Below, piece after piece: positions 1 to 64,000 of a DNA stretch of 64,000 nucleotides. A program made the position numbers and the translations under genes. How positions within the stretch are numbered: position 1 is the stretch's first letter; each line of letters starts with the position of its first letter. The stretch spans positions 1,103,001 to 1,167,000 of the forward strand of contig WPIO01000081.1 of assembly GCA_009760855.2 (NCBI GenBank), given 5' to 3'. The notes under the pieces were generated by a model that saw only the letters and a program-made list of their open reading frames with translations, did not search any database and had not been told where the DNA came from. Source of the stretch: Cristatella mucedo. Lineage: Eukaryota; Bryozoa; Phylactolaemata; Cristatellidae.

Positions 1-300
1 CATAAAAAATACGTCTAAACCCTTACTTTCCCACTACACGAGAATGGTATTGAACTGCAATCGAATCCACTAAATGACAAAATTTCTGCGACCATGCTTG
101 CTCAGCTTTAAGAGAACTTAACCTATATCTAGGTGATTTATGCATACCGCAGGGCTCTAGCCTATTATCTTGATTGTTAAAGGCAAGTAACTTACTCTTG
201 GGCCAAACCAGGGTGGCGTTACAGTCTGTATCACCATGTGCTGTTATCTTTTACTGTTTGCACGGCTTGGATACGTTAACTGCAAAGTCTCCGTCTTCAG

Positions 301-480
301 AACACGACTCCAATCACTGGCACATCAATAATGATGAGCGATCAACGCCAGCCTCCAGCCTGGGCGATCCTGAGACTGGGTCACTTGACCTTTGGGATCC
401 TATGGCTTCTGAGTACCGAGCGCTGACAAACTCCTATAAAGTTAACCCTGATGATCCTGAATATATCAATCAGGGCTATA
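301..480 (+). CDS. Tudor gene exon 1 (of those visible): acidic linker
   Basis: The acceptor is a pyrimidine-rich tract ending in TCTTCAG at 300 and the donor is a consensus GTAAGT at 481. The exon begins with two bases of a split codon and ends with one. It encodes about 60 residues rich in Asp, Ser and Pro, including [19 protein letters not shown]. No domain is recognised. Its end phase fits the next exon only if that exon starts at 2057, which supports both calls. Confidence 0.65.
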
Positions 481-3400
481 GTAAGTTGAGCTCTTCGTTC
501 TCCAAATAATCCCGTAATTTTGCTAATCGTTTGAGTGCATTCCAGCTATTTCAAGTTGAGTTGTGCTTGTTATGTATAAAAGAATTATTGCCCTGTTGTT
601 TTCTCCATTTGAAACTTGGCTTATTGTTCAGGCATGTTAAGCATCTGGAATGCTTTTTGCTTCCGACGGCCATGATTCCAAGCAGACAGCAGGACTCGCT
701 TTCCCTATATGATGCAGTTTTAAGTTTGCAGTGTGAAGATCTTTGCATGTAATTTACTGATTCATGCATGGTAGCTGAGCTAAGACCTTCTCTGTAGCTT
801 TGGCAATTAAGTCTGCTTTCTCTAGCCTTTACGGTGTCGGGCAGACAATGGTGTGTGGTTTTAAGTACAACATCGTCATGAGTGGCGGCCATCGGCTGAA
901 GCTTTATGTGTTTCCTAAAGCTGTAGTTATACAACCAAGTGTTCGACCGTCCGGCACTATTGAATGTGCTACACGACACTGTCAGACTCTAGCCGACCCT
1001 TCCCAACCTGTACATCCCGTTTCTGCGCAGATGCCATCGATGATGTTCATAGTTAGCATCGGGATGTTATACTAATCTCAAAAACCTTGATTGCGATATA
1101 ATGAATCTGCATATGAAGCCTGTAGCCTCTATTTCGCCAGCGGCAGCAGTACCCGTACAGCTTAAATTTCTCTTGGTGCTGAATCGCTTATTAACAGAAT
1201 GCCGATGGCGCAACTCAGTACAAGCGGTTAAACTCAGATGATCAGACGAGAAGTCGATGCTGTCAGAGGTAAAAGAGAAGCAGCCTCACAGAGGCTGCTT
1301 TTTACATCCAGAAAAGACATTAAGACATCCTTGCAGGCACACATTTCTGTGCTCAAGTTTCACAGCTAGGGGCCAAAGTATCAACGGTTTCTACAGCACA
1401 GCCATCGTGGTCCCTAGATAGAGCCTTCTATAAATGGAGGCTGCAGTTCCTCTGAAAATTACTGTATGTACATGTATGCCCTCTAATTAGCACAGGAGCT
1501 GCCAAAATGCAACTCCCGAGGTATGGTATGCCTACCTTAATGACTTAATGATCAGTGGCAAAGCCAAGATTTTCATCTGGGGGCAAGACCTGCAGCATTT
1601 TTATGTAGGGGCAAGAACCATAATTTTTTATGTCGGTGGGTGAGACCCGTAGTAAATGAAAAATTGAAATACATAGTCATAACGTTTATTCGACACAAGC
1701 TAGCCTGTTGCTCATCGAGTGGAATTAAGACATTTCGTCGTTTGTAACGGTCGGGGGCATAGGCAAAGGGGTGGCCTAGGTCGATACCCTGAAGTGGGGG
1801 GGGGGGCAGGGGTGGCGGCAAATGCCAATTCCACCACCCGACGTCGGGTGGTGGAATCACGATCATCAATCACGATCATCACGATCGGCGGTGGAGCTGA
1901 TGACCATGACTGATCGTGACGATTTTTCCTCTTTGCTGGTGGCTGGTTTGCTTATGAGCAAACCAGCCACCTTATTATATTTAATGATATTTGTTCTGTA
2001 CCACAAGAATTCGTGTAGCCTTGGTGCATGGTTACCCTGCTGTGTGATCTGTTTAGGCAGCAAACAGCAGAGAAGAGTGTGCAAGTTTTTCGAGACCAGA
2101 GGCCAGTGCTATCGTGGCGACCGCTGCCACTTTGAGCACGTTCGGCTGAGACCAGGTACGGCTTAGTGTGGCTACAGTCCGTGCTGGCAGAGGAGGTTTC
2201 GCTGGTCTTTGCTGGCAGACTTGTTGCAGCGAGTACAATGTACCGTGCCTGCTCAGGGCCTACTCGGCGGTAGCCTCAATCTGTGCTGGCTGGCATCATT
2301 AATTTGGACCCCAATTTTTAATAAACAGGTGCTGTGACTGAAGACATCGAGGAAGTGTACCACCTGAACAGTATCGTCAAAGTCCCGGCTAATGGCAGCT
2401 GGACGTGTGTAGAGGTCAGCTGCATCGTCAACCCAAATCGGTTCTACCTTGTCTTCCCATTCGGGGCTCAGCCCATCAGTGATTTGCTGCACAGCCAGGG
2501 CCCCGATGGCAGGGCAGCTCCGGGTGAGCAAGCCGCCTTGGAGTGTGCTACTCATGCTCGTCCATTCTGCGCCCCTATGTGATAGTGGTTACTTCTAAGC
2601 TTTTCGTGTGACAATAAATAGCCTCGGTTACATTGTTTGCAAGCTTGCCTGCCATGGTGCTTTTAAAAATCACAAAATTTTGCTTTTATGCAGGGCTTTA
2701 CTTTCTAGGTGTCCCGGATGAAAACTCAATGGCAGAATCTCTCGTTGCTCTGCAAAAAGGGCTTAAGTGAGTGTTGCAAGCAAAACATGGTGTTGCACTG
2801 TGTTGTTAGCTGAACGCCCAAGAGTTGATTGCAGCACGGGAGCACTATAGTCGGGGTCATTGTGCCATAGAGGCCGACGGCAGTGGTCTTCGCTAGGGGT
2901 ATTTAAAGTAGGGGGTTATTATGGATACTGTTCGCTGGGGGTATTTAAAGTAGGGGGTTATTATGGATATGTTCGCTGGGGGTATTTAAAGTAGGGGGTT
3001 ATTATGGATACTGTTCGTTATTTATGGTGGATCTAGGTTTGCTTCTTTTCTCAATTTTCTCTCTCTCTCTCTCTTGCTTACATCTCAGCATATATCATCA
3101 GCATATTGATGATAATAATAATAATACATTTGGAATAGCACCCTCAAGGAACTCGATCTCTTTCTAGGCACTGTAATTTTGCTGCAAAGGAAGCACGATC
3201 AAATGATTAGTGGTAGTATGCTCAATGACAAAGAAAAGACAGCAAGCATAACATGGTTAGGCGTGACATACACAGGGTCAGCGTGCAAATATGGTTTGTG
3301 GCAGCATGCACGGTGTCAGCATGCATAAGCACGTAAAGGACGAATCACGTGGACATACTATATGCTGTGATAAATAGATGGAAACAAACTTTTTCAAATT

Positions 3401-6400
3401 GAATAAGGATACAACCAACTTATTCATTATGGGCTAACTAAGTGTTACTCATGAGTTGACAAACATATCCTTCAAAATTGCTTGGCCCGTATATCTTCAG
3501 TAGCATTTTTACGAAATCTCAGTGTCCTTTTTCAAAATGACTTCACTATACGACCAAGGCAGCTCCAGTCTTATGCGTGCTGATGCTGTGCATGTTATCA
3601 CTAACCATATTGCCATGCTTCATATGTCAAGTGGCTAGAAAGAAATCAAGTCCCTGAGGGTAAAATACAAGTGAATTTTTATTGTCATTATTATTATTGA
3701 TAATGTTATTACCACCATTATAAGATTTTATGAGATCAAAGAAGCTTAATCGTTATGGAAAAGCTAGTGTCGTTCAGAGATTGGAAAGCCGAAAACTCAA
3801 AATGGGCTCCATCAGCACATCTCTTGTAGCCTTTGCATTCAGTCTGGTTGTCCAGTTCAGAAGTAACCTTTCATATGATGAGCACTTAGACTCAGCGGCC
3901 AAGTCTTCCCACTTTCAGCTACTACATCCCACCACACAAGTTGGGTACTTACGAATTGACCATGTCGGAGCTTTGACACAATTTTTTTTTTTTTCTAGAT
4001 GTCAGCATCCACTGCTCACCATACTGTTTGATCCCTGATCAGGATTAGGGACTATTTATACCAGTGGCAGGCTATGGATATTACTAGCTTCACGGTTCTG
4101 TCTTTAATGGACTAACGTACTTTAGCAAGGCTACCGATAACACTACCAACAAGCCCCTACAGCTATCGTGAATATGGCCATAGAGATAGTTTCTAAATTC
4201 ACAAAGTCGGTCATGTATCTCCTTTTCTAAATGTGTGAATGTTTGAATTTAATGTCGATTGATCGGTTTTTACAGAGCAAAATTTCTAGTTTGATCTGCA
4301 AGACCTGTCGCTGCTGAAGTCCTTCATAACTAACTGCGTGGCAGCTGTTACTTCCACCTCGGGTCTGTACAAGACAATGCATCAGCTGTCTTGATTTCAC
4401 CTAAAGACTGTGGGTGACAGACGTTAGCTCTGTCACCTTTGACAGACGTTTGCTGGGTCTGAGACCACTGAACGCATTCTGCAGTTTAGATTTCTTCCCA
4501 TGTGTCTCTCAGTGCTGGCACTAACTTCGCACCCTGCTAATTCCTTCAGCGCTACTTACTGCATCCGACTGTCGCAGTAGCTAAACAAAAAAGGCTGCTG
4601 TTGTATGCTGCATTCGCTGAGGCATACAAACGGCAGGCTGGTGGTTGACCAAGCATGGCCTGGGAAACAGCACAATCTAAGGACTCACAGGTACAATCGA
4701 TAATTCGAATGTCAGCTCATTTTCTGCTCATTCCTATTTTAAGACCAATAACTAACTGGCAGGTTGCAATCAGACCGTGGCTGCCTCAGGGATTCCTCTT
4801 ATTAAATTAAATTAAATCCTAGCTGGTTAAACAGCCTCTCTTGTATAGAGACAGAAGAACCTTTATGGCTATCACAACTGCTTGCAGTGGCGATAAAGGA
4901 TCGCCCACCACAGGATTCGAAACCACGACATCGGGACCGAGGTCATAAGAAGCAACCGCCTTACCTAGTGTGTCATCACGTCTAAATGTAACACACACAT
5001 ATATATGTGTGTATGTATATATATAAGCTTATAAGGTGTGTTGCAAGCGGTCGAACCGATCATTTGCTTGCAGCTAGTCCCATTGAAGCTAGCGTGAGAC
5101 AGAGTGCTTGCAAACTAACTTTTGTTTGTACATTCTGATTGACCATAAATGTTTCACGTGTGTGCTGTTGGCCTGCTACTTTCGAAGCGGTGCTTCTATG
5201 CATGCTGTGGATATTTAGACTAACTTGATATTGCTAACGACCTATGAATATCGCAGAGGTGTGGTGCATTCTTCAGTTCTAAAGATAGTCTTCAGTTTGC
5301 TTGTCTGGTCCAGCTTTTGTAATAGTTTGTTCAGTTGTTTAGTTGGTTAGTAATTTTATATCGTTTTGTTTTGAAGAGAAGTGTGTGTGTGTGTGTGTGC
5401 GTGCGTGCGTGCGCGCGTGTGTGTCTGTGTCCGTGTGCACGTAGTCGTGTTTATCTCTGTGCTCGTGTGTAAGTACGTCTGCTTCTCATGGGGTCTTAGC
5501 CCAAGGGTAAGGAGTTTGCTCTCTCGTGTTTATCTCTGTGCTCGTGTGTGAGTACGTCTGCTTCTCATGGGGTCTTAGCCCAAGGGTAAGGAGTTTGCTC
5601 TTAGTGACTCAGGGTTTGGGCCCTGAAGTAGGCCATCCTTTATGGCCTACTGCTAGTGGTGGTGATAGCCTTTAAGGCTCATCTGCTGCTATACAAATGA
5701 GGCTGTTGAATCAGCTATTTTTATCGTCTTATTATTGCTGCTGCTTCCTCTACCACTACCATGATTGGAGTTCGTCATATGCCTTTTAGCCAGCACTTTA
5801 TGTCGAAAAGTGGACAGCCCACCATGAGCCACACCGCTTCTGCCACAGACTATGCAAGAGGACAGATGGTCGTTGCCCTGTTTAGCAGGGACAATCTCTG
5901 GTACAGGGCCAAGATCGTCGAGGCCGATTTAGACAAGGAGGTGGCCACTGTGAGTTTAAGGGCCTACGCGTGGTCGTGCGGAGCCGCTGGTCGACGTGAC
6001 GAATCGCTGTTTCGTGTGCCTCTGTTGCTTTTGCTACTTTTGACATCTCGATTGATGCTGCTACTGCTGCTGCTGCTAGAGTTAACTTTCTAGTTATGGG
6101 CAAACCCAGTGTGATTCAGATATTGGAAAGGCTAATGCTCAAAATCGGATCTGCCAGCATATCTCCTGTTGAATCTGAACGAAATCTAGGTGTCATGTTC
6201 AAAAGTGACCTTTCGTTAGACGGCTACGCCAACACCACAGTCAAGTCTTTCTACGTTCAGCTACACAACATTGCTAAAGTTCGAGCTTGTTTAGACAGGG
6301 ATACTACATCTAAGTTGGTCTATGCATTTGTGACTGGTAACCAGTGCCGGTCGGCGAGAAGTGGTGTGATGTGGCAACTTCGATGCCCACGACAGACAAG

Positions 6401-9400
6401 CCTAGCTGCAGAGTTTTGCACCAGCTGAAAGCGCCTGATTGCACTTGCCGGTAGGCCAGCAAGCAGTGAGTTACAGAAGTCAAGACGGGGTGTCACAAAT
6501 GCATGGACAAACTTAGACGTGGTATCCTTATTTAAACAAGCCCGAATTTTAGCAATGTTATGTAGCTGAAAGTAGGCAGACTTGATTTTGGAGCTGATGT
6601 GGTCGTCTAATGGTCACTTTGGAACATGACACCTAGATTTCGAGCTGATTCAACAGGAGATATACAGGCAGAGCCAAGTTTGAGCGGCAGCCTTTCCAAT
6701 ATGTGAATCACACTAGGTTTGCCCATAACTTCTATGTTGTTTTATCATCATTTCATTTAAGAAAATTTGCTGCCATCCATGTGCAGATGTCATCAATACA
6801 TGTAGCAAGGGAGTTGAAAGAACTCGAGGTGCTCGTAGGCTGGGATGGATCAAAGCAAAGGTACAATTGAGCGTCATCTGCACAGAAGTTAAAGCCGAGA
6901 TTGCGCTTGGCAATCACATCTGCAAGAGGGAGAGTATAATCCGTGAAAAGAACCGGACCTAGCACAGACCCCTGAGGTACTCCATATTTCAGAGGTACTT
7001 CAGATGATCTTTGTCCATTCACGTCAATACTCTGGAATCTCCCACTGAGATAGGACCTGAACCATTGCAGAGCAGTGTCAGTGATGCCCAGGCGAAATGA
7101 GAGGTGCTCATTAAGAACTTTGTGATCGATGGTATCAAAAGCTGCCGAAAGATCGAGTAAAACAAGCAGAGACACCCTACCTATGTCTGCGTTCCTAAGT
7201 AGGTCGTCGCACACTCGAGGCAATGCTGACTCTGTGGAGTGATTAGCTCTAAAGCCAGACTGGAACTTACTGCCAAGGCTTGAAGTTTCAATATATGAGT
7301 TCAGCTGGTCTGCCATAACTTGTTCCAGTTTCTACGGTCAGAATGGTAGAAGGGAAACAGATCGGTAGTTGCTCAAGTTCTCTTGGTCAAGTGTAGCTTT
7401 CTTGAGAAGTGGCCTGACTACAGCTTTTTTGAAAGGTGCTGGGACATGACCTGAGGCCAATGACATATTAATGATGTTAGTTATGTATTGCTGCAGCAGA
7501 TCATGCTTCGTAAGAACAGGACAGTGGGAATAGGGCCCTAAAGGACTTTTTGTCTTCTTTGATTGGGATTTGAACTTCAGGACGTGTTCACTAGTGACAT
7601 GCTTGAATGTAGACGTTGAGGTGCTGCAAGGAATCGAGGGACAGCATTCTAGGGGGATGTTGTCATCGCAGGGATGGACTCCCCAATCTTGTCTATCTTC
7701 TGACAAAGAATCGAGAGAAGCGATCGGCTAGATCATCACAAGGATCATCAGGTAAGGAGCTAACCTGGGAACGGTTGAGGAGATGGTTTATTGTCGACAT
7801 CAGCATTTTTGGATTGTGCATCTGTGATTCAACAATGTTTCTATAGAAGCTAGACTTAGCCTTTGCTAGGATCGATTGGTACGACCTACAGTAGTCCTCG
7901 TATGCCTGTCGATGGACAGTCAGCCCTGATCTTTGCATGCTTTTTCAAGCTTGGGCTTAGTAGACCTATCTAGTTTCATGTCTGTATTATACCATAGGCC
8001 GTCTGGGCGAGGGCGCACCTGTACGCTTAGTCAGAGGTGCAAATTCGTCGAGCATGCCAGCTAGTGTAGTGTTCTATAATCTACAAACGATGGAAGATCG
8101 GAGGGGGACTGAGCAGCAGAGGCAAAGCAGATTTTCTTGCACGAACATCATTGGTATCAAGGGTCTTGAGGTTTTGAGATTCACAGGTGATTCTAGAGGC
8201 AGAGGAGGAGGGCACACATTGTAGACTTAATGAGATCTGCATGTGGTCAGATAAGCAGGATTCGGTAATAATTGGTGAGGACAAAGTGGTTATATGAGAA
8301 AATCTGGTCGAGTGTGTGACTGTTGATGTGAGTGGGGCCATTCACATTAGTCACAAGAGACAATGAGTTAGTCAATGTACGAAATTCAGTGCTGACGGCC
8401 TCAGAGAAGTTGTTAAAGTGAATGTTGAAATCAGCCATAACGAGGGAGGATCGATTTCTTGCACACAGAACCGAAATGAGATCGGAGAAATCTGAGATAA
8501 AGGAGGATTTGGTACCTGGTGGGCGAAAGACTACCGCTACTATCGGTAGCATGTTTTCGGGTGAAATCAATACAATCGATTCAAAAGACTGCTTCGAGAG
8601 TACTGCAAATGGCTTCAAGTTGAATTTCGAGCGCACGATAACAGCAACTCCACCTCCAGTTTTGATTGATTTAGGAGTGTGAAAGAATGGAAAACCAGCT
8701 GAGGTAGCATCTTTAATTGTCGGGCAGTTTACCGATTTTAGCCAAGTTTCAGTTAGGCCAAGCAAGTCGAGACCATTTTCAGAAATAAGGTCGCTTATAA
8801 CTAGAGGTTTATTGCACATTGAACAAGGATTCCAAAGGCAAGGCTTAAGTTGGGCCTCCGGAGTTGTAACAGGCCTGATGACTACTAAGTTAGAGAGATT
8901 GACAGTGTTGCATGTGGGGGAGCGTGCTGGGCTGTTCGAGACAATGCTAGGGAATACCAAACGAGCGGGTACTCAGCTTACAGTTCCTGCCAAACGAGTG
9001 GCGTCTGACCTGGCGGTTCCGGCCACCGTGGTGGCTCCAGGGTGCTTTTCTTTTGCTAATGCATAGTTCATGAATCTTAGCAACAACATTAATATCTAGG
9101 AATGCATTTGATCTACGATGACGAAGCGATAACAGCTGCTGACGATCATAACTAACAAGCAGGTTACTAGCCGCTGGCGTAGCTAAGGCAGCCGCTGGCA
9201 AAGGAGACCCAGCAGCCCAAAACGATAAGCGTTTAGATATCCATAGGTACGTAATTTCTTAAGCGCTACGGTCAAATTACAATCAGAATTACTTTAAACA
9301 GGTCTTAGCTGTATCGTTTCTGTATACAACGTTCGCAGGAACTTCGGTTTTCGGAAGAATTCGGCAACGAACAATGAACACTGGTCAGCACACTCAACGT

Positions 9401-12400
9401 CGGTAGGCGACAGCCAAGCAACGCATTCACTCCAAGGATTCGTCACTCATTTTGAGGTCCCTTTATTCTTTGGCTCCAGCCTACCTATAAGATCTACCAC
9501 CCACCAGGCCAAGCATAGTACCCCATGCTTTTCGGAATCTAATCGTTTACCCATACTTCTTACAAACCTCAAATAATTTCTTTGGAGACCGTGCCTTTAG
9601 TTCGTATGCTCTCAAAGCGTGGAACTCACTCCCGACCTGTGTTACATCTGACTTGAACACATTTAAAAACAACTAAAACGTATCTATTTATCACAGCATT
9701 TAGTGGGTCCCTGTGATTCGAACTTGATCTGCTTATGCGTGCTGACACTGTACATGCTGCCACAAACCATGCGTGCACGCTGATCTTGCAAATGTCACCC
9801 CTAACCATGTTATTCTTGTTGTTTATTGAGCATGCTACCACTAACCATTCGACTGTGTTTCCTTTGCAGCAAATGTTAAGTGCCTAGAAAGAGATTGAGT
9901 TCTCTGAAGGCGCTTCATCAAATGTCTTTTTATTAATAATAATAATAATAATAATAATGTACTTGATAAATCGCCCTCAGAGAACTTAATCTCTTTCTAG
10001 GCGCTTTACATTTGCTGCAAAGGGAAATGCAATTGAATGAAAACTAAAATCATGCTTAAAAATATTATATAGAGGCAGTTGCCTTGTATTGCAGGTTTAC
10101 TTTGTTGACTTTGGAAACGAGGATCGTGTTGCATTGAGCAGCATACGACCAATGGAGCCCCAGTTTCTGCACCTCAGCTTCCAGGCGGTGGAAGCTTCCC
10201 TGGCTGTAGGCCCTCTAGGCAAGGACCGGCAGACCGGCCACAGCTACACGGATGCTGCCATCGATGCCTTCATACGAATGGTTAATGGAAAGCTGCTGTT
10301 TGCTCAAATTCTTAAGAGGTTGGCTGCAGCGCATGCAGTGCGATTTTGTGCCGTGATGATCGATAAGCTTTACGTAGAGCAAGAAGGATGCTGATGTGAT
10401 AATTCGTGGATCGAAGCTGAGCATTAATAATAATAATAATAATAATATTGCACTTGATAAAGCGCCCTCAGAGAATTTAATCTCTTTCTAGGCGCTTTAC
10501 ATTTGCTGCAAAGTGATACGCAATAGAATAGTAAGTAAAATCATGCTTGAAAAACAAACAAAATGAATAACATGGTTAGGGGTTACATGCACTGGGTCAG
10601 CATGCAAATGTGGTTAGTGGCAGCATGAACAGTGTCAGCACGCATAAGCACATCGAGGACGAATCACAAGGACCCACTAAATGCTGTCCTAAATAGGTAT
10701 GTTTTTAAGTTTTTTTAAAATGTGGTCAGGTCAGGGGATGTTCTGATGCAGGTCAGGAGGGAGTTCCAGGCTGTGGGAGCATACGAGCTAAATGCACGGT
10801 CTCCAAAGGATTTAAGGTTTGTACGAGGTATTTCTAGACTGTTGGATTCCGAAAAGCGAGTGGTACGATGCTTTGCCTGATGGGGTAGTATCTCTGAAAG
10901 ATAGGCTGGAGCCATAGAATGAAGAGACCTAAAAGTGAGCGACAAAACCTTGAAGTCAATCCGTTGCTTGACTGGTAGCCAGTGCAGGTCGGTGAGAAGT
11001 GGAATAACGTGGCAACTGCGACGCTCACGACAGACAAGCCTAGCTGCAGAGTTTTGCACCAGCTGCAATCGCCTGATCGCACATGCTGGTAGGCCGGTAA
11101 GCAGTGAGTTGCAGAAGTCGAGACGAGATGTCACGAATGCATGGACCAACTTGGACGTGGTATCCTTATCTAAGCAAACCCGAATTTTAGCAATGTTATG
11201 AAGCTGAAAATAGGCAGATTTGACTGTGGAGCTGATGTGGTCGTCTAACGAGAGGTCGCTTTGGAATATGACACCTAGATTTCGAGCTGATGCAACTGGA
11301 GATATGCTGGCAGAGCCAATTTTGAAAGTCAGCCTTTCCAATTTCTGAATAACACTAGGTTTGCCCATAACTAGTAAGTTAGTTTTATCATCGTTTAGTT
11401 TTAGAAAATTTGCTGCCATCCATGATCGGATGTCATCAATGCATGCAGCAAGTGAGTTGAGAGAATTTGAGGTGCTCGAAGGCTGGGAGGGATCAAAGCA
11501 AAGGTACAACTGAGTGTCATCCGCATAGAAGTGAAAGCCTAGATTGTGCTTGGCAATCACATCAGCGAGAGGGAGAGTATAAACGGTGAAAAGGACCGGA
11601 CCTAGCACAGAACCCTGAGGTACTCCATATTTTAGAGGTACTTCAGATGATCTTTGTCCATTCACGTCAACACTCTGGAGTCTCCCACTGAGATAGGACC
11701 TGAACCACTGCAGAGCAGTGCCAGTGATGCCCAGGCGAGATGAGAGGCGCTCTAGAAGTACTTTGTGATCGATGGTATCAAAAGCTGCCGAAAGATCGAG
11801 CAAAACAAGAAGAGACACTCTACCCATGTCTGCATTCCTAAGTAGGTCGTTGTATACCCGAAGCAATGCTGACTCTGTGGAGTGATTAGCTCTAAAGCCA
11901 GACTGGAACTTACTAGCAAGGTGTGAGGTTTCGATATACGAGTTCAGCTGGTCTGCCACGACCCGTTCCAGTGTCTTTGATAGGAATGGTAGAAGGGAGA
12001 CTGGGCGGTAGTTGCTCAAGTTCTCTTGGTCTAGTGTAGCTTTCTTGAGAAGTGGCCTGATTACAGCTTTTTTGAAAGGTGCTGGGACCTGACCTGAGGC
12101 TAATGACATATTAATGATGTTGGTTATGCATGGCAGCAGCAGATCAATGCAACGTAGGAGCAGGACAGTGGGAATAGGGTCCAGAGGACTTCTTGTCTTC
12201 TTTGATTGAGATACGAGCTTTAGGACTAGATCACTAGTGACCTGCTTAAATGCAGACATTGAGGTGCAGCCAGGAACCGAGGAACAGCATTCTAGTGGGG
12301 AGGTTGTCATCGCAGGGATGGATTCCCTGATTTTGTCTATCTTCTGCACAAAGAATCGAGAGAAGCGATCGGCTAGATCATCACAAGGATCATCAGGTAA

Positions 12401-14859
12401 GGAGCTAACCTGGGAACGGTTGAGGAGATGGTTTATTGTCGACATCAGCATTTTTGGATTGTGCATCTGTGATTCAACAATGTTTCTATAGAAGCTAGAC
12501 TTAGCCTTTGCTAGGATCGATTGGTACGACCTACAGTAGTCTTCATATGCCTGTCGATGGACAGTTAGTCTGGATCTTTTGTATGCCTTTTCAAGCTTTC
12601 GTTTAGTAGACTTGGCTAGTTTAATGTCTGTGGTAAACCATAGGCCGTCTGGGCGGGGGGCGCACAGTGCGCTTTGTCAAAGGTGCAAACTCGTCGAGCG
12701 TGTCAGCTAGTGTCGTGTTGTAGCAATCTACCAGTGATGACAGATCGGAGGGAGGACTGAGCAGCAAAGGTGAAGCAGATATGCTCGCACGGACAGCATC
12801 GATGTCAAGGGTCTTGAGGTTTCGCGATTCACAGGTTATTTTAGAGGAGAATGTGGGCACACACTGTAGATTGAATGAGATCTGCATGTGGTCAGATAAG
12901 CAGGATTTGGTGATAACTGGTGATGACAAAGTGCAGTTATATGAGAAAATCTGGTCGAGTGTGTGACCCTTGATGTGGTTAGGGCCATGCACATGAGTCA
13001 CAAGAGATAATGAGTCTGTCAATGCACGAAATTCGGTGCTGAAAGCGTCAGATAAGTTATCAAAGTGAACGTTGAAATCACCCATAACGAGGAAGGATCG
13101 ATTTCTTGCACACAGAATCGAAATGAGATCGGAGAAATCTGAGATAAAGGAGGATTCGGTACCTGGTGGGCGATAGACTACTGCCACTATCGGTAGCTTG
13201 TTTTCGGGAGAGGTAGTCATTAAGCCCTCTACTGCCCGAGGAGTTATTGTTAAAATGTTACTGTGGAAATGCTAACCCAACTGACCCCACATGTCTCAGG
13301 TTACTCTAATTGGCTGACTAATTTTCTCCGATGGGTCATGTGCATGGGACCAGTCACATCAAAGGTCACACTTTCGATCATATATTCTTCTGCCTTTATA
13401 TACTCACACTATGCATCGGAATCTATATCTTTAACAGCATGAATCCTCGTCGGTATCAACAATTCTCTGCGAATCACGAGACCATAAGAACCTTGATATC
13501 GAAGCTGTTCACGAAAAACATCTTCCTCGCCACTTCTACCTGATCTTTCATCTGATCTATCCTCAGTGGAATGCCAAGGCACAAAACTTGCCTCTTGTTC
13601 TGGAGGAGTTTGCTCCTCTGACACAGTGCATAGTGTACGCCCTTGCCAAGATACCTGTGGTATACTGCAGATGTTAAAACTAGCTTGGTAACAATTAAGT
13701 TTGAAAAAAGTATCTACAAATCGTGACTGCACATTGACTGGCATACCCAGTCTAGCGTCTGTAAGACCGAAGTGCAATTCCAGATGTACTATCCAAGAAT
13801 GGTAATGCCTACTATCTACTTTCTTAACTGCATCTAAGTGAGCATGATAAGAAGTGGCCCTTGCTGTGAAGTCGCTGATCGCTTTTCTCATTTATTTGCA
13901 AGATTCCGCCCGAAGGTGTCGTCCTCCCCAGAGTCTTCGTTCTCCTGTCCTTGCTCTTCCTCAATGTCTGCCCTCAAGCTCAGGCCCGTGCTGCCCTCAT
14001 TGCAAAGCTCACCCCCCCTGTCTAAGAATACTGCGAACCCTCTAGATCTCGTACCTACTGTTCTTGTGGGTTGCCTCGACTTGCATCTAGTCAAGCGAGC
14101 AGTAGAATTCTTTTTCCCCACTCATTTATGGGGTCACCAAAGGAGGCTTCTCCGAGGCCATAGTAATCAGCAGCAGTGCCCAAGTGGCCAGTGAAGATTA
14201 ACCAGACTCGCCCGACCGAAAACGACGCCTCCTACTGAAGGCGTCTCTTTCGTTTGTTCTCCGAAATCAATCAAAACTGGTAGATGAATCGCCACTAGGT
14301 CGGTTCTCCCTCAATTTAAAACTGCATGCGGTCGCAGTACTCTTGTTATGAGTCCCGAAGTAAGTTGCCAATGGTGCCAGGAATCAGTGGCCCTCCCCCA
14401 GGTACCACCTGCAACTTGGCCAGCCTGCGCCGGGTGGGAGCAATGTATGTCCACGGCACCTGATGAGGCAGGTGTACTACTTTATCGACTATGTTTAGCT
14501 TGTCAATCAGGAAGTGAGATGGAAAGGCCTGCACTATTGTTTGTGGGGGGGGGGGGGGCTGCTGCTGCAGCTGCTGCCCGAATGCAGCCAGGTATGAGTG
14601 GAGCCCCGTGAAGTGAACAGCTCTTAAGTTGTTCAGTCGACTGGTCGGTATTTACAGATATGCCGCGGGGAAGATTGACGTCGAACTGTGCGAAGCGACA
14701 CCCAAGGGCGATCTGTTCGTATCGGCGGAGCTAGTCAACCAAGGGCATGCCGTGCGGCTACCGTCAGCGGCCTCAGGCACTGTCGCCGGAAGAGGAAGGA
14801 CGATGGCCTCGATTGAGGATGGTGGAGCCGCCAGGCCCGTGGTTTACTTGCCTGCCTGA
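301..14859 (+). CDS. CCCH zinc-finger / extended Tudor-domain protein (5' end outside window)
   Basis: Seven exons (301-480, 2057-2155, 2329-2523, 2709-2766, 5790-5949, 10095-10318, 14658-14859) join with all phases matching and all introns GT-AG. In order the product has an acidic linker, one CCCH finger (C-x8-C-x5-C-x3-H), and one extended Tudor domain: a split OB/SN-like half, the Tudor core with LWYRAKI and [10 protein letters not shown], then the rest of the SN-like fold ending in LVNQGHAV. Core aromatic residues and the GN pair used to bind dimethylarginine are present. Extended Tudor domains dock Piwi-type proteins or other arginine-methylated partners in germ granules. A CCCH finger combined with Tudor is known from insect Yb-type proteins. 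A piRNA or germ-granule role is therefore inferred from family, not shown. Earlier exons are presumably left of the window. I cannot name an orthologue. Confidence 0.8.
1580..1800 (+). repeat. dispersed repeat shared with about 31598-31805
   Basis: Both places share a diverged but collinear stretch: ggcaagacct, then gacccg followed by ttaatgaaa, then a cgt near a ttcgac, then cgagtrgaattaagac and acggtcggsggc. Both end in a purine-rich run. No coding capacity or terminal structure is visible, so the class is unknown. Confidence 0.6.
1828..1857. repeat. perfect 30-bp palindrome
   Basis: ATTCCACCACCCGAC is followed directly by its exact reverse complement, with the centre between 1842 and 1843 (ACGT at the dyad). 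Downstream are repeated GATCATCA/GATCATC words. It lies directly after the dispersed repeat and may be an end-to-end pair of its termini. Confidence 0.9.
1938..1971. repeat. 15-bp stem, 4-base loop inverted repeat
   Basis: GGTGGCTGGTTTGCT is followed by TATG and then the exact reverse complement of the first 15 bases. It is a perfect hairpin lying 80 bp from the larger palindrome. Confidence 0.9.
2057..2155 (+). CDS. Tudor gene exon 2: CCCH zinc finger
   Basis: This short exon encodes [20 protein letters not shown] followed by H, an exact C-x8-C-x5-C-x3-H finger of the RNA-binding CCCH class. The acceptor is CTGTTTAG at 2056 and the donor is CCAG|GTACGG at 2156. A second AG at 2060 exists, but choosing it would break the phase with the exon ending at 480. 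Confidence 0.8.
2329..2523 (+). CDS. Tudor gene exon 3: first half of the extended Tudor SN-like fold
   Basis: The acceptor is TTTTTAATAAACAG and the donor is CGG|GTGAGC. It starts with two bases that complete a Gly codon with the previous exon. The reading [20 protein letters not shown] then [14 protein letters not shown] is the beta-strand pair that opens an extended Tudor domain, followed by [12 protein letters not shown]. Confidence 0.8.
2709..2766 (+). CDS. Tudor gene exon 4: 58-bp connecting helix exon
   Basis: This 58-bp exon lies between TACTTTCTAG and GTGAGTG. In the phase dictated by exon 3 it reads [19 protein letters not shown] plus two bases. That is the helix that usually precedes the Tudor core in extended Tudor domains. 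It would be missed by any length-filtered ORF search. Confidence 0.7.
2889..3017 (+). repeat. three-copy tandem repeat, period about 42 bp
   Basis: The block GTATTTAAAGTAGGGGGTTA followed by TTATGGATACTGTTCGCTGG recurs three times (repeat anchors at 2900, 2942, 2983), nearly identical. It sits in intron 4 of the Tudor gene just after the 58-bp exon. Recent local duplication. Confidence 0.9.
3108..3400 (-). mobile_element. LINE family 1, 3' UTR fragment
   Basis: The minus strand carries the family 1 3' UTR and tail, ending at an (ATT)n run near 3108-3125. The tail core (AGAAAGAGATCGAG) and the upstream words AACATGGTTAGG and CAGCATGCA match the better copies at 10427-10700 and 32957-33250. 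It is 5'-truncated. Confidence 0.7.
3565..3975 (+). mobile_element. LINE family 1 remnants, plus strand (tail, then RT C-terminal piece)
   Basis: 3565-3715 is a family 1 3' end (CTAGAAAGAAATCAAG, then an ATT-rich run). 3755-3975 reads [18 protein letters not shown] and [20 protein letters not shown]. These match [18 protein letters not shown] and [20 protein letters not shown] of the better copy at 10715-12466. They are two separate old insertions. Confidence 0.65.
4800..4985 (-). mobile_element. tRNA-derived SINE (family A), minus strand
   Basis: On the minus strand a tRNA-like head with a degraded B box (GGATTCGAAACC on plus) is followed by the family body, including CGATCCTTTATCGCCACTGC and GGCTGTTTAACCAGC. 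The same body recurs at 5568-5735, 18395-18480, 21790-21960, 31978-32285 and 41565-41700. Confidence 0.75.
4988..5033 (+). repeat. (AC)n / (TATG)n simple repeat
   Basis: ACACACACATATATATGTGTGTATGTATATATATA is a short compound microsatellite with a partly self-complementary core. Confidence 0.8.
5384..5436 (+). repeat. (GT)n(GTGC)n compound microsatellite
   Basis: Alternating GT with GTGC and CGCG interruptions. It lies immediately before the 79-bp tandem duplication. Confidence 0.9.
5445..5602 (+). repeat. 79-bp tandem duplication
   Basis: The block beginning TCGTGTTTATCTCTGTGCTC recurs after 79 bp with one visible difference (GTGTAAGTA versus GTGTGAGTA). The second copy runs into the plus-strand SINE, so the start of the SINE head is partly duplicated with it. 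Confidence 0.9.
5568..5735 (+). mobile_element. tRNA-derived SINE (family A), plus strand
   Basis: The head TCTTAGCCCAAGGGTAAGGA and GGGTTTGGGCCC stand in for the A and B boxes. The body then has CATCCTTTATGGCCTACTGC, GGTGATAGCCTTTAAGGCTC and GAGGCTGTTGAATCAGCT. It ends 55 bp before the Tudor-core exon acceptor. Confidence 0.7.
5790..5949 (+). CDS. Tudor gene exon 5: Tudor core, N-terminal strands
   Basis: I place the acceptor at CATATGCCTTTTAG (5789). The single leading base completes an Asn codon and gives [12 protein letters not shown], the usual end of the connecting helix. The core strand follows as [20 protein letters not shown]. The donor is ACT|GTGAGT at 5950, exactly on a codon boundary, matching the next exon. 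Confidence 0.8.
6088..6330 (+). mobile_element. LINE family 1 RT C-terminal segment, plus strand (left hairpin arm)
   Basis: Reads [20 protein letters not shown] through KLVYAFVT in the plus direction. The same protein segment lies in reverse at 6489-6728 as part of the next element, so the two form a long inverted repeat with a spacer of about 160 bp. Confidence 0.8.
6331..9201 (-). mobile_element. LINE family 1 copy, near-complete ORF with frameshifts
   Basis: Minus-strand CR1/L2-type (Jockey superfamily) non-LTR element inside Tudor intron 5. From 9201 downwards it reads an N-terminal segment ([20 protein letters not shown]), an AP-like endonuclease ([31 protein letters not shown]) and a reverse transcriptase ([38 protein letters not shown]). 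The pieces lie in several frames with stops between them, and motif C is ADD preceded by Cys. It ends abruptly at the LHWLPV-equivalent near 6331, so the 3' UTR is missing. Inactive. Confidence 0.85.
9450..9960 (+). mobile_element. LINE family 1 3' end, plus strand
   Basis: Degenerate coding C terminus ([16 protein letters not shown]) leads into the family 3' UTR and the hairpin tail. The tail is GTGCCTAGAAAGAGATTGAG followed by TTCTCTGAAGGCGC. It ends in (AAT)n at 9931-9958. Confidence 0.8.
9961..10075 (-). mobile_element. LINE family 1 tail-only copy, minus strand
   Basis: A strongly 5'-truncated insertion. It holds only the hairpin tail and the start of the 3' UTR, in the opposite direction to the element ending at 9960 and sharing the same (AAT)n run. 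It ends 20 bp before the Tudor exon at 10095. Confidence 0.75.
10095..10318 (+). CDS. Tudor gene exon 6: Tudor core C-terminal half and SN-like fold
   Basis: The acceptor TTGTATTGCAG starts in phase 0 and reads [20 protein letters not shown], the hallmark strand-turn of germline Tudor domains. It then reads [12 protein letters not shown] and a helix region up to LLFAQILK. The donor AAGAG|GTTGGC at 10319 leaves two bases that pair with the first base of the next exon. Confidence 0.85.
10427..13214 (-). mobile_element. LINE family 1, best-preserved copy (5'-truncated)
   Basis: This minus-strand element is in Tudor intron 6. It has an endonuclease segment (13220-12621; [26 protein letters not shown]) and a continuous 583-codon reverse transcriptase frame (12466-10715). 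The RT has [37 protein letters not shown] and [10 protein letters not shown]. One extra G in a G6 run near 12652 separates the two frames. A TAA at 10715-10717 truncates the C terminus relative to other copies. The 3' UTR ends in the conserved hairpin and (ATT)n at 10427. It begins about 13214, inside the endonuclease. Confidence 0.9.
13322..14120 (+). mobile_element. LINE family 1 old copy, plus strand
   Basis: The plus strand reads [18 protein letters not shown] (endonuclease end), then a decayed linker around NLDIEAV and EEFAPLT. It then reads [12 protein letters not shown] and [14 protein letters not shown] with [10 protein letters not shown], matching the better copy in the same order. 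Very degenerate. It stands head-to-head with the element ending at 13214. Confidence 0.65.
14658..14859 (+). CDS. Tudor gene exon 7: end of SN-like fold and C terminus
   Basis: After TATTTACAG the exon reads [20 protein letters not shown] and [11 protein letters not shown], the last strands and helix of the extended Tudor domain. A low-complexity tail follows to a TGA at 14857-14859. An undetected donor in the tail is possible, since another frame stays open to 15109, but the tail has no recognised domain. Confidence 0.7.
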
Positions 14860-16029
14860 GCTACTGGTGCTCGCCAATGAGGCCGTGCCACCAGAGCCGG
14901 CTGGTGGGCCTGCTTGCCCGAGACATAAGTCAGGCACCGGTGCATCATCGCTGGTCCCACTGAGCGGTCTTTCTCACCATTTTGTTGCCGCTTGCCAACC
15001 GATTCGCTGCTGCTCGCGAGCCTCTTGTGATGTTCGGGGCTCATGGCACGAGGGAGTGGAGCAGCTGCTCAATGCAGCAGCCGCAGGCTCCAGCTGTAGT
15101 GCTGGCTGACAGCTCGCCTGTCGTGCGTGAGTGCTAGTCAGTCTCCCAGTCTCCCGATGTGTGCACGGTAGCAGTGTGCATGCCGGTGCTTCACTGTTCG
15201 AGAAAATGTATCACGGCTGGCGCTTCCTTTAGTTTAAGTTTTGTGATTAAACTCATGTTCTTATTTTGCATTGATGCCCCTGCTCCATTTACTTGCTGGG
15301 GTTCTACCTGTCGGGCGGCATTGGTGCATCGCCTAGCCCTGGCTGATTGTTTACCCGTGCAAAGTCGGTTATTTGCTCCTTCGCCATGCCACGTGTTTGT
15401 TATATCATAGCTCGGAATCTCCTTACGGGAGATTGGGTAAGCGGTGGGCACTTAGGCGATAATGTCTAGTGATAACACCTGGCGTAGTTTGGAAACTTCA
15501 ACCTGTTTGCTGTGGCTGGGGCTGCGAATTCGCTGCCTATGCTGCAGAAGATAGCCTTTTGTTGTTGTCCTTTGAGATTGATTACGACTAATCATTAATA
15601 CGAAAAATTACTGACCAGCAAGCCTCTTCACTGTATGCAAAAGTAACGTTTGAACTTTTTATATTGGCCTTGAGCAGTACTTTAATCACTACGGTTAGGT
15701 GTGAGCGAAACTGATATTCTTCTATTCCTTATTTTCGGTCCACATGTCAGTTTAACTTTATATCAAGCCTCGGCTGTACTGGTTGCTAGGGAAAGCATCG
15801 AGGAGTCACCTGCTACTACCCTGCATTGTGGAGGCTTTGGGACCCCTTCACATCACCGCTAAAGCAGCACTAACAATTATATCACCATGCTGTGCTGGCG
15901 TGCTGTTATATATGCAGTAACCAGTTCGAACGATACGTAGTGCCTTAAGCCGTAATGCATTGGAATATATCTGTCTGTAGCTTCACGACACGACGTGGAT
16001 TTACGCGGGTGTTACACTAAAATTTGTCT
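14860..16029. other. region after the Tudor gene without recognised gene
   Basis: It contains the probable Tudor 3' UTR up to about 15270. Beyond that I see no coding region, no repeat copy and no RNA gene. Confidence 0.4.
15246..15251 (+). promoter_or_regulatory. candidate polyadenylation signal ATTAAA for the Tudor gene
   Basis: An ATTAAA hexamer lies about 390 bp after the stop codon of the Tudor gene, followed by a T-rich stretch (ATGTTCTTATTTTG). It is the first reasonable signal I see on this strand after the stop. Motif-only evidence. Confidence 0.3.
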
Positions 16030-16335
16030 ATTGATTCTCTCGCAGCGATTTGTAAGGCGCAGCGACAGAGATTTAGTTCTCTTGGCTCTATACAAACGAC
16101 TTATAACTATAAGGCTGGTGAGTTTTCGGTAGCTCACTCTTCAAGCCTAGGCGGATTTCGCTAAGCATTCGGTAGCCAACAGACTTAATCTCACGAAGCT
16201 CAAAGAGATTGTGAAAAGCATAGCTAAGTAAGGAGAGCAGTCGAGGAAGCGAGCAGAAAGGAAGTAGCTACTCAGGACGGCAGGAAAGGAGGTCGCAGTC
16301 GGCAAGAGAGTTGAGGCTGCGTGTGAATGCTAAAG
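16030..16335 (-). mobile_element. LINE family 2 3' fragment (minus), next to a degraded tail on plus
   Basis: 16110-16335 on the minus strand matches the family 2 C terminus (words AGGCGGATTTCGCTAAGCAT, TCGGTAGCCAACAGACTTAA, GGAGAGCAGTCGAGGAAG). 16030-16110 on plus resembles a worn hairpin tail (GGCGCAGCGACAGAGATTTA). Both are old. Confidence 0.5.
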
Positions 16336-18149
16336 TCTCCAGCAGTTAATAACGGCCTGTCAAAGGGGGATAATTTGGTGAGGAAGAATAAAAACTCTTA
16401 TACGTAAATTAGGTTAGACAGCCGGAAAAGGATCGGCAGAAACAGCAGTGAGAGGCACAGTTCACATTTGGATCTGACGGCAGCTGATTTAAAGGATGGC
16501 CCGTGCGATTGGCTGCGGGTTTAATAGCCAGACGATTCACGAAAAACGACAGCAACGACAGCTTTGTCAGACCGTGCGAACTGAAACATGGAAACCGGTT
16601 GTGGCGGACTCAGACACTATGCTGCCAGAGTTAGGCGTCATCCGCCACTCACCCAAAAGACATGAGCTTCAATAGGTCGAAGAGATGAGGTGAGATGTGG
16701 CAGTTGCAACTTTCGCGACAGACGAGACTAGCTACTTCGTTATTCACCATCCGTTAGCGTCTGTTTCCACCGGCAGTTAGACCTTCGCTCTGAGAGTCAC
16801 TTTTGCTTAATAACTATATCATTGGCTAATAATTATCTTAAGAATAAATTAAAATTGGTAATAAGCGAATTTGCTTCTAAGTGACTTTTGTCAGCACAAA
16901 GTGCCATGCTCGGCATATAAGTAGACAACGATGGGTTAAGACAAATTGTAAGCAGCATCACGATCTATCGTAGAGTCATTTGATGCAATCTGGTAATCCT
17001 GAAAAGGCAAGATGTATCTCTAATGTCTGAAGAAATTACTGCACAACATTAAGACACCCCTTACTTTGAGGGCAATAAAAGCAAAGCTAAAAAGCGCACA
17101 TTCCTCACGGATCTGTAGGCTAGTATCTTTCATGTTCTCTATCAATTACCAATTGAAACTCCAAGCTTATTTCCAGTGTACGTGAATTACATGTAACTTC
17201 TTTGAATGCTATACAAATGCATCAGTAATATATTTATGCCATTGGTAGTGTATGTGCACGAGTTTTTATGTACCTGAGTTTTTGGTAAGAGGCAGTGAGA
17301 CAATGGAATGAGCTGCTCCCAAAAAAGCTACCTGACGGACTCTCCGATACGTCCGCTTCGGTGGATATATCAGCGGCTACATGCATATAACCATTGTAAA
17401 TAGTGAAAGTATGGGCTGTGGACGCGACGGCTCATGTGCTATTTAAATGCTTCCAAGTAAAGTTAGGGGTGTTTTGTTGTGACTACCACTTCGAAACACG
17501 ATTTTTGCCCTTGGGGAGTAAATGTTATGATCATTACTTCCTAAAAACCACGCCATGGTAACAACGGTAGAGCAAATCGAAACTGACCCTGAATTGACGT
17601 TGAAATTAAACCCACTCACACTGAGAAAACTGACAAAGTTGCGTCTTGTGGTGCACATATAGTCAGAAAGAAAGGCAAACGAATCTAAATTACCGTGTAT
17701 TACTCACACTGGAGTCATACAAAAATGACAACTTGAAAGAGCTGTTCAGAAATTAACATTTTTACTAAATTTGCGGCTATACCGCAACTTCCGTTAACAA
17801 AGAAGCCTCAAAAAGAAGTCCCTTACATATTTTCGCTGCAGCTTAGTCGGTAACTTGCCGTGAATTAGAGGAATGAGCACTTTCCGACGTTCTACCGGAG
17901 TCTCCCGTTTGATCCACAGAGAACCCGTCCGCTGCGACCAGTCCATTTTGGAATAGGGTACCTCAGTCTCGTGAATTCCAATAAATTCCAATATTCCAAA
18001 ATTTCAATAGGCAAACAAGACATGGAAATTTCCTACGGGCAGCTTGAAAGCCCACCAAGAAAGACTAATTTTTGGGGTTTCCTGTGACCTCCCATCCAGG
18101 TGTGCATGCTTCAAGACGCTCAGCAACATGCTAAGTTGGTTTGATCATT
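16336..18149. other. stretch without recognised gene
   Basis: AT-rich, with no long frame. A plus-strand reading near 17300 (QWNELLPKKLPDGLSD) resembles the WNSLP motif at the end of LINE reverse transcriptases and may be another relic. Nothing else is supported. Confidence 0.3.
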
Positions 18150-18714
18150 ATTTAATATTAGACAGTTAGCTGCGATCCAATCGAAAATGTGAGCAATACA
18201 AGCAGCAAGGGGTTGAAGACAGTCTGCCGTGCTGAAAGGCCGAAAAAGATTAAAGCACAACTGTAGCTGTGTGCTCTCTGCACAAAAACGAGAGCCATGA
18301 TTGTGCTCGGCGATTATGTTGCCAAGAGATAATATAAACTATGAAAAGTAAGTAGCACTAGAACAGATCCCGGCTATCCCGCATATAAAAGCTGACAGGA
18401 CGATGGTTGGCCTTTACGGCTATCACCACTGCATGCAGCAGTCGATAAAGAATCGCCCACTGCAGGACTCGAACAGTTTCAGTGTAGTGCCACTGACACC
18501 CAGGCGAGACAATGGGTCCTCAAGAAGCACATGTGATGAATAATATCAGATGCTGCCGAAAGATCCAGCAGAACTAGGACGGAAACTCTTCCCAAGTCAG
18601 TATTCCTGATGTTGTTATATCAATCGCAGCAGTAGTGACCTAACCGGATATTACATGCTTGGTTTTCAGCTTTGATATATGAACTTATAGCTGGTTAGCC
18701 ACTACTGCATGCAA
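18150..18714 (-). mobile_element. old LINE RT remnant, minus strand, interrupted by a SINE piece
   Basis: Minus-strand readings match the RT region around motif C and motif A of family 1 at DNA level (for example GTGTAGTGCCACTGACACCC and GATGCTGCCGAAAGATCCAG on plus). It is split by a SINE fragment at about 18395-18480. Far too decayed to code. Confidence 0.55.
18395..18480 (-). mobile_element. partial tRNA-derived SINE (family A)
   Basis: Contains the body words GGCCTTTACGGCTATCACCA and GATAAAGAATCGCCCACTGC followed by CAGGACTCGAAC, the end of the B box. Truncated on both sides and nested in the LINE remnant. Confidence 0.6.
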
Positions 18715-19580
18715 CAGTGTCAGCATGCATAAATACACGAAGGAAAATTCACAGGGACCCACTCAATGCTTTCATAAATAGGCGCGTTTTTAATTTTTTT
18801 TAATTGTGGTCAAGTCAGTGGATGTCGTGACGCAAGTCAGGAGTAAAGTCCAGGCTTTGGGAGCATACGAAATGCATGTAATGTAATGTATCTTCGTCTG
18901 TAACTCCACAAAGTCATACAGACCATGTGGGTGTTACGCAGGGGAGTTTTGTATAGCCCACTCACAGCCTAAGCGGCTTTCGGTATGCATTCGGTAGCCA
19001 ATAGACTTAATCTCGCCCAACAAAGAGAAAGTGGGAAGCATAGCAGAGTCAGGAGAGCAGTTGAGGTAGTGAGTAGCATGGAAGTAGCAGCTCATAACCA
19101 CTGAAAAGGATGTGCCATAGTCGGCAGTAGGAGAGTAGTTGTCGTTGCGCAAGAATTGAGGAAGCGAGTTCCACAGTCTAGGACCTGCAGAGCTAAAGCT
19201 TCTGTCGCCAACGGCATTTAAGCGGAGTGCATGGTCTCCAAAGAATTTGAGGTTTGTACGAGGCATAGGTAAACAGTTAGATTACGAAAAGTGGGTGGTC
19301 GGATGCTTAGCCTGGTGGGCGAGTAGATCTGATAGGTGGGCTGGAGCCAAGGAATGAAGGGACCTAAAAGTGAGAGAGAAAACCTTAAAGTCGATCCGTT
19401 GCTTGACTGAGAGCCAGTGCAGGTCGGCGAAAAGTGTCGTGATGTGGTCACTGCGAATCTCACGACAGAATAGTTCTGATTGGTAAGCTAGAACCAGAGA
19501 ATGAAGGAACCTAAAAGTCAGTAGGAATATGTGACGGAAGTCGGTATTACCAGTTTGACGTTTGGAAGGGTCCGCCATGT
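18715..19580 (-). mobile_element. LINE family 1 3' part, split by a nested LINE family 2
   Basis: Family 1 sequence runs from 19580 to 19207, then resumes at 18868 down to 18715. The break falls in the family word ACTAAATGCATGGTCTCC. TGCATG is present at both borders, so it looks like a target-site duplication of about 7 bp around the family 2 insertion. Confidence 0.7.
18869..19206 (-). mobile_element. LINE family 2 3' end, nested
   Basis: Minus strand reads AVGDRSFSSAGPRLWNSLPQ and FLRNDNYSPTADYGTSFS, the family 2 C terminus. The 3' UTR and a (CATTA)n-type end follow at about 18869-18890. Nearly identical to 32416-32790. Confidence 0.8.
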
Positions 19581-19714
19581 AGAAGTAGCTTGAATGGTCA
19601 GTCGGTTACCACCATATTCTTGGGATAGCAAACTTCATGGCTCTCTTTACTTTTCTGTACCCGCTTGTAAAAGTACAAGATTACATACATAAAAAATGTT
19701 TTATATTAAGGAGT

Positions 19715-19800
19715 ATACGTGAAGCGCTTAGAAAGAGATTGAGTTCTCCGAGGGCGTTTATCAAGTGTATTATTGTTCTTGTTGTTATTGTGCAAAAAAT
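19715..19800 (+). mobile_element. LINE family 1 tail-only copy
   Basis: AGCGCTTAGAAAGAGATTGA then GTTCTCCGAGGGCG and TATCAAGTG, followed by an ATT-rich run. A hairpin-tail-only insertion. Confidence 0.6.
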
Positions 19801-21009
19801 GTCATCTAGTGAGTGGCAATTGTTTATGTTAGCCTCAAGAATCATGTTTGCGGTTTTGTTATGTAAATTAAGGTGCTCAGGCCTTACATTTTCCGACGGG
19901 CATACCGAAATATGATGTTTAGGGTTCGTACATCTTAACACACTCTTGCACAGAGTCGTTTTTCACGCTCGGCTAGATATTATACGCACATTTACCTAAA
20001 TGCATCGGCTGGGTGAAAGCAACCTCTTGGTGCCGTGTCACTCAAATATTTGCTTTTCTCTAACTCTACAATGACAATTTAAAATGTTTGCATAAGGACG
20101 TTTACCGGTACACTTCCACGGATAATAATGTAAAGTGTCACGTCCTAGCCTTTACTTGGTGAACCGTTCCACATTGGGTAGTTTAAATATGACAGCCCTG
20201 AGCAAAGAAGCTAAGTTTTATGGAATCTTACCCATTTTTTTCAGCTTAGGCATATAGGCATAAGGAAAAACTTTGTACCTACGGATACAAAATAAATTAA
20301 AATTTGTTACCTGGTGCTTGGCTGAGTCATTGACGTCTATTAAATGTCACTCCCGGAAGTAATGGTTGGATCTTGCCGCGAGACGGACGGACTTTCTTGC
20401 TTTAATTAGTAGGGTTTCGAAACAAGTCACGTCGCTGTTTAAAGCTTCAATTTCATGTAAAAAAAAGTGTAGTAATGTCAGTCGCTTCAATACTCTGCAA
20501 CCATCAATCTTGATTCGTTGCCCCGAAACAAACTGCACAAGAGAGAGCCTGGAAACATAAAATAGACTGACGTACACAGCTGAGCGGAATCGGTTTGTGG
20601 AAGCAGTGAGGTTTTCTATCAATTCACTTTAAGAATTTTGGCGAAACAAGCGTTTGCTCCTCTGCAGGTCACTGACTGCATAAATTGCTTCCAAAAATTT
20701 TTTACCCAACTTTTATCTTTTCTCTGCGTATCCTCGCACCGATCCTTTCCAGACGTCTTGATCGCCGCTACTTCCGCGATACTCGCTTCCTCGACTGCCC
20801 TCACGGCTTGGCCTCACGTTTCTCATTGTATCCTAATGGGAGAGACGGCCACTCTTTGGCTTCAGTGTGAGAACCGAAAGCGGCCGTAGGCTTTGATTGC
20901 TATACCGAAAGATTGTCAGTGTAAAACCCGCAAGGTCTTCTTTTTTTTTTACTTTGTGGATAGATGAAGATATACAGGCAGTTAAATTTTGATGAAATGT
21001 TGGAAAAAT
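19801..21009. other. stretch without recognised gene
   Basis: Short frames on both strands show no domain. A mirrored 20347-20804 pair of frames is probably chance. Confidence 0.35.
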
Positions 21010-22480
21010 AGCTAGACTAGCAAATACTGGATTGGCCGTGAAATATATCCGATCTTGTGAGGAGTATTGGTGTTATATTTGGCTCGCCTTATGCAGAAAC
21101 TCGAGAGAACTGCTCGCAAGGTTACTTCAAGCTAGACATGCCGTATTTCAGGGCTGCAAAATATCTGTGTCCCAGGGTGGTCAAATCTCATTCAGCAGGC
21201 CAGTCACACGTGAAGTCCCACGAGGGTTCGTTCTCGGTAGTCCGCTGTTCTCTGTTCATATCGAGTCTCTGTGATAAGTAATTTGGGCCCGTGGGATCAG
21301 CTCTAACATCTACTTCTGACGATCTCCAGATGTATTTATCGTTCAAACCATCCGAATCTGCTGCGGAGACTGATAGACTAAATGCTTACCTTTCAGACAT
21401 TTTATAGCTGATATCAATCTATTTCCTCAAAATAAACGACAATAGAACCAAACTCGTACTCACAGGATACTCCAAGTGCGTGACTTGAGTAGGAGACTTT
21501 TCTCTTGTAATTGGTGATGCTGTTTTGCGGCCGCCGCGATGTGCTCGGAATTAAAGTGTCATTTTTGATAAAAGCTTTAAATTTCGACAACTTAAGTATT
21601 CAGACTGCTTCCGCAGCTAGCCGTGACGTCAATTTCCTCTCTACGATTAGGTAATATTCAACACGATAGTTGGCGAGAAATTAAACGAGCTTCCGGTTCT
21701 AGGTCAGAGCACTATAATTCCGTCTTGCCTCGGACTAAAAAAATAGCCATTAAGCTTTTGCAGATCATGATGAGTTTGGCTGCAAGCAAAAAATAATATA
21801 TTAGCTGATTTAACAGCCTCATTTTGTATAGCATCAAAAGATCTATCACTACTGCTTGCAGCTGCAACAAAGGATCATCTGCTGCAGGATTCGAACCCAC
21901 GACCTCGGGACCAAGATCATGAAAAGCAGCCGCCTTAACGGCTCACCAGGCAGTTAAGAAAGTTCAAGAGGCTCAACCTTACCTTTACTTTTCTGAAGGA
22001 GCTGACTTGGCTTCCGTTAAATCAGCTGATACAGTGAAAAATTCTTACACTGTCCCATAAGGCCCGCCCTGGCTTAGCTCCTTAGAACCTAGCGAAAATG
22101 CTGCATGCTTCCTCCAGCACTAGTCCCCTGTGGACAGTAGATTGGCTGTTCTATTTCTATGGTTAAGACTGTTGGCAACAGAAGTTGATGATCTGCAGGT
22201 CCTAGACTGTGAAACTCGCTTCCACAATTCTTACGCAGTGGCACCTTCTCTCCTGCGGCCGACTATGACACGTCGTTTCCAACCGCCACGAGCTGATACT
22301 TTCGTGCCACACACTCTTATCTCGACTGCTTTGCGGTCTAAGCTACCGCTCTTATTTTCTCTTCATTTGATGTGATGAATTCTGATGGCTTCTGTGTTGG
22401 TCCCGAAAGCCGCTTAGGCTTCGCATATGCTACGTAAAACTCTCCTGATTAACGCCCAATCTATCATTGTGGCGTAGTAG
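21010..22480 (+). mobile_element. LINE family 2 old copy, plus strand
   Basis: Degenerate plus-strand RT: GGQISFSRPVTREVPRGFVL with GSPLFSVHIESL matches the family's [20 protein letters not shown] and GPLLFSIYTQPL. DDLQMYLSFKPSESAAET follows near 21311-21410. The C terminus and 3' end run to about 22480. It is interrupted by a SINE at 21790-21960. Confidence 0.7.
21790..21960 (-). mobile_element. tRNA-derived SINE (family A) nested in LINE family 2
   Basis: The minus-strand tRNA-like head reads GGTGAGCCGTTAAGGCGGCT (A-box side) and GTGGGTTCGAATCC (B box). The family body follows, ending at GAGGCTGTTAAATCAGCTAA. One of the best heads in the window. No acceptor stem closure, so not a functional tRNA. 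Confidence 0.8.
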
Positions 22481-23555
22481 AACTACAGATGGATATAGTA
22501 CATACAATTCATACATACGTAATGAATAATAATGCTGAGACGTAGAGGCTTTAACTGGAGTGCGCTGAGAATGACAGCTTATTTACAACTAAAGATTCAA
22601 GTGACTGCTGTCAATCTAGATGTCAAGTTCGATAAGGTGAAGAATGTAGCGCAGGTGCAAGCTATAGATGAGGCTGCTTGAGCTGAAGTTGTGAAAGCAA
22701 TATACTGCTTAGGAAGCCAGAGTTCATGATTTTACCCGAGAGGCTATAAAGGTTCTGATAATGGATAAAAGTAGCCTTGACTGACGATATGAGAAACGAA
22801 CTGGTCGTTTTTTTAATTTGGCGGTTACAGCCACATGTGGAGTCTATGACTGTCGTAACGTGCTTCGAGACTGATAGTGTGCAAATTCCTGAGGTTTGGG
22901 ACGGCTACTCTGAGGCTGGGCAATCTGCATTATTTCTTTACGAGCACACACTGATAATTTCAGCTCTGCGATTAACGTGTCTGCTACTAACTCACGTTAC
23001 ATGTACAATGAGGAGCCCACGTTTTCGCGATGGTTTGTGATGCTATTACGTCGCTAGTCCTTGAATGCTACTGCTTTACACTGACGAGGAGGACGATTAG
23101 CTACCATATGAGCTCCAAGTTCCACAAGAGTCCTCAACTCACGTCAAATGCGACGAAAAAAGTCATAATGTTCAGCAGAAAAACTTGCAAAAGAAGTTAT
23201 TATTTGATATCTGGCTCGACTAACTTTCTTTGTCATTCCACTGCATCTGATGAGCGGGAACTAGCTTTTGATGATCCATTAGGAAAAAGCAGGCTTGTGC
23301 TGTGTTCTTATTTTTGGCTGATTGAGATTGACTGCGGATGCTGCTTCCGTTTGGAATGCCCGGCGTTCTGCTGCGGGTTCGGTAAAAGTCACGCAGCAGC
23401 AGCTGTGCCAGCAGCAATTGCAGCTGCGGCGGCAGGAGCAGCAGTGGCAGCAGTTGCCTTTGCAGGAACGTGGCCGCCTGTAACTCCTCGGTAGGACTGT
23501 GTGGCTGCTGGCTACTGGAGCTTTGGAAAGAATCGAGCTCCCATGAACGTCAGCC
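22481..23555. other. 3' flank of the minus-strand mucin-like gene
   Basis: Presumed 3' UTR and flank of the minus-strand gene whose stop codon is at 23556. Near 23395-23460 lies a GCA/CAG-rich patch that gives an Ala-rich plus-strand frame of no evident meaning. An ATTAAA on the minus strand near 22813 is a weak polyadenylation candidate. Confidence 0.3.
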
Positions 23556-23762
23556 CTACACATTGGAATCACCCTGCAACAGGCTCGGTGGAATAGTCAT
23601 CGCTTCCTCGTCCACCTTGCCGATGGTGGTGCGGCCGCTTGTGGTCATGCTAAAGAACGCTTCCGCAGTATTCGCCTCATCAGCATGCATTTCTTCGGCT
23701 GCCATCACTGGGTTCTCAACACCGTCGAGCGTGTAGGCGTCATTGCCGCGGCTTTGACTTTT
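23556..23762 (-). CDS. mucin-like gene last exon: acidic cytoplasmic tail
   Basis: After the acceptor CCTTCATTGTAG the exon reads 68 codons in phase 0 to TAG. The reading includes NDAYTLDGVENPVMAAEEMH and FFSMTTSGRTTIGKVDEEAM. Composition is acidic, Met- and Ala-rich, without hydrophobic stretches, as expected of a cytoplasmic tail. A possible donor just before the stop (CAGG|GTGATT) leaves the exact end open. Confidence 0.6.
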   Translation of the reverse strand, partial: KSQSRGNDAYTLDGVENPVMAAEEMHADEANTAEAFFSMTTSGRTTIGKVDEEAMTIPPSLLQGDSNV

Positions 23763-26700
23763 CTACAATGAAGGCATTGTAGCAGAGCGTGACAAGCTCG
23801 GTACCATTCCTCTAAGAGGCATGCTATGGATGCATCTAGGTAAACCTGGCACGTTGGGCTTGTCGTAATATATCATGGGTGCTGCACCAACCGCCAAGTG
23901 CACCACAAGAGTATCAATAAGGCGATATTGTAAAATCGTATGGCATTCAGACCTGCTTTAAAGTGCACTGGATTTAAAAACACCAAAACTTATGTCGTGA
24001 AAATAACTTAAAACCATATTTTTACTAGAAATAACAAAAAAGGGAGGAAGCACACTACCGAGATACTGACTGTAGTATGCAATAGATTATAATAAACTCC
24101 TCAGTTTCTATGTACACAAAGCGTGAAACTTTAACGCCTAATGCCTATATGCTTAGTGCGAATATATTCAACTCCAGGGTATTATTTCGAACAAGAACAA
24201 TGAGATCCAACGTTGATGCTCGTTAGAACGTATAGAAACAATCCTTATAATGGTCGTAAAGTCAAGCGGGTTGTTTCGCAGCGAGCTGTTAAATCTGCAT
24301 TCACAAAGTAGAATATTTCATGACCATCTATCCAAATGGCAAGATAATAAAGGGAATATGGATAAGGTCATCAAATAGCATGACGAACGTTATTTGAGGT
24401 AGGAAGAGATGGTAATACGAAAGTGGGACAGAGGAAAGGTAACTTAATGGCGGTTCAAGTGCTTCAAATTCTGAACGGCCATTTATCTGCCAGAGCTTGG
24501 GAGACCTAAGCATACGAGGGCAAGGACTCTGCTACGAAGGAAACTGCCATTCTCGACACGCCCTTTCTATCGCGAATTACCTTCGTTAGACAGAAGTGTC
24601 TCGATCTTCGACGGTTTATCAGCCACAAGGCCACGGTAACGAGAATAATAAGACCCACTAGAGCACTGGTGGTGCCCAAAATGGCCCAGAGGTAGTGACG
24701 ATTATCATCGAAATCTTTCGGAGTGGTTGGGATAGAGTGAGTCGGCTCGCTCGGTTTCAACTCGGCCACCGAAGTCGTTTTCCCGACTCTGACCTTTTCA
24801 CCACTGCTGGCTGTGTAATTCTGCAACGAGATGGAGGCTGCAGTCAGGTGATGTCTCACAGCAAGTAAGATCGTCGCCTCACAGCGCTTACATCAAGAAA
24901 GGCTCTCGCCTCCCACTTAGTACAACTTTCACCCCATACTCGTCACACTTACCCCTCACGCACAGGGCAAAAGAGCAGCTATTGCTTACATGATTCAAAT
25001 GCCGTATCCAGCATCAGCTTTAACCAAAACCAGCTTGGTAAGAAGGTTGTGTGCAAGCGTCTGTGACACAGACGGTTCCACAGGCATCTTTTGGTTATGC
25101 TTCTGCTTTTTAATATAGCCTTCTCCAATCCGCAAGCTATGCTAATTTTATCAGTTTTTAGACGTGGTTTAAATAAATGCTGAGATAGCAGTGAAATGGC
25201 CTTCTTGCTGAAATCTCATCTGCTGGAGTTTGTGGCCCGTTCAAAACTCTTTAGCTGGGCTTGTCTATAGAGTAATGTCCTAACTTGTCGAACCTTGGTA
25301 GATCGAGGTGTAGTTTGGTTGCACAGTAGAGAGCCAGCCGATGCCTAAAACCGACAGTTTATTCCCAGCACACGGAGCCCCAGAGCGCACGGCTTCCCTC
25401 AGCCCCTGCCCTCACACGACTACCCTCCCCTGGTCGACTCCGATGACTCATCGACCACAACTGTGCACCGGCCAACCCTGATGGTGAATCCAACATCTGG
25501 CCACCAGCTGGTCCATGCCACATCAAAGGCGGATCACAGCAGTGCACTGGCCGACCCTGATGGTTAATCCACCATCTGGCCACCAGCTGGTTACTGGCCT
25601 CTGTCCATACCACATCACAGGCGGACCCCAGCTGTGCACCGGCCCCTCTCGGTGGTGCTTCTAACAGCTCACCAGTAGCTTATCAGAGGAGCCTGCATAC
25701 GATACATACATGCGAACTACACGCTCCCTTGACCTTACGGTCACAAGTCAGGAGCCGGCATACAATACATACATACAAACGTACATACGAACTACACGAG
25801 GTAAATGTGTGAACGTTGTTTTGGTGCATTCTTGTGACTTTGACATAGCTTTATTGCCGGATTGTGCCTTGGAAAATCCATAACTTGGCCGATAATTCAC
25901 GTACAGTCAGCTCTGCTTGTTTTAACCGAATCTAGTGAAATTTCTTATTTTGGTTGGATAAACTTTGCACAGACGGCGACACTTGAAATATCTACTGTTC
26001 TAGTGACTCGCACTGATACGAAAACCACAAATCTATCCTTAAACTGAACTCGCCTTGACATATTGACATATAGGTCAGCGGTGTGTCTTTGATCTTGTCA
26101 AGCAGCCTCCCCCTCTGCTGTAGCATAAACCATGTACATATGAGCCTCTTGCAAAAATCGCGATTAGGCAAAGCTGATGTGCAGTTCTTCAATGTAAAGA
26201 ATCTTGCTACAGGCGTCTGATAGACGAACCGTTGAGTGCAATGCGGTACGCTAGTTTTTTAAAGCGAACTTGACAAAACTCGTTCGCATGTCGGTTAGTG
26301 AGATTTTAGCACAAGGTACTGTCACCCGAGTCATAATTCTCTCCAATTGCTCACACCTACACTAACAACGTCCACGGTAAACGCGTTGAAATAAATATCT
26401 CCATCCAGCCTTGCCGGAAAGCGTTCTTGTGTTACTATTCCTACGTAACCATCGGGTTTGGCATTCTTACCCGATTAGCCGATTAGCGATAGCTCAAAGG
26501 TTCAGGTCCATGTTACAGATAGCTATAAAGGCCCTCTCCGAAAAATACCTGGCTCGATGACTAGTGCAAACTGACGTTATCTGAGCGTAAAGCTAGCGTC
26601 TGCTGATACTTGCATGGCTTTTTCTCTCGTGACACTTCTGGATGCAGCTGCAGTTTGCTGCTTGCTGCTGCAGCTGCAGCTGTGCTCGTGCTGCACAACC

Positions 26701-29700
26701 TTTACAAATATGCTCGCAAGACAACTTACCTCACCTGCCTTGTTTGCATGTGCAATTAAGAGACTGGCTTCTATGACGCGGCCTGCAATAAGAATAAGGT
26801 ACACACTAGAGCCGCCACACAGCCACCGCGGCCTTTAAATGATGGTAGCAGTTGGATCGTAACGTTTTCCAGATGTAACCGGGTCAATTTCTTTTACAAG
26901 GTCACAATGCAAGGTCATAATATGATAACTACGGCAGTCATATCAGTATTGTGTAAGAACCTATTCGTGGAAAATGTTTTCACCAACTTCCATCGAAGAA
27001 AGAGCTAGGAATTGTGCCCGCAAGGAATACGACAGAACAAGTTGCCACATTGACATATAAAATTATCTTGATGTTCTATATCAGCGTCTGCAAAAGTGTT
27101 AACGACTAATGTCCGATGAGTTTAAATAACTGCCGCCCGGCTTGCAGTTGGCAATACAAATGGCCTGCTGCAGGACTGAAACATACTACCTGCGTCGTGA
27201 AGTGTGAGAGCCGTGCCCATGCACTAAGGCTGAACTCGTGCTTGAATAAGGAGGGGCTGAAGTACATGCTTTTGGGGAACTACCGGAGGATGACTGTCTG
27301 AGAGTTACAAAACAGCAAGCTGGGGAATTGTAATTCGGCGCTGGGTGCTTCATGTTCGCAATGGACAATATCCAGCCACTGAGGGAGACTTAGACCTACC
27401 TGCTAGACCTTCTACAGTCATCGTCGAGTCGAGATGGTGTGACAGTAGAGGGAGGGGGAGAACTTCGAGTACGATCCGCCAACATCGAGCAAGAGTTTCC
27501 GAGTGAGCAGGGTGGATGCAAGTGTGACTGTAGCACAAGACTTAGTGGCTCAAGTGCCGCCGGCTCGTCTCCAAATGGTTCAAATACTAGAGTGACGCAT
27601 GCCTGGAGCATTGCTCACCAGTCCCTGGACAACTCTCGCTGAACCGTAGGGTACCGGACGTGTCATACCAAGACCAGACGATTGCAAATTTGCTATCCGG
27701 AGCTTATGCACCGTTCTCGTTTAACGATTACAAGGAATCGAGCATGTCAAGATCTTGGCCACCTTCATATTTGCCATTCAATAAAAAGTACGTGGTGATA
27801 TTTTTGCACTAGTGTGAGCGAAGCTGGCATTGCCAATGCATGCGTGACAGTTGAATCGAAGCAAGGAGCTGAAAAGGTCGGGCGTTCTCGCAGGGGCGTT
27901 TGGACTACCTTCTCAGGCTCGGTGACGTCGATTGAGTGTTCTTCGGCAATTGAAAGCAAAGGCGCGTTCATTATAGGATACGCAATGCTACATTCCTTAG
28001 CTAATACATTTATTTTGGGCTCACCGGTCTGTTTGGTCAATATTCTGCAACAATACAGTGCACAACTCGGAAGCTATCTGGCCAGCCGTCAACGGCGTAG
28101 CTATCTCATCACCCCCACATCTGTCTGAGCATCACTGGCTCCTCATCGAGCAACGAGTCGATTTTTAAGATCCCCAGGCTAGCTTGAGCAGCATGTACGC
28201 AGCGAGTCGTGTTTTTGTTGTAGCTTTTTTCTTCTGTTTGATCTTTTGCTACTGTGCTGCTCTTCGGTGCACACGTCGCCAAGTCTGGGGGCGGTCCAAG
28301 ACTGAACAACGACTGATAAGCATAGCGTGGTACCACGATCTTGGCCAAGACTTGGGCAAGACTGAACAAACGACCAACTCTACGCATCGTAAAGGGCGAG
28401 CCTTCTTAATTGCTTTTGAGAGAACGGCGGACGACTCGACCGGAATGATAATAGAAGCATTCCACGATAATCCCTGGCTATAGGACCTTACGAGCTCGCC
28501 ATAAATGAATCAGATCATAAGCGAAAAGGCGGTACAGGCAATCGCGGAAGATTACAACACACCGGGGTTGCATCTTGGATGGCCATTACCTACCTTTCTA
28601 AACGAAGCAATTATCCGTGTAAACACGGCTTTACACACCACTTCACTCGCTTGCACCAGCTAACCAACCAGACCAATTTGCTCTTCCAGTGTGTACTTGC
28701 ACCACCTGCTCGTCAGCTTCTAGCCATCTCGCCATCTCCTGCGCCCGAATGAAACATTTGGGGGTCAGCTCAAATCCGTCGGCTCAAATTCTTTGAAAGA
28801 ATGGAACTCGCTTACAGCTACAGTCACTATCTGCAATGACCTTGCGGCTTTTAAGTCTCAGCTCAAGAGGCATCTGCACTGATCAACTTTCCTTTCGTGT
28901 CGTGGAGCTAGTCTTCTCTTGTTCCAACATGCTCTCCGTGTGCGACTGCAAATAATTCAGTACATGTTACAAGCCACAGGTATTACTAATGGGCTCGCTG
29001 AGTGTCCTTAGGTTTGCTTTAGCATGCTGGTATCGGGATGCTTTCATGCATGCTCGGTACCCTGAATGTCACTGACCCTTGGGCTTTAGTCCTCTTGCGG
29101 TTAGTTGCCAAGTTCCTGGATTGAGGTTAGGCTCTCTTAGGGCAATAGACAAACAAAGAAAACATATTATTATTGTTATTATACATGAATTGAAGGCCGA
29201 ACTTACTACTCTTAAGCCATAATTAGAGGCCACAGTTATATCTGTAGACTCCTCGATGCTGAAGTCGATCACAGCTTACTGTGACAAATAAGTTGATTTG
29301 TGCAATACAGACAGCAGTTCGAGCTGTAAGATCTATTAGATTAACCTTACGCTCAAAACCGGCTCCGCCTGCATGTTACCTGCTAAATCTGCACGTGATC
29401 AGGGTGTTCTGTTCCAAAGTGACCTTTCATTAGACGACCACATCAGCTCCACAGTCAAATCTGTCTACTGTCAGCCACATAACGTTGCTAAAATTCGAGC
29501 TTGTTTAGACAGAAATATCACATCTAAATTGATCCATGCACTTGTGTCATCCTGTCTTGACTTCTGTAACTCACTGCTTGCTGGGCTTCCGGCCATATAG
29601 TTGGTGTACAAATCTGCAGACAGGCTTATCTATCATGAGCTTCGCAATTGCCACATCGCACCACTCCTTTCTGACCTGCACCGGTTCCCAATCAAGCAGC

Positions 29701-32700
29701 GCATCGACTTCAAGGTTCCGTCACTTACTTTTAGGTCCATCCATTCTCTGGCTCCAGCCTAGCTAGCAGAACTACTCCGCCACGCAGGCGAAGAATCGTA
29801 CCGCCCGCTGCTCTGACTCGACTCGTTTGGCCATACATCGTACTAACGTTAAAACCATTGGAGACCGCACCTTTAGTTCGTATGCTTCCAAAGCCTGAAA
29901 CTCACCAGCGACGCACGTCACAACGTCCCTGACATGACGGCATTTAAAATGAAGCTTAAAACGTTTAAATCTTTTTAGTACAGCATTTGTTGGGTCATTG
30001 TGATTCGTCACTCATGTGCCGACATTCAACTGCTTATGCTGTGCTTGCTGCTTGTGGATGTTACCACCAAACATTTGGTAATGTTGTATATGCAGCATCT
30101 ATAGAGCGCCTAGGAGAGACTCAGCGTCAGACCTCACAGACCGTACGAAGGGGATCCGGAGGAGCCACAGGAAGAACACGCTGCTCAGCTCAGCTCAGCT
30201 GCTCCAGGACGGCAGTACAGAAGTGGCTCGCACGCCGGATTTCTACTGTCCGAGCAGCTCGAGGCTTGCCCAATACTAATTAGTCGGTCATATTGTCATT
30301 TAATTTATTTTGAAAACTTTACTGCCGTCGAAGTGCGAATGTCAGAATTGCAATGTAATGTATCTTCGCCTGTAAATATACTAAGCTACGACAACTTAAT
30401 AGTCCAGTCAAAGGCTAAGCGGCTTTTGGTACACATACAGTAAGTAGCCAGTAGGCTTCAGCTGACGAAACAAAGAGAAAGCTAGAGCCAAGCCGTGGCC
30501 TTGGCCTTGAGGGTCAGCCTACAAACTCCACTCTGTATCCGTTGATCGACCAGGAGCCACAACAGTTCTTTCAGTAAAGGAGACATATGGCTGACCCTCA
30601 GGGATTTCTTGACTAGCCTTGCAGGCATATTCTTCACCACCGGCAGTGGTCAAAAGGCTTTTTTGCTAGCACTGCCAAAATTGAATAATAGCAATCTAGC
30701 CAGAATAAAATCAAGAAGCTTGTTAAATTTCTAGTGGGCCACAGTGATCCATTATCTTTGACAGGGATCGAGCGTGATGGCCAGCTGTTCAGGAAGTCTT
30801 CGTAATTAAACTTTCAAAATGTTGGCAGTTTTCAAAGAGTCTACACGCAGCAAGGAAGTTGAGAGAGCCTGACGTACAGAAAAGCTGAGATGCATCTAAG
30901 CAGAGGTACAGCAGTGTATCATCGGCATAGCAATGTAAGCTTTGATTGCGCTTGGCCATACAAGAGCCGGCAAGAGGGAGTATACATGTTATGAGACTAT
31001 TGTGAAGAGAAGTGGACCAGGCACAGAGGCAACGTACTGGGGTACCCCAGTATTTTAGAGACTGCTAGGATGACTGCTGCTCCTTGACATCAATGCTCTG
31101 TAGTCTACCACTGAGATGAGAAATATTCATTGCAGTGCACTGCAAGTGACACCACGGATTAGTAAGAGGTACTCGCAGGTCTCTTCGCTTTCTGGCGCCG
31201 GTCAACCATTCGGAAACATTTCCTCACCACCGACTCTGACCTCTGACCTCACGCCGCTTCGTATCTGACCTACACTTCTTAATGGAGTCGAGTCGCCGTG
31301 CCATTAACAAACATCAAATCTGTGTAAACCATGGTTTAACCTGGATGCTTCCAAAACAGGTAACCCAATACTGGCTGACATAGCAATATTCCTCGAGATG
31401 ACGATATCTTAAGCTGACGCTAAGACGTTCCTATTCGTAGCTGCACTTGCTCTCTCCCTATGAATACTAATGCTAGTACTACTACTACTACTTCTAATGA
31501 TAAAAATACGTTTTTATTATACCCACAGATAACTGCATCTCTTTATAGACACTTTAAATGTGCTGTAACGGAGGCATGTCAATTGTCGCAGAGCAAGGAT
31601 TTCTACGAGGCAAGACCTATACAATGTTTTGTGTAGACAGGCTAGACCCGCAATTAATGAAAGATTATAGGACACAATCGTAGTGGTTTTTCGACTCGAA
31701 CACGGCGGGAACTTATCGAGTAGAATTAAGACGTCATTTCCTCGTCAGTGACGGTCGGCGGGCGTAGGAATAGGAGGCGAGAGGGTTGCTGTCAGTGGAG
31801 GGAAAATGACCCCTGCCACCTCTGGCCCCACCGATATATGTCGATATGGTTAGTGATGACATTCACAGTGCCACCACGCATAAGAATAGAAGGAACCATT
31901 AACAAGGGCCAAGAGAATGCTGTGAGGAACAGTGAGTTTCTAGCTTCCTTTTAAATGCGATCAAGTCAGGGTAAAAGAAACTAGCGGATTTAACAGCCTC
32001 TTTTTGTATAGCAACAGAAGAGCCTTTACGGCTATCATCACCGCTTGCAGTAGCGATAAAGGATCGCCCACCGAAGGATTCGAACCCACGACCTCGGGAC
32101 CGATGTCGTGCAAAACAAGCACCATACCCAGTGAGCCATTACGGCTCACACAAATAAGAAGAGTTGCCTCGCTGGTTTTGCCGGCTTGCAGCAGCAATAA
32201 AGGATATACCACAGCTGAAATCGAACCCATGACCTCGGGACCGAGGTCATGAAAGCATCCGCATTACCTAGTGTGTGCCATCACCGGTATGTCGTGACCT
32301 TAGTCGTGAGCGAGCTCCACGCTTTGGGAGCATGCAAACTAATAGCACGGTGTACAAACAAAGAATTTTAGGTTAGTACAGGTATAATTATACGATTTAA
32401 GTCGGAAAAGGAGGTAGTACGATGTATCTCCGTCAGTAACTCCACAAAGTCATAAAGACCGTGCGGGTGTTACGCAGGAGAGTTTTGTATAGCACACTCA
32501 CAGCCTAAGCGGCTTTCGGTACGCATTCGGTAGCCAACAGACTTCGTCTCACGCAACAAAGAGAAAGTGGGAAGCATAGCAGAGTCGGTAGAGCAGTTGA
32601 GGTAGTGAGTAGCATAGAAGTAGCAGTTCAGGACCGCTGAAAAAAATGTGCCATAGTCGGCAGTTGGAGAGTAGTTGTCGTTGCGTAAGAATTGTGGAAG

Positions 32701-35700
32701 CGAGTTCCACAGTCTAGGACCTGCAGAGCTAAAGCTTCTGTCGCCAACTGTCTTTAAGCGGAGGAATGGGACAGCTAATTTATTGTCCACAGAGGACCTG
32801 AGGGCGCGAACAGGCTGAAACTGATGCAGCAGTTCAGCTAATTACGAAGGAGCCAAGCCGTGGCGGGCCTTGTGGGTCAGCGTAAGAACTTTGCTCTGTA
32901 TCCTTTGCTCAACCGGCAACCATCCTAGCTCTTTCGAGTACAGACCCTTGAGGGACGATAATAATAATAATAATGCACTTGATAAAGCGCCCTCAGAGAA
33001 CTCAATCTCTCTCCAGGTGCTTTACATTTGCTGCAAAGGGAAATGCAATTGAATGGTGAGTAATATCATGCTAGATAAACAAACAACATGCTAGATAAAC
33101 AAACAACATGGTTAGGGGTCACATGCACAGGATCAGCATGCAAATGTGGTTAGTGGCAGCATGCACAGTGTCAGCACGCATAAGCACATCAAGGACGAAG
33201 CAGAGGGACACACTAAATGCTGCCCTAAATAAGTGTTTTTTTAGGTTCTTTTTAAGTGTGGTTAGGTCAGGGGATGTTCTGACGCAAGTCGGGAGGGAGT
33301 TCCAGGCTTTGGGAGCATACGAGTTAAATACACGGTCTCCAAAGAATTTGAGGTTTGTACGAGGTATTTGTAGACTGTTGGATTCCGAAAAGCGGGTGGT
33401 ACGATGCTTGGCCTGATGGGGGAGTATATCTGAGAGATAGGCTGGAGCCAAAGAATGAAGTGACCTAAAAGTGAGCGACAAAACCTTGAAGTCAATCCGT
33501 TGCTTGACTGGTAGCCAGTGCAGGTCGGCAAGAAGTAGTGTAATGTGGAAACTGCGACGCTCACGACAGAAAAGCCTAGCTGCAGAGTTCTGCACCAGCT
33601 ACAATCGCCTGATCGCTCATGCTGGTAGGCCAGTAAGCAGTGAGTTGCAGAAGTCGAGACGGGATGTCACGAATACAATGACCAACTTGGACGTGGTATC
33701 CTCATCTTAACAAGCCCGAATTTTAGCAATTATATGAAGCTGAAAATAGGCAGATTTGACTGTGAAGCTGATATGGTCGTCTAACGAGAGGTCGCTTTGG
33801 AATATGACACCTAGATTTCGAACTGATTCAACAGGAGATATGCTGGCAGAGCCAATTTTGAGCGTCAGCCTTTCAAATTTGTGAATCACACTGGGTTTGA
33901 CCATAACTAGTAAGTTAATAAGATAAATAGACGATAAATGCGACGCGCACGACAGGCAAGCCCGCTGCAGAGTTTCATAACAACTCTAAGTACCTGATCG
34001 TACCGGCCGATGGAGCAGCAAGTAGTGAACTAAAGAAGTCGCAACGGGATTTCACAAATGCATGGATAAGTTTGGATGCATTATCCCTTTATAAGCAGGC
34101 CGAAATTTAAAAAAATTTACGTAGCTGAAGTAGCTGAAGGCAGACTCGACTGTGGAGCTAATGTTCAATAAAAGGTCACTTTTGGACCGGACACCCATAT
34201 TTCGTGTAGACGCCTCAGTTGATATTCCATCTGATCCGATTTCTAGCTTTACATTTTTCAATTTCTAAGCAGCACTTGTTTATCCAATAACTAGAGAATT
34301 ATTTTACTGTCATTTAACTTGAGAAAGTCTATGAAATTAATGTGCTGATGTCACCAGCACATCCGCCAAAGGATTTAAGAGCGTTTAACGCGCTGGCGGT
34401 TTGAGATAGAGGGATCAAAGAATGGATACAGCATTAGAAAAATTTGCATATAAATGAAAATCTAGTTTGTGCTTGGCGAATGTATCGGCAAGACAGAATA
34501 TGCATTGTAAAAAAGAGGTGGACTACGCAATGAGCCCTGAGGTAAACCGTACTTTCCGGCGTCCCTCGGATGACCTTTGTCCGTTAGCGTGAATGCACAG
34601 GAATCACCCAATCAGATAAAACGTAAGCCAATGCAATGCAGAGCTAGTGATGCCCAGACGAGACAAGAAGCGCTCGAGAAGGGCGCGGTGATAAATAGTA
34701 TTCAATGCCGCCAAAACAACAAGCCGAACAAGCAGAGAGACTTTATATAAATTCCTGAGAAGCTCGTTATCAACCCAAAGCAATGCTGACTCTGAGGAGA
34801 GATTAGCTCTAAAACCAGACTGCAACAAACGTAGTTGGTTTGAAGGTTTAATATAAAGAATTTTTCTGTTCTGTCAATACTCGTGCCGATGTCTTTGATA
34901 GGTACGGCTGTAACGAGACTGAACGGAAGCCTATTCAGTTCACCTGGTCTAGTGCTGCCTTCTTAGAGAGTGGCCAAACAACAGCTTTTGGAACAAAGGT
35001 GCAGAGACAAGACCAGAGGCAAAATATATATCTATCATTTTGGCTATGCATGGCTGCATCAGGCCTATGCAAGGCAGATATTAGACAATGGGAATAAGGT
35101 CTAGAGAGTTAGAAGCCTTCTTTGACTGGAGATGAATCTCCTGACGAGGTCATCAGTGGCCGGCTTGAATGTAAACATCGAGGTGCAGCAAGGAACAGTT
35201 TGAGGACGTGTCTCCAAACAGGGGACTTGTATGCTGTCACCTTGGGGTTTCACTCTCTTGTCTATTTTGATGAAATATTTTGATAGACTTTGATTAAAAA
35301 GAAGCTAAAAAGAAGCAAGATAAGTCATCTCTTGATGACCAGCAGAATCACTTGGTGAGGAGCTCAGCTGGAAACGGATAAGGAGACGGTCGTCGTTGGC
35401 TTCCTTATGCGTCAGCTGACGATGAGCGTGTTGTCATTATTAGAATTGGCACGGTTCTTTTCCAGCTCACTTGAAGTGCCTAGAACAGATTTATTTCTCT
35501 GAGAGTGCTATAGGAATGTTTTATTGTCGTTAGTACAAGTATTTCAAATGCCGTTCAGGAGGCGCAAGGCAGGTACAGATCTTTAGTTAGTACAAAAGTC
35601 CGACGCATTAATGGTAACCGTAAAATGAGGCTGAGCAACTTGGGTCGTACTCGGTCGGAGGTCGGAGCTCCACCGGCCGATCCACTCTTTCAAATAATTA

Positions 35701-38700
35701 AGGATTAATTTCTCTTGGCCCTGCGGGGTATTGCCCTGCTTTCTGAGTTAAAGGCAATCATTTTAGAAGCTTTTTCTATCCAGCTCACTCAGCGGACCGA
35801 GCAACGCGGACAGCGACTAGCGAGTCCGCCGCGGACAGACACGTGAGCGATTCTCGTAGCCATATTGCTTCTGGATTACCACAGATATTCGTGATACTAT
35901 TTTGTTTGTTTGGGCAGAGGGCAGGATATGCAAACTTCAAGCACCCGAGAGCTCAAATATATCGCTCACCTGCAACAGTAGCGTAATATTCGAAGGCAAA
36001 CTCCCGAAGAGAGACGTTAGATTGCCTCGGGCTTCCGTCAAGCAGGTGCACCTCAATGCCGGAAAGTTGGCGCCTCTTTCTTCGTGCTGGGTCACTCTTG
36101 ATGCTCTTGCTGCTCAGTAGGTCTCTGAGAAGGACCGTGAAATTAGTCCATGCTTCATTCACCTAAAATTATTTGGCCGGAAAACTTTTCGAATCGATCC
36201 CATGACGCCGCTTGCTATGACTGTCTCAGAAAGCAACTCAGTAACCGTAACTGAATTCCCCGGTCCATCTAGCATTGTGGGGTTTCAATTGTGGCGTACA
36301 CCTGTACCCAGGCTGGGTTCGGTTGGCTGGGACCGGACGGCTATAGTGAGGGTTAGGGTCACCGGCTAGGCCAGAGTCGGACCTACGGCACGGCCGGCTG
36401 TATGCAGTGACGTGAGGTCACCGGGGCTCTTGGGTACGGGAAGTTGGCCGAGTAATTCGTGGTGTTGGAGGCTCCCGGTCTCGCCGAGTTATGCACCTGG
36501 ATTCGTGCAGGCGTGCTCCGGCGATGCTGCCACGCACGCAAGGGAACGAGTACCCAAGGCCCGAGCGGAGCTGGATAGCTCGCTCGTTGTTGACTTGTTT
36601 TTATTCCGCGTTCCCCGTGTAGCGTGTTCGTGACCCCCGTGTGTTGGCGTCTTTCGGTGGAAGCTTACGACTGTGGTAGTTGTCGACTCGGACTAGCCAG
36701 CAGTTACTCAGCCAGCCGGGTTTTCGACGGCGTACGCTCGTACTGTTGGATTTGGAGTCGGTACAACGACAGGACTGCAGAAGCCGACTGACCCCAAATA
36801 ACACGTTTGTTCGCGCTTGCTGCGTCGTCTTGCGCCCCCGTAGTTTACTGTGTATAGGACCCTCCCTGTAGACTTGTTTAGTTCCCCTGTTTTTGTTGGC
36901 GCATGTGTTGTTATAAAGAGGTTTAACCTGACGGCTTCTCGTCTTACCCTAGCTCGGCGGCATGGCGAGCGGCAGCGTGGCCGGAGTATGGCGGGAATTA
37001 GCCTCTGACCCCTGGAACCCGGTTACAAAGGCACAAGCTTTCAGTTTGGTAAAGAGGAGCTCTCTTAGAGGCTAGCCTTTGGTAAGAAGCTTCGGGCTAA
37101 AGTAGGAAAAGCAATTTTCAGATAATATTAATAATAATAATAATGCACTTGATAAAGCGCCCTCAGAGAACTCAATCTCTCTCTAGGTACTTTACATTTG
37201 GTGCAAATGGAAATGCAATTGAATGGTGAGTTATATCATGCTAGATAAACAAACAACATGAATAACATGGTTAGGGGTGAAATGCATAGGGTCAGCATGC
37301 AAGTGTGGTTAGTGGCAGCAAGCACAGTCTCAGCACGCATAAGCACATCAAGGACGAATCACAGGGACCCACTAAATGCTGTCCTAAATAAGTGTGTTTT
37401 TAGGTTCTTTTTAAATGTGGTCAGGTCAGGGGATGTTCTGATGCAGGGCGGGAGGGAGTTCCAGGCTTTGGGAGCATACGAACTAAATGCATGGTCTCCA
37501 AAGGATTTGAGGTTTGTACGAGGTATTTGTAGACTGTTGGATTCCGAAAAGCGGGTGGTACGAAGCTTGGCCTGATGGGGGAGTATGTCGGAGAGATAGG
37601 CTGGAGCCAAAGAATAAAGTGACCTAAAAGTGAGCGACAAAACCTTGAAGTCAATCCGTTGCTTGACTGGTAGCCAGTGCAGGTCGGCAAGAAGTAGTGT
37701 AATGTGGCAACTGCGACGCTCACGACAGACAAGCCTAGCTGCAGAGTTTTGCACGAGCTGCAATCGCCTGATCGCACATGCTGGTAGGCCAGTAAGCAGT
37801 GAGTTGCAGAAGTCGAGACGGGATGTCACGAATACAATGACCAACTTGGACGTGGTATCCTCATCTAAACATGCCCGAATTTTAGCAATGTTATGAAGCT
37901 GAAAATAAGCAATGGAGTAAGGAGCCTTTCTATGACCGGTTTCTGAAAGAAGTCCTGGTAGATTACGACTCTCAAGATCGGGATCAATATCGCTGTGCCA
38001 TAATCCTGCCCAAATCCCATTGACCCAGCCGTCTGCATACTGCCTGCATACCGCCGATTCATTTGATGAGCTTTCACAAGACTTTTACATATCGCACCGA
38101 TGACTCATGCTATTCGTAGCCAAAGACGATGATATTAGTCCCTTCAAAACCGACACGCGTGAGTAGCGGTATAGTGTGCAGGGTGGCAGTGTAGTGTGGT
38201 GGTTTCTACGTTCACGACGGACAAGATGCAGAGTTTAGCACCGACTGCAGGCAATTTCTTGCTTGAACTGGGAGGCCTGAGAACGGTAAGTTACACTACT
38301 CTGGACAGGATGTCGAGAATGCACGGACCAGCTTTGTTTGGATCATGGACCTTATCATGCAAGGGAGGGGGCTGAATTTATCAAATGAAAGAGTAGAACA
38401 GGTCATTTGCTGTCCAGCGAATGTCGAATGAGTCGAGCGGGCTACAACCGGCACAACAGATCAGCTAGGCGAGAACGACCAGATACATAACGGCCATGTA
38501 GATCAGTATAAATAAGGGTTTTAGTCAATAACCTCTTTGGTAACCAGATCAGCATCACCTCCAATCTGGCTAGAGGTAAAGATAACTGAACATCTCTGTG
38601 TGGCGATCGAGTGTAGAGTTAATCATCACTGAGCTGCGCCACATTGCGACCGGGTGTAAACTCTTGCGGTTCTTTAATGTGACTATATCCTTGATAAAAG

Positions 38701-41700
38701 TTTACGATTTCTACTTGTCTTAGCCTTCCAAAAAGCATGCGTAAATACCGCCGATTTGTCAGCACTGCTGCGAGTGTATGCCGATCTAGTCTTTCAAATC
38801 GGTAATCTTAGACCTATTCTTAAAAAGCCTGGATTAGACACAGAGGTCCTAGCAAACTATCGTCCGGTTTCCCTTCTTCCGTTCTTACCAAAGATTCTTG
38901 AAAAAATTGTTGCTAAGCAGCTAGTTGAACATGTTGAAAATAATGGAATGTCAGAAACATTTCAATCAGGGTTCAAGAGGCAGCACTCTACCGAAACTGC
39001 TCTCCTCCGTGTTAACAATGACATTCTACGTGGCAACGACGACGGGAATGTCACTGCCCTAGCTCTGCTAGATCTGTCTGCTGCCTTCGACACCATTGAT
39101 CACGAAGTTCTGCTTGAACGACTGAGAACAACGATCGGTCTGGCAGACGAAGCACTGGCGTTGTTTAAATCATACTTGTCTGATCATGTTCAATCCGTGT
39201 CGTGTGGGGGTCAGGTCTCAGACATGAGAAGGGTCACCTGTGGAGTCCCTCAAGGGTCTGTACTCGGTCCCTTGCTGTTCTCCATTTATACGCAACCTCT
39301 GGGAAAAGTGATTAAGGCCCATGGAATAGAATATCACTTCTATGCTGACGATACTCAGTTGTATTTGTCATTTAAACCGTCGGAATCTGCTGCAGCAACT
39401 GAGAAACTGAATGCTTGCCTTGCCGATATTCGATCCTGGATGTCGGAATACTTCCTGAAATTAACTGACGATAAAACCGAACTGCTGCTCATAGGACACC
39501 CTAAGCGTGTGGCTGGATTAAAAGGCTTTGCTGTTCTAATAGGTGATGATATTGTGCGACCTTCACCACGTGCTCGTAATCTAGGTGTCGTGTTCGACAG
39601 CTGCCTCAATTTCAAAAGCTACATTCAGAAGACTGCCTCTACAGCTAGCCATGACATCCGATCCCTATTTAAGATTAGGAGCTGTCTCCACAGTGGCTTG
39701 TAAAAAATTTAACTAGCTCTTTATTTCTGTCTCGGCTTGATTATTGTAATTCCCTTTTGGCTGGGCTACCAAAGAAAGCTATTATGCCACTACAGCGGAC
39801 TATGAATATGGCTGCAAGGCTGGCCTTCAAGTCCCAGCGGTTTGAGCACGTGTCACCTCTCCTGAAAGAGCTAGGATGGTTGCCGGTTGAGCAAAGGATA
39901 CAGAGCAAAGTTCTTACGCTGACCCACAAGGCCCGCCACGGCTTAGCTCCTTCGTAATTAGCTGAACTGCTGCATCAGTTTCAGCCTGTTCGTGCCCTGA
40001 GGTCCTGTGTGGAGAATAAATTAGCTGTCCCATTCCTCCACTTAAAGACAGTTGGCGACAGAAGCTTTAGCTCTGCAGGTCCTAGACTGTGGAACTTGCT
40101 TTCACATCACTTACGCAACGACAACTACTCTCCAACTGCCGACTATGGCACATCTTTTTCAGCGGTCCTGAGCTGCTACCTCTATGCTACTCACTACCTC
40201 AACTGCTCTCCTGACTCTGCTATGCTTCTTAATTTCTCTTTGTTCCGTGAGATGAAGTCTGTTGGCTACCGAATGCATACCGAAAACCATTTAGGCTGTG
40301 TTTGAGCTGTAAAAAAACTCCTGCATAACATTCACCTAGTGTTTGTGGCTTTGTAGAGTTACAGACGTAGGTTCGTTATAGCTGTTCCTACGGCATTCGG
40401 TAGCCAAGAGACATCCCATCAATTAAAAATCTCACGCATAATCGAAAGACAACAGGAAGGGGGCTAGTCAACCTGAGGGAGACAAAAGAACATTGAGTAG
40501 CCATTAGGTTCGGAAAACATCTGATCGTCGAAGCTGGAAAAGGAAACTGATAGAAAAGGCAACTGATGGTAAGGCCTGACCAAGAGAGGACGATTCCATC
40601 ATCTTACAAAACAAAGAGAAAGTAAACAGCATGTATGTATATATAGCCTATAACCACATACAGTGGCACGTAAGACATATATAAGATAAGACATATACAT
40701 AAGACATATACAGTACATATAGTTTCAAATAAATATGCACATGTTCAGATAAATTACATAAATCAATGTAAAGAGTCTTAAAAATGTGTAAAGCCTACGG
40801 ACTGATTAACGATTAGCAGGCCATTTCTCAAGCCCGTAAGCTGCTTAGGTAGCTGGTGAATCACTTACCGTTACGTCGGCTGCCAGCTCCATGGTCGTTG
40901 TTATTACATTAGCCTTAAATTCAGGTGGCAGTAGGTCATAAAAGTGTCTTGAGTTAGCATGTAACTGTGGACCTGTGAAGAACTGAGTTGTTTGCAAAGC
41001 AGGCTTTTTATGGTACTGCTCGTGCGAAGTAACAATTCGCTAAGCTGCTGATGCTCTACTCTGCGATGGAGCCTTGCAAAGGGGGAGGGTACAAGCACGG
41101 CCCCCAACGCGAGGCAAGCGGTCATCGATTGTGCTTGAAAAGCTGCCCACACTGCTGCGGCAGCAGCAGCATTTGCTGCAACAGTTCGGGCTGGCTTCAG
41201 GACTATGCAGAGGCAGATAGTTTGCCATCACTAAACTAACCGAGAACTGTGTAAGAGAGTGTGCTCCATTGATTCTTGTCTATGAGCATGCTGTGTGATA
41301 ATGAAGATGTCAAGCAGCCAGGTTTCTGACTGCATGCACATGGTACACATTTGCATGGCAAATTAGTCTAACTTCGTCAGTAATGCTCTTTGATGATCTT
41401 GGTCAAACTCCCTGAAGGTGCTAGCTAGGAGTAGTTGATCCTGAAAAGAGTTGTCTCGTTCACATGCAGCTGAATGCTGTACTGCATGGTAAGGATGTGA
41501 GACTGAATTGCAGCTACAAGCTCCATGCTTATCAAAAGGGGCTACAGTTGAAGGTATGCTGGTTAAACAGGCTCATTGTATAAAGCAGACGAAGAGCCTT
41601 AGCGGCTTGCAGCTGGCAATAAGAGATTGCCCGCAGCATTAATCAAACCGACGACCTGGGTAGTGAAGAGCAAGCACCTTAACCCGGAGCTAAAACCTTG

Positions 41701-44700
41701 ACCTTAACCTGGAGCTAAGACCTTGACCTTAACCTGGAGCTAAGGGAAAGCATTAGGCCCAGGCCATTTCTAGGCTATCTCATCTGTGAAAGATGAGTGA
41801 TTAGCGTGCCTCGTTCTTGTACTACATCGGTAACCGATTTCTGGATAACCTGCTTGAATTCTCTTTAGTGGAGTCATTTACTGAAAGCTATAGCTAAGGT
41901 AAAGATTGCGAAAGACTTAGCTTTGCTAGCCCCTATCGACCAGAAGAAACTGAAAAAATCATGGTGAAGAACTAATTGGCTCCTAGAAGTCAGCTACATT
42001 GTTTTCTGGTTTTGATCGTCAGAGATCCGATAGTGACGACCTAGGAATTTATTTCAAGCATGATTTTATTTACCATTCAGTTGCATTTCACTTTGCAGCA
42101 AATGTAAAGCACCTAGAAAGAGATTAAGTTCTCTGAGGGCGCTTTATCAAGTGCGTTATTATTATTATTATTTTTTTTTCTTTCGAGTTGCCCGATTTAA
42201 GAACCAATTGAGGCAGCTGGTATTAATCTGTATGTGGGACGACCAGGAGTGACGATGAACAGCCAAAGGGGCCAGACAAGAAAGTGCCACGCTTTCCGAT
42301 GGAAAGCTGCTCGTAGAGACTCACCTCCTCCACTCTGCTGCTCATCTCCAACTGTCTCGCTATTACTTGCTTTCATGGTAGCATCTGCATTTCCCCCAGT
42401 CTGTTGTGTCGAGACTTCAACTACCACACTTGAAGTCAAAACCGAATTTGCATGTTGCAATCCCGGAGTAGGCATGCTGACTGACACGCGAATGAAGAGA
42501 AACAGGTAGTGAGATTCATTAAGAGCAGCCTCCATCAACACCCGTTTCGACAGTAGCTGTAGTGGCTGTAGTAGCTGTAGCAGAAGCTTTTAAACGTGGC
42601 AGAAGCAAGAGCCAAAGGAGCAGCAAAGGTTTGCAGCAGCAGCTGCATTGGAAGCAGCAAAGGTAGCAGCAACAGGAGCAGCCGCAGCAGCAGCAGCAGC
42701 AGGCACGTCAGAAGCAACAGCAGCACAATATAGACCAGCACAGTGACAGCATAGACTAACATTGCAGTGTTGTTGTACCAGGGTTAGTAGTTTGGGTATT
42801 CGTGATTCCGGATACTGGTTCAGCTTCGGTTAGTGCTGTGACATTTGTACTGCTACCCATGTTGATAGTTTGAAATAATGTCATTTTGGGAACCAAAGTA
42901 CGTTTTTCCTGCAGCATTAAACAAAATGTGCAGCTACCTCTGTTGATGGTTTTGATTGCTATAGATTCAGTCACCAATGCACTTTGGTAGTAAGGTGCTG
43001 TGACACTTGACACTGTGACACTGTTACTGCTAACAGTGTGGATAATTTCGACAGTTGTCAGGTAGGTTATACATAACTCTTCTGTCTGGAATGCTGTTAG
43101 GCCTAAACTGGTGCCTGTAAAGACTGTATTCCTTGTTGTGCTTTTGGTATGTGCCATATCGTTTGTCAGAGAGTAAGACTGCCGGTGCTGCTATCTGCAT
43201 TGACGGTTTACCATGTTGTCATTTCTTATATTGATGCATCTGTTCGGGCTGACTGCAAAGCCTGAGCTTCTACAACGACTGCCAATTAGCACAGGAATCT
43301 TCTCAGAAACGAGTGGCAATTCTGCCAGGACAGCACAATGGCCCGAACTTGTGCTACCAGCAGCCCGTGCAAGAAACTAAGCTGACAGTCTGGAGTGCTG
43401 AAGTGTCTTACCTGACTCATTTTGCTCTGCCTGCTCTGTACCACTTGAACTGCTGCCGGAAATGATTATTATAACAGGAGTATGTACGATCGTGAGGTTA
43501 GTTTCTTTCGGTTGAGCCGTATAAACTAAATTGGTGCTGATGGTGCTCGAAAACGTAGTAGTCGTGCCTGTCGGTAAAGTGATTTCTTCCATCTGCAATA
43601 TGCCTTCTAGATTGCTAAGTAAGTTAACAGTCTTGGTGGTTAAAGTGTCGTCAGCTGAGGCAGCCAGAAAAGTTGTGTCTGTGCCACCTGTACTGCTGCC
43701 TGAAATGATGATGTGCGATTTCGTCTGATCACTCATCGGTCCTGTCTGTCCCTGTCCTGCATCACGAGCATCATAAACGGTAGTGGTGCTATAAGAATCA
43801 CTTATCGTCGCTTTCGACAAAACAGTTTCAAGCTTAGCCGTATCACAGTCTGTGATACTTGCTGATGTGACAGTATGAAGCGCTGAAGTGTCGTTAGCTG
43901 GTACATTCCTATCGGAACCAATTAAATGCAGAAGTGTGTGGTTGGTCGTTGGTGTAGTGCTGACCAGTTGTGCCATGTGATGTGAACTGATGGTAAAGGT
44001 ACTGGATAACTCAGAAGTCGTGCGAATCACAGAACTAGTTAATTGCTTCTGACGTTCATTTTCAGTGTTGCTGGGTGAACGTGCTGAATGAAATGACGTG
44101 GAGCTATCGATGCTGAAATACTCAGTAGTTTTTTCTGCCTGAGGCATAGTGTGTTTCTGCTGAGATACGGCGTCTGTGCTGTTAATAGTGTTGACACTCT
44201 GGTGTGTTGTAGTGTGGTTAGCTGTCGTACCGGGCTCGGACTGTTCTGTGCCACTTGAACTGCTGCCGGAACTGATTTTTTGACCAGGTGTCTGAATGTT
44301 CGTAGAGTTAGTTTCCATCTGTTGATCCGTATGACTTGAATAAGTGCTGATGGTGCTCGAATACTTAGTAGTCGTCGCAGATGGTGATGTGATTTCTTCC
44401 GTCAGTGATATGCCTTGTGCATTGGTACCTAAGTTGACAGTCTTGGTGGTTGAAGTGTCGTCAGGAAAGGAAGCCGGCAGAGTTCTGTCAGTGCCACCTG
44501 TACTGCTGCCTGAACTGATGATTTGCAAAGTTGTCAAATAGCTCAACGGTCCTGTCTGTCCCCGTTCTGTTGAACGACCCTCAGAAATGGCAGTGGTGCT
44601 ATAAGAATCACTTATCGTCGCGGTCGACGACGTTGTTTCAAGCTTAACCGTCTCACTGTCAGTGATACTTGCTGATGTGGCAGCCTGAAGCGTTGAAGTT

Positions 44701-47700
44701 TCGAAAGTTTGTACAATGCTATCGGAACCGGTTACATGCAGAAGTGTGTGGTTAGTCGTCCATGTAGTGTTTAGCGGTTGTGCTGTACCAGGTGAACTTA
44801 TAGTGGCAGTGCTGGATAACTCAGTAGTCGTGGGATTCGCAGAACTAGTTCCTTGCTTCCAACCTCCATCTTCCGTGTCGCTGGGTGTGTTGACAGTCTG
44901 GATTGTTGAAGTGTCGAATGCAGATGAATCCATCTCGGGTTGCGCCGTGCCTGCCGTAACGTTGTCGGAGCTGATCGTTAGCACTGGTGTCAGGTCGGTT
45001 ATCGGTTCACTTTGTTCTAGACGTGGTGAATGAAATGACGTGGAGCTATCGATGCTGAAATACTCAGTAGTTTTTTCTGCCTGAGGCATAGTGTGTTTCT
45101 GCTGAGATACGGCGTCTGTGCTGTTAATAGTGTTGACACTCTGTGGTGTTGTAGTGGGGTTAGCTGTCGTACCGGGCTCGGACTGTTCTGTGCCACTTGA
45201 ACTGCGGCCGGAACTGATTTTTTGACCAGGTGTCTGAATGTTCGTAGAGTTAGTTTCAATCTGTTGATCCGTATGACTTGAATAAGTGCTGATGGTGCTC
45301 GAATACTTAGTAGTCGTCGCAGATGGTGATGTGATTTCTTTCGTCAGTGATATGCCTTGTGCATTTTTACCTAAGTTGACAGTCTTGGTGGTTGAAGTGT
45401 CGTCAGGAAAGGAAGCCGGCCGAGTTCTGTCAGTGCCACCTGTACTGCTGCCTGAAAAGATGATTTGCAAAGTTGTCAAGTAGCTCAACGGTCCTGTCTG
45501 TCCCCGTTCTGCTGAACGACCCTCAGAAATGGCAGTGGTGCTATAGGAATCACTTATCGTCACTTTAGACAGCGTTGTTTCAAGCTTAGCCGTCTCAGTG
45601 TCAGTGCTACTTGCTAACGTGGCAGCCTGTAGCGTTGAAGTGTCGTTAGCTCTTACACTGCTACCGGAACAGATTACATGCAAAAGTGTACGGTTGGTCG
45701 TCCGTGTAGTGTTTACCGGTTGTGCTGTATCTGGTGAAGTGATGGTGGCGGTGCTGGATAACTCAGTAGTCGTGGGAATCGCAGAACTAGTTCCTTGTTT
45801 CCGACCTCCATCTTCCGTGTCGCTGGGTGTGTTGACAGTCTGGATTGTTGAAGTGTCGAATGCAGAGGAATCCATCTCGGGTTGCGCCGTGCCTGCCGTA
45901 ACGTTGTCGGAGCTGATCGTTAGCACTGGTGTCAGGTCGGTTATGGGTTCACTTTGTTCTAGACGTGGTGAATGAAATGACGTGGAGCTATCGATGCTGA
46001 AATACTCAGTAGTTTTTTCTGCCTGAGGCATAGTGTGTTTCTGCTGAGATACGGCGTCTGTGCTGTTAATAGTGTTGACACTCTGTGGTGTTGTAGTGTG
46101 GTTAGCTGTCGTACCGGGCTCGGACTGTTCTGTGCCACTTGAACTGCTGCCGGAACTGATTTTTTGACCAGGTGTCTGAATGTTCGTAGAGTTAGTTTCA
46201 ATCTGTTGATCCGTATGACTTGAATAAGTGCTGCTGGTGCTCGAATACTTAGTAGTCGTCGCAGATGGTGATGTGATTTCTTCCGTCAGTGATATGCCTT
46301 GTGCATTGGTACCTAAGTTGACAGTCTTGGTGGTTGAAGTGTCGTCAGGAAAGGAAGCCGGCAGAGTTCTGTCAGTGCCACCTGTACTGCTGCCTGAACT
46401 GATGATTTGCAAAGTTGTCAAGTAGCTCAACGGTCCTGTCTCTTTCCGTTCTGCTGAACGACCCTCAGAAATGGGAGTGGTGCTATAAGAATCACTTATC
46501 GTCACTTTGGACAGCGTAGTTTCAAGCTTAGCCGTCTCACTGTCAGTGATACTTGCTAACGTGGCAGCCTGAAGCATTGAAGTGTCGTTAGCTTGTACAC
46601 TGCTACGAGAACTGATTACATGCAAAAGTGTATGGTTGGTCGTCCGTGTAGTGTTTACCGGTTGTGCTGTACCAGGTGAACTTATAGTGGCGGTGCTGGA
46701 TAACTTTGTAGTTGTGGGAATCGCAGAAATAGTTCCTTGTTTCCGACCTCCATCTTCCGTGTCGCTGGGTGTGTTGACAGTCTGGATTGTTGAAGTGTCG
46801 AATGCAGATGAATCCATCTCGGGTTGCGCCGTGCCTGCCGTAACGTTGTCGGAGCTGATCGTTAGCACTGGTGTCAGGTCGGTTATCGGTTCACTTTGTT
46901 CTAGACGTGGTGAATGAAATGACGTGGAGCTATCGATGCTGAAATACTCAGTAGTTTTTTCTGCCTGAGGCATAGTGTGTTTCTGCTGAGATACGGCGTC
47001 TGTGCTGTTAATAGTGTTGACACTCGGGGGTGTTGTAGTGTGGTTAGCTGTCGTACCGGGCTCGGACTGTTCTGTGCCACTTGAACTGCTGCCGGAACTG
47101 ATTTTTTGACCAGGTGTCTGAATGTTCGTAGAGTTAGTTTCAATCTGTTGATCCGTATGACTTGAATAAGTGCTGATGGTGCTCGAATACTTAGTAGTCG
47201 TCGCAGATGGTGATGTGATTTCTTCCGTCAGTGATATGCCTTGTGCATTTTTTACCTAAGTTGACAGTCTTGGTGGTTGAAGTGTCGTCAGGAAAGGAAG
47301 CCGGCGGAGTTCTGTCAGTGCCACCTGTACTGCTGCCTGAACTGATGATTTGCAAAGTTGTCAAGTAGCTCAACGGTCCTGTCTGTCCCCGTTCTGCTGA
47401 ACGACCCTCAGGAATGGCAGTGGTGCTATAGGAATCACTTATCGTCACTTTAGACAGCGTTGTTTCAAGCTTAACCGTCTCAGTGTCAGTGCTACTTGCT
47501 AACGTGGCAGCCTGTAGCGTTGAAGTGTCGTTAGCTCTTACTCTGCTATCGGAACCGGTTACATGCAGAAGTGTGTGGTTAGTCGTCCATGTAGTGTTTA
47601 CCGGTTGTGCTGTACCAGGTGAACCTATAGTGGTGGTGCTGGATAACTCAGTAGTCGTGGGAATCGCAGAACTAGTTCCTTGTTTCCGACATCCATCTTC

Positions 47701-50700
47701 CGTGTCGCTGGGTGTGTTGACAGTCTGGATTGTTGAAATGTCGAATGCAGATGAATCCATCTCGGGTTGCGCCGTGCCTGCCGTAACGTTGTCGGAGCTG
47801 ATCGTTAGCACTGGTGTCAGGTCGGTTATCGGTTCACTTTGTTCTAGACGTGGTGAATGAAATGACGTGGAGCTATCGATGCTGAAATACTCAGTAGTTG
47901 TTTCTGCCTGAGGCATAGTGTGTTTCTGCTGAGATACGGCGTCTGTGCTGTTAATAGTGTTGACACTCTGGTGTGTTGTAGTGTTGTTAGCTGTCGTACC
48001 GGGCTCGGACTGTTCTGTGCCACTTGAACTGCGGCCGGAACTGATTTTTTGACCAGGTGTCTGAATGTTCGTAGAGCTAGTTTCAATCTGTTGATCCGTA
48101 TGACTTGAATAAGTGCTGATGGTGCTCGAATACTTAGTAGTCGTCGCAGATGGTGATGTGATTTCTTCCGTCAGCGATATGCCTTGTGCATTGGCACCTA
48201 AGTTGACAGTCTTGGTGGTTGAAGTGTCGTCAGGAAAGGAAGCCGGCAGAGTTCTGTCAGTGCCACCTGTACTGCTGCCTGAACTGATGATTTGCAAAGT
48301 TGTCAAGTAGCTCAACGGTCCTGTCTGTCCCCGTTCTGCTGAACGACCCTCAGGAATGGCAGTGGTGCTATAGGAATCACTTATCGTCACTTTAGACAGC
48401 GTTGTTTCAAGCTTAGCCGTCTCACTGTCAGTGCTACTTGCTAACGTGGCAGCCTGTAGCGTTGAAGTGTCGTTAGCTCTTACTCTGCTATCGGAACCGG
48501 TTACATGCAGAAGTGTGTGGTTGGTCGTCCGTGTAGTGTTTTACGGTTGTGCTGTACCAGGTGAACTTATAGTGGTGGTGCTGGATAACTCAGTAGTCGT
48601 GGGAATCGCAGAACTAGTTCCTTGTTTCCGACATCCATCTTCCGTGTCGCTGGGTGTGTTGACAGTCTGGATTGTTGAAATGTCGAATGCAGATGAATCC
48701 ATCTCGGGTTGCGCCGTGCCTGCCGTAACGTTGTCGGAGCTGATCGTTAGCACTGGTGTCAGGTCGGTTATCGGTTCACTTTGTTCTAGACGTGGTGAAT
48801 GAAATGACGTGGAGCTATCGATGCTGAAATACTCAGTAGTTGTTTCTGCCTGAGGCATAGTGTGTTTCTGCTGAGATACGGCGTCTGTGCTGTTAATAGT
48901 GTTGACACTCGGGGGTGTTGTAGTGGGGTTAGCTGTCGTACCGGGCTCGGACTGTTCTGTGCCACTTGAACTGCTGCCGGAACTGATTTTTTGACCAGGT
49001 GTCTGAATGTTCGTAGAGTTAGTTTCAATCTGTTGATCCGTATGACTTGAATAAGTGCTGATGGTGCTCGAATACTTAGTAGTCGTCGCAGATGGTGATG
49101 TGATTTCTTCCGTCAGCGATATGCCTTGTGCATTGGCACCTAAGTTGACAGTCTTGGTGGTTGAAGTGTCGTCAGGAAAGGAAGCCGGCGGAGTTCTGTC
49201 AGTGCCACCTGTACTGCTGCCTGAACTGATGATTTGCAAAGTTGTCAAGTAGCTCAACGGTCCTGTCTCTTCCCCGTTCTGCTGAACGACCCTCAGAAAT
49301 GGCAGTGGTGCTATAGGAATCACTTATCGTCACTTTAGACAGCGTTGTTTCAAGCTTAGCCGTCTCACTGTCAGTGATACTTGCTAACGTGGCAGCCTGT
49401 AGCGTTGAAGTGTCGTTAGCTCTTACTCTGCTATCGGAACCGGTTACATGCAGAAGTGTGTGGTTAGTCGTCCATGTAGTGTTTACCGGTTGTGCTGTAC
49501 CAGGTGAACTTATAGTGGTGGTGCTGGATAACTCAGTAGTCGTGGGAATCGCAGAAATAGTTCCTTGTTTCCAACCTCCATCTTCCGTGTCGCTGGGTGT
49601 GTTGACAGTCTGGATTGTTGAAGTGTCGAATGCCGAGGAATCCATCTCGGGTTGCGCCGTGCCTGCCGTAACGTTGTCGGAGCTGATCGTTAGCACTGGT
49701 GTCAGGTCGGTTATCGGTTCACTTTGTTCTAGACGTGGTGAATGAAATGACGTGGAGCTATCGATGCTGAAATACTCAGTAGTTTTTTCTGCCTGAGGCA
49801 TAGTGTGTTTCTGCTGAGATACGGCGTCTGTGCTGTTAATACTCTTGACACTCGGGGGTGTTGTAGAGTGGTTAGCTGTCGTACCGGGCTCGGACTGTTC
49901 TGTGCCACTTGAACTGCTGCCGGAACTGATTTTTTGACCAGGTGTCTGAATGTTCGTAGAGTTAGTTTCAATCTGTTGATCCGTATGACTTGAATAAGTG
50001 CTGATGGTGCTCGAATGCTTAGTAGTCGTCGCAGATGGTGATGTGATTTCTTTCGTCAGTGATATGCCTTGTGCATTGGTACGTAAGTTGACAGTCGTGG
50101 TGGTTGAAGTGTCGTCAGGAAAGGAAGCCGGCGGAGTTCTGTCAGTGCCACCTGTACTGCTGCCTGAACTGATGATTTGCAAAGTTGTCAAGTAGCTCAA
50201 CGGTCCTGTCTGTCCCCGTTCTGATGAACGACCCTCAGAAATGGCAGTGGTGCTATAGGAATCACTTATCGTCGCGGTCGACGACGCTGTTTCAAGCTTA
50301 ACCGTCTCACTGTCAGTGATACTTGCTGATGTGGCAGCTTGAAGCGTTGAAGTTTCGAAAGTTTGTACACTGCTATCGGAACCGGTAACATGCAGAAGTG
50401 TGTGGTTAGTCGTCCATGTAGTGTTTAGCGGTTGTGCTGTACCAGGTGAACTTATAGTGGCGGTGGTGGATAACTCAGTAGTCGTGGGAATCGCAGAACT
50501 AGTTCCTTGTTTCCGACCTCCATCTTCCGTGTCGCTGGGTGTGTTGACAGTCTGGATTGTTGAAGTGTCGAATGCAGAGGAATCCATCTCGGGTTGCGCC
50601 GTGCCTGCCGTAACGTTGTCGGAGCTGATCGTTAGCACTGGTGTCAGGTCGGTTATCGGTTCACTTTGTTCTAGACGTGGTGAATGAAATGACGTGGAGC

Positions 50701-53700
50701 TATCGATGCTGAAATACTCAGTAGTTTTTTCTGCCTGAGGCATAGTGTGTTTCTGCTGAGATACGGCGTCTGTGCTGTTAATAGTGTTGACACTCTGTGG
50801 TGTTGTAGTGGGGTTAGCTGTCGTACCGGGCTCGGACTGTTCTGTGCCACTTGAACTGCTGCCGGAACTGATTTTTTGACCAGGTGTCTGAATGTTCGTA
50901 GAGTTAGTTTCAATCTGTTGATCCGTATGACTTGAATAAGTGCTGCTGGTGCTCGAATACTTAGTAGTCGTCGCAGATGGTGATGTGATTTCTTCCGTCA
51001 GTGATATGCCTTGTGCATTGGTACCTAAGTTGACAGTCTTGGTGGTTGAAGTGTCGTGTGGAAAGGAAGCCGGCAGAGTTCTGTCAGTGCCACCTGTACT
51101 GCTGCCTGAACTGATGATTTGCAAAGTTGTCAAGTAGCTCAACGGTCCTGTCTCTTTCCGTTCTGCTGAACGACCCTCAGAAATGGGAGTGGTGCTATAA
51201 GAATCACTTATCGTCACTTTGGACAGCGTAGTTTCAAGCTTAGCCGTCTCACTGTCAGTGATACTTGCTAACGTGGCAGCCTGAAGCATTGAAGTGTCGT
51301 TAGCTTGTACACTGCTACGAGAACTGATTACATGCAAAAGTGTATGGTTGGTCGTCCGTGTAGTGTTTACTGGTTGTGCTGTACCAGGTGAACTTATAGT
51401 GGCGGTGCTGGATAACTTTGCAGTCGTGGGAATCGCAGAAATAGTTCCTTGTTTCCGACCTCCATCTTCCGTGTCGCTGGGTGTGTTGACAGTCTGGATT
51501 GTTGAAGTGTCGAATGCAGATGAATCCATCTCGGGTTGCGCCGTGCCTGCCGTAACGTTGTCGGAGCTGATCGTTAGCACTGGTGTCAGGTCGGTTATGG
51601 GTTCACTTTGTTCTAGACGTGGTGAATGAAATGACGTGGAGCTATCGATGCTGAAATACTCAGTAGTTGTTTCTGCCTGAGGCATAGTGTGTTTCTGCTG
51701 AGATACGGCGTCTGTGCTGTTAATAGTGTTGACACTCTGGTGTGTTGTAGTGTTGTTAGCTGTCGTACCGGGCTCGGACTGTTCTGTGCCACTTGAACTG
51801 CGGCCGGAACTGATTTTTTGACCAGGTGTCTGAATGTTCGTAGAGCTAGTTTCAATCTGTTGATCCGTATGACTTGAATAAGTGCTGATGGTGCTCGAAT
51901 ACTTAGTAGTCGTCGCAGATGGTGATGTGATTTCTTCCGTCAGCGATATGCCTTGTGCATTGGCACCTAAGTTGACAGTCTTGGTGGTTGAAGTGTCGTC
52001 AGGAAAGGAAGCCGGCGGAGTTCTGTCAGTGCCACCTGTACTGCTGCCTGAACTGATGATTTGCAAAGTTGTCAAGTAGCTCAACGGTCCTGTCTGTCCC
52101 CGTTCTGCTGAACGACCCTCAGGAATGGCAGTGGTGCTATAGGAATCACTTATCGTCACTTTAGACAGCGTTGTTTCAAGCTTAGCCGTCTCACTGTCAG
52201 TGCTACTTGCTAACGTGGCAGCCTGTAGCGTTGAAGTGTCGTTAGCTCTTACACTGCTACCGGAACTGATTACATGCAAAAGTGTATGGTTGGTCGTCCG
52301 TGTAGTGTTTACCGGTTGTGCTGTATCTGGTGAAGTGATGGTGGCGGTGCTGGATAACTCAGTAGTCGTGGGAATCGCAGAACTAGGTCCTTGCTTCCAA
52401 CCTCCATCTTCCGTGTCGCTGGGTGTGTTGACAGTCTGGATTGTTGAAGTGTCGAATGCAGAGGAATCCATCTCGGGTTGCGCCGTGCCTGCCGTAACGT
52501 TGTCGGAGCTGATCGTTAGCACTGGTGTCAGGTCGGTTATCGGTTCACTTTGTTCTAGACGTGGTGAATGAAATGACGTGGAGCTATCGATGCTGAAATA
52601 CTCAGTAGTTGTTTCTGCCTGAGGCATAGTGTGTTTCTGCTGAGATACGGCGTCTGTGCTGTTAATACTCTTGACACTCGGGGGTGTTGTAGAGTGGTTA
52701 GCTGTCGTACCGGGCTCGGACTGTTCTGTGCCACTTGAACTGCTGCCGGAACTGATTTTTTGACCAGGTGTCTGAATGTTCGTAGAGTTAGTTTCAATCT
52801 GTTGATCCGTATGACTTGAATAAGTGCTGATGGTGCTCGAATGCTTAGTAGTCGTCGCAGATGGTGATGTGATTTCTTTCGTCAGTGATATGCCTTGTGC
52901 ATTGGTACGTAAGTTGACAGTCGTGGTGGTTGAAGTGTCGTCAGGAAAGGAAGCCGGCGGAGTTCTGTCAGTGCCACCTGTACTGCTGCCTGAACTGATG
53001 ATTTGCAAAGTGGTCAAGTAGCTCAACGGTCCTGTCTGTCCCCGTTCTGATGAACGACCCTCAGAAATGGCAGTGGTGCTATAGGAATCACTTATCGTCG
53101 CGGTCGACGACGCTGTTTCAAGCTTAACCGTCTCACTGTCGGTGATACTTGCTGATGTGGCAGCTTGAAGCGTTGAAGTTTCGAAAGTTTGTACACTGCT
53201 ATCGGAACCGGTAACATGCAGAAGTGTGTGGTTAGTCGTCCATGTAGTGTTTAGCGGTTGTGCTGTACCAGGTGAACTTATAGTGGCGGTGGTGGATAAC
53301 TCAGTAGTCGTGGGAATCGCAGAACTAGGTCCTTGTTTCCGACCTCCATCTTCCGTGTCGCTGGGTGTGTTGACAGTCTGGATTGTTGAAGTGTCGAATG
53401 CAGATGAATCCATCTCGGGTTGCGCCGTGCCTGCCGTAACGTTGTCGGAGCTGATCGTTAGCACTGGTGTCAGGTCGGTTATCGGTTCACTTTGTTCTAG
53501 ACGTGGTGAAGGAAATGACGTGGAGCTATCGATGCTGACATACTCAGTTTTTTTTTCTGCCTGAGGCATAGTGTGTTTCTGCTGAGATACGGCGTCTGTG
53601 CTGTTAATAGTGTTGACACTCGGGGGTGTTGTAGTGTGGTTAGCTGTCGTACCGGGCTCGGACTGTTCTGTGCCACTTGAACTGCTGCCGGAACTGATTT

Positions 53701-55815
53701 TTTGACCAGGTGTCTGAATGTTCGCAGAGTTAGTTTCAATCTGTTGATCCGTATGACTTGAATAAGTGCTGATGGTGCTCGAATACTTAGTAGTCGTCGC
53801 AGATGGTGATGTGATTTCTTCCGTCAGTGATATGCCTTGTGCATTGGTACCTAAGTTGACAGTCTTGGTGGTTGAAGTGTCGTCAGGAAAAGAAGCCGGC
53901 AGAGTTCTGTCAGTGCCACCCGTACTGCTGCCTGAACTGATGATTTGCAAAGTTGTCAAGTAGCTCAACGGTCCTGTCTGTCCCCGTTCTGTTGAACGAC
54001 CCTCAGAAATGGCAGTGGTGCTATAGGAATCACTTATCGTCGCGGTCGACGACGTTGTTTCAAGCTTAACCGTCTCACTGTCAGTGATACTTGCTGATGT
54101 GGCAGCCTGAAGCGTTGAAGTTTCGAAAGTTTGTACACTGCTATCGGAACCGGTTACATGCAGAAGTGTGTGGTTAGTCGTCCATGTAGTGTTTACCGGT
54201 TGTGCTGTACCAGGTGAACTTATAGTGGCGGTGCTGGATAACTCAGTAGTCGTGGGATTCGCAGAACTAGTTCCTTGTTTCCGACCTCCATCTTCCGTGT
54301 CGCTGGGTGTGTTGACAGTCTGGATTGTTGAAGTGTCGAATGCAGATGAATCCATCTCGGGTTGCGCCGTGCCTGCCGTAACGTTGTCGGAGCTGATCGT
54401 TAGCACTGGTGTCAGGTCGGTTATCGGTTCACTTTGTTCTAGACGTGGTGAATGAAATGACGTGGAGCTATCGATGGTGATATACTCAGTAGTTTTTTCT
54501 GCCTGAGGCATAGTGTGTTTCTGCTGAGATACGGCGTCTGTGCTGTTAATAGTGTTGACACTCGGGGGAGTTGTAGTGTGGTTAGCTGTCGTACCGGGCT
54601 CGGACTGTTCTGTGCCACTTGAACTGCTGCCGGAACTGATTTTTTGACCAGGTGTCTGAATGTTCGTAGAGTTAGTTTCAATCTGTTGATCCGTATGACT
54701 TGAATAAGTGCTGATGGTGCTCGAATACTTAGTAGTCGTCGCAGATGGTGATGTGATTTCTTCCGTCAGTGATATGCCTTGTGCATTGGTACCTAAGTTG
54801 ACAGTCTTGGTGGTTGAAGTGTCGTCAGGAAAGGAAGCCGGCCGAGTTCTGTCAGTGTCACCTGTACTGCTGCCATAACTGATGATGTGCAGAGTTGTCT
54901 CGGCGGTCCTCGGTCCAGTGTGTTCCTGTCCTGCTTTACGACCCTGATAAGTGGCAGTGGTGCTATAAGAATCACTTATCGTCACTTTAGACAGCGTAGT
55001 TTCAAGCTTAGCCGTCTCACTGTCAGTGATACTTGCTAACGTGGCAGCCTGTAGCGTTGAAGTGTCGTTAGCTTGTACACTGCTACCGGAACTGATTACA
55101 TGCAAAAGTGTACGGTTGGTCGTCCGTGTAGTGTTTACCGGTTGTGCTGTATCTGGTGAAGTGATGGTGGTGGTGCTGGATAACTCAGTAGTCGTGGGAA
55201 TCGCAGAACTAGGTCCTTGCTTCCGACCTCCATCTTCCGTGTCGCTGGGTGTGTTGACAGTCTGGATTGTTGAAGTGTCGAATGCAGAGGAATCCATCTC
55301 GGGTTGCGCCGTGCCTGCCGTAACGTTGTCGGAGCTGATCGTTAGCACTGGTGTCAGGTCGGTTATCGGTTCACTTTGTTCTAGACGTGGTGAATGAAAT
55401 GACGTGGAGCTATCGATGCTGAAATACTCAGTAGTTTTTTCTGCCTGAGGCATAGTGTGTTTCTGCTGAGATACGGCGTCTGTGCTGTTAATAGTGTTGA
55501 CACTCTGGGGTGTTGTAGTGTGGTAAGCAGTCGTACCGTGTTCGGACTGTTCTGTGCCACTTGTAGAGCCCCCGAAACTGATTTGTAGACCAGGTTTCCG
55601 AATCGTCATAGAGTTAGTTTCTTTCGGTCCAGCCGTTTGACTAGAATTGGTGCTGATGGTGCTTAAATACTCAGTAGTGGGTCCAGTCAGCGACGTTCCT
55701 CTTTCCGTCTGTGATTTGCCCTTCGGGTATGTAGCTGAGCTTAAAGTCGGGTGTGTTGGACTTTCTTTTGCCGATCCATCCGATTCGGGTTGTTTTTCGC
55801 CGCCTGAATTCAAAC
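23556..55815 (-). CDS. giant membrane-tethered mucin-like protein gene (5' end not found)
   Basis: Eight minus-strand exons (55815-43412, 42480-42325, 40972-40869, 36162-35970, 28182-28113, 28044-27909, 24820-24581, 23762-23556) fit together with every phase agreeing. The product would start with more than 4,000 residues of Ser/Thr-rich tandem repeats. A short linker, a basic RRKRR cleavage-like site and an alpha/beta membrane-proximal domain follow, then a transmembrane helix and an acidic tail. This order is that of membrane mucins. The region around RRKRR and FEYYATV recalls the KIAA1549/UPF0606 family, an impression from memory only. The likely role is a heavily glycosylated cell-surface coat. 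The signal-peptide exon is not identified. Two 1-bp insertions and one stop break the giant exon. Confidence 0.6.
23763..24580 (-). other. intron between transmembrane and tail exons
   Basis: About 820 bp, AT-rich, with no repeat copy or extra exon recognised. Confidence 0.5.
24581..24820 (-). CDS. mucin-like gene transmembrane exon
   Basis: The acceptor CTCCATCTCGTTGCAG (phase 0) and donor AACGAAG|GTAATT (phase 0) bound the exon. It encodes an N-glycan site at the first residue (NYT) and a Thr/Pro-rich stalk. The single helix is LWAILGTTSALVGLIILVTV plus ALWLI, followed by NRRRSR, the usual stop-transfer charge. If the donor is not used the frame runs on to a stop at 24506. An alternative acceptor at 24837 would change the upstream phase. 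Confidence 0.65.
24843..27908. other. intron before the transmembrane exon
   Basis: It contains the 25.46-25.66 kb tandem repeat, a short (ATAC)-type run near 25765-25790 and a CAGCTG-rich patch at 26644-26690. Open frames near 27186-27642 occur on both strands and none is convincing. Confidence 0.4.
25460..25660. repeat. imperfect tandem repeat, period about 79-92 bp
   Basis: GTGCACCGGCCAACCCTGAT recurs as GTGCACTGGCCGACCCTGAT 79 bp later and as GTGCACCGGCCCCTCTCGGT 92 bp after that. ATCTGGCCACCAGCTGGT is also repeated. GC-rich relative to the surroundings. Confidence 0.8.
27909..28044 (-). CDS. mucin-like gene candidate exon (membrane-proximal)
   Basis: The strong acceptor CACTGTATTGTTGCAG is followed by one base completing a Gly codon, then ILTKQTGEPKINVLAKECSI and NAPLLSIAEEHSIDVTEPEK. 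The donor AAG|GTAGTC ends in phase 0, matching the transmembrane exon's better acceptor. No domain on its own; the main support is phase and strand. Confidence 0.4.
28113..28182 (-). CDS. mucin-like gene candidate 70-bp exon
   Basis: Reads SLGILKIDSLLDEEPVMLRQ then MW between an AG at 28183 and a GT at 28112. It starts with two bases and ends with two, exactly what its neighbours need. Splice sites are weak, so this is the least certain exon. Confidence 0.35.
28750..29180 (+). mobile_element. LINE 3' fragment of a third type
   Basis: Plus strand reads ERMELAYSY or WNSLTATVTICNDLAAFKSQ then LKRHLH, the C-terminal signature of CR1/L2-type elements. A 3' UTR follows, ending GACAAACAAAG and an (ATT)n-like run near 29165-29182. 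It does not match families 1 or 2 closely. Confidence 0.5.
29340..30110 (+). mobile_element. LINE family 1 3' half, plus strand
   Basis: Reads [32 protein letters not shown], then in another frame [20 protein letters not shown]. The family 3' UTR words follow (GTGGGTCATTGTGATTCGTC-like) and a worn tail (GAGCGCCTAGGAGAGACTC). Stops and frameshifts make it non-coding. Confidence 0.7.
30345..31160 (-). mobile_element. two old LINE fragments on the minus strand
   Basis: 30345-30640 matches the family 2 3' end (AATGTAATGTATCTTCGCCT at the terminus, then GGCTAAGCGGCTTTTGGTAC). 30780-31160 matches the RT region around motifs B and C (GGTACAGCAGTGTATCATCG, GGGTACCCCAGTATTTTAGA on plus). Both degenerate. 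Confidence 0.6.
31598..31805 (+). repeat. second copy of the dispersed repeat at about 1580-1800
   Basis: See the entry at 1580. This copy is followed by GGAGGGAAAATGACCCCTGC and lacks the palindrome found after the first copy. Confidence 0.6.
31978..32155 (-). mobile_element. tRNA-derived SINE (family A)
   Basis: The plus strand shows AGCGGATTTAACAGCCTCTT, CCTTTACGGCTATCATCACC and GATAAAGGATCGCCCACC. The B-box complement GGATTCGAACCCACGACCTC and an A-box-like end near 32130-32150 follow. A near-complete copy. Confidence 0.8.
32160..32285 (-). mobile_element. second, partial tRNA-derived SINE in tandem
   Basis: Contains GGCTTGCAGCAGCAATAAAG and AATCGAACCCATGACCTCGG with a head to about 32285. 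It sits directly after the previous SINE in the same orientation, as a tandem insertion or a dimer. Confidence 0.7.
32300..32415 (-). mobile_element. LINE family 1 fragment cut by LINE family 2
   Basis: Matches the family 1 C-terminal region (GCTTTGGGAGCATGCAAACT, then GGAGGTAGTACGATG on plus). It stops at the family 2 3' end at 32416. Confidence 0.6.
32416..32935 (-). mobile_element. LINE family 2 3' end, minus strand
   Basis: Minus strand reads TVGDRSFSSAGPRLWNSLPQ and DNKLAVPFLRLK and continues to the HKARHG-equivalent near 32900. The 3' UTR ends at ACGATGTATCTCCGTCAG. It is 5'-truncated near 32935. Confidence 0.8.
32957..33920 (-). mobile_element. LINE family 1 3' third, minus strand
   Basis: (AAT)n and the hairpin tail lie at 32957-33030, then the 3' UTR with a 20-bp tandem duplication at 33068-33107. 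The RT C terminus reads [37 protein letters not shown] and [20 protein letters not shown]. The insertion begins at the VKPSVIHKFERLTLKIGS-equivalent near 33920. Confidence 0.85.
33930..35430 (-). mobile_element. LINE family 1 older copy, minus strand
   Basis: Decayed RT in order: LQSGFRANLSSESALLW and LLERFLSRLGITSSALHW (34828-34604), IGSDGISTEASTRNMGVRSK (34261-34052). Upstream linker words extend to about 35430. Many stops. Confidence 0.7.
35470..35530 (+). mobile_element. LINE family 1 tail-only relic
   Basis: GTGCCTAGAACAGATTTATT then TCTCTGAGAGTGCTATAGGA and TTTTATTGTCGTTAG, a worn hairpin tail on plus. Confidence 0.4.
35970..36162 (-). CDS. mucin-like gene exon with RRKRR site and SEA-like half-domain
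   Basis: The acceptor AAATAATTTTAG (phase 0) and donor GCAG|GTGAGC (phase 1) bound the exon. It begins VNEAWTNFTVLLRDLLSSKS, an amphipathic helix with one N-glycan site. RRKRRQ, a furin-like basic site, follows. Next come IEVHLLDGSPRQSNVSLREF and EFAFEYYATV, predicted beta strands. Helix, cleavage site and strands in this order recall SEA-type and KIAA1549-type membrane-proximal domains. Confidence 0.55.
36430..37025 (+). repeat. LTR-like dispersed repeat, copy 1
   Basis: About 590 bp align with 56430-57020, including TCTCGCCGAGTTATGCA, GCGTGCTCCGGCGATGC, TTCGCGCTTGCTGCGTCGTC, GGACCCTCC, TATAAAGAGGTTTAACCTGA and GGCATGGCGAGCGGCAGCGT. A TATAAAG box near the 3' side and the lack of coding capacity suit a solo LTR. 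The left border is not clear, so the class is uncertain. Confidence 0.7.
37123..37912 (-). mobile_element. LINE family 1 3' third, minus strand
   Basis: Hairpin tail and (AAT)n at 37123-37195, 3' UTR, and an RT C terminus open for 161 codons ([73 protein letters not shown]). Abrupt 5' truncation at 37912. One of the younger insertions. Confidence 0.85.
37913..38799. other. stretch without recognised gene
   Basis: A plus-strand reading at about 37917-38030 (EPFYDRFLKEVLVDYDSQDR then DQYRCAIILPKSH) looks protein-like but is short, with no match I recognise. No repeat copy seen. Confidence 0.3.
38800..40370 (+). mobile_element. LINE family 2, best copy (5'-truncated)
   Basis: CR1/L2-type reverse transcriptase open from 38756 to 39703: [73 protein letters not shown] stop at 39701-39703 and a frame change precede DFCNSLL-equivalent sequence. 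C-terminal pieces then follow (MNMAARLAFKSQRFEHVSPL; TVGDRSFSSAGPRLWNLLSH). The 3' UTR runs to about 40370. Inactive. It differs from family 1 throughout and has a different 3' end. Confidence 0.85.
40869..40972 (-). CDS. mucin-like gene exon, 104 bp
   Basis: Found only by phase: acceptor CAACTCAGTTCTTCACAG (two leading bases) and a consensus donor ACG|GTAAGTGA (phase 0). It reads PQLHANSRHFYDLLPPEFKA then NVITTTMELAADVT. It is the only piece seen that bridges the phase gap between 42325 and 36162. Reads like the start of an alpha/beta domain. Confidence 0.5.
41565..41700 (-). mobile_element. tRNA-derived SINE (family A), worn
   Basis: TGGTTAAACAGGCTCATTGT, GAGCCTTAGCGGCTTGCAGC and AATCAAACCGACGACCTGGG match the family in order. 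Confidence 0.6.
41677..41744. repeat. 25-bp tandem repeat, about 3 copies
   Basis: CCTTAACCYGGAGCTAA recurs at 41677, 41702 and 41727. It arose from the head of the SINE. Confidence 0.85.
42095..42170 (+). mobile_element. LINE family 1 tail-only copy, plus strand
   Basis: GCAAATGTAAAGCACCTAGA, AAGAGATTAAGTTCTCTGAG and GGCGCTTTATCAAGTGCG, then (TTA)n and a T run. It retains the hairpin. Confidence 0.75.
42325..42480 (-). CDS. mucin-like gene exon after the repeat exon
   Basis: A long pyrimidine tract (GTTTCTCTTCATTCGCGTGTCAG) precedes the exon, and GGAG|GTGAGT follows. It encodes SMPTPGLQHANSVLTSSVVV and a Ser/Thr/Gly-rich hydrophilic stretch ending DEQQSGG. Start (two bases) and end (one base) fit the flanking exons. 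Confidence 0.6.
42535..42762. repeat. CAG/GCA-rich low-complexity tract
   Basis: Plus strand shows runs of GCAGCAGCAGCAGCAGCAGG and GTAGCTGTAGTGGCTGTAG. The Leu-rich minus-strand frame here is a by-product of the triplet bias. Confidence 0.7.
42756..43157 (-). pseudogene. decayed mucin modules downstream of the giant exon
   Basis: An open minus frame reads YLTTVEIIHTVSSNSVT and later TLFQTINMGSSTNVTAL with TNTQTTNPG. These align with the array words YLTTLQIISSGSSTGGT and STTKTVNLG. They lie between the giant exon's donor (43411) and the next acceptor (42481). No splice pair fits the phases, so I treat them as fossil modules now in intron 2. Confidence 0.5.
43412..55600 (-). repeat. 942-bp coding tandem repeat array, about 13 units
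   Basis: The anchor AGACGTGGTGAATGAAATGA recurs at 45019, 45961, 46903, 47846, 48788, 49731, 50673, 51615, 52557, 53499, 54441 and 55383, with a worn version near 44077. Spacing is 942 bp except for two intervals of 943, which contain the two frameshifts. Within each 314-residue unit four modules of about 78 residues share the frame T-T-T..SST..S....T....ISSGSS..GT......DTST..TVN. So the array is a repeat of repeats. Confidence 0.95.
43412..55815 (-). CDS. giant repeat exon of the mucin-like gene (interrupted frame)
   Basis: The exon runs from the acceptor CTGTTTCTGGCAG (55816) to the donor GAGTCAG|GTAAGA (43411), 12,404 bp. Removing the two extra bases leaves 2 + 4,133 codons + 1, matching both neighbours' phases. 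The product is dominated by Ser and Thr, with almost no Cys. A typical 314-residue unit holds seven N-glycan sequons (NTT, NHT, NDT, NST, NHT, NST, NVT). The breaks are an extra base at 49268-49272, TAA at 48543-48541 and T6 instead of T5 at 47248-47253. They could be real mutations, or read or assembly errors in a highly similar array. Confidence 0.8.
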
Positions 55816-56429
55816 CTGCCAGAAACAGCTATGGTTGCAACCTAATGCATCTATGTTGATCTTGTGTGCACATGCTGACTCGGCCTGAGCACGGCATGCT
55901 GCTACCTCAGATCACTCTGCATAAGCTGTAAACATGACAGTTCGATCTACCGATAATAAAATGAGACTAGATACTAAGATATTTACTAGCAGCAGCCACA
56001 GAAGCAGCAGAGAGTGTCAATGGTGGCAGCTGAAGCAGTGGTGGATGCAAAATAGGCCAAATTTGGCAGCTGTCACTGCAAGTCTTTACAGCAGCAATGG
56101 CCAGTGGGAAGCGGCTATGTCCACCAAACTAATGACAATGCTGATAGCAGTAGTTCCAGTAATGAGTACACAGTGCAGTTCACGTGCAGTTCACGTGCAA
56201 GCATTGGGGTGGTCGGTTCATCTAACGGCTGACTGAAGCATCAGTCCTGGACTACACAGGGGGGTTTGCCAGCGGTTGTCGTCTACTCTCGCTATGCTCT
56301 GCCCACCAAATGCCTCGTTATGAGTATGCACACCAACATTGGCAAAATGGACCATGCTGCTTCTCAGGTGCAAGAGTTACTCCTTTGAGTTACATTTGTG
56401 CTGAACCGATGCCAAGGGTTCTGCACTGT
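55816..56429. other. stretch upstream of the giant exon
   Basis: Presumed intron 1 of the mucin-like gene. No signal-peptide exon with the required end phase (one base over) is recognised here. Confidence 0.4.
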
Positions 56430-57020
56430 GCTTGGCATTGGGATGTTAGTCGGGGTGTTTGAGGCTCCTGGTCTCGCCGAGTTATGCATCTGGATGGTTT
56501 CAGGCGTGCTCCGGCGATGCGGCCAGGCACGCAAGGCGACGAGTACCCAAGGCCCGAGCAGAGCTGGATAGCATGCTTGTTGTTGAGACTTGTATATTCC
56601 ACGTTCCCCGTGTAGTGTGTTCGTGACTTCCCCTCCATGTGTTGGCGTCTTTCGGCGGAAGCTCTCAACTATTTTGGACGTCTGCTCCATCTATCCCAAA
56701 ATACTCAGCTAGCCGGGTCTTGTACGGCATATGCTTGTACTGGCTGGACGGAGGCCGGCAACGGTTTGACGGTGGAAGCCGGCTGACCAACTAATGCGTT
56801 TGTTCGCGCTTGCTGCGTCGTCTTGCGCCCCCATAGTGTGCTTTGTTTAGGACCCTCCTTGTAGACTTGTTTAGTTACCCTGTTGTTGTTGGCGCATGCA
56901 TCATTATAAAGAGGTTTAACCTGACGGCCACTCGTTTTACCCTAGCTCAGCTGCATGGCGAGCGGCAGCGTGGCCGGAGTATAGTGGGGTTTGGCGGGAA
57001 CTAGCCTTTGACCCATGGAG
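56430..57020 (+). repeat. LTR-like dispersed repeat, copy 2
   Basis: Collinear with 36430-37025 in the same orientation, with scattered substitutions and small gaps. Contains the same ATTATAAAGAGGTTTAACCT word. It ends just before the satellite array begins. Confidence 0.7.
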
Positions 57021-57049
57021 CTCGGCTGCATTAGTACATCTAACAATTC

Positions 57050-60000
57050 ACTGTGTTCAAAGTGAAACCGTAGAGTTTTCAAGCTATTTTATATGTTAAT
57101 TGTCAGCAATGGACGGCAATAGACAGCAACGGAAAGGCGCCAATACCACAATCCGTGTCACATCGACGAGAAATCGGCTGCGCCGAGCTCCATTTCTCAT
57201 TCCACGTAGCATCTCACTTCTTCGTGCGCACATACTTTCAACTCGCTCTGAGCGTTCAATCTCGGGCGAAGCCCACCAATTGACGACAATGGCCAGGGCA
57301 AACCCATTATATTCCATTGCAAATCACCGGAAAGTGACTGGGCAAAGCTCAAACTTTTCTTACGTGTCGCAGTGCACTGTGTTTAAAGTCCGATGGCCGA
57401 CCTTTCAACCAATAGCCGACGTACAATAGCAAGCAATGAATAGTGATCGACTACAATGGCCAGAGACCATAACTCTAACCCGCGGCCAATCGACGAGAAA
57501 TCAAGGCTCCAGTTGTTATTGCATTTAGAATTTCGGTGCGTCCAAAGTGAAACCATAGCATTTTCAAGCTGATTTGCTCGTTGACTGTCAGCAATGCACG
57601 GCAATCGACAGCAATGGTAGGGGTCAATATCAAAATCTGTGGATAATTTTTACAAAATCTTTTACCTTTTAAAAATTTTCGAACCTACAGTCAAGGGCAA
57701 CACACTGCATTCACCCGCAGTGGCCCGTCTTCTAGGGCATTACGTTTCAATTTGACTGGAAATCGGCTGTTGAAGTTGTAATTATCATACCATGCATCGT
57801 TAACTGTTTGCGAACGTACTGCCAACACATTATACACGTTCAATATTAGGCAATGCATTGCAATCGACGGCAGTTTTGGTAAAGAGGATGCGGTTGCACG
57901 TTAATACAACCCACTGTCATACTGAAAAAGTTGGACTGTCTCCTAACGGCTTTGTGAGTAATTGTAAGAGATCGTCATAGATTACCCTATTGTCTCGGGC
58001 CATTACCGTCGATTGCCATACAGTGCTCATGGTTGAAGGAGCATAATGTTGACAGTATATGCGCCCACAGTCAACCTTACGCGGTTGATAATTGGAGCAG
58101 CTAACGTGTAATTTCCAGTCAATTTGAACGGGATTGAGGTAGAAGACGGGCCACTGTTATCAATTGCCGTGCAGTGCTCTCGATTGAACGTTCGCGATTG
58201 TTTAAAAAGATAGGGTTGCCCTTTTAATGCAGTGGGGTGCAATACGCACGAAGAATTGGAGCTTTTCTCAGCAACCGTCGGTCCTTTTGTAACGGACCGT
58301 TCTGGATAAGCGTGTTTCCCCGGGCCATTGCCGTCAATGGCCATGCTTTGCCTTTAATTAAACGCGAACAATAGGGGCAAATTGTGTCCGAACACAGATA
58401 GATGTCACGTGGAATAAGAGTTGCAGTTTCACGAAGCAAATCTTGTCGATTTTCCATGGATTGTATATATAATTATATGTAATTCACTTGTATAGCGCCC
58501 CAAGAGAACTTAATCTGTATTCAGGCGCTTCACATATGCCTCCGGGCTCGAGCCCACGACCTCAGCCAGACCATGGTCGGGGGCGAGCACCTTAACCGCT
58601 GGACCAATTGTAGAGAATTGGCTCCTATTTGCCCCTACAGTTGCTGTCGAATTGCCGTGAATTGCTGAAATTTAACAAATGAAGTAGCTTGAAAATACTA
58701 TGGTTTCACTTTGGACGCAGCAAAGTGTTATATGCAATGACAATCGGAGCTCGAACTGCAGATTTCTCGTCGATTAGCCCCCGGGTGGAGCTATAACCCG
58801 GGCTATTGCTGTCGATTGCCATTCATTGCTCGAGAAATTGTACGTGCCCGATTGGTTTGAAGGATGCCATTGTACTTTATATACAGTTTTAATACGTAAG
58901 AAAAGTTTGAGCTTTGCCCAGTCAGTTTCCAGTAGTTTGCGATGGATCACAAGGACTTGCCTTATTTGCCGAGCCACTGCCATCGATTGCGGTGCATCAC
59001 TCGAGATTGAACGCCCAGAATGAGTTGAAAGTATGTGCACACCGCGCAGTGAGATGCTACGTGGAATGAGAACTGGAGCTTGATGCAGCCGATTTTTCGT
59101 CGATCTGCCACGGATTGTGGTATTGGCCCCTTTAATTGCTGTTTATTGCTGTTTATTGCTGACAATTAACCTGTACATAGCTTGAAGACTCAATGGTTTA
59201 ACTGCAAATACGATTGTTATATGTACTAACAATGAGATCTTCGCAAAGCCAATTTGTGGTCTGCTTGCCACTGATTGTAGTGCATTGCTCCTTCAAGCGA
59301 AGCGATTGACATAGATATCTATGCATACCCCGAGACTGTACGAACGCAATCGGGCGAAAGTGATTTGGTTGCAATTTAGACAGAGTGCTTTGTAATACGC
59401 ATTAAAAATTGGAACGTTAAGAAATAAATTTCCCTACAAAAAATTTCGCTACAAAATGCCCCGAAGGGCATTTGTAGAATTTCGCTCGAAGGGCATTTTG
59501 TAGCGAAATTCGGCGGATTGGTATTTTGGTCCAAAGTATTGCTGTCCGTTGCCTTGCATTGCTTGCTGTTAAGGAGAAAAGCAGCTTGAAAATGCCAAGG
59601 TTTCACTTTTGACGCAGCGAACTGTTACTGTATTGACAATTGGAGATTCGCACTGCCAATTTCTCGTCGCTTGGCCGTGGGTTTGGATATTTTCCCGGGC
59701 CATTGCTGTAGATTGCCATTAATTGCTCGCGATTGTATGTATCGGATTCAATGAAAGGATGACGTTGAACTTTAAACACAATGTACTGTTGCACACAAAA
59801 AAATTTGATCATGGCCCGGTCATTTTGCAGTGATTTTCGATGGATTGTAATTGCCTGCCGTATTTGCCCAAGATATTGCCGTCGATTGCTATGCATTGCC
59901 CGAGATTGAACGAACAGAGTGGGTTGAAAGTAGATGGCAGCAAAGTGAGATGCTAAGTGCAATTGGAATTGGAGCTTCGTACAGCCAATTTCTTGTCGAT

Positions 60001-61350
60001 TTACCTAAGGATTGCGGTATTGGCCACTGCCCTTGCTGTCGGTTTTGCAGTGCATTGTTGACAATTAACGTGCAAAATAGCTTTACAATTTTAAGGTTTT
60101 AGTGCTAACACAATGAAATGTTAAATGCGATGACAATTCGAGCTTTGCGGAGTCAATTTGTAGTCGATTTGCCTCGGATTCCAGTGTACGGCTGCTTTGA
60201 GCTGAGCCGTTTCCATAGATTTCCGTTCATTGCCCAAGACTTACGAGCGCAACTGGTTGAACTGACGCGGTTTCACTTTAAACAGTGCCCTTTGTAATAT
60301 CCATTCAAAATTGGAGCACTGAGAAACCAATTTTGGGGTGTTTTGCATCAGATTGTTATAGATTTCGGTATTGGCCCGGGCTATTGTAGTCGATTGCAGT
60401 GAATTGCTACACAATGGTCGAGGCAATGGTAGTGAAATTGAACACTTATCATAACTGTCAATATTAGAGCATCTTGCAATCATCTTTAAAACTTCTATTG
60501 TACGTGTCCTGGTCGCCTTGCAGTGGATTAGGGTGGATTGCGATATAGGACCGGGCCGTTGCAGTCGATTGCAGTGCATTGCTTGAGAACGCGTGTGCTC
60601 AATGAAACAAAATTTTGCGGGTGCACTTTGAACCGAGTTTAGTCTTACGTGCAGTGTAAAATAGAACTTTGCGTTAGCGATTTGAGGATGATTTGCAGTG
60701 GATTATAGTGGATTGCGGTACTTTCCCATGGTCATTTCGAGAGATCGAAGCGAATTGCCAGAGTGTGCGGATGCACAATTCTTTTATTTTATGTGAGTGT
60801 GCACAAAAACAATGGGATGTAATATGCCATACAACTGGGACTTTGTGCAATCGTTTTGTGGTGGATACCATAGATTGGAGTGGATTTCGGTATTGGCCCG
60901 GGCTATTGCAGTCGATTGCTGTGCATTGTATGATAGCGGCTGTGGCAATGCAAGTGAAAGTTTATGAGTAAAATTATCGCAGAGTGTACTGTCTTATGCA
61001 ATTAAAAAGGGAGATTTTCCCTTTGGATTTTTTCCTCATGCGGTAGAGTGCAGTGGATTGCATTGGATTACAATATTTGCCAGGGCCGTTGCAATCTATT
61101 TCAGTGGACTTCGTGAGAACGCACGAGCGGAATTGCTCGAAATCTTTCAATTAAATTGTACGTGTAGCGTCGTTTTATATTCCAAACTTTTTGGAGGTTT
61201 GCGAAGCTGATTTATGATGGATTTGAGGCGAACAAAAGTAAGTGGATTTCGGCGGATTTCGGTACAGGCCTCCGTCGCTGCAGCTCATTTGCATAAGTGC
61301 GCGTGGGCACAGTCGCACGAAATTTGGTGGCTAGATTAAACCAAAGGTGT
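57050..61350. repeat. degenerate satellite array A, period about 170 bp, with an orientation switch
   Basis: The word CCGGGCCATTGCYGTCGATT followed by GCNNTGCATTGCTCGAGATT recurs on plus near 58000, 58160, 58325, 58640, 58797, 58968, 59128, 59530, 59700, 59868, 60025, 60375, 60550, 60894 and 61078. On minus it recurs near 57100, 57270, 57430, 57600 and 57860. Typical spacing is 155-185 bp. A second word (CTTGAAAATGCYAWGGTTTC followed by ACTTT) recurs every 415-495 bp, which suggests three-unit higher-order periods. Units are strongly diverged. Confidence 0.8.
58470..58612 (-). mobile_element. tRNA-derived SINE (family B) carrying the LINE family 1 tail
   Basis: Minus strand: A-box region TTGGTCCAGCGGTTAAGGTG, B box TCGTGGGCTCGAGCCCGG, then directly the LINE tail GAAGCGCCTGAATACAGATT and AAGTTCTCTTGGGGCGCTAT. 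It ends in a TA-rich run. The tail keeps the GCGCC/GGCGC pairing. It is inserted within satellite array A and its body differs from family A. Confidence 0.75.
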
Positions 61351-61782
61351 AGTACAATATCCGCCCAAAATTCGAGCTCGGATCCACCAAAGTCTTGTAG
61401 AATTTATCATAATTAGAGTGGATAATGCTGTAATTCGGGGAAGCCGCTAAGATTGCATCAATTAGTCAGCCTGCTTCACAGGTTTTTCCTCAAAGTTATC
61501 TCTCAATTCTCGGTCGCGTGCAAGGATGGAATACATCGAGCTCGGTCGCCAGCCGCCGACGCTCTGCCGGCTGGCTGCACCAGTTCAGCAGGTCATATTG
61601 AATTGCTCTCATCCGGATTCAGGTCAATACGCAGGCACCTGCAGTGCATCCGTGGCAGCAGCTCCGACAGAGGCAACTGCATCTGAGAGAATGGACGCTT
61701 GTGAGCGCTCCCATTCGGTGTGCACAGGCGCGAAAACGCGTTCAGCTAGGTCTGCTATCGGTCGTCAAGTATGCCTCGCTCA

Positions 61783-61813
<31 letters not shown>

Positions 61814-62219
61814 CGCCGAGTCAGCGAACGGGCGCACGGTTGCGGAACGTTGGCCGTGGGATGCAGCGTCTTCTTTCTGCTGCCGTCTACGACAGCAGGC
61901 GGATGAGAGCCGGGGCTCCCGCCGGAGGCAAATGCTGGCAGCCCTGCCAACTGGTGTACAGCCCCCTCCATTGTTCCGCGGTGGTCACGTTTCCATTAAG
62001 CGAGAGGCCGCGCCCCCGCGGTCTGACTCGGCGAACCGAGAAATGACGAGCCGAAGGAGCTCGGCGCTTGAGCTGTTTTTAATGGCAGCCGCATGCACTC
62101 GCGAGCCTATTGACTGGCAATTCTGGGCGTGGTGGACGTTCGACTACAGTTGGGGGAAGGGATCTCACGAATAACTGCGATACACTGCGATACGTAGATG
62201 ACATTTTTCCGCAATAAAC
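61351..62219. other. GC-rich stretch with overlapping open frames
   Basis: Between the two satellites lies a non-repetitive GC- and CpG-rich segment. Plus frames open at 61526-61906, 61644-62174 and 61771-62046, and a CAG/CAT triplet run lies at 61790-61825. None has a recognisable domain. It could be a promoter or first-exon region. Confidence 0.3.
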
Positions 62220-63650
62220 GTCAGAAAACTGCGGCTTTGACTCCAAATTGTACGAAAAGGTGTAACGGGTTTACCCACCAAGTTTCATGCCGTTGCTCTT
62301 GTCCGTCCGTTTTCGTGCTATGGCCGAAAATGGCCTGAGACGTGGCCAGCCTTTACACGTTCGAACTGCCATGCAGCTGCCGCTTCAACAAAATGCTAAA
62401 TGCGAAACTCCCTACCGCTAGCCATTCATTCGATCGCGCTTAATTTGCAGAACATGTAAAGCACCTAGACAAAGATTGAGCTCTCCGAGGGTGCCATATA
62501 AAATGTATTATTATTAAACTGTGTTTTGGATTCTCAATTATAGAGATGAGCATGCCAAGTTGACTGAATACATTTCATGCGATTTCGCGTTCTCATACTA
62601 TGGTTTTGGATGGCCCGGCCCAACCCAAATGGCAGCACAAAACGTTTGAACTGCAATGAAGCTGCCATTACGACAAAAGTCTTCGCTCAAATGCGATTTT
62701 GATTCCGAATTATAGAAAACAGTATTGCACGTTAACCCAATAGATTTCATGCGATTACGCTGGCGCATGCTCCAGTGACTGCTTATGATAAAGCCTGCAG
62801 TGACCCGGCAGAGCAGTCAGCAGCCCTAAGTAACTGAACTGCAATACAGCTGCAACTCTAATAAACAATCCTCAAGCAACTGCGGTTTTTTATTTCAAAT
62901 TATAGACCACTGTGTTCCTGGTTGACCCACCAAACTCCACGCGATTTCGCTTTCGCGTTCTCTTGCTGTGACCTCCGCTGACATAGGCCAACCAGCATGC
63001 ATGCCAGCCCACAGCTACCATTTTCACGATATGCATAGGATTGCATGACCGCACGATACGATTGCCTGACCGCAGTTTTGATTCAGCATGATAGAAAAAA
63101 AAGTGTCCCAGGTTAACCCACAAAAGCTCGTGCTATTGCTCATGTGCGTTCTCTCGAAATGGCCTCACATGGCCCAAGCCACCATAGAATTACGTACTGC
63201 GATACAGCTGCCATCGCCATACTATGGGTCGTGCAACTGCTGTTTTGATTCCAACCTATAGCAGACATGGTTGCGGTTTTACTTAGAAAAGCTCGCTCAA
63301 TTTCGCTTTCGCGTTGTCATGCTATGGCCTCTAATGATCCGGGCCTGTCAGGCTCCCTAAATAATTAAACTGTGATACAGCTGCCATTTTCACAATAAAC
63401 TTCCTGTAACTTCGCAGATTGATTCCACATAATCAAAAGCAGTTCTCCGAGTTGATCTTAAAAATTCTATAGCATAGTGCATGGGCATTTTTACGCCATG
63501 GTCTTCAATGGCCCGGGCCAGCAAGCCTAGCTACATTTTCAAATCGCGGTGCAGGTGCCATTTGCACAATAAGCTTTGAGCAACTTTGCTCTTGATTCCA
63601 CATTGCTGAAAACAGTGTTTCTGGTTTACGGCTTAGTTGTACGGTATACG
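62220..63650 (+). repeat. degenerate satellite array B, period about 175 bp
   Basis: The word GCGGTTTTGATTCCRAATTA followed by TAGAAAACAGTGT recurs near 62235, 62525, 62693, 62882, 63070, 63238, 63415 and 63588 (168-189 bp apart after the second). Between anchors each unit also has GTTAACCCACCAAA, TTCATGCGATTTCGCTTTCG with CGTTCTC, ATGGCC and GAACTGCGATACAGCTGCCA. The first interval (290 bp) is enlarged by a LINE tail at 62450-62515. The sequence is unrelated to array A. Confidence 0.8.
62450..62515 (+). mobile_element. LINE family 1 tail-only copy in satellite B
   Basis: AAGCACCTAGACAAAGATTG, AGCTCTCCGAGGGTGCCATA and TTATTATT. The outer stem is GCACC/GGTGC instead of GCGCC/GGCGC, a paired change. 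Confidence 0.7.
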
Positions 63651-63751
63651 GCTTCGAGTTTTTGGTATACAGATACCAGCTAACACATTGAAGTTGTGCT
63701 ACGGACACAGTGCTATGGACGCAGTACAGCAGCAAACAGCTCACTGTCGTT

Positions 63752-63819
63752 ATGGTAAGCAACGCTGCATGGTAAGCAACGCGGTATGGTAAGCAACGCT
63801 GTATGGTAAGCAACGCTGT
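63752..63819 (+). repeat. 17-bp tandem repeat, four copies
   Basis: ATGGTAAGCAACGCNGY is repeated with starts at 63752, 63769, 63786 and 63803, nearly perfect. Confidence 0.9.
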
Positions 63820-64000
63820 AACAGTTGCTGCTGCTGCTGACCTGCACATGATGTGCACAGACTTAAATATGTTTGCCTGCATGCAAATATATTGGCAGTT
63901 CAGCCGAACAGAGGGGCTGAAATTCCCAGGTCATTAGCCACAGCGCGTGCGAGCATGCGAGTCTTCTGGAAACCAACGTTTATTCCTCTTTTCCGGTTTT

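Follow-up and report, generated by a model that had tools for sequence, protein, structure and literature searches.

Gel-forming mucins carry VWD, C8, and cystine-knot domains, and most, though not all, transmembrane mucins have a SEA domain before the membrane. MUC6 is a gel-forming, secreted mucin, MUC5B is also secreted and has super-repeats that contain Cys subdomains, and MUC3A, MUC3B, MUC12, and MUC17 carry SEA and EGF domains. To go by the title of a 1997 report by Desseyn, MUC5B is said to have a single exon of more than 10 kb, with a super-repeat built of irregular 29-residue repeats. Three articles describe 29-mers and Cys domains in MUC5B (PMC10983947), 24 repeat units, most of them 507 bp (169 amino acids) long, in a 12,294-bp sequence of MUC6 exon 31 (PMC6269512), and MUC3A, MUC3B, MUC12, and MUC17 as a cluster of membrane mucin genes that are related in structure and contain tandem-repeat domains (PMC9578598).

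The stretch of Cristatella mucedo DNA analyzed here, called the window, comprises the 64,000 nucleotides from base 1103001 to base 1167000 of contig 667 (assembly of 572 Mb in 688 contigs). It holds a tandem array, probably the second exon of a gene (gene A) encoding a mucin-like glycoprotein that crosses the membrane once and has a stalk grown by nested in-frame amplification; a paralogue, gene B, amplified another exon. The gene A protein would comprise a signal peptide, a stalk that is very long, unstructured, and rich in Ser and Thr, a short, conserved juxtamembrane region, one transmembrane helix, and a cytoplasmic tail (Table 1).

Table 1. Predicted exons of gene A, subdivisions of its repeat array, and the gene B signal exon. 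Positions refer to the window unless marked as contig positions.
Feature	Position	Strand	Description
Signal-peptide exon, gene A	contig 1176263-1176203	minus	MMDGILSWCSLILLTASSVA; phase-1 donor; 17.4 kb upstream of giant exon
Giant exon 2, gene A	43412..55815	minus	12,404 bp; phase 1-1; U1-U12 full, truncated U13, divergent U14
U1	54788..55723	minus	divergent 5' edge unit; 87-91% identity to other full units
U2-U12	44424..54787	minus	homogeneous array core; 93.5-98.6% mutual identity
U13 + U14	43412..44423	minus	3' end of array
Frame break 1	49262..49276	minus	U7; +1 nt at G/A run; two G/A-run variants meet
Frame break 2	48535..48549	minus	U8; TAA; unit length unchanged
Frame break 3	47243..47259	minus	U9; +1 nt, an extra A in A run
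Exon 3, gene A	42761..43114	minus	phase 1-1; diverged 27-residue repeats
Exon 4, gene A	42325..42480	minus	phase 1-1
Exon 5, gene A	40869..40972	minus	phase 1-0; start of conserved juxtamembrane region
Exon 6, gene A	35970..36162	minus	phase 0-1; conserved juxtamembrane region; RRKR motif, presumably furin-like
Transmembrane exon, gene A	24581..24820	minus	phase 0-0
Cytoplasmic-tail exon, gene A	23556..23762	minus	68 residues; stop codon aligned with gene B stop
Signal exon, gene B	contig from 1274966		MAGRQSTTASVAWRCSLILLVASSVA

The limits given to the array in the original prediction were right, the minus-strand stretch being bounded by an acceptor (tctggcag/GTTTG at 55815) and a donor (GAGTCAG/gtaaga at 43412), both of phase 1. 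Its 942-bp period was recovered as the top lag (identity 0.737) when the DNA of region 43000-56500 was compared with itself at lags of 50-5999, with further lags of 243, 456, 486, and 699 below it, and where about 13 copies had been estimated we count 12 full units running from 55723 down to 44424, then a truncated unit (U13, consisting of M1 and part of M2), and then a divergent edge unit (U14, consisting of M3, M4, and part of M1, with 78-79% identity to full units). The full units measure 942 bp except for U1 (936) and U7 and U9 (943 each), the lengths of U4 (939) and U5 (945) reflecting only the placement of one boundary codon. Four exact repeats of at least 300 bp were found (near multiples of 942 only), spaced 4, 3, 1, and 5 units apart, so that multi-unit blocks seem to have been exchanged, and the homogeneous core between the divergent edges U1 and U14 is the usual sign of exchange homogenizing the interior of an array. 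In a search of the 572-Mb genome in which the best candidates were scored, 16 of 16 matches of the 942-bp unit fell at the array locus, and no second locus for the unit was found among them. This confinement to one locus speaks against the array being a non-coding satellite in an intron, open by chance, as do a period divisible by 3, the exact phase 1-1 borders, the Ser/Thr composition, divergent edges that remain open, and a 27-residue pattern common to the paralogue; we regard a satellite as highly improbable, although the period and homogeneity are satellite-like and dN/dS among units (0.72, 95% interval 0.48-1.11) does not show purifying selection on the array.

Four modules make up the 314-residue unit, as had been predicted, though they are of 81, 81, 71, and 81 residues and not of 78 each. 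Modules 1, 2, and 4 share 52-55% mutual DNA identity without gaps, and over its first 171 bases module 3 matches the others at 51-55% of positions, also ungapped; other in-phase lags give 28% (sd 2%). No pair of modules stands out. At the protein level, scores against shuffles reach z values of 5.5-7.2 among modules 1, 2, and 4 and of 0.6-1.7 for module 3 alone, and local hhalign probabilities are 27-78% among the former and 2-12% with module 3; given these weak protein scores, the membership of module 3 rests on DNA and register. A lag of 81 amino acids scored 136, whereas no lag in any of 5000 shuffles scored above 84, and once the 10-residue gap of module 3 was allowed for, the six top lags of 475 were 81, 162, 243, 324, 405, and 486, which are mutually dependent and not separate tests. 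A module HMM, run on every frame of 25 residues or more in the window and 10 kb upstream, gave 55 matches across the exon's four open pieces, with one negative-score match at the exon 5' end dropped. Two modules are split by frame breaks, so these correspond to 53 whole or partial modules of 81 or 71 amino acids, and no significant module was found outside the giant exon in the same frames (best elsewhere E 2.1).

The repeat has three levels where two had been described: a 27-residue seed is present three times per module, there are four modules per unit, and the units form the array. The 81-bp (27-aa) period within modules, which the original prediction missed, appears as an identity of 0.363 at an offset of 81, compared with 0.276 ± 0.019 at the other 39 codon offsets; none of 1000 permutations of codon columns reached this value at any offset. 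When the three 27-mer classes of the giant exon were compared pairwise as protein, the permutation p values were 0.55, 0.28, and 0.03, and one of the three comparisons was best in a neighboring register; gene B, described below, supplies stronger evidence for this level. As to how the unit arose, for which two doublings or a fourfold growth of a module followed by amplification as a block had been proposed, modules did come first and the block afterward, but two clean doublings are not favored over fourfold growth, since the gap-corrected identity at the two-module lag of 486 (0.544) barely exceeds that at the one-module lag of 243 (0.534). Wherever a unit has a module 3, edge units included, that module carries the 10-residue deletion, which therefore precedes the array. 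The sub-diagonals expected of a dot-plot exist, but the module lengths place them at 243 and 456 bp and not at about 235 bp.

The exon as assembled is not uninterrupted, and not every repeat step in it is a multiple of three: it breaks into four open pieces that fall in three different frames (12,404 nt is 2 modulo 3), with 1 nt added in U7 and in U9, which at 943 bp are 2 of the 12 full units, and a TAA in U8, where, relative to the other units, a G is missing and an A is added in adjoining runs. These three breaks in units 7-9 count against our reading of gene A, and they would be real if gene A were a recent pseudogene or null allele with no translation past unit 7, which we consider unlikely. 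In repeats, errors of the long-read consensus typically produce small run changes of this kind. All three lie within or beside short homopolymers, and they fall in consecutive interior units, where polishing would be hardest. In human MUC5B, according to a preprint, a premature stop is predicted in 16 of 206 assembled haplotypes, and the authors hypothesized homopolymer-related assembly artefacts; that the frame was re-established for just three of eight reassembled haplotypes speaks for the pseudogene reading (PMC10983947). The unit dN/dS, being indistinguishable from 1, is also in keeping with lost function, whereas the five downstream exon pairs stay in frame between gene A and gene B, the stops of the two genes align, and no single-change stop occurs among 109 distinct variants in nine units where 2.9 would be expected without constraint, an expectation that assumes transition bias and makes a weak argument, as chance alone gives none about 6% of the time. 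We infer that the breaks are either assembly errors or a damaged allele, and not the marks of an old pseudogene, and of these two we favor assembly error; a giant repeat exon can resemble a pseudogene in an assembly.

The exon is Ser/Thr-rich, nearly Cys-free, and mucin-like, as first described (Ser+Thr 39%, Pro 5.5%, 4 Cys in the 4,128 residues counted), and the N-glycan sequons, put earlier at about 90, number 82. These values would fit a glycosylated extended chain. The stalk would be densely O-glycosylated and would probably serve as an extended surface coat. The predicted product has, as transmembrane mucins do, a long Ser/Thr-rich tandem-repeat ectodomain. That the repeats instead fold, for example into a beta-solenoid adhesin stalk, seems to us quite improbable: the gene B 27-mers are modeled from one sequence as regular strand pairs every 27 residues, but with a mean pLDDT of 43, and the 314-residue unit, modeled with ten rows, has a mean pLDDT of 28 and only two predicted strands, with Ser+Thr making up 39% of the exon. 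Two long pieces of the four open giant-exon pieces had no Pfam match above the cut-off (best E 0.0035) and a PDB search with one unit found nothing at E up to 10, which fits the earlier statement that the module matches no named mucin.

In exons 5 and 6 of gene A or gene B, no SEA domain was matched at E up to 10, a search in which HMMER filters drop most matches above ~0.1, so that a strongly diverged fold could escape, and no PDB relatives of these two exons were found. Likewise, no VWD, C8, or cystine-knot domain was found in two of the four giant-exon pieces and in exons 3 and 4 and the transmembrane frames of gene A, nor in exons 5 and 6 and the transmembrane and tail regions of both genes. 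The best of the weak Pfam matches, from the gene B transmembrane and tail region to Glycophorin A (E 0.0006), is below the cut-off. Exon 6 contains RRKR in gene A and RRRR in gene B, which we take to be a furin-like motif, and our guess from this motif is that a cut stalk may be held near the membrane.

The exons of gene A are proposed to be spliced as laid out in Table 1 on the basis of sites, phases, and the paralogue. The signal, transmembrane, and tail exons have compatible phases and paralogue support, with the signal peptide and helix judged by eye, and one linking exon, from phase 1 to phase 0, was not found by a conserved-small-exon search between 35970 and 24820, which returned mostly matches that recur in the window, the others being the exon 6 border itself and several short matches. 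Stretches at window ~41100-41600 (minus strand) and contig 1237.9-1238.4 kb, lying between exons 4 and 5, are conserved between genes A and B in several frames; the reading is open in B and broken in A, and these stretches could represent either an exon that has been lost or non-coding DNA under conservation. Fragments of non-LTR reverse transcriptase, presumably CR1/Rex-like, lie in the window at 10715-13271 (minus), 38678-39703 (plus), 37359-38084 (minus), and 33119-33598 (minus), several of them inside gene A introns, and similar pieces occur in gene B and upstream of gene A. On the plus strand, open frames at window positions 5710-6090 and 10041-10391 have Tudor-domain matches (E 6e-6 and 1e-7) and are apparently exons of a neighboring gene on the strand opposite gene A.

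Some observations were also made on the mitochondrial contig of this assembly, contig 688. Its COX1 reads well with code 5 (AGR as Ser, ATA as Met, AAA as Lys; judged by eye), and a Pfam scan confirmed ND1, CYTB, ND4, ND5, ATP6, COX3, ND3, and COX1; the presumed ND6 piece had no match at E 1e-4, and the presumed ND2 piece matched a general antiporter family only. The block ND1-ND6-CYTB-ND4L-ND4-ND5 resembles that of molluscs such as Katharina and other lophotrochozoans, which tentatively places the animal among the lophotrochozoans. At ~11.6-14.6 kb, some open frames and tRNA-like matches recur at a 2,115-bp step, and inverted copies of the open frames lie near 2.5-3.4 kb. COX1-like pieces on contigs 166, 83, 549, and 299, outside the mitochondrial contig, probably represent mitochondrial DNA copied into the nucleus, or else stray pieces.

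Genes A and B are paralogues. A genome search with the transmembrane exon hit two places, gene A itself and contig 1227766-1228002 (57% identity, E 7e-19), and gene B, which lies in direct orientation 98.7 kb from gene A (signal exon to signal exon), has counterparts of the signal, juxtamembrane, transmembrane, and tail exons, collinear with those of gene A. The gene B signal exon was one of four candidates from a simple filter, the one similar to that of gene A (tblastn E 0.002 in 50 kb; 66% DNA identity over 333 bp, E 5e-18). Searching the genome with exon 3 of gene A returned the exon itself and six stretches of a 974-residue open frame of gene B at ~1239.8-1242.7 kb (E 6e-6 to 1.7); two further hits, both weak (E 0.8 and 3), lie outside these places. 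This frame has 81- and 162-bp periods (27 and 54 residues), and the repeat exon of gene B is the counterpart of exon 3 of gene A, enlarged with 27-residue repeats.

The 27-mer profile HMM of gene B scores the exon 3 frame of gene A at 12.5, a value reached by 0 of 394 scored shuffles, but fails to separate the giant-exon unit from shuffles, 295 of 440 scored shuffles doing as well or better; the module HMM sees gene B and exon 3 weakly, with 13 and 16 of 500 shuffles reaching their scores. When the 27-column profile of the giant exon was laid against the 15 full 27-mers of gene B, one register stood out (19.8, next 4.8), and it was matched by 0 of 5000 permutations (column patterns, composition removed). 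Of the 15 genome matches of the gene B repeats at E up to 10, 14 are in genes A and B, six of them in the giant exon at E 0.4 to 9, which taken alone are meaningless. Gene B, searched as far as its signal exon with an HMM that is weak on the gene B repeats themselves, gave no giant-exon homologue above noise.

Pooled over the five exon pairs of genes A and B, dS is about 0.49 and dN about 0.27 (summed counts), with a dN/dS of 1.35 on 20 changes for exon 5 alone, and pooled dS among nine core units is 0.056, from which it follows that the array was last homogenized long after the duplication of A and B. Exchange resets the clock, so the core value dates the last homogenization and not the first amplification. 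The order of steps is seed, module, four-module unit with deletion, and array. By our account, the 27-residue seed would have tripled to give the 81-residue module, four modules, one minus 10 residues, would have formed the 314-residue unit, and unequal exchange, partly of multi-unit blocks, would have made and homogenized the array, with gene B amplifying a different exon made of the same ancestral seed. Exons of phase 1-1 can gain whole in-frame units with their neighbors undisturbed, and unequal exchange then makes stalk length easily changed, while the signal, juxtamembrane, membrane, and tail parts stay alignable between A and B. The comparison of the two genes suggests that in sister genes different exons can become the site of amplification. 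A more specific proposal, possible but doubtful at present, is that of two sister membrane mucins that share one 27-residue seed in different exons and hierarchies and that have a new SEA-less juxtamembrane tether cut at a conserved furin-like site; if it is true, stalk length would be free to evolve with the anchoring and signaling parts held.

Among the best-ranked matches in the open-access literature (title and start of abstract, few subscription journals), there was no description of this gene family or of three-level nesting in a membrane mucin. Giant repeat exons, as in MUC5B and MUC6, and membrane mucin clusters are already known, and it is the history of the array that is unusually legible: mucin repeats usually erase their own history, and here three nested layers, together with a paralogue that has the lowest layers only (27 and 54 residues), make the order of steps readable. 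The sequence described for exon 31 of MUC6 is nearly equal in length to the giant exon. The MUC3 cluster resembles genes A and B in consisting of neighboring related membrane mucin genes with tandem repeats, but no SEA or EGF domain was found in the scanned exons of A and B. MUC5B is like gene A in having one exon of more than 10 kb with short repeats nested in a super-repeat, and nested repeats inside one giant exon are indeed what we find in gene A; unlike MUC5B, gene A has no Cys subdomains between its repeats, with its 4 Cys in 4,128 residues, and it has a transmembrane exon and three nested levels of repeat.
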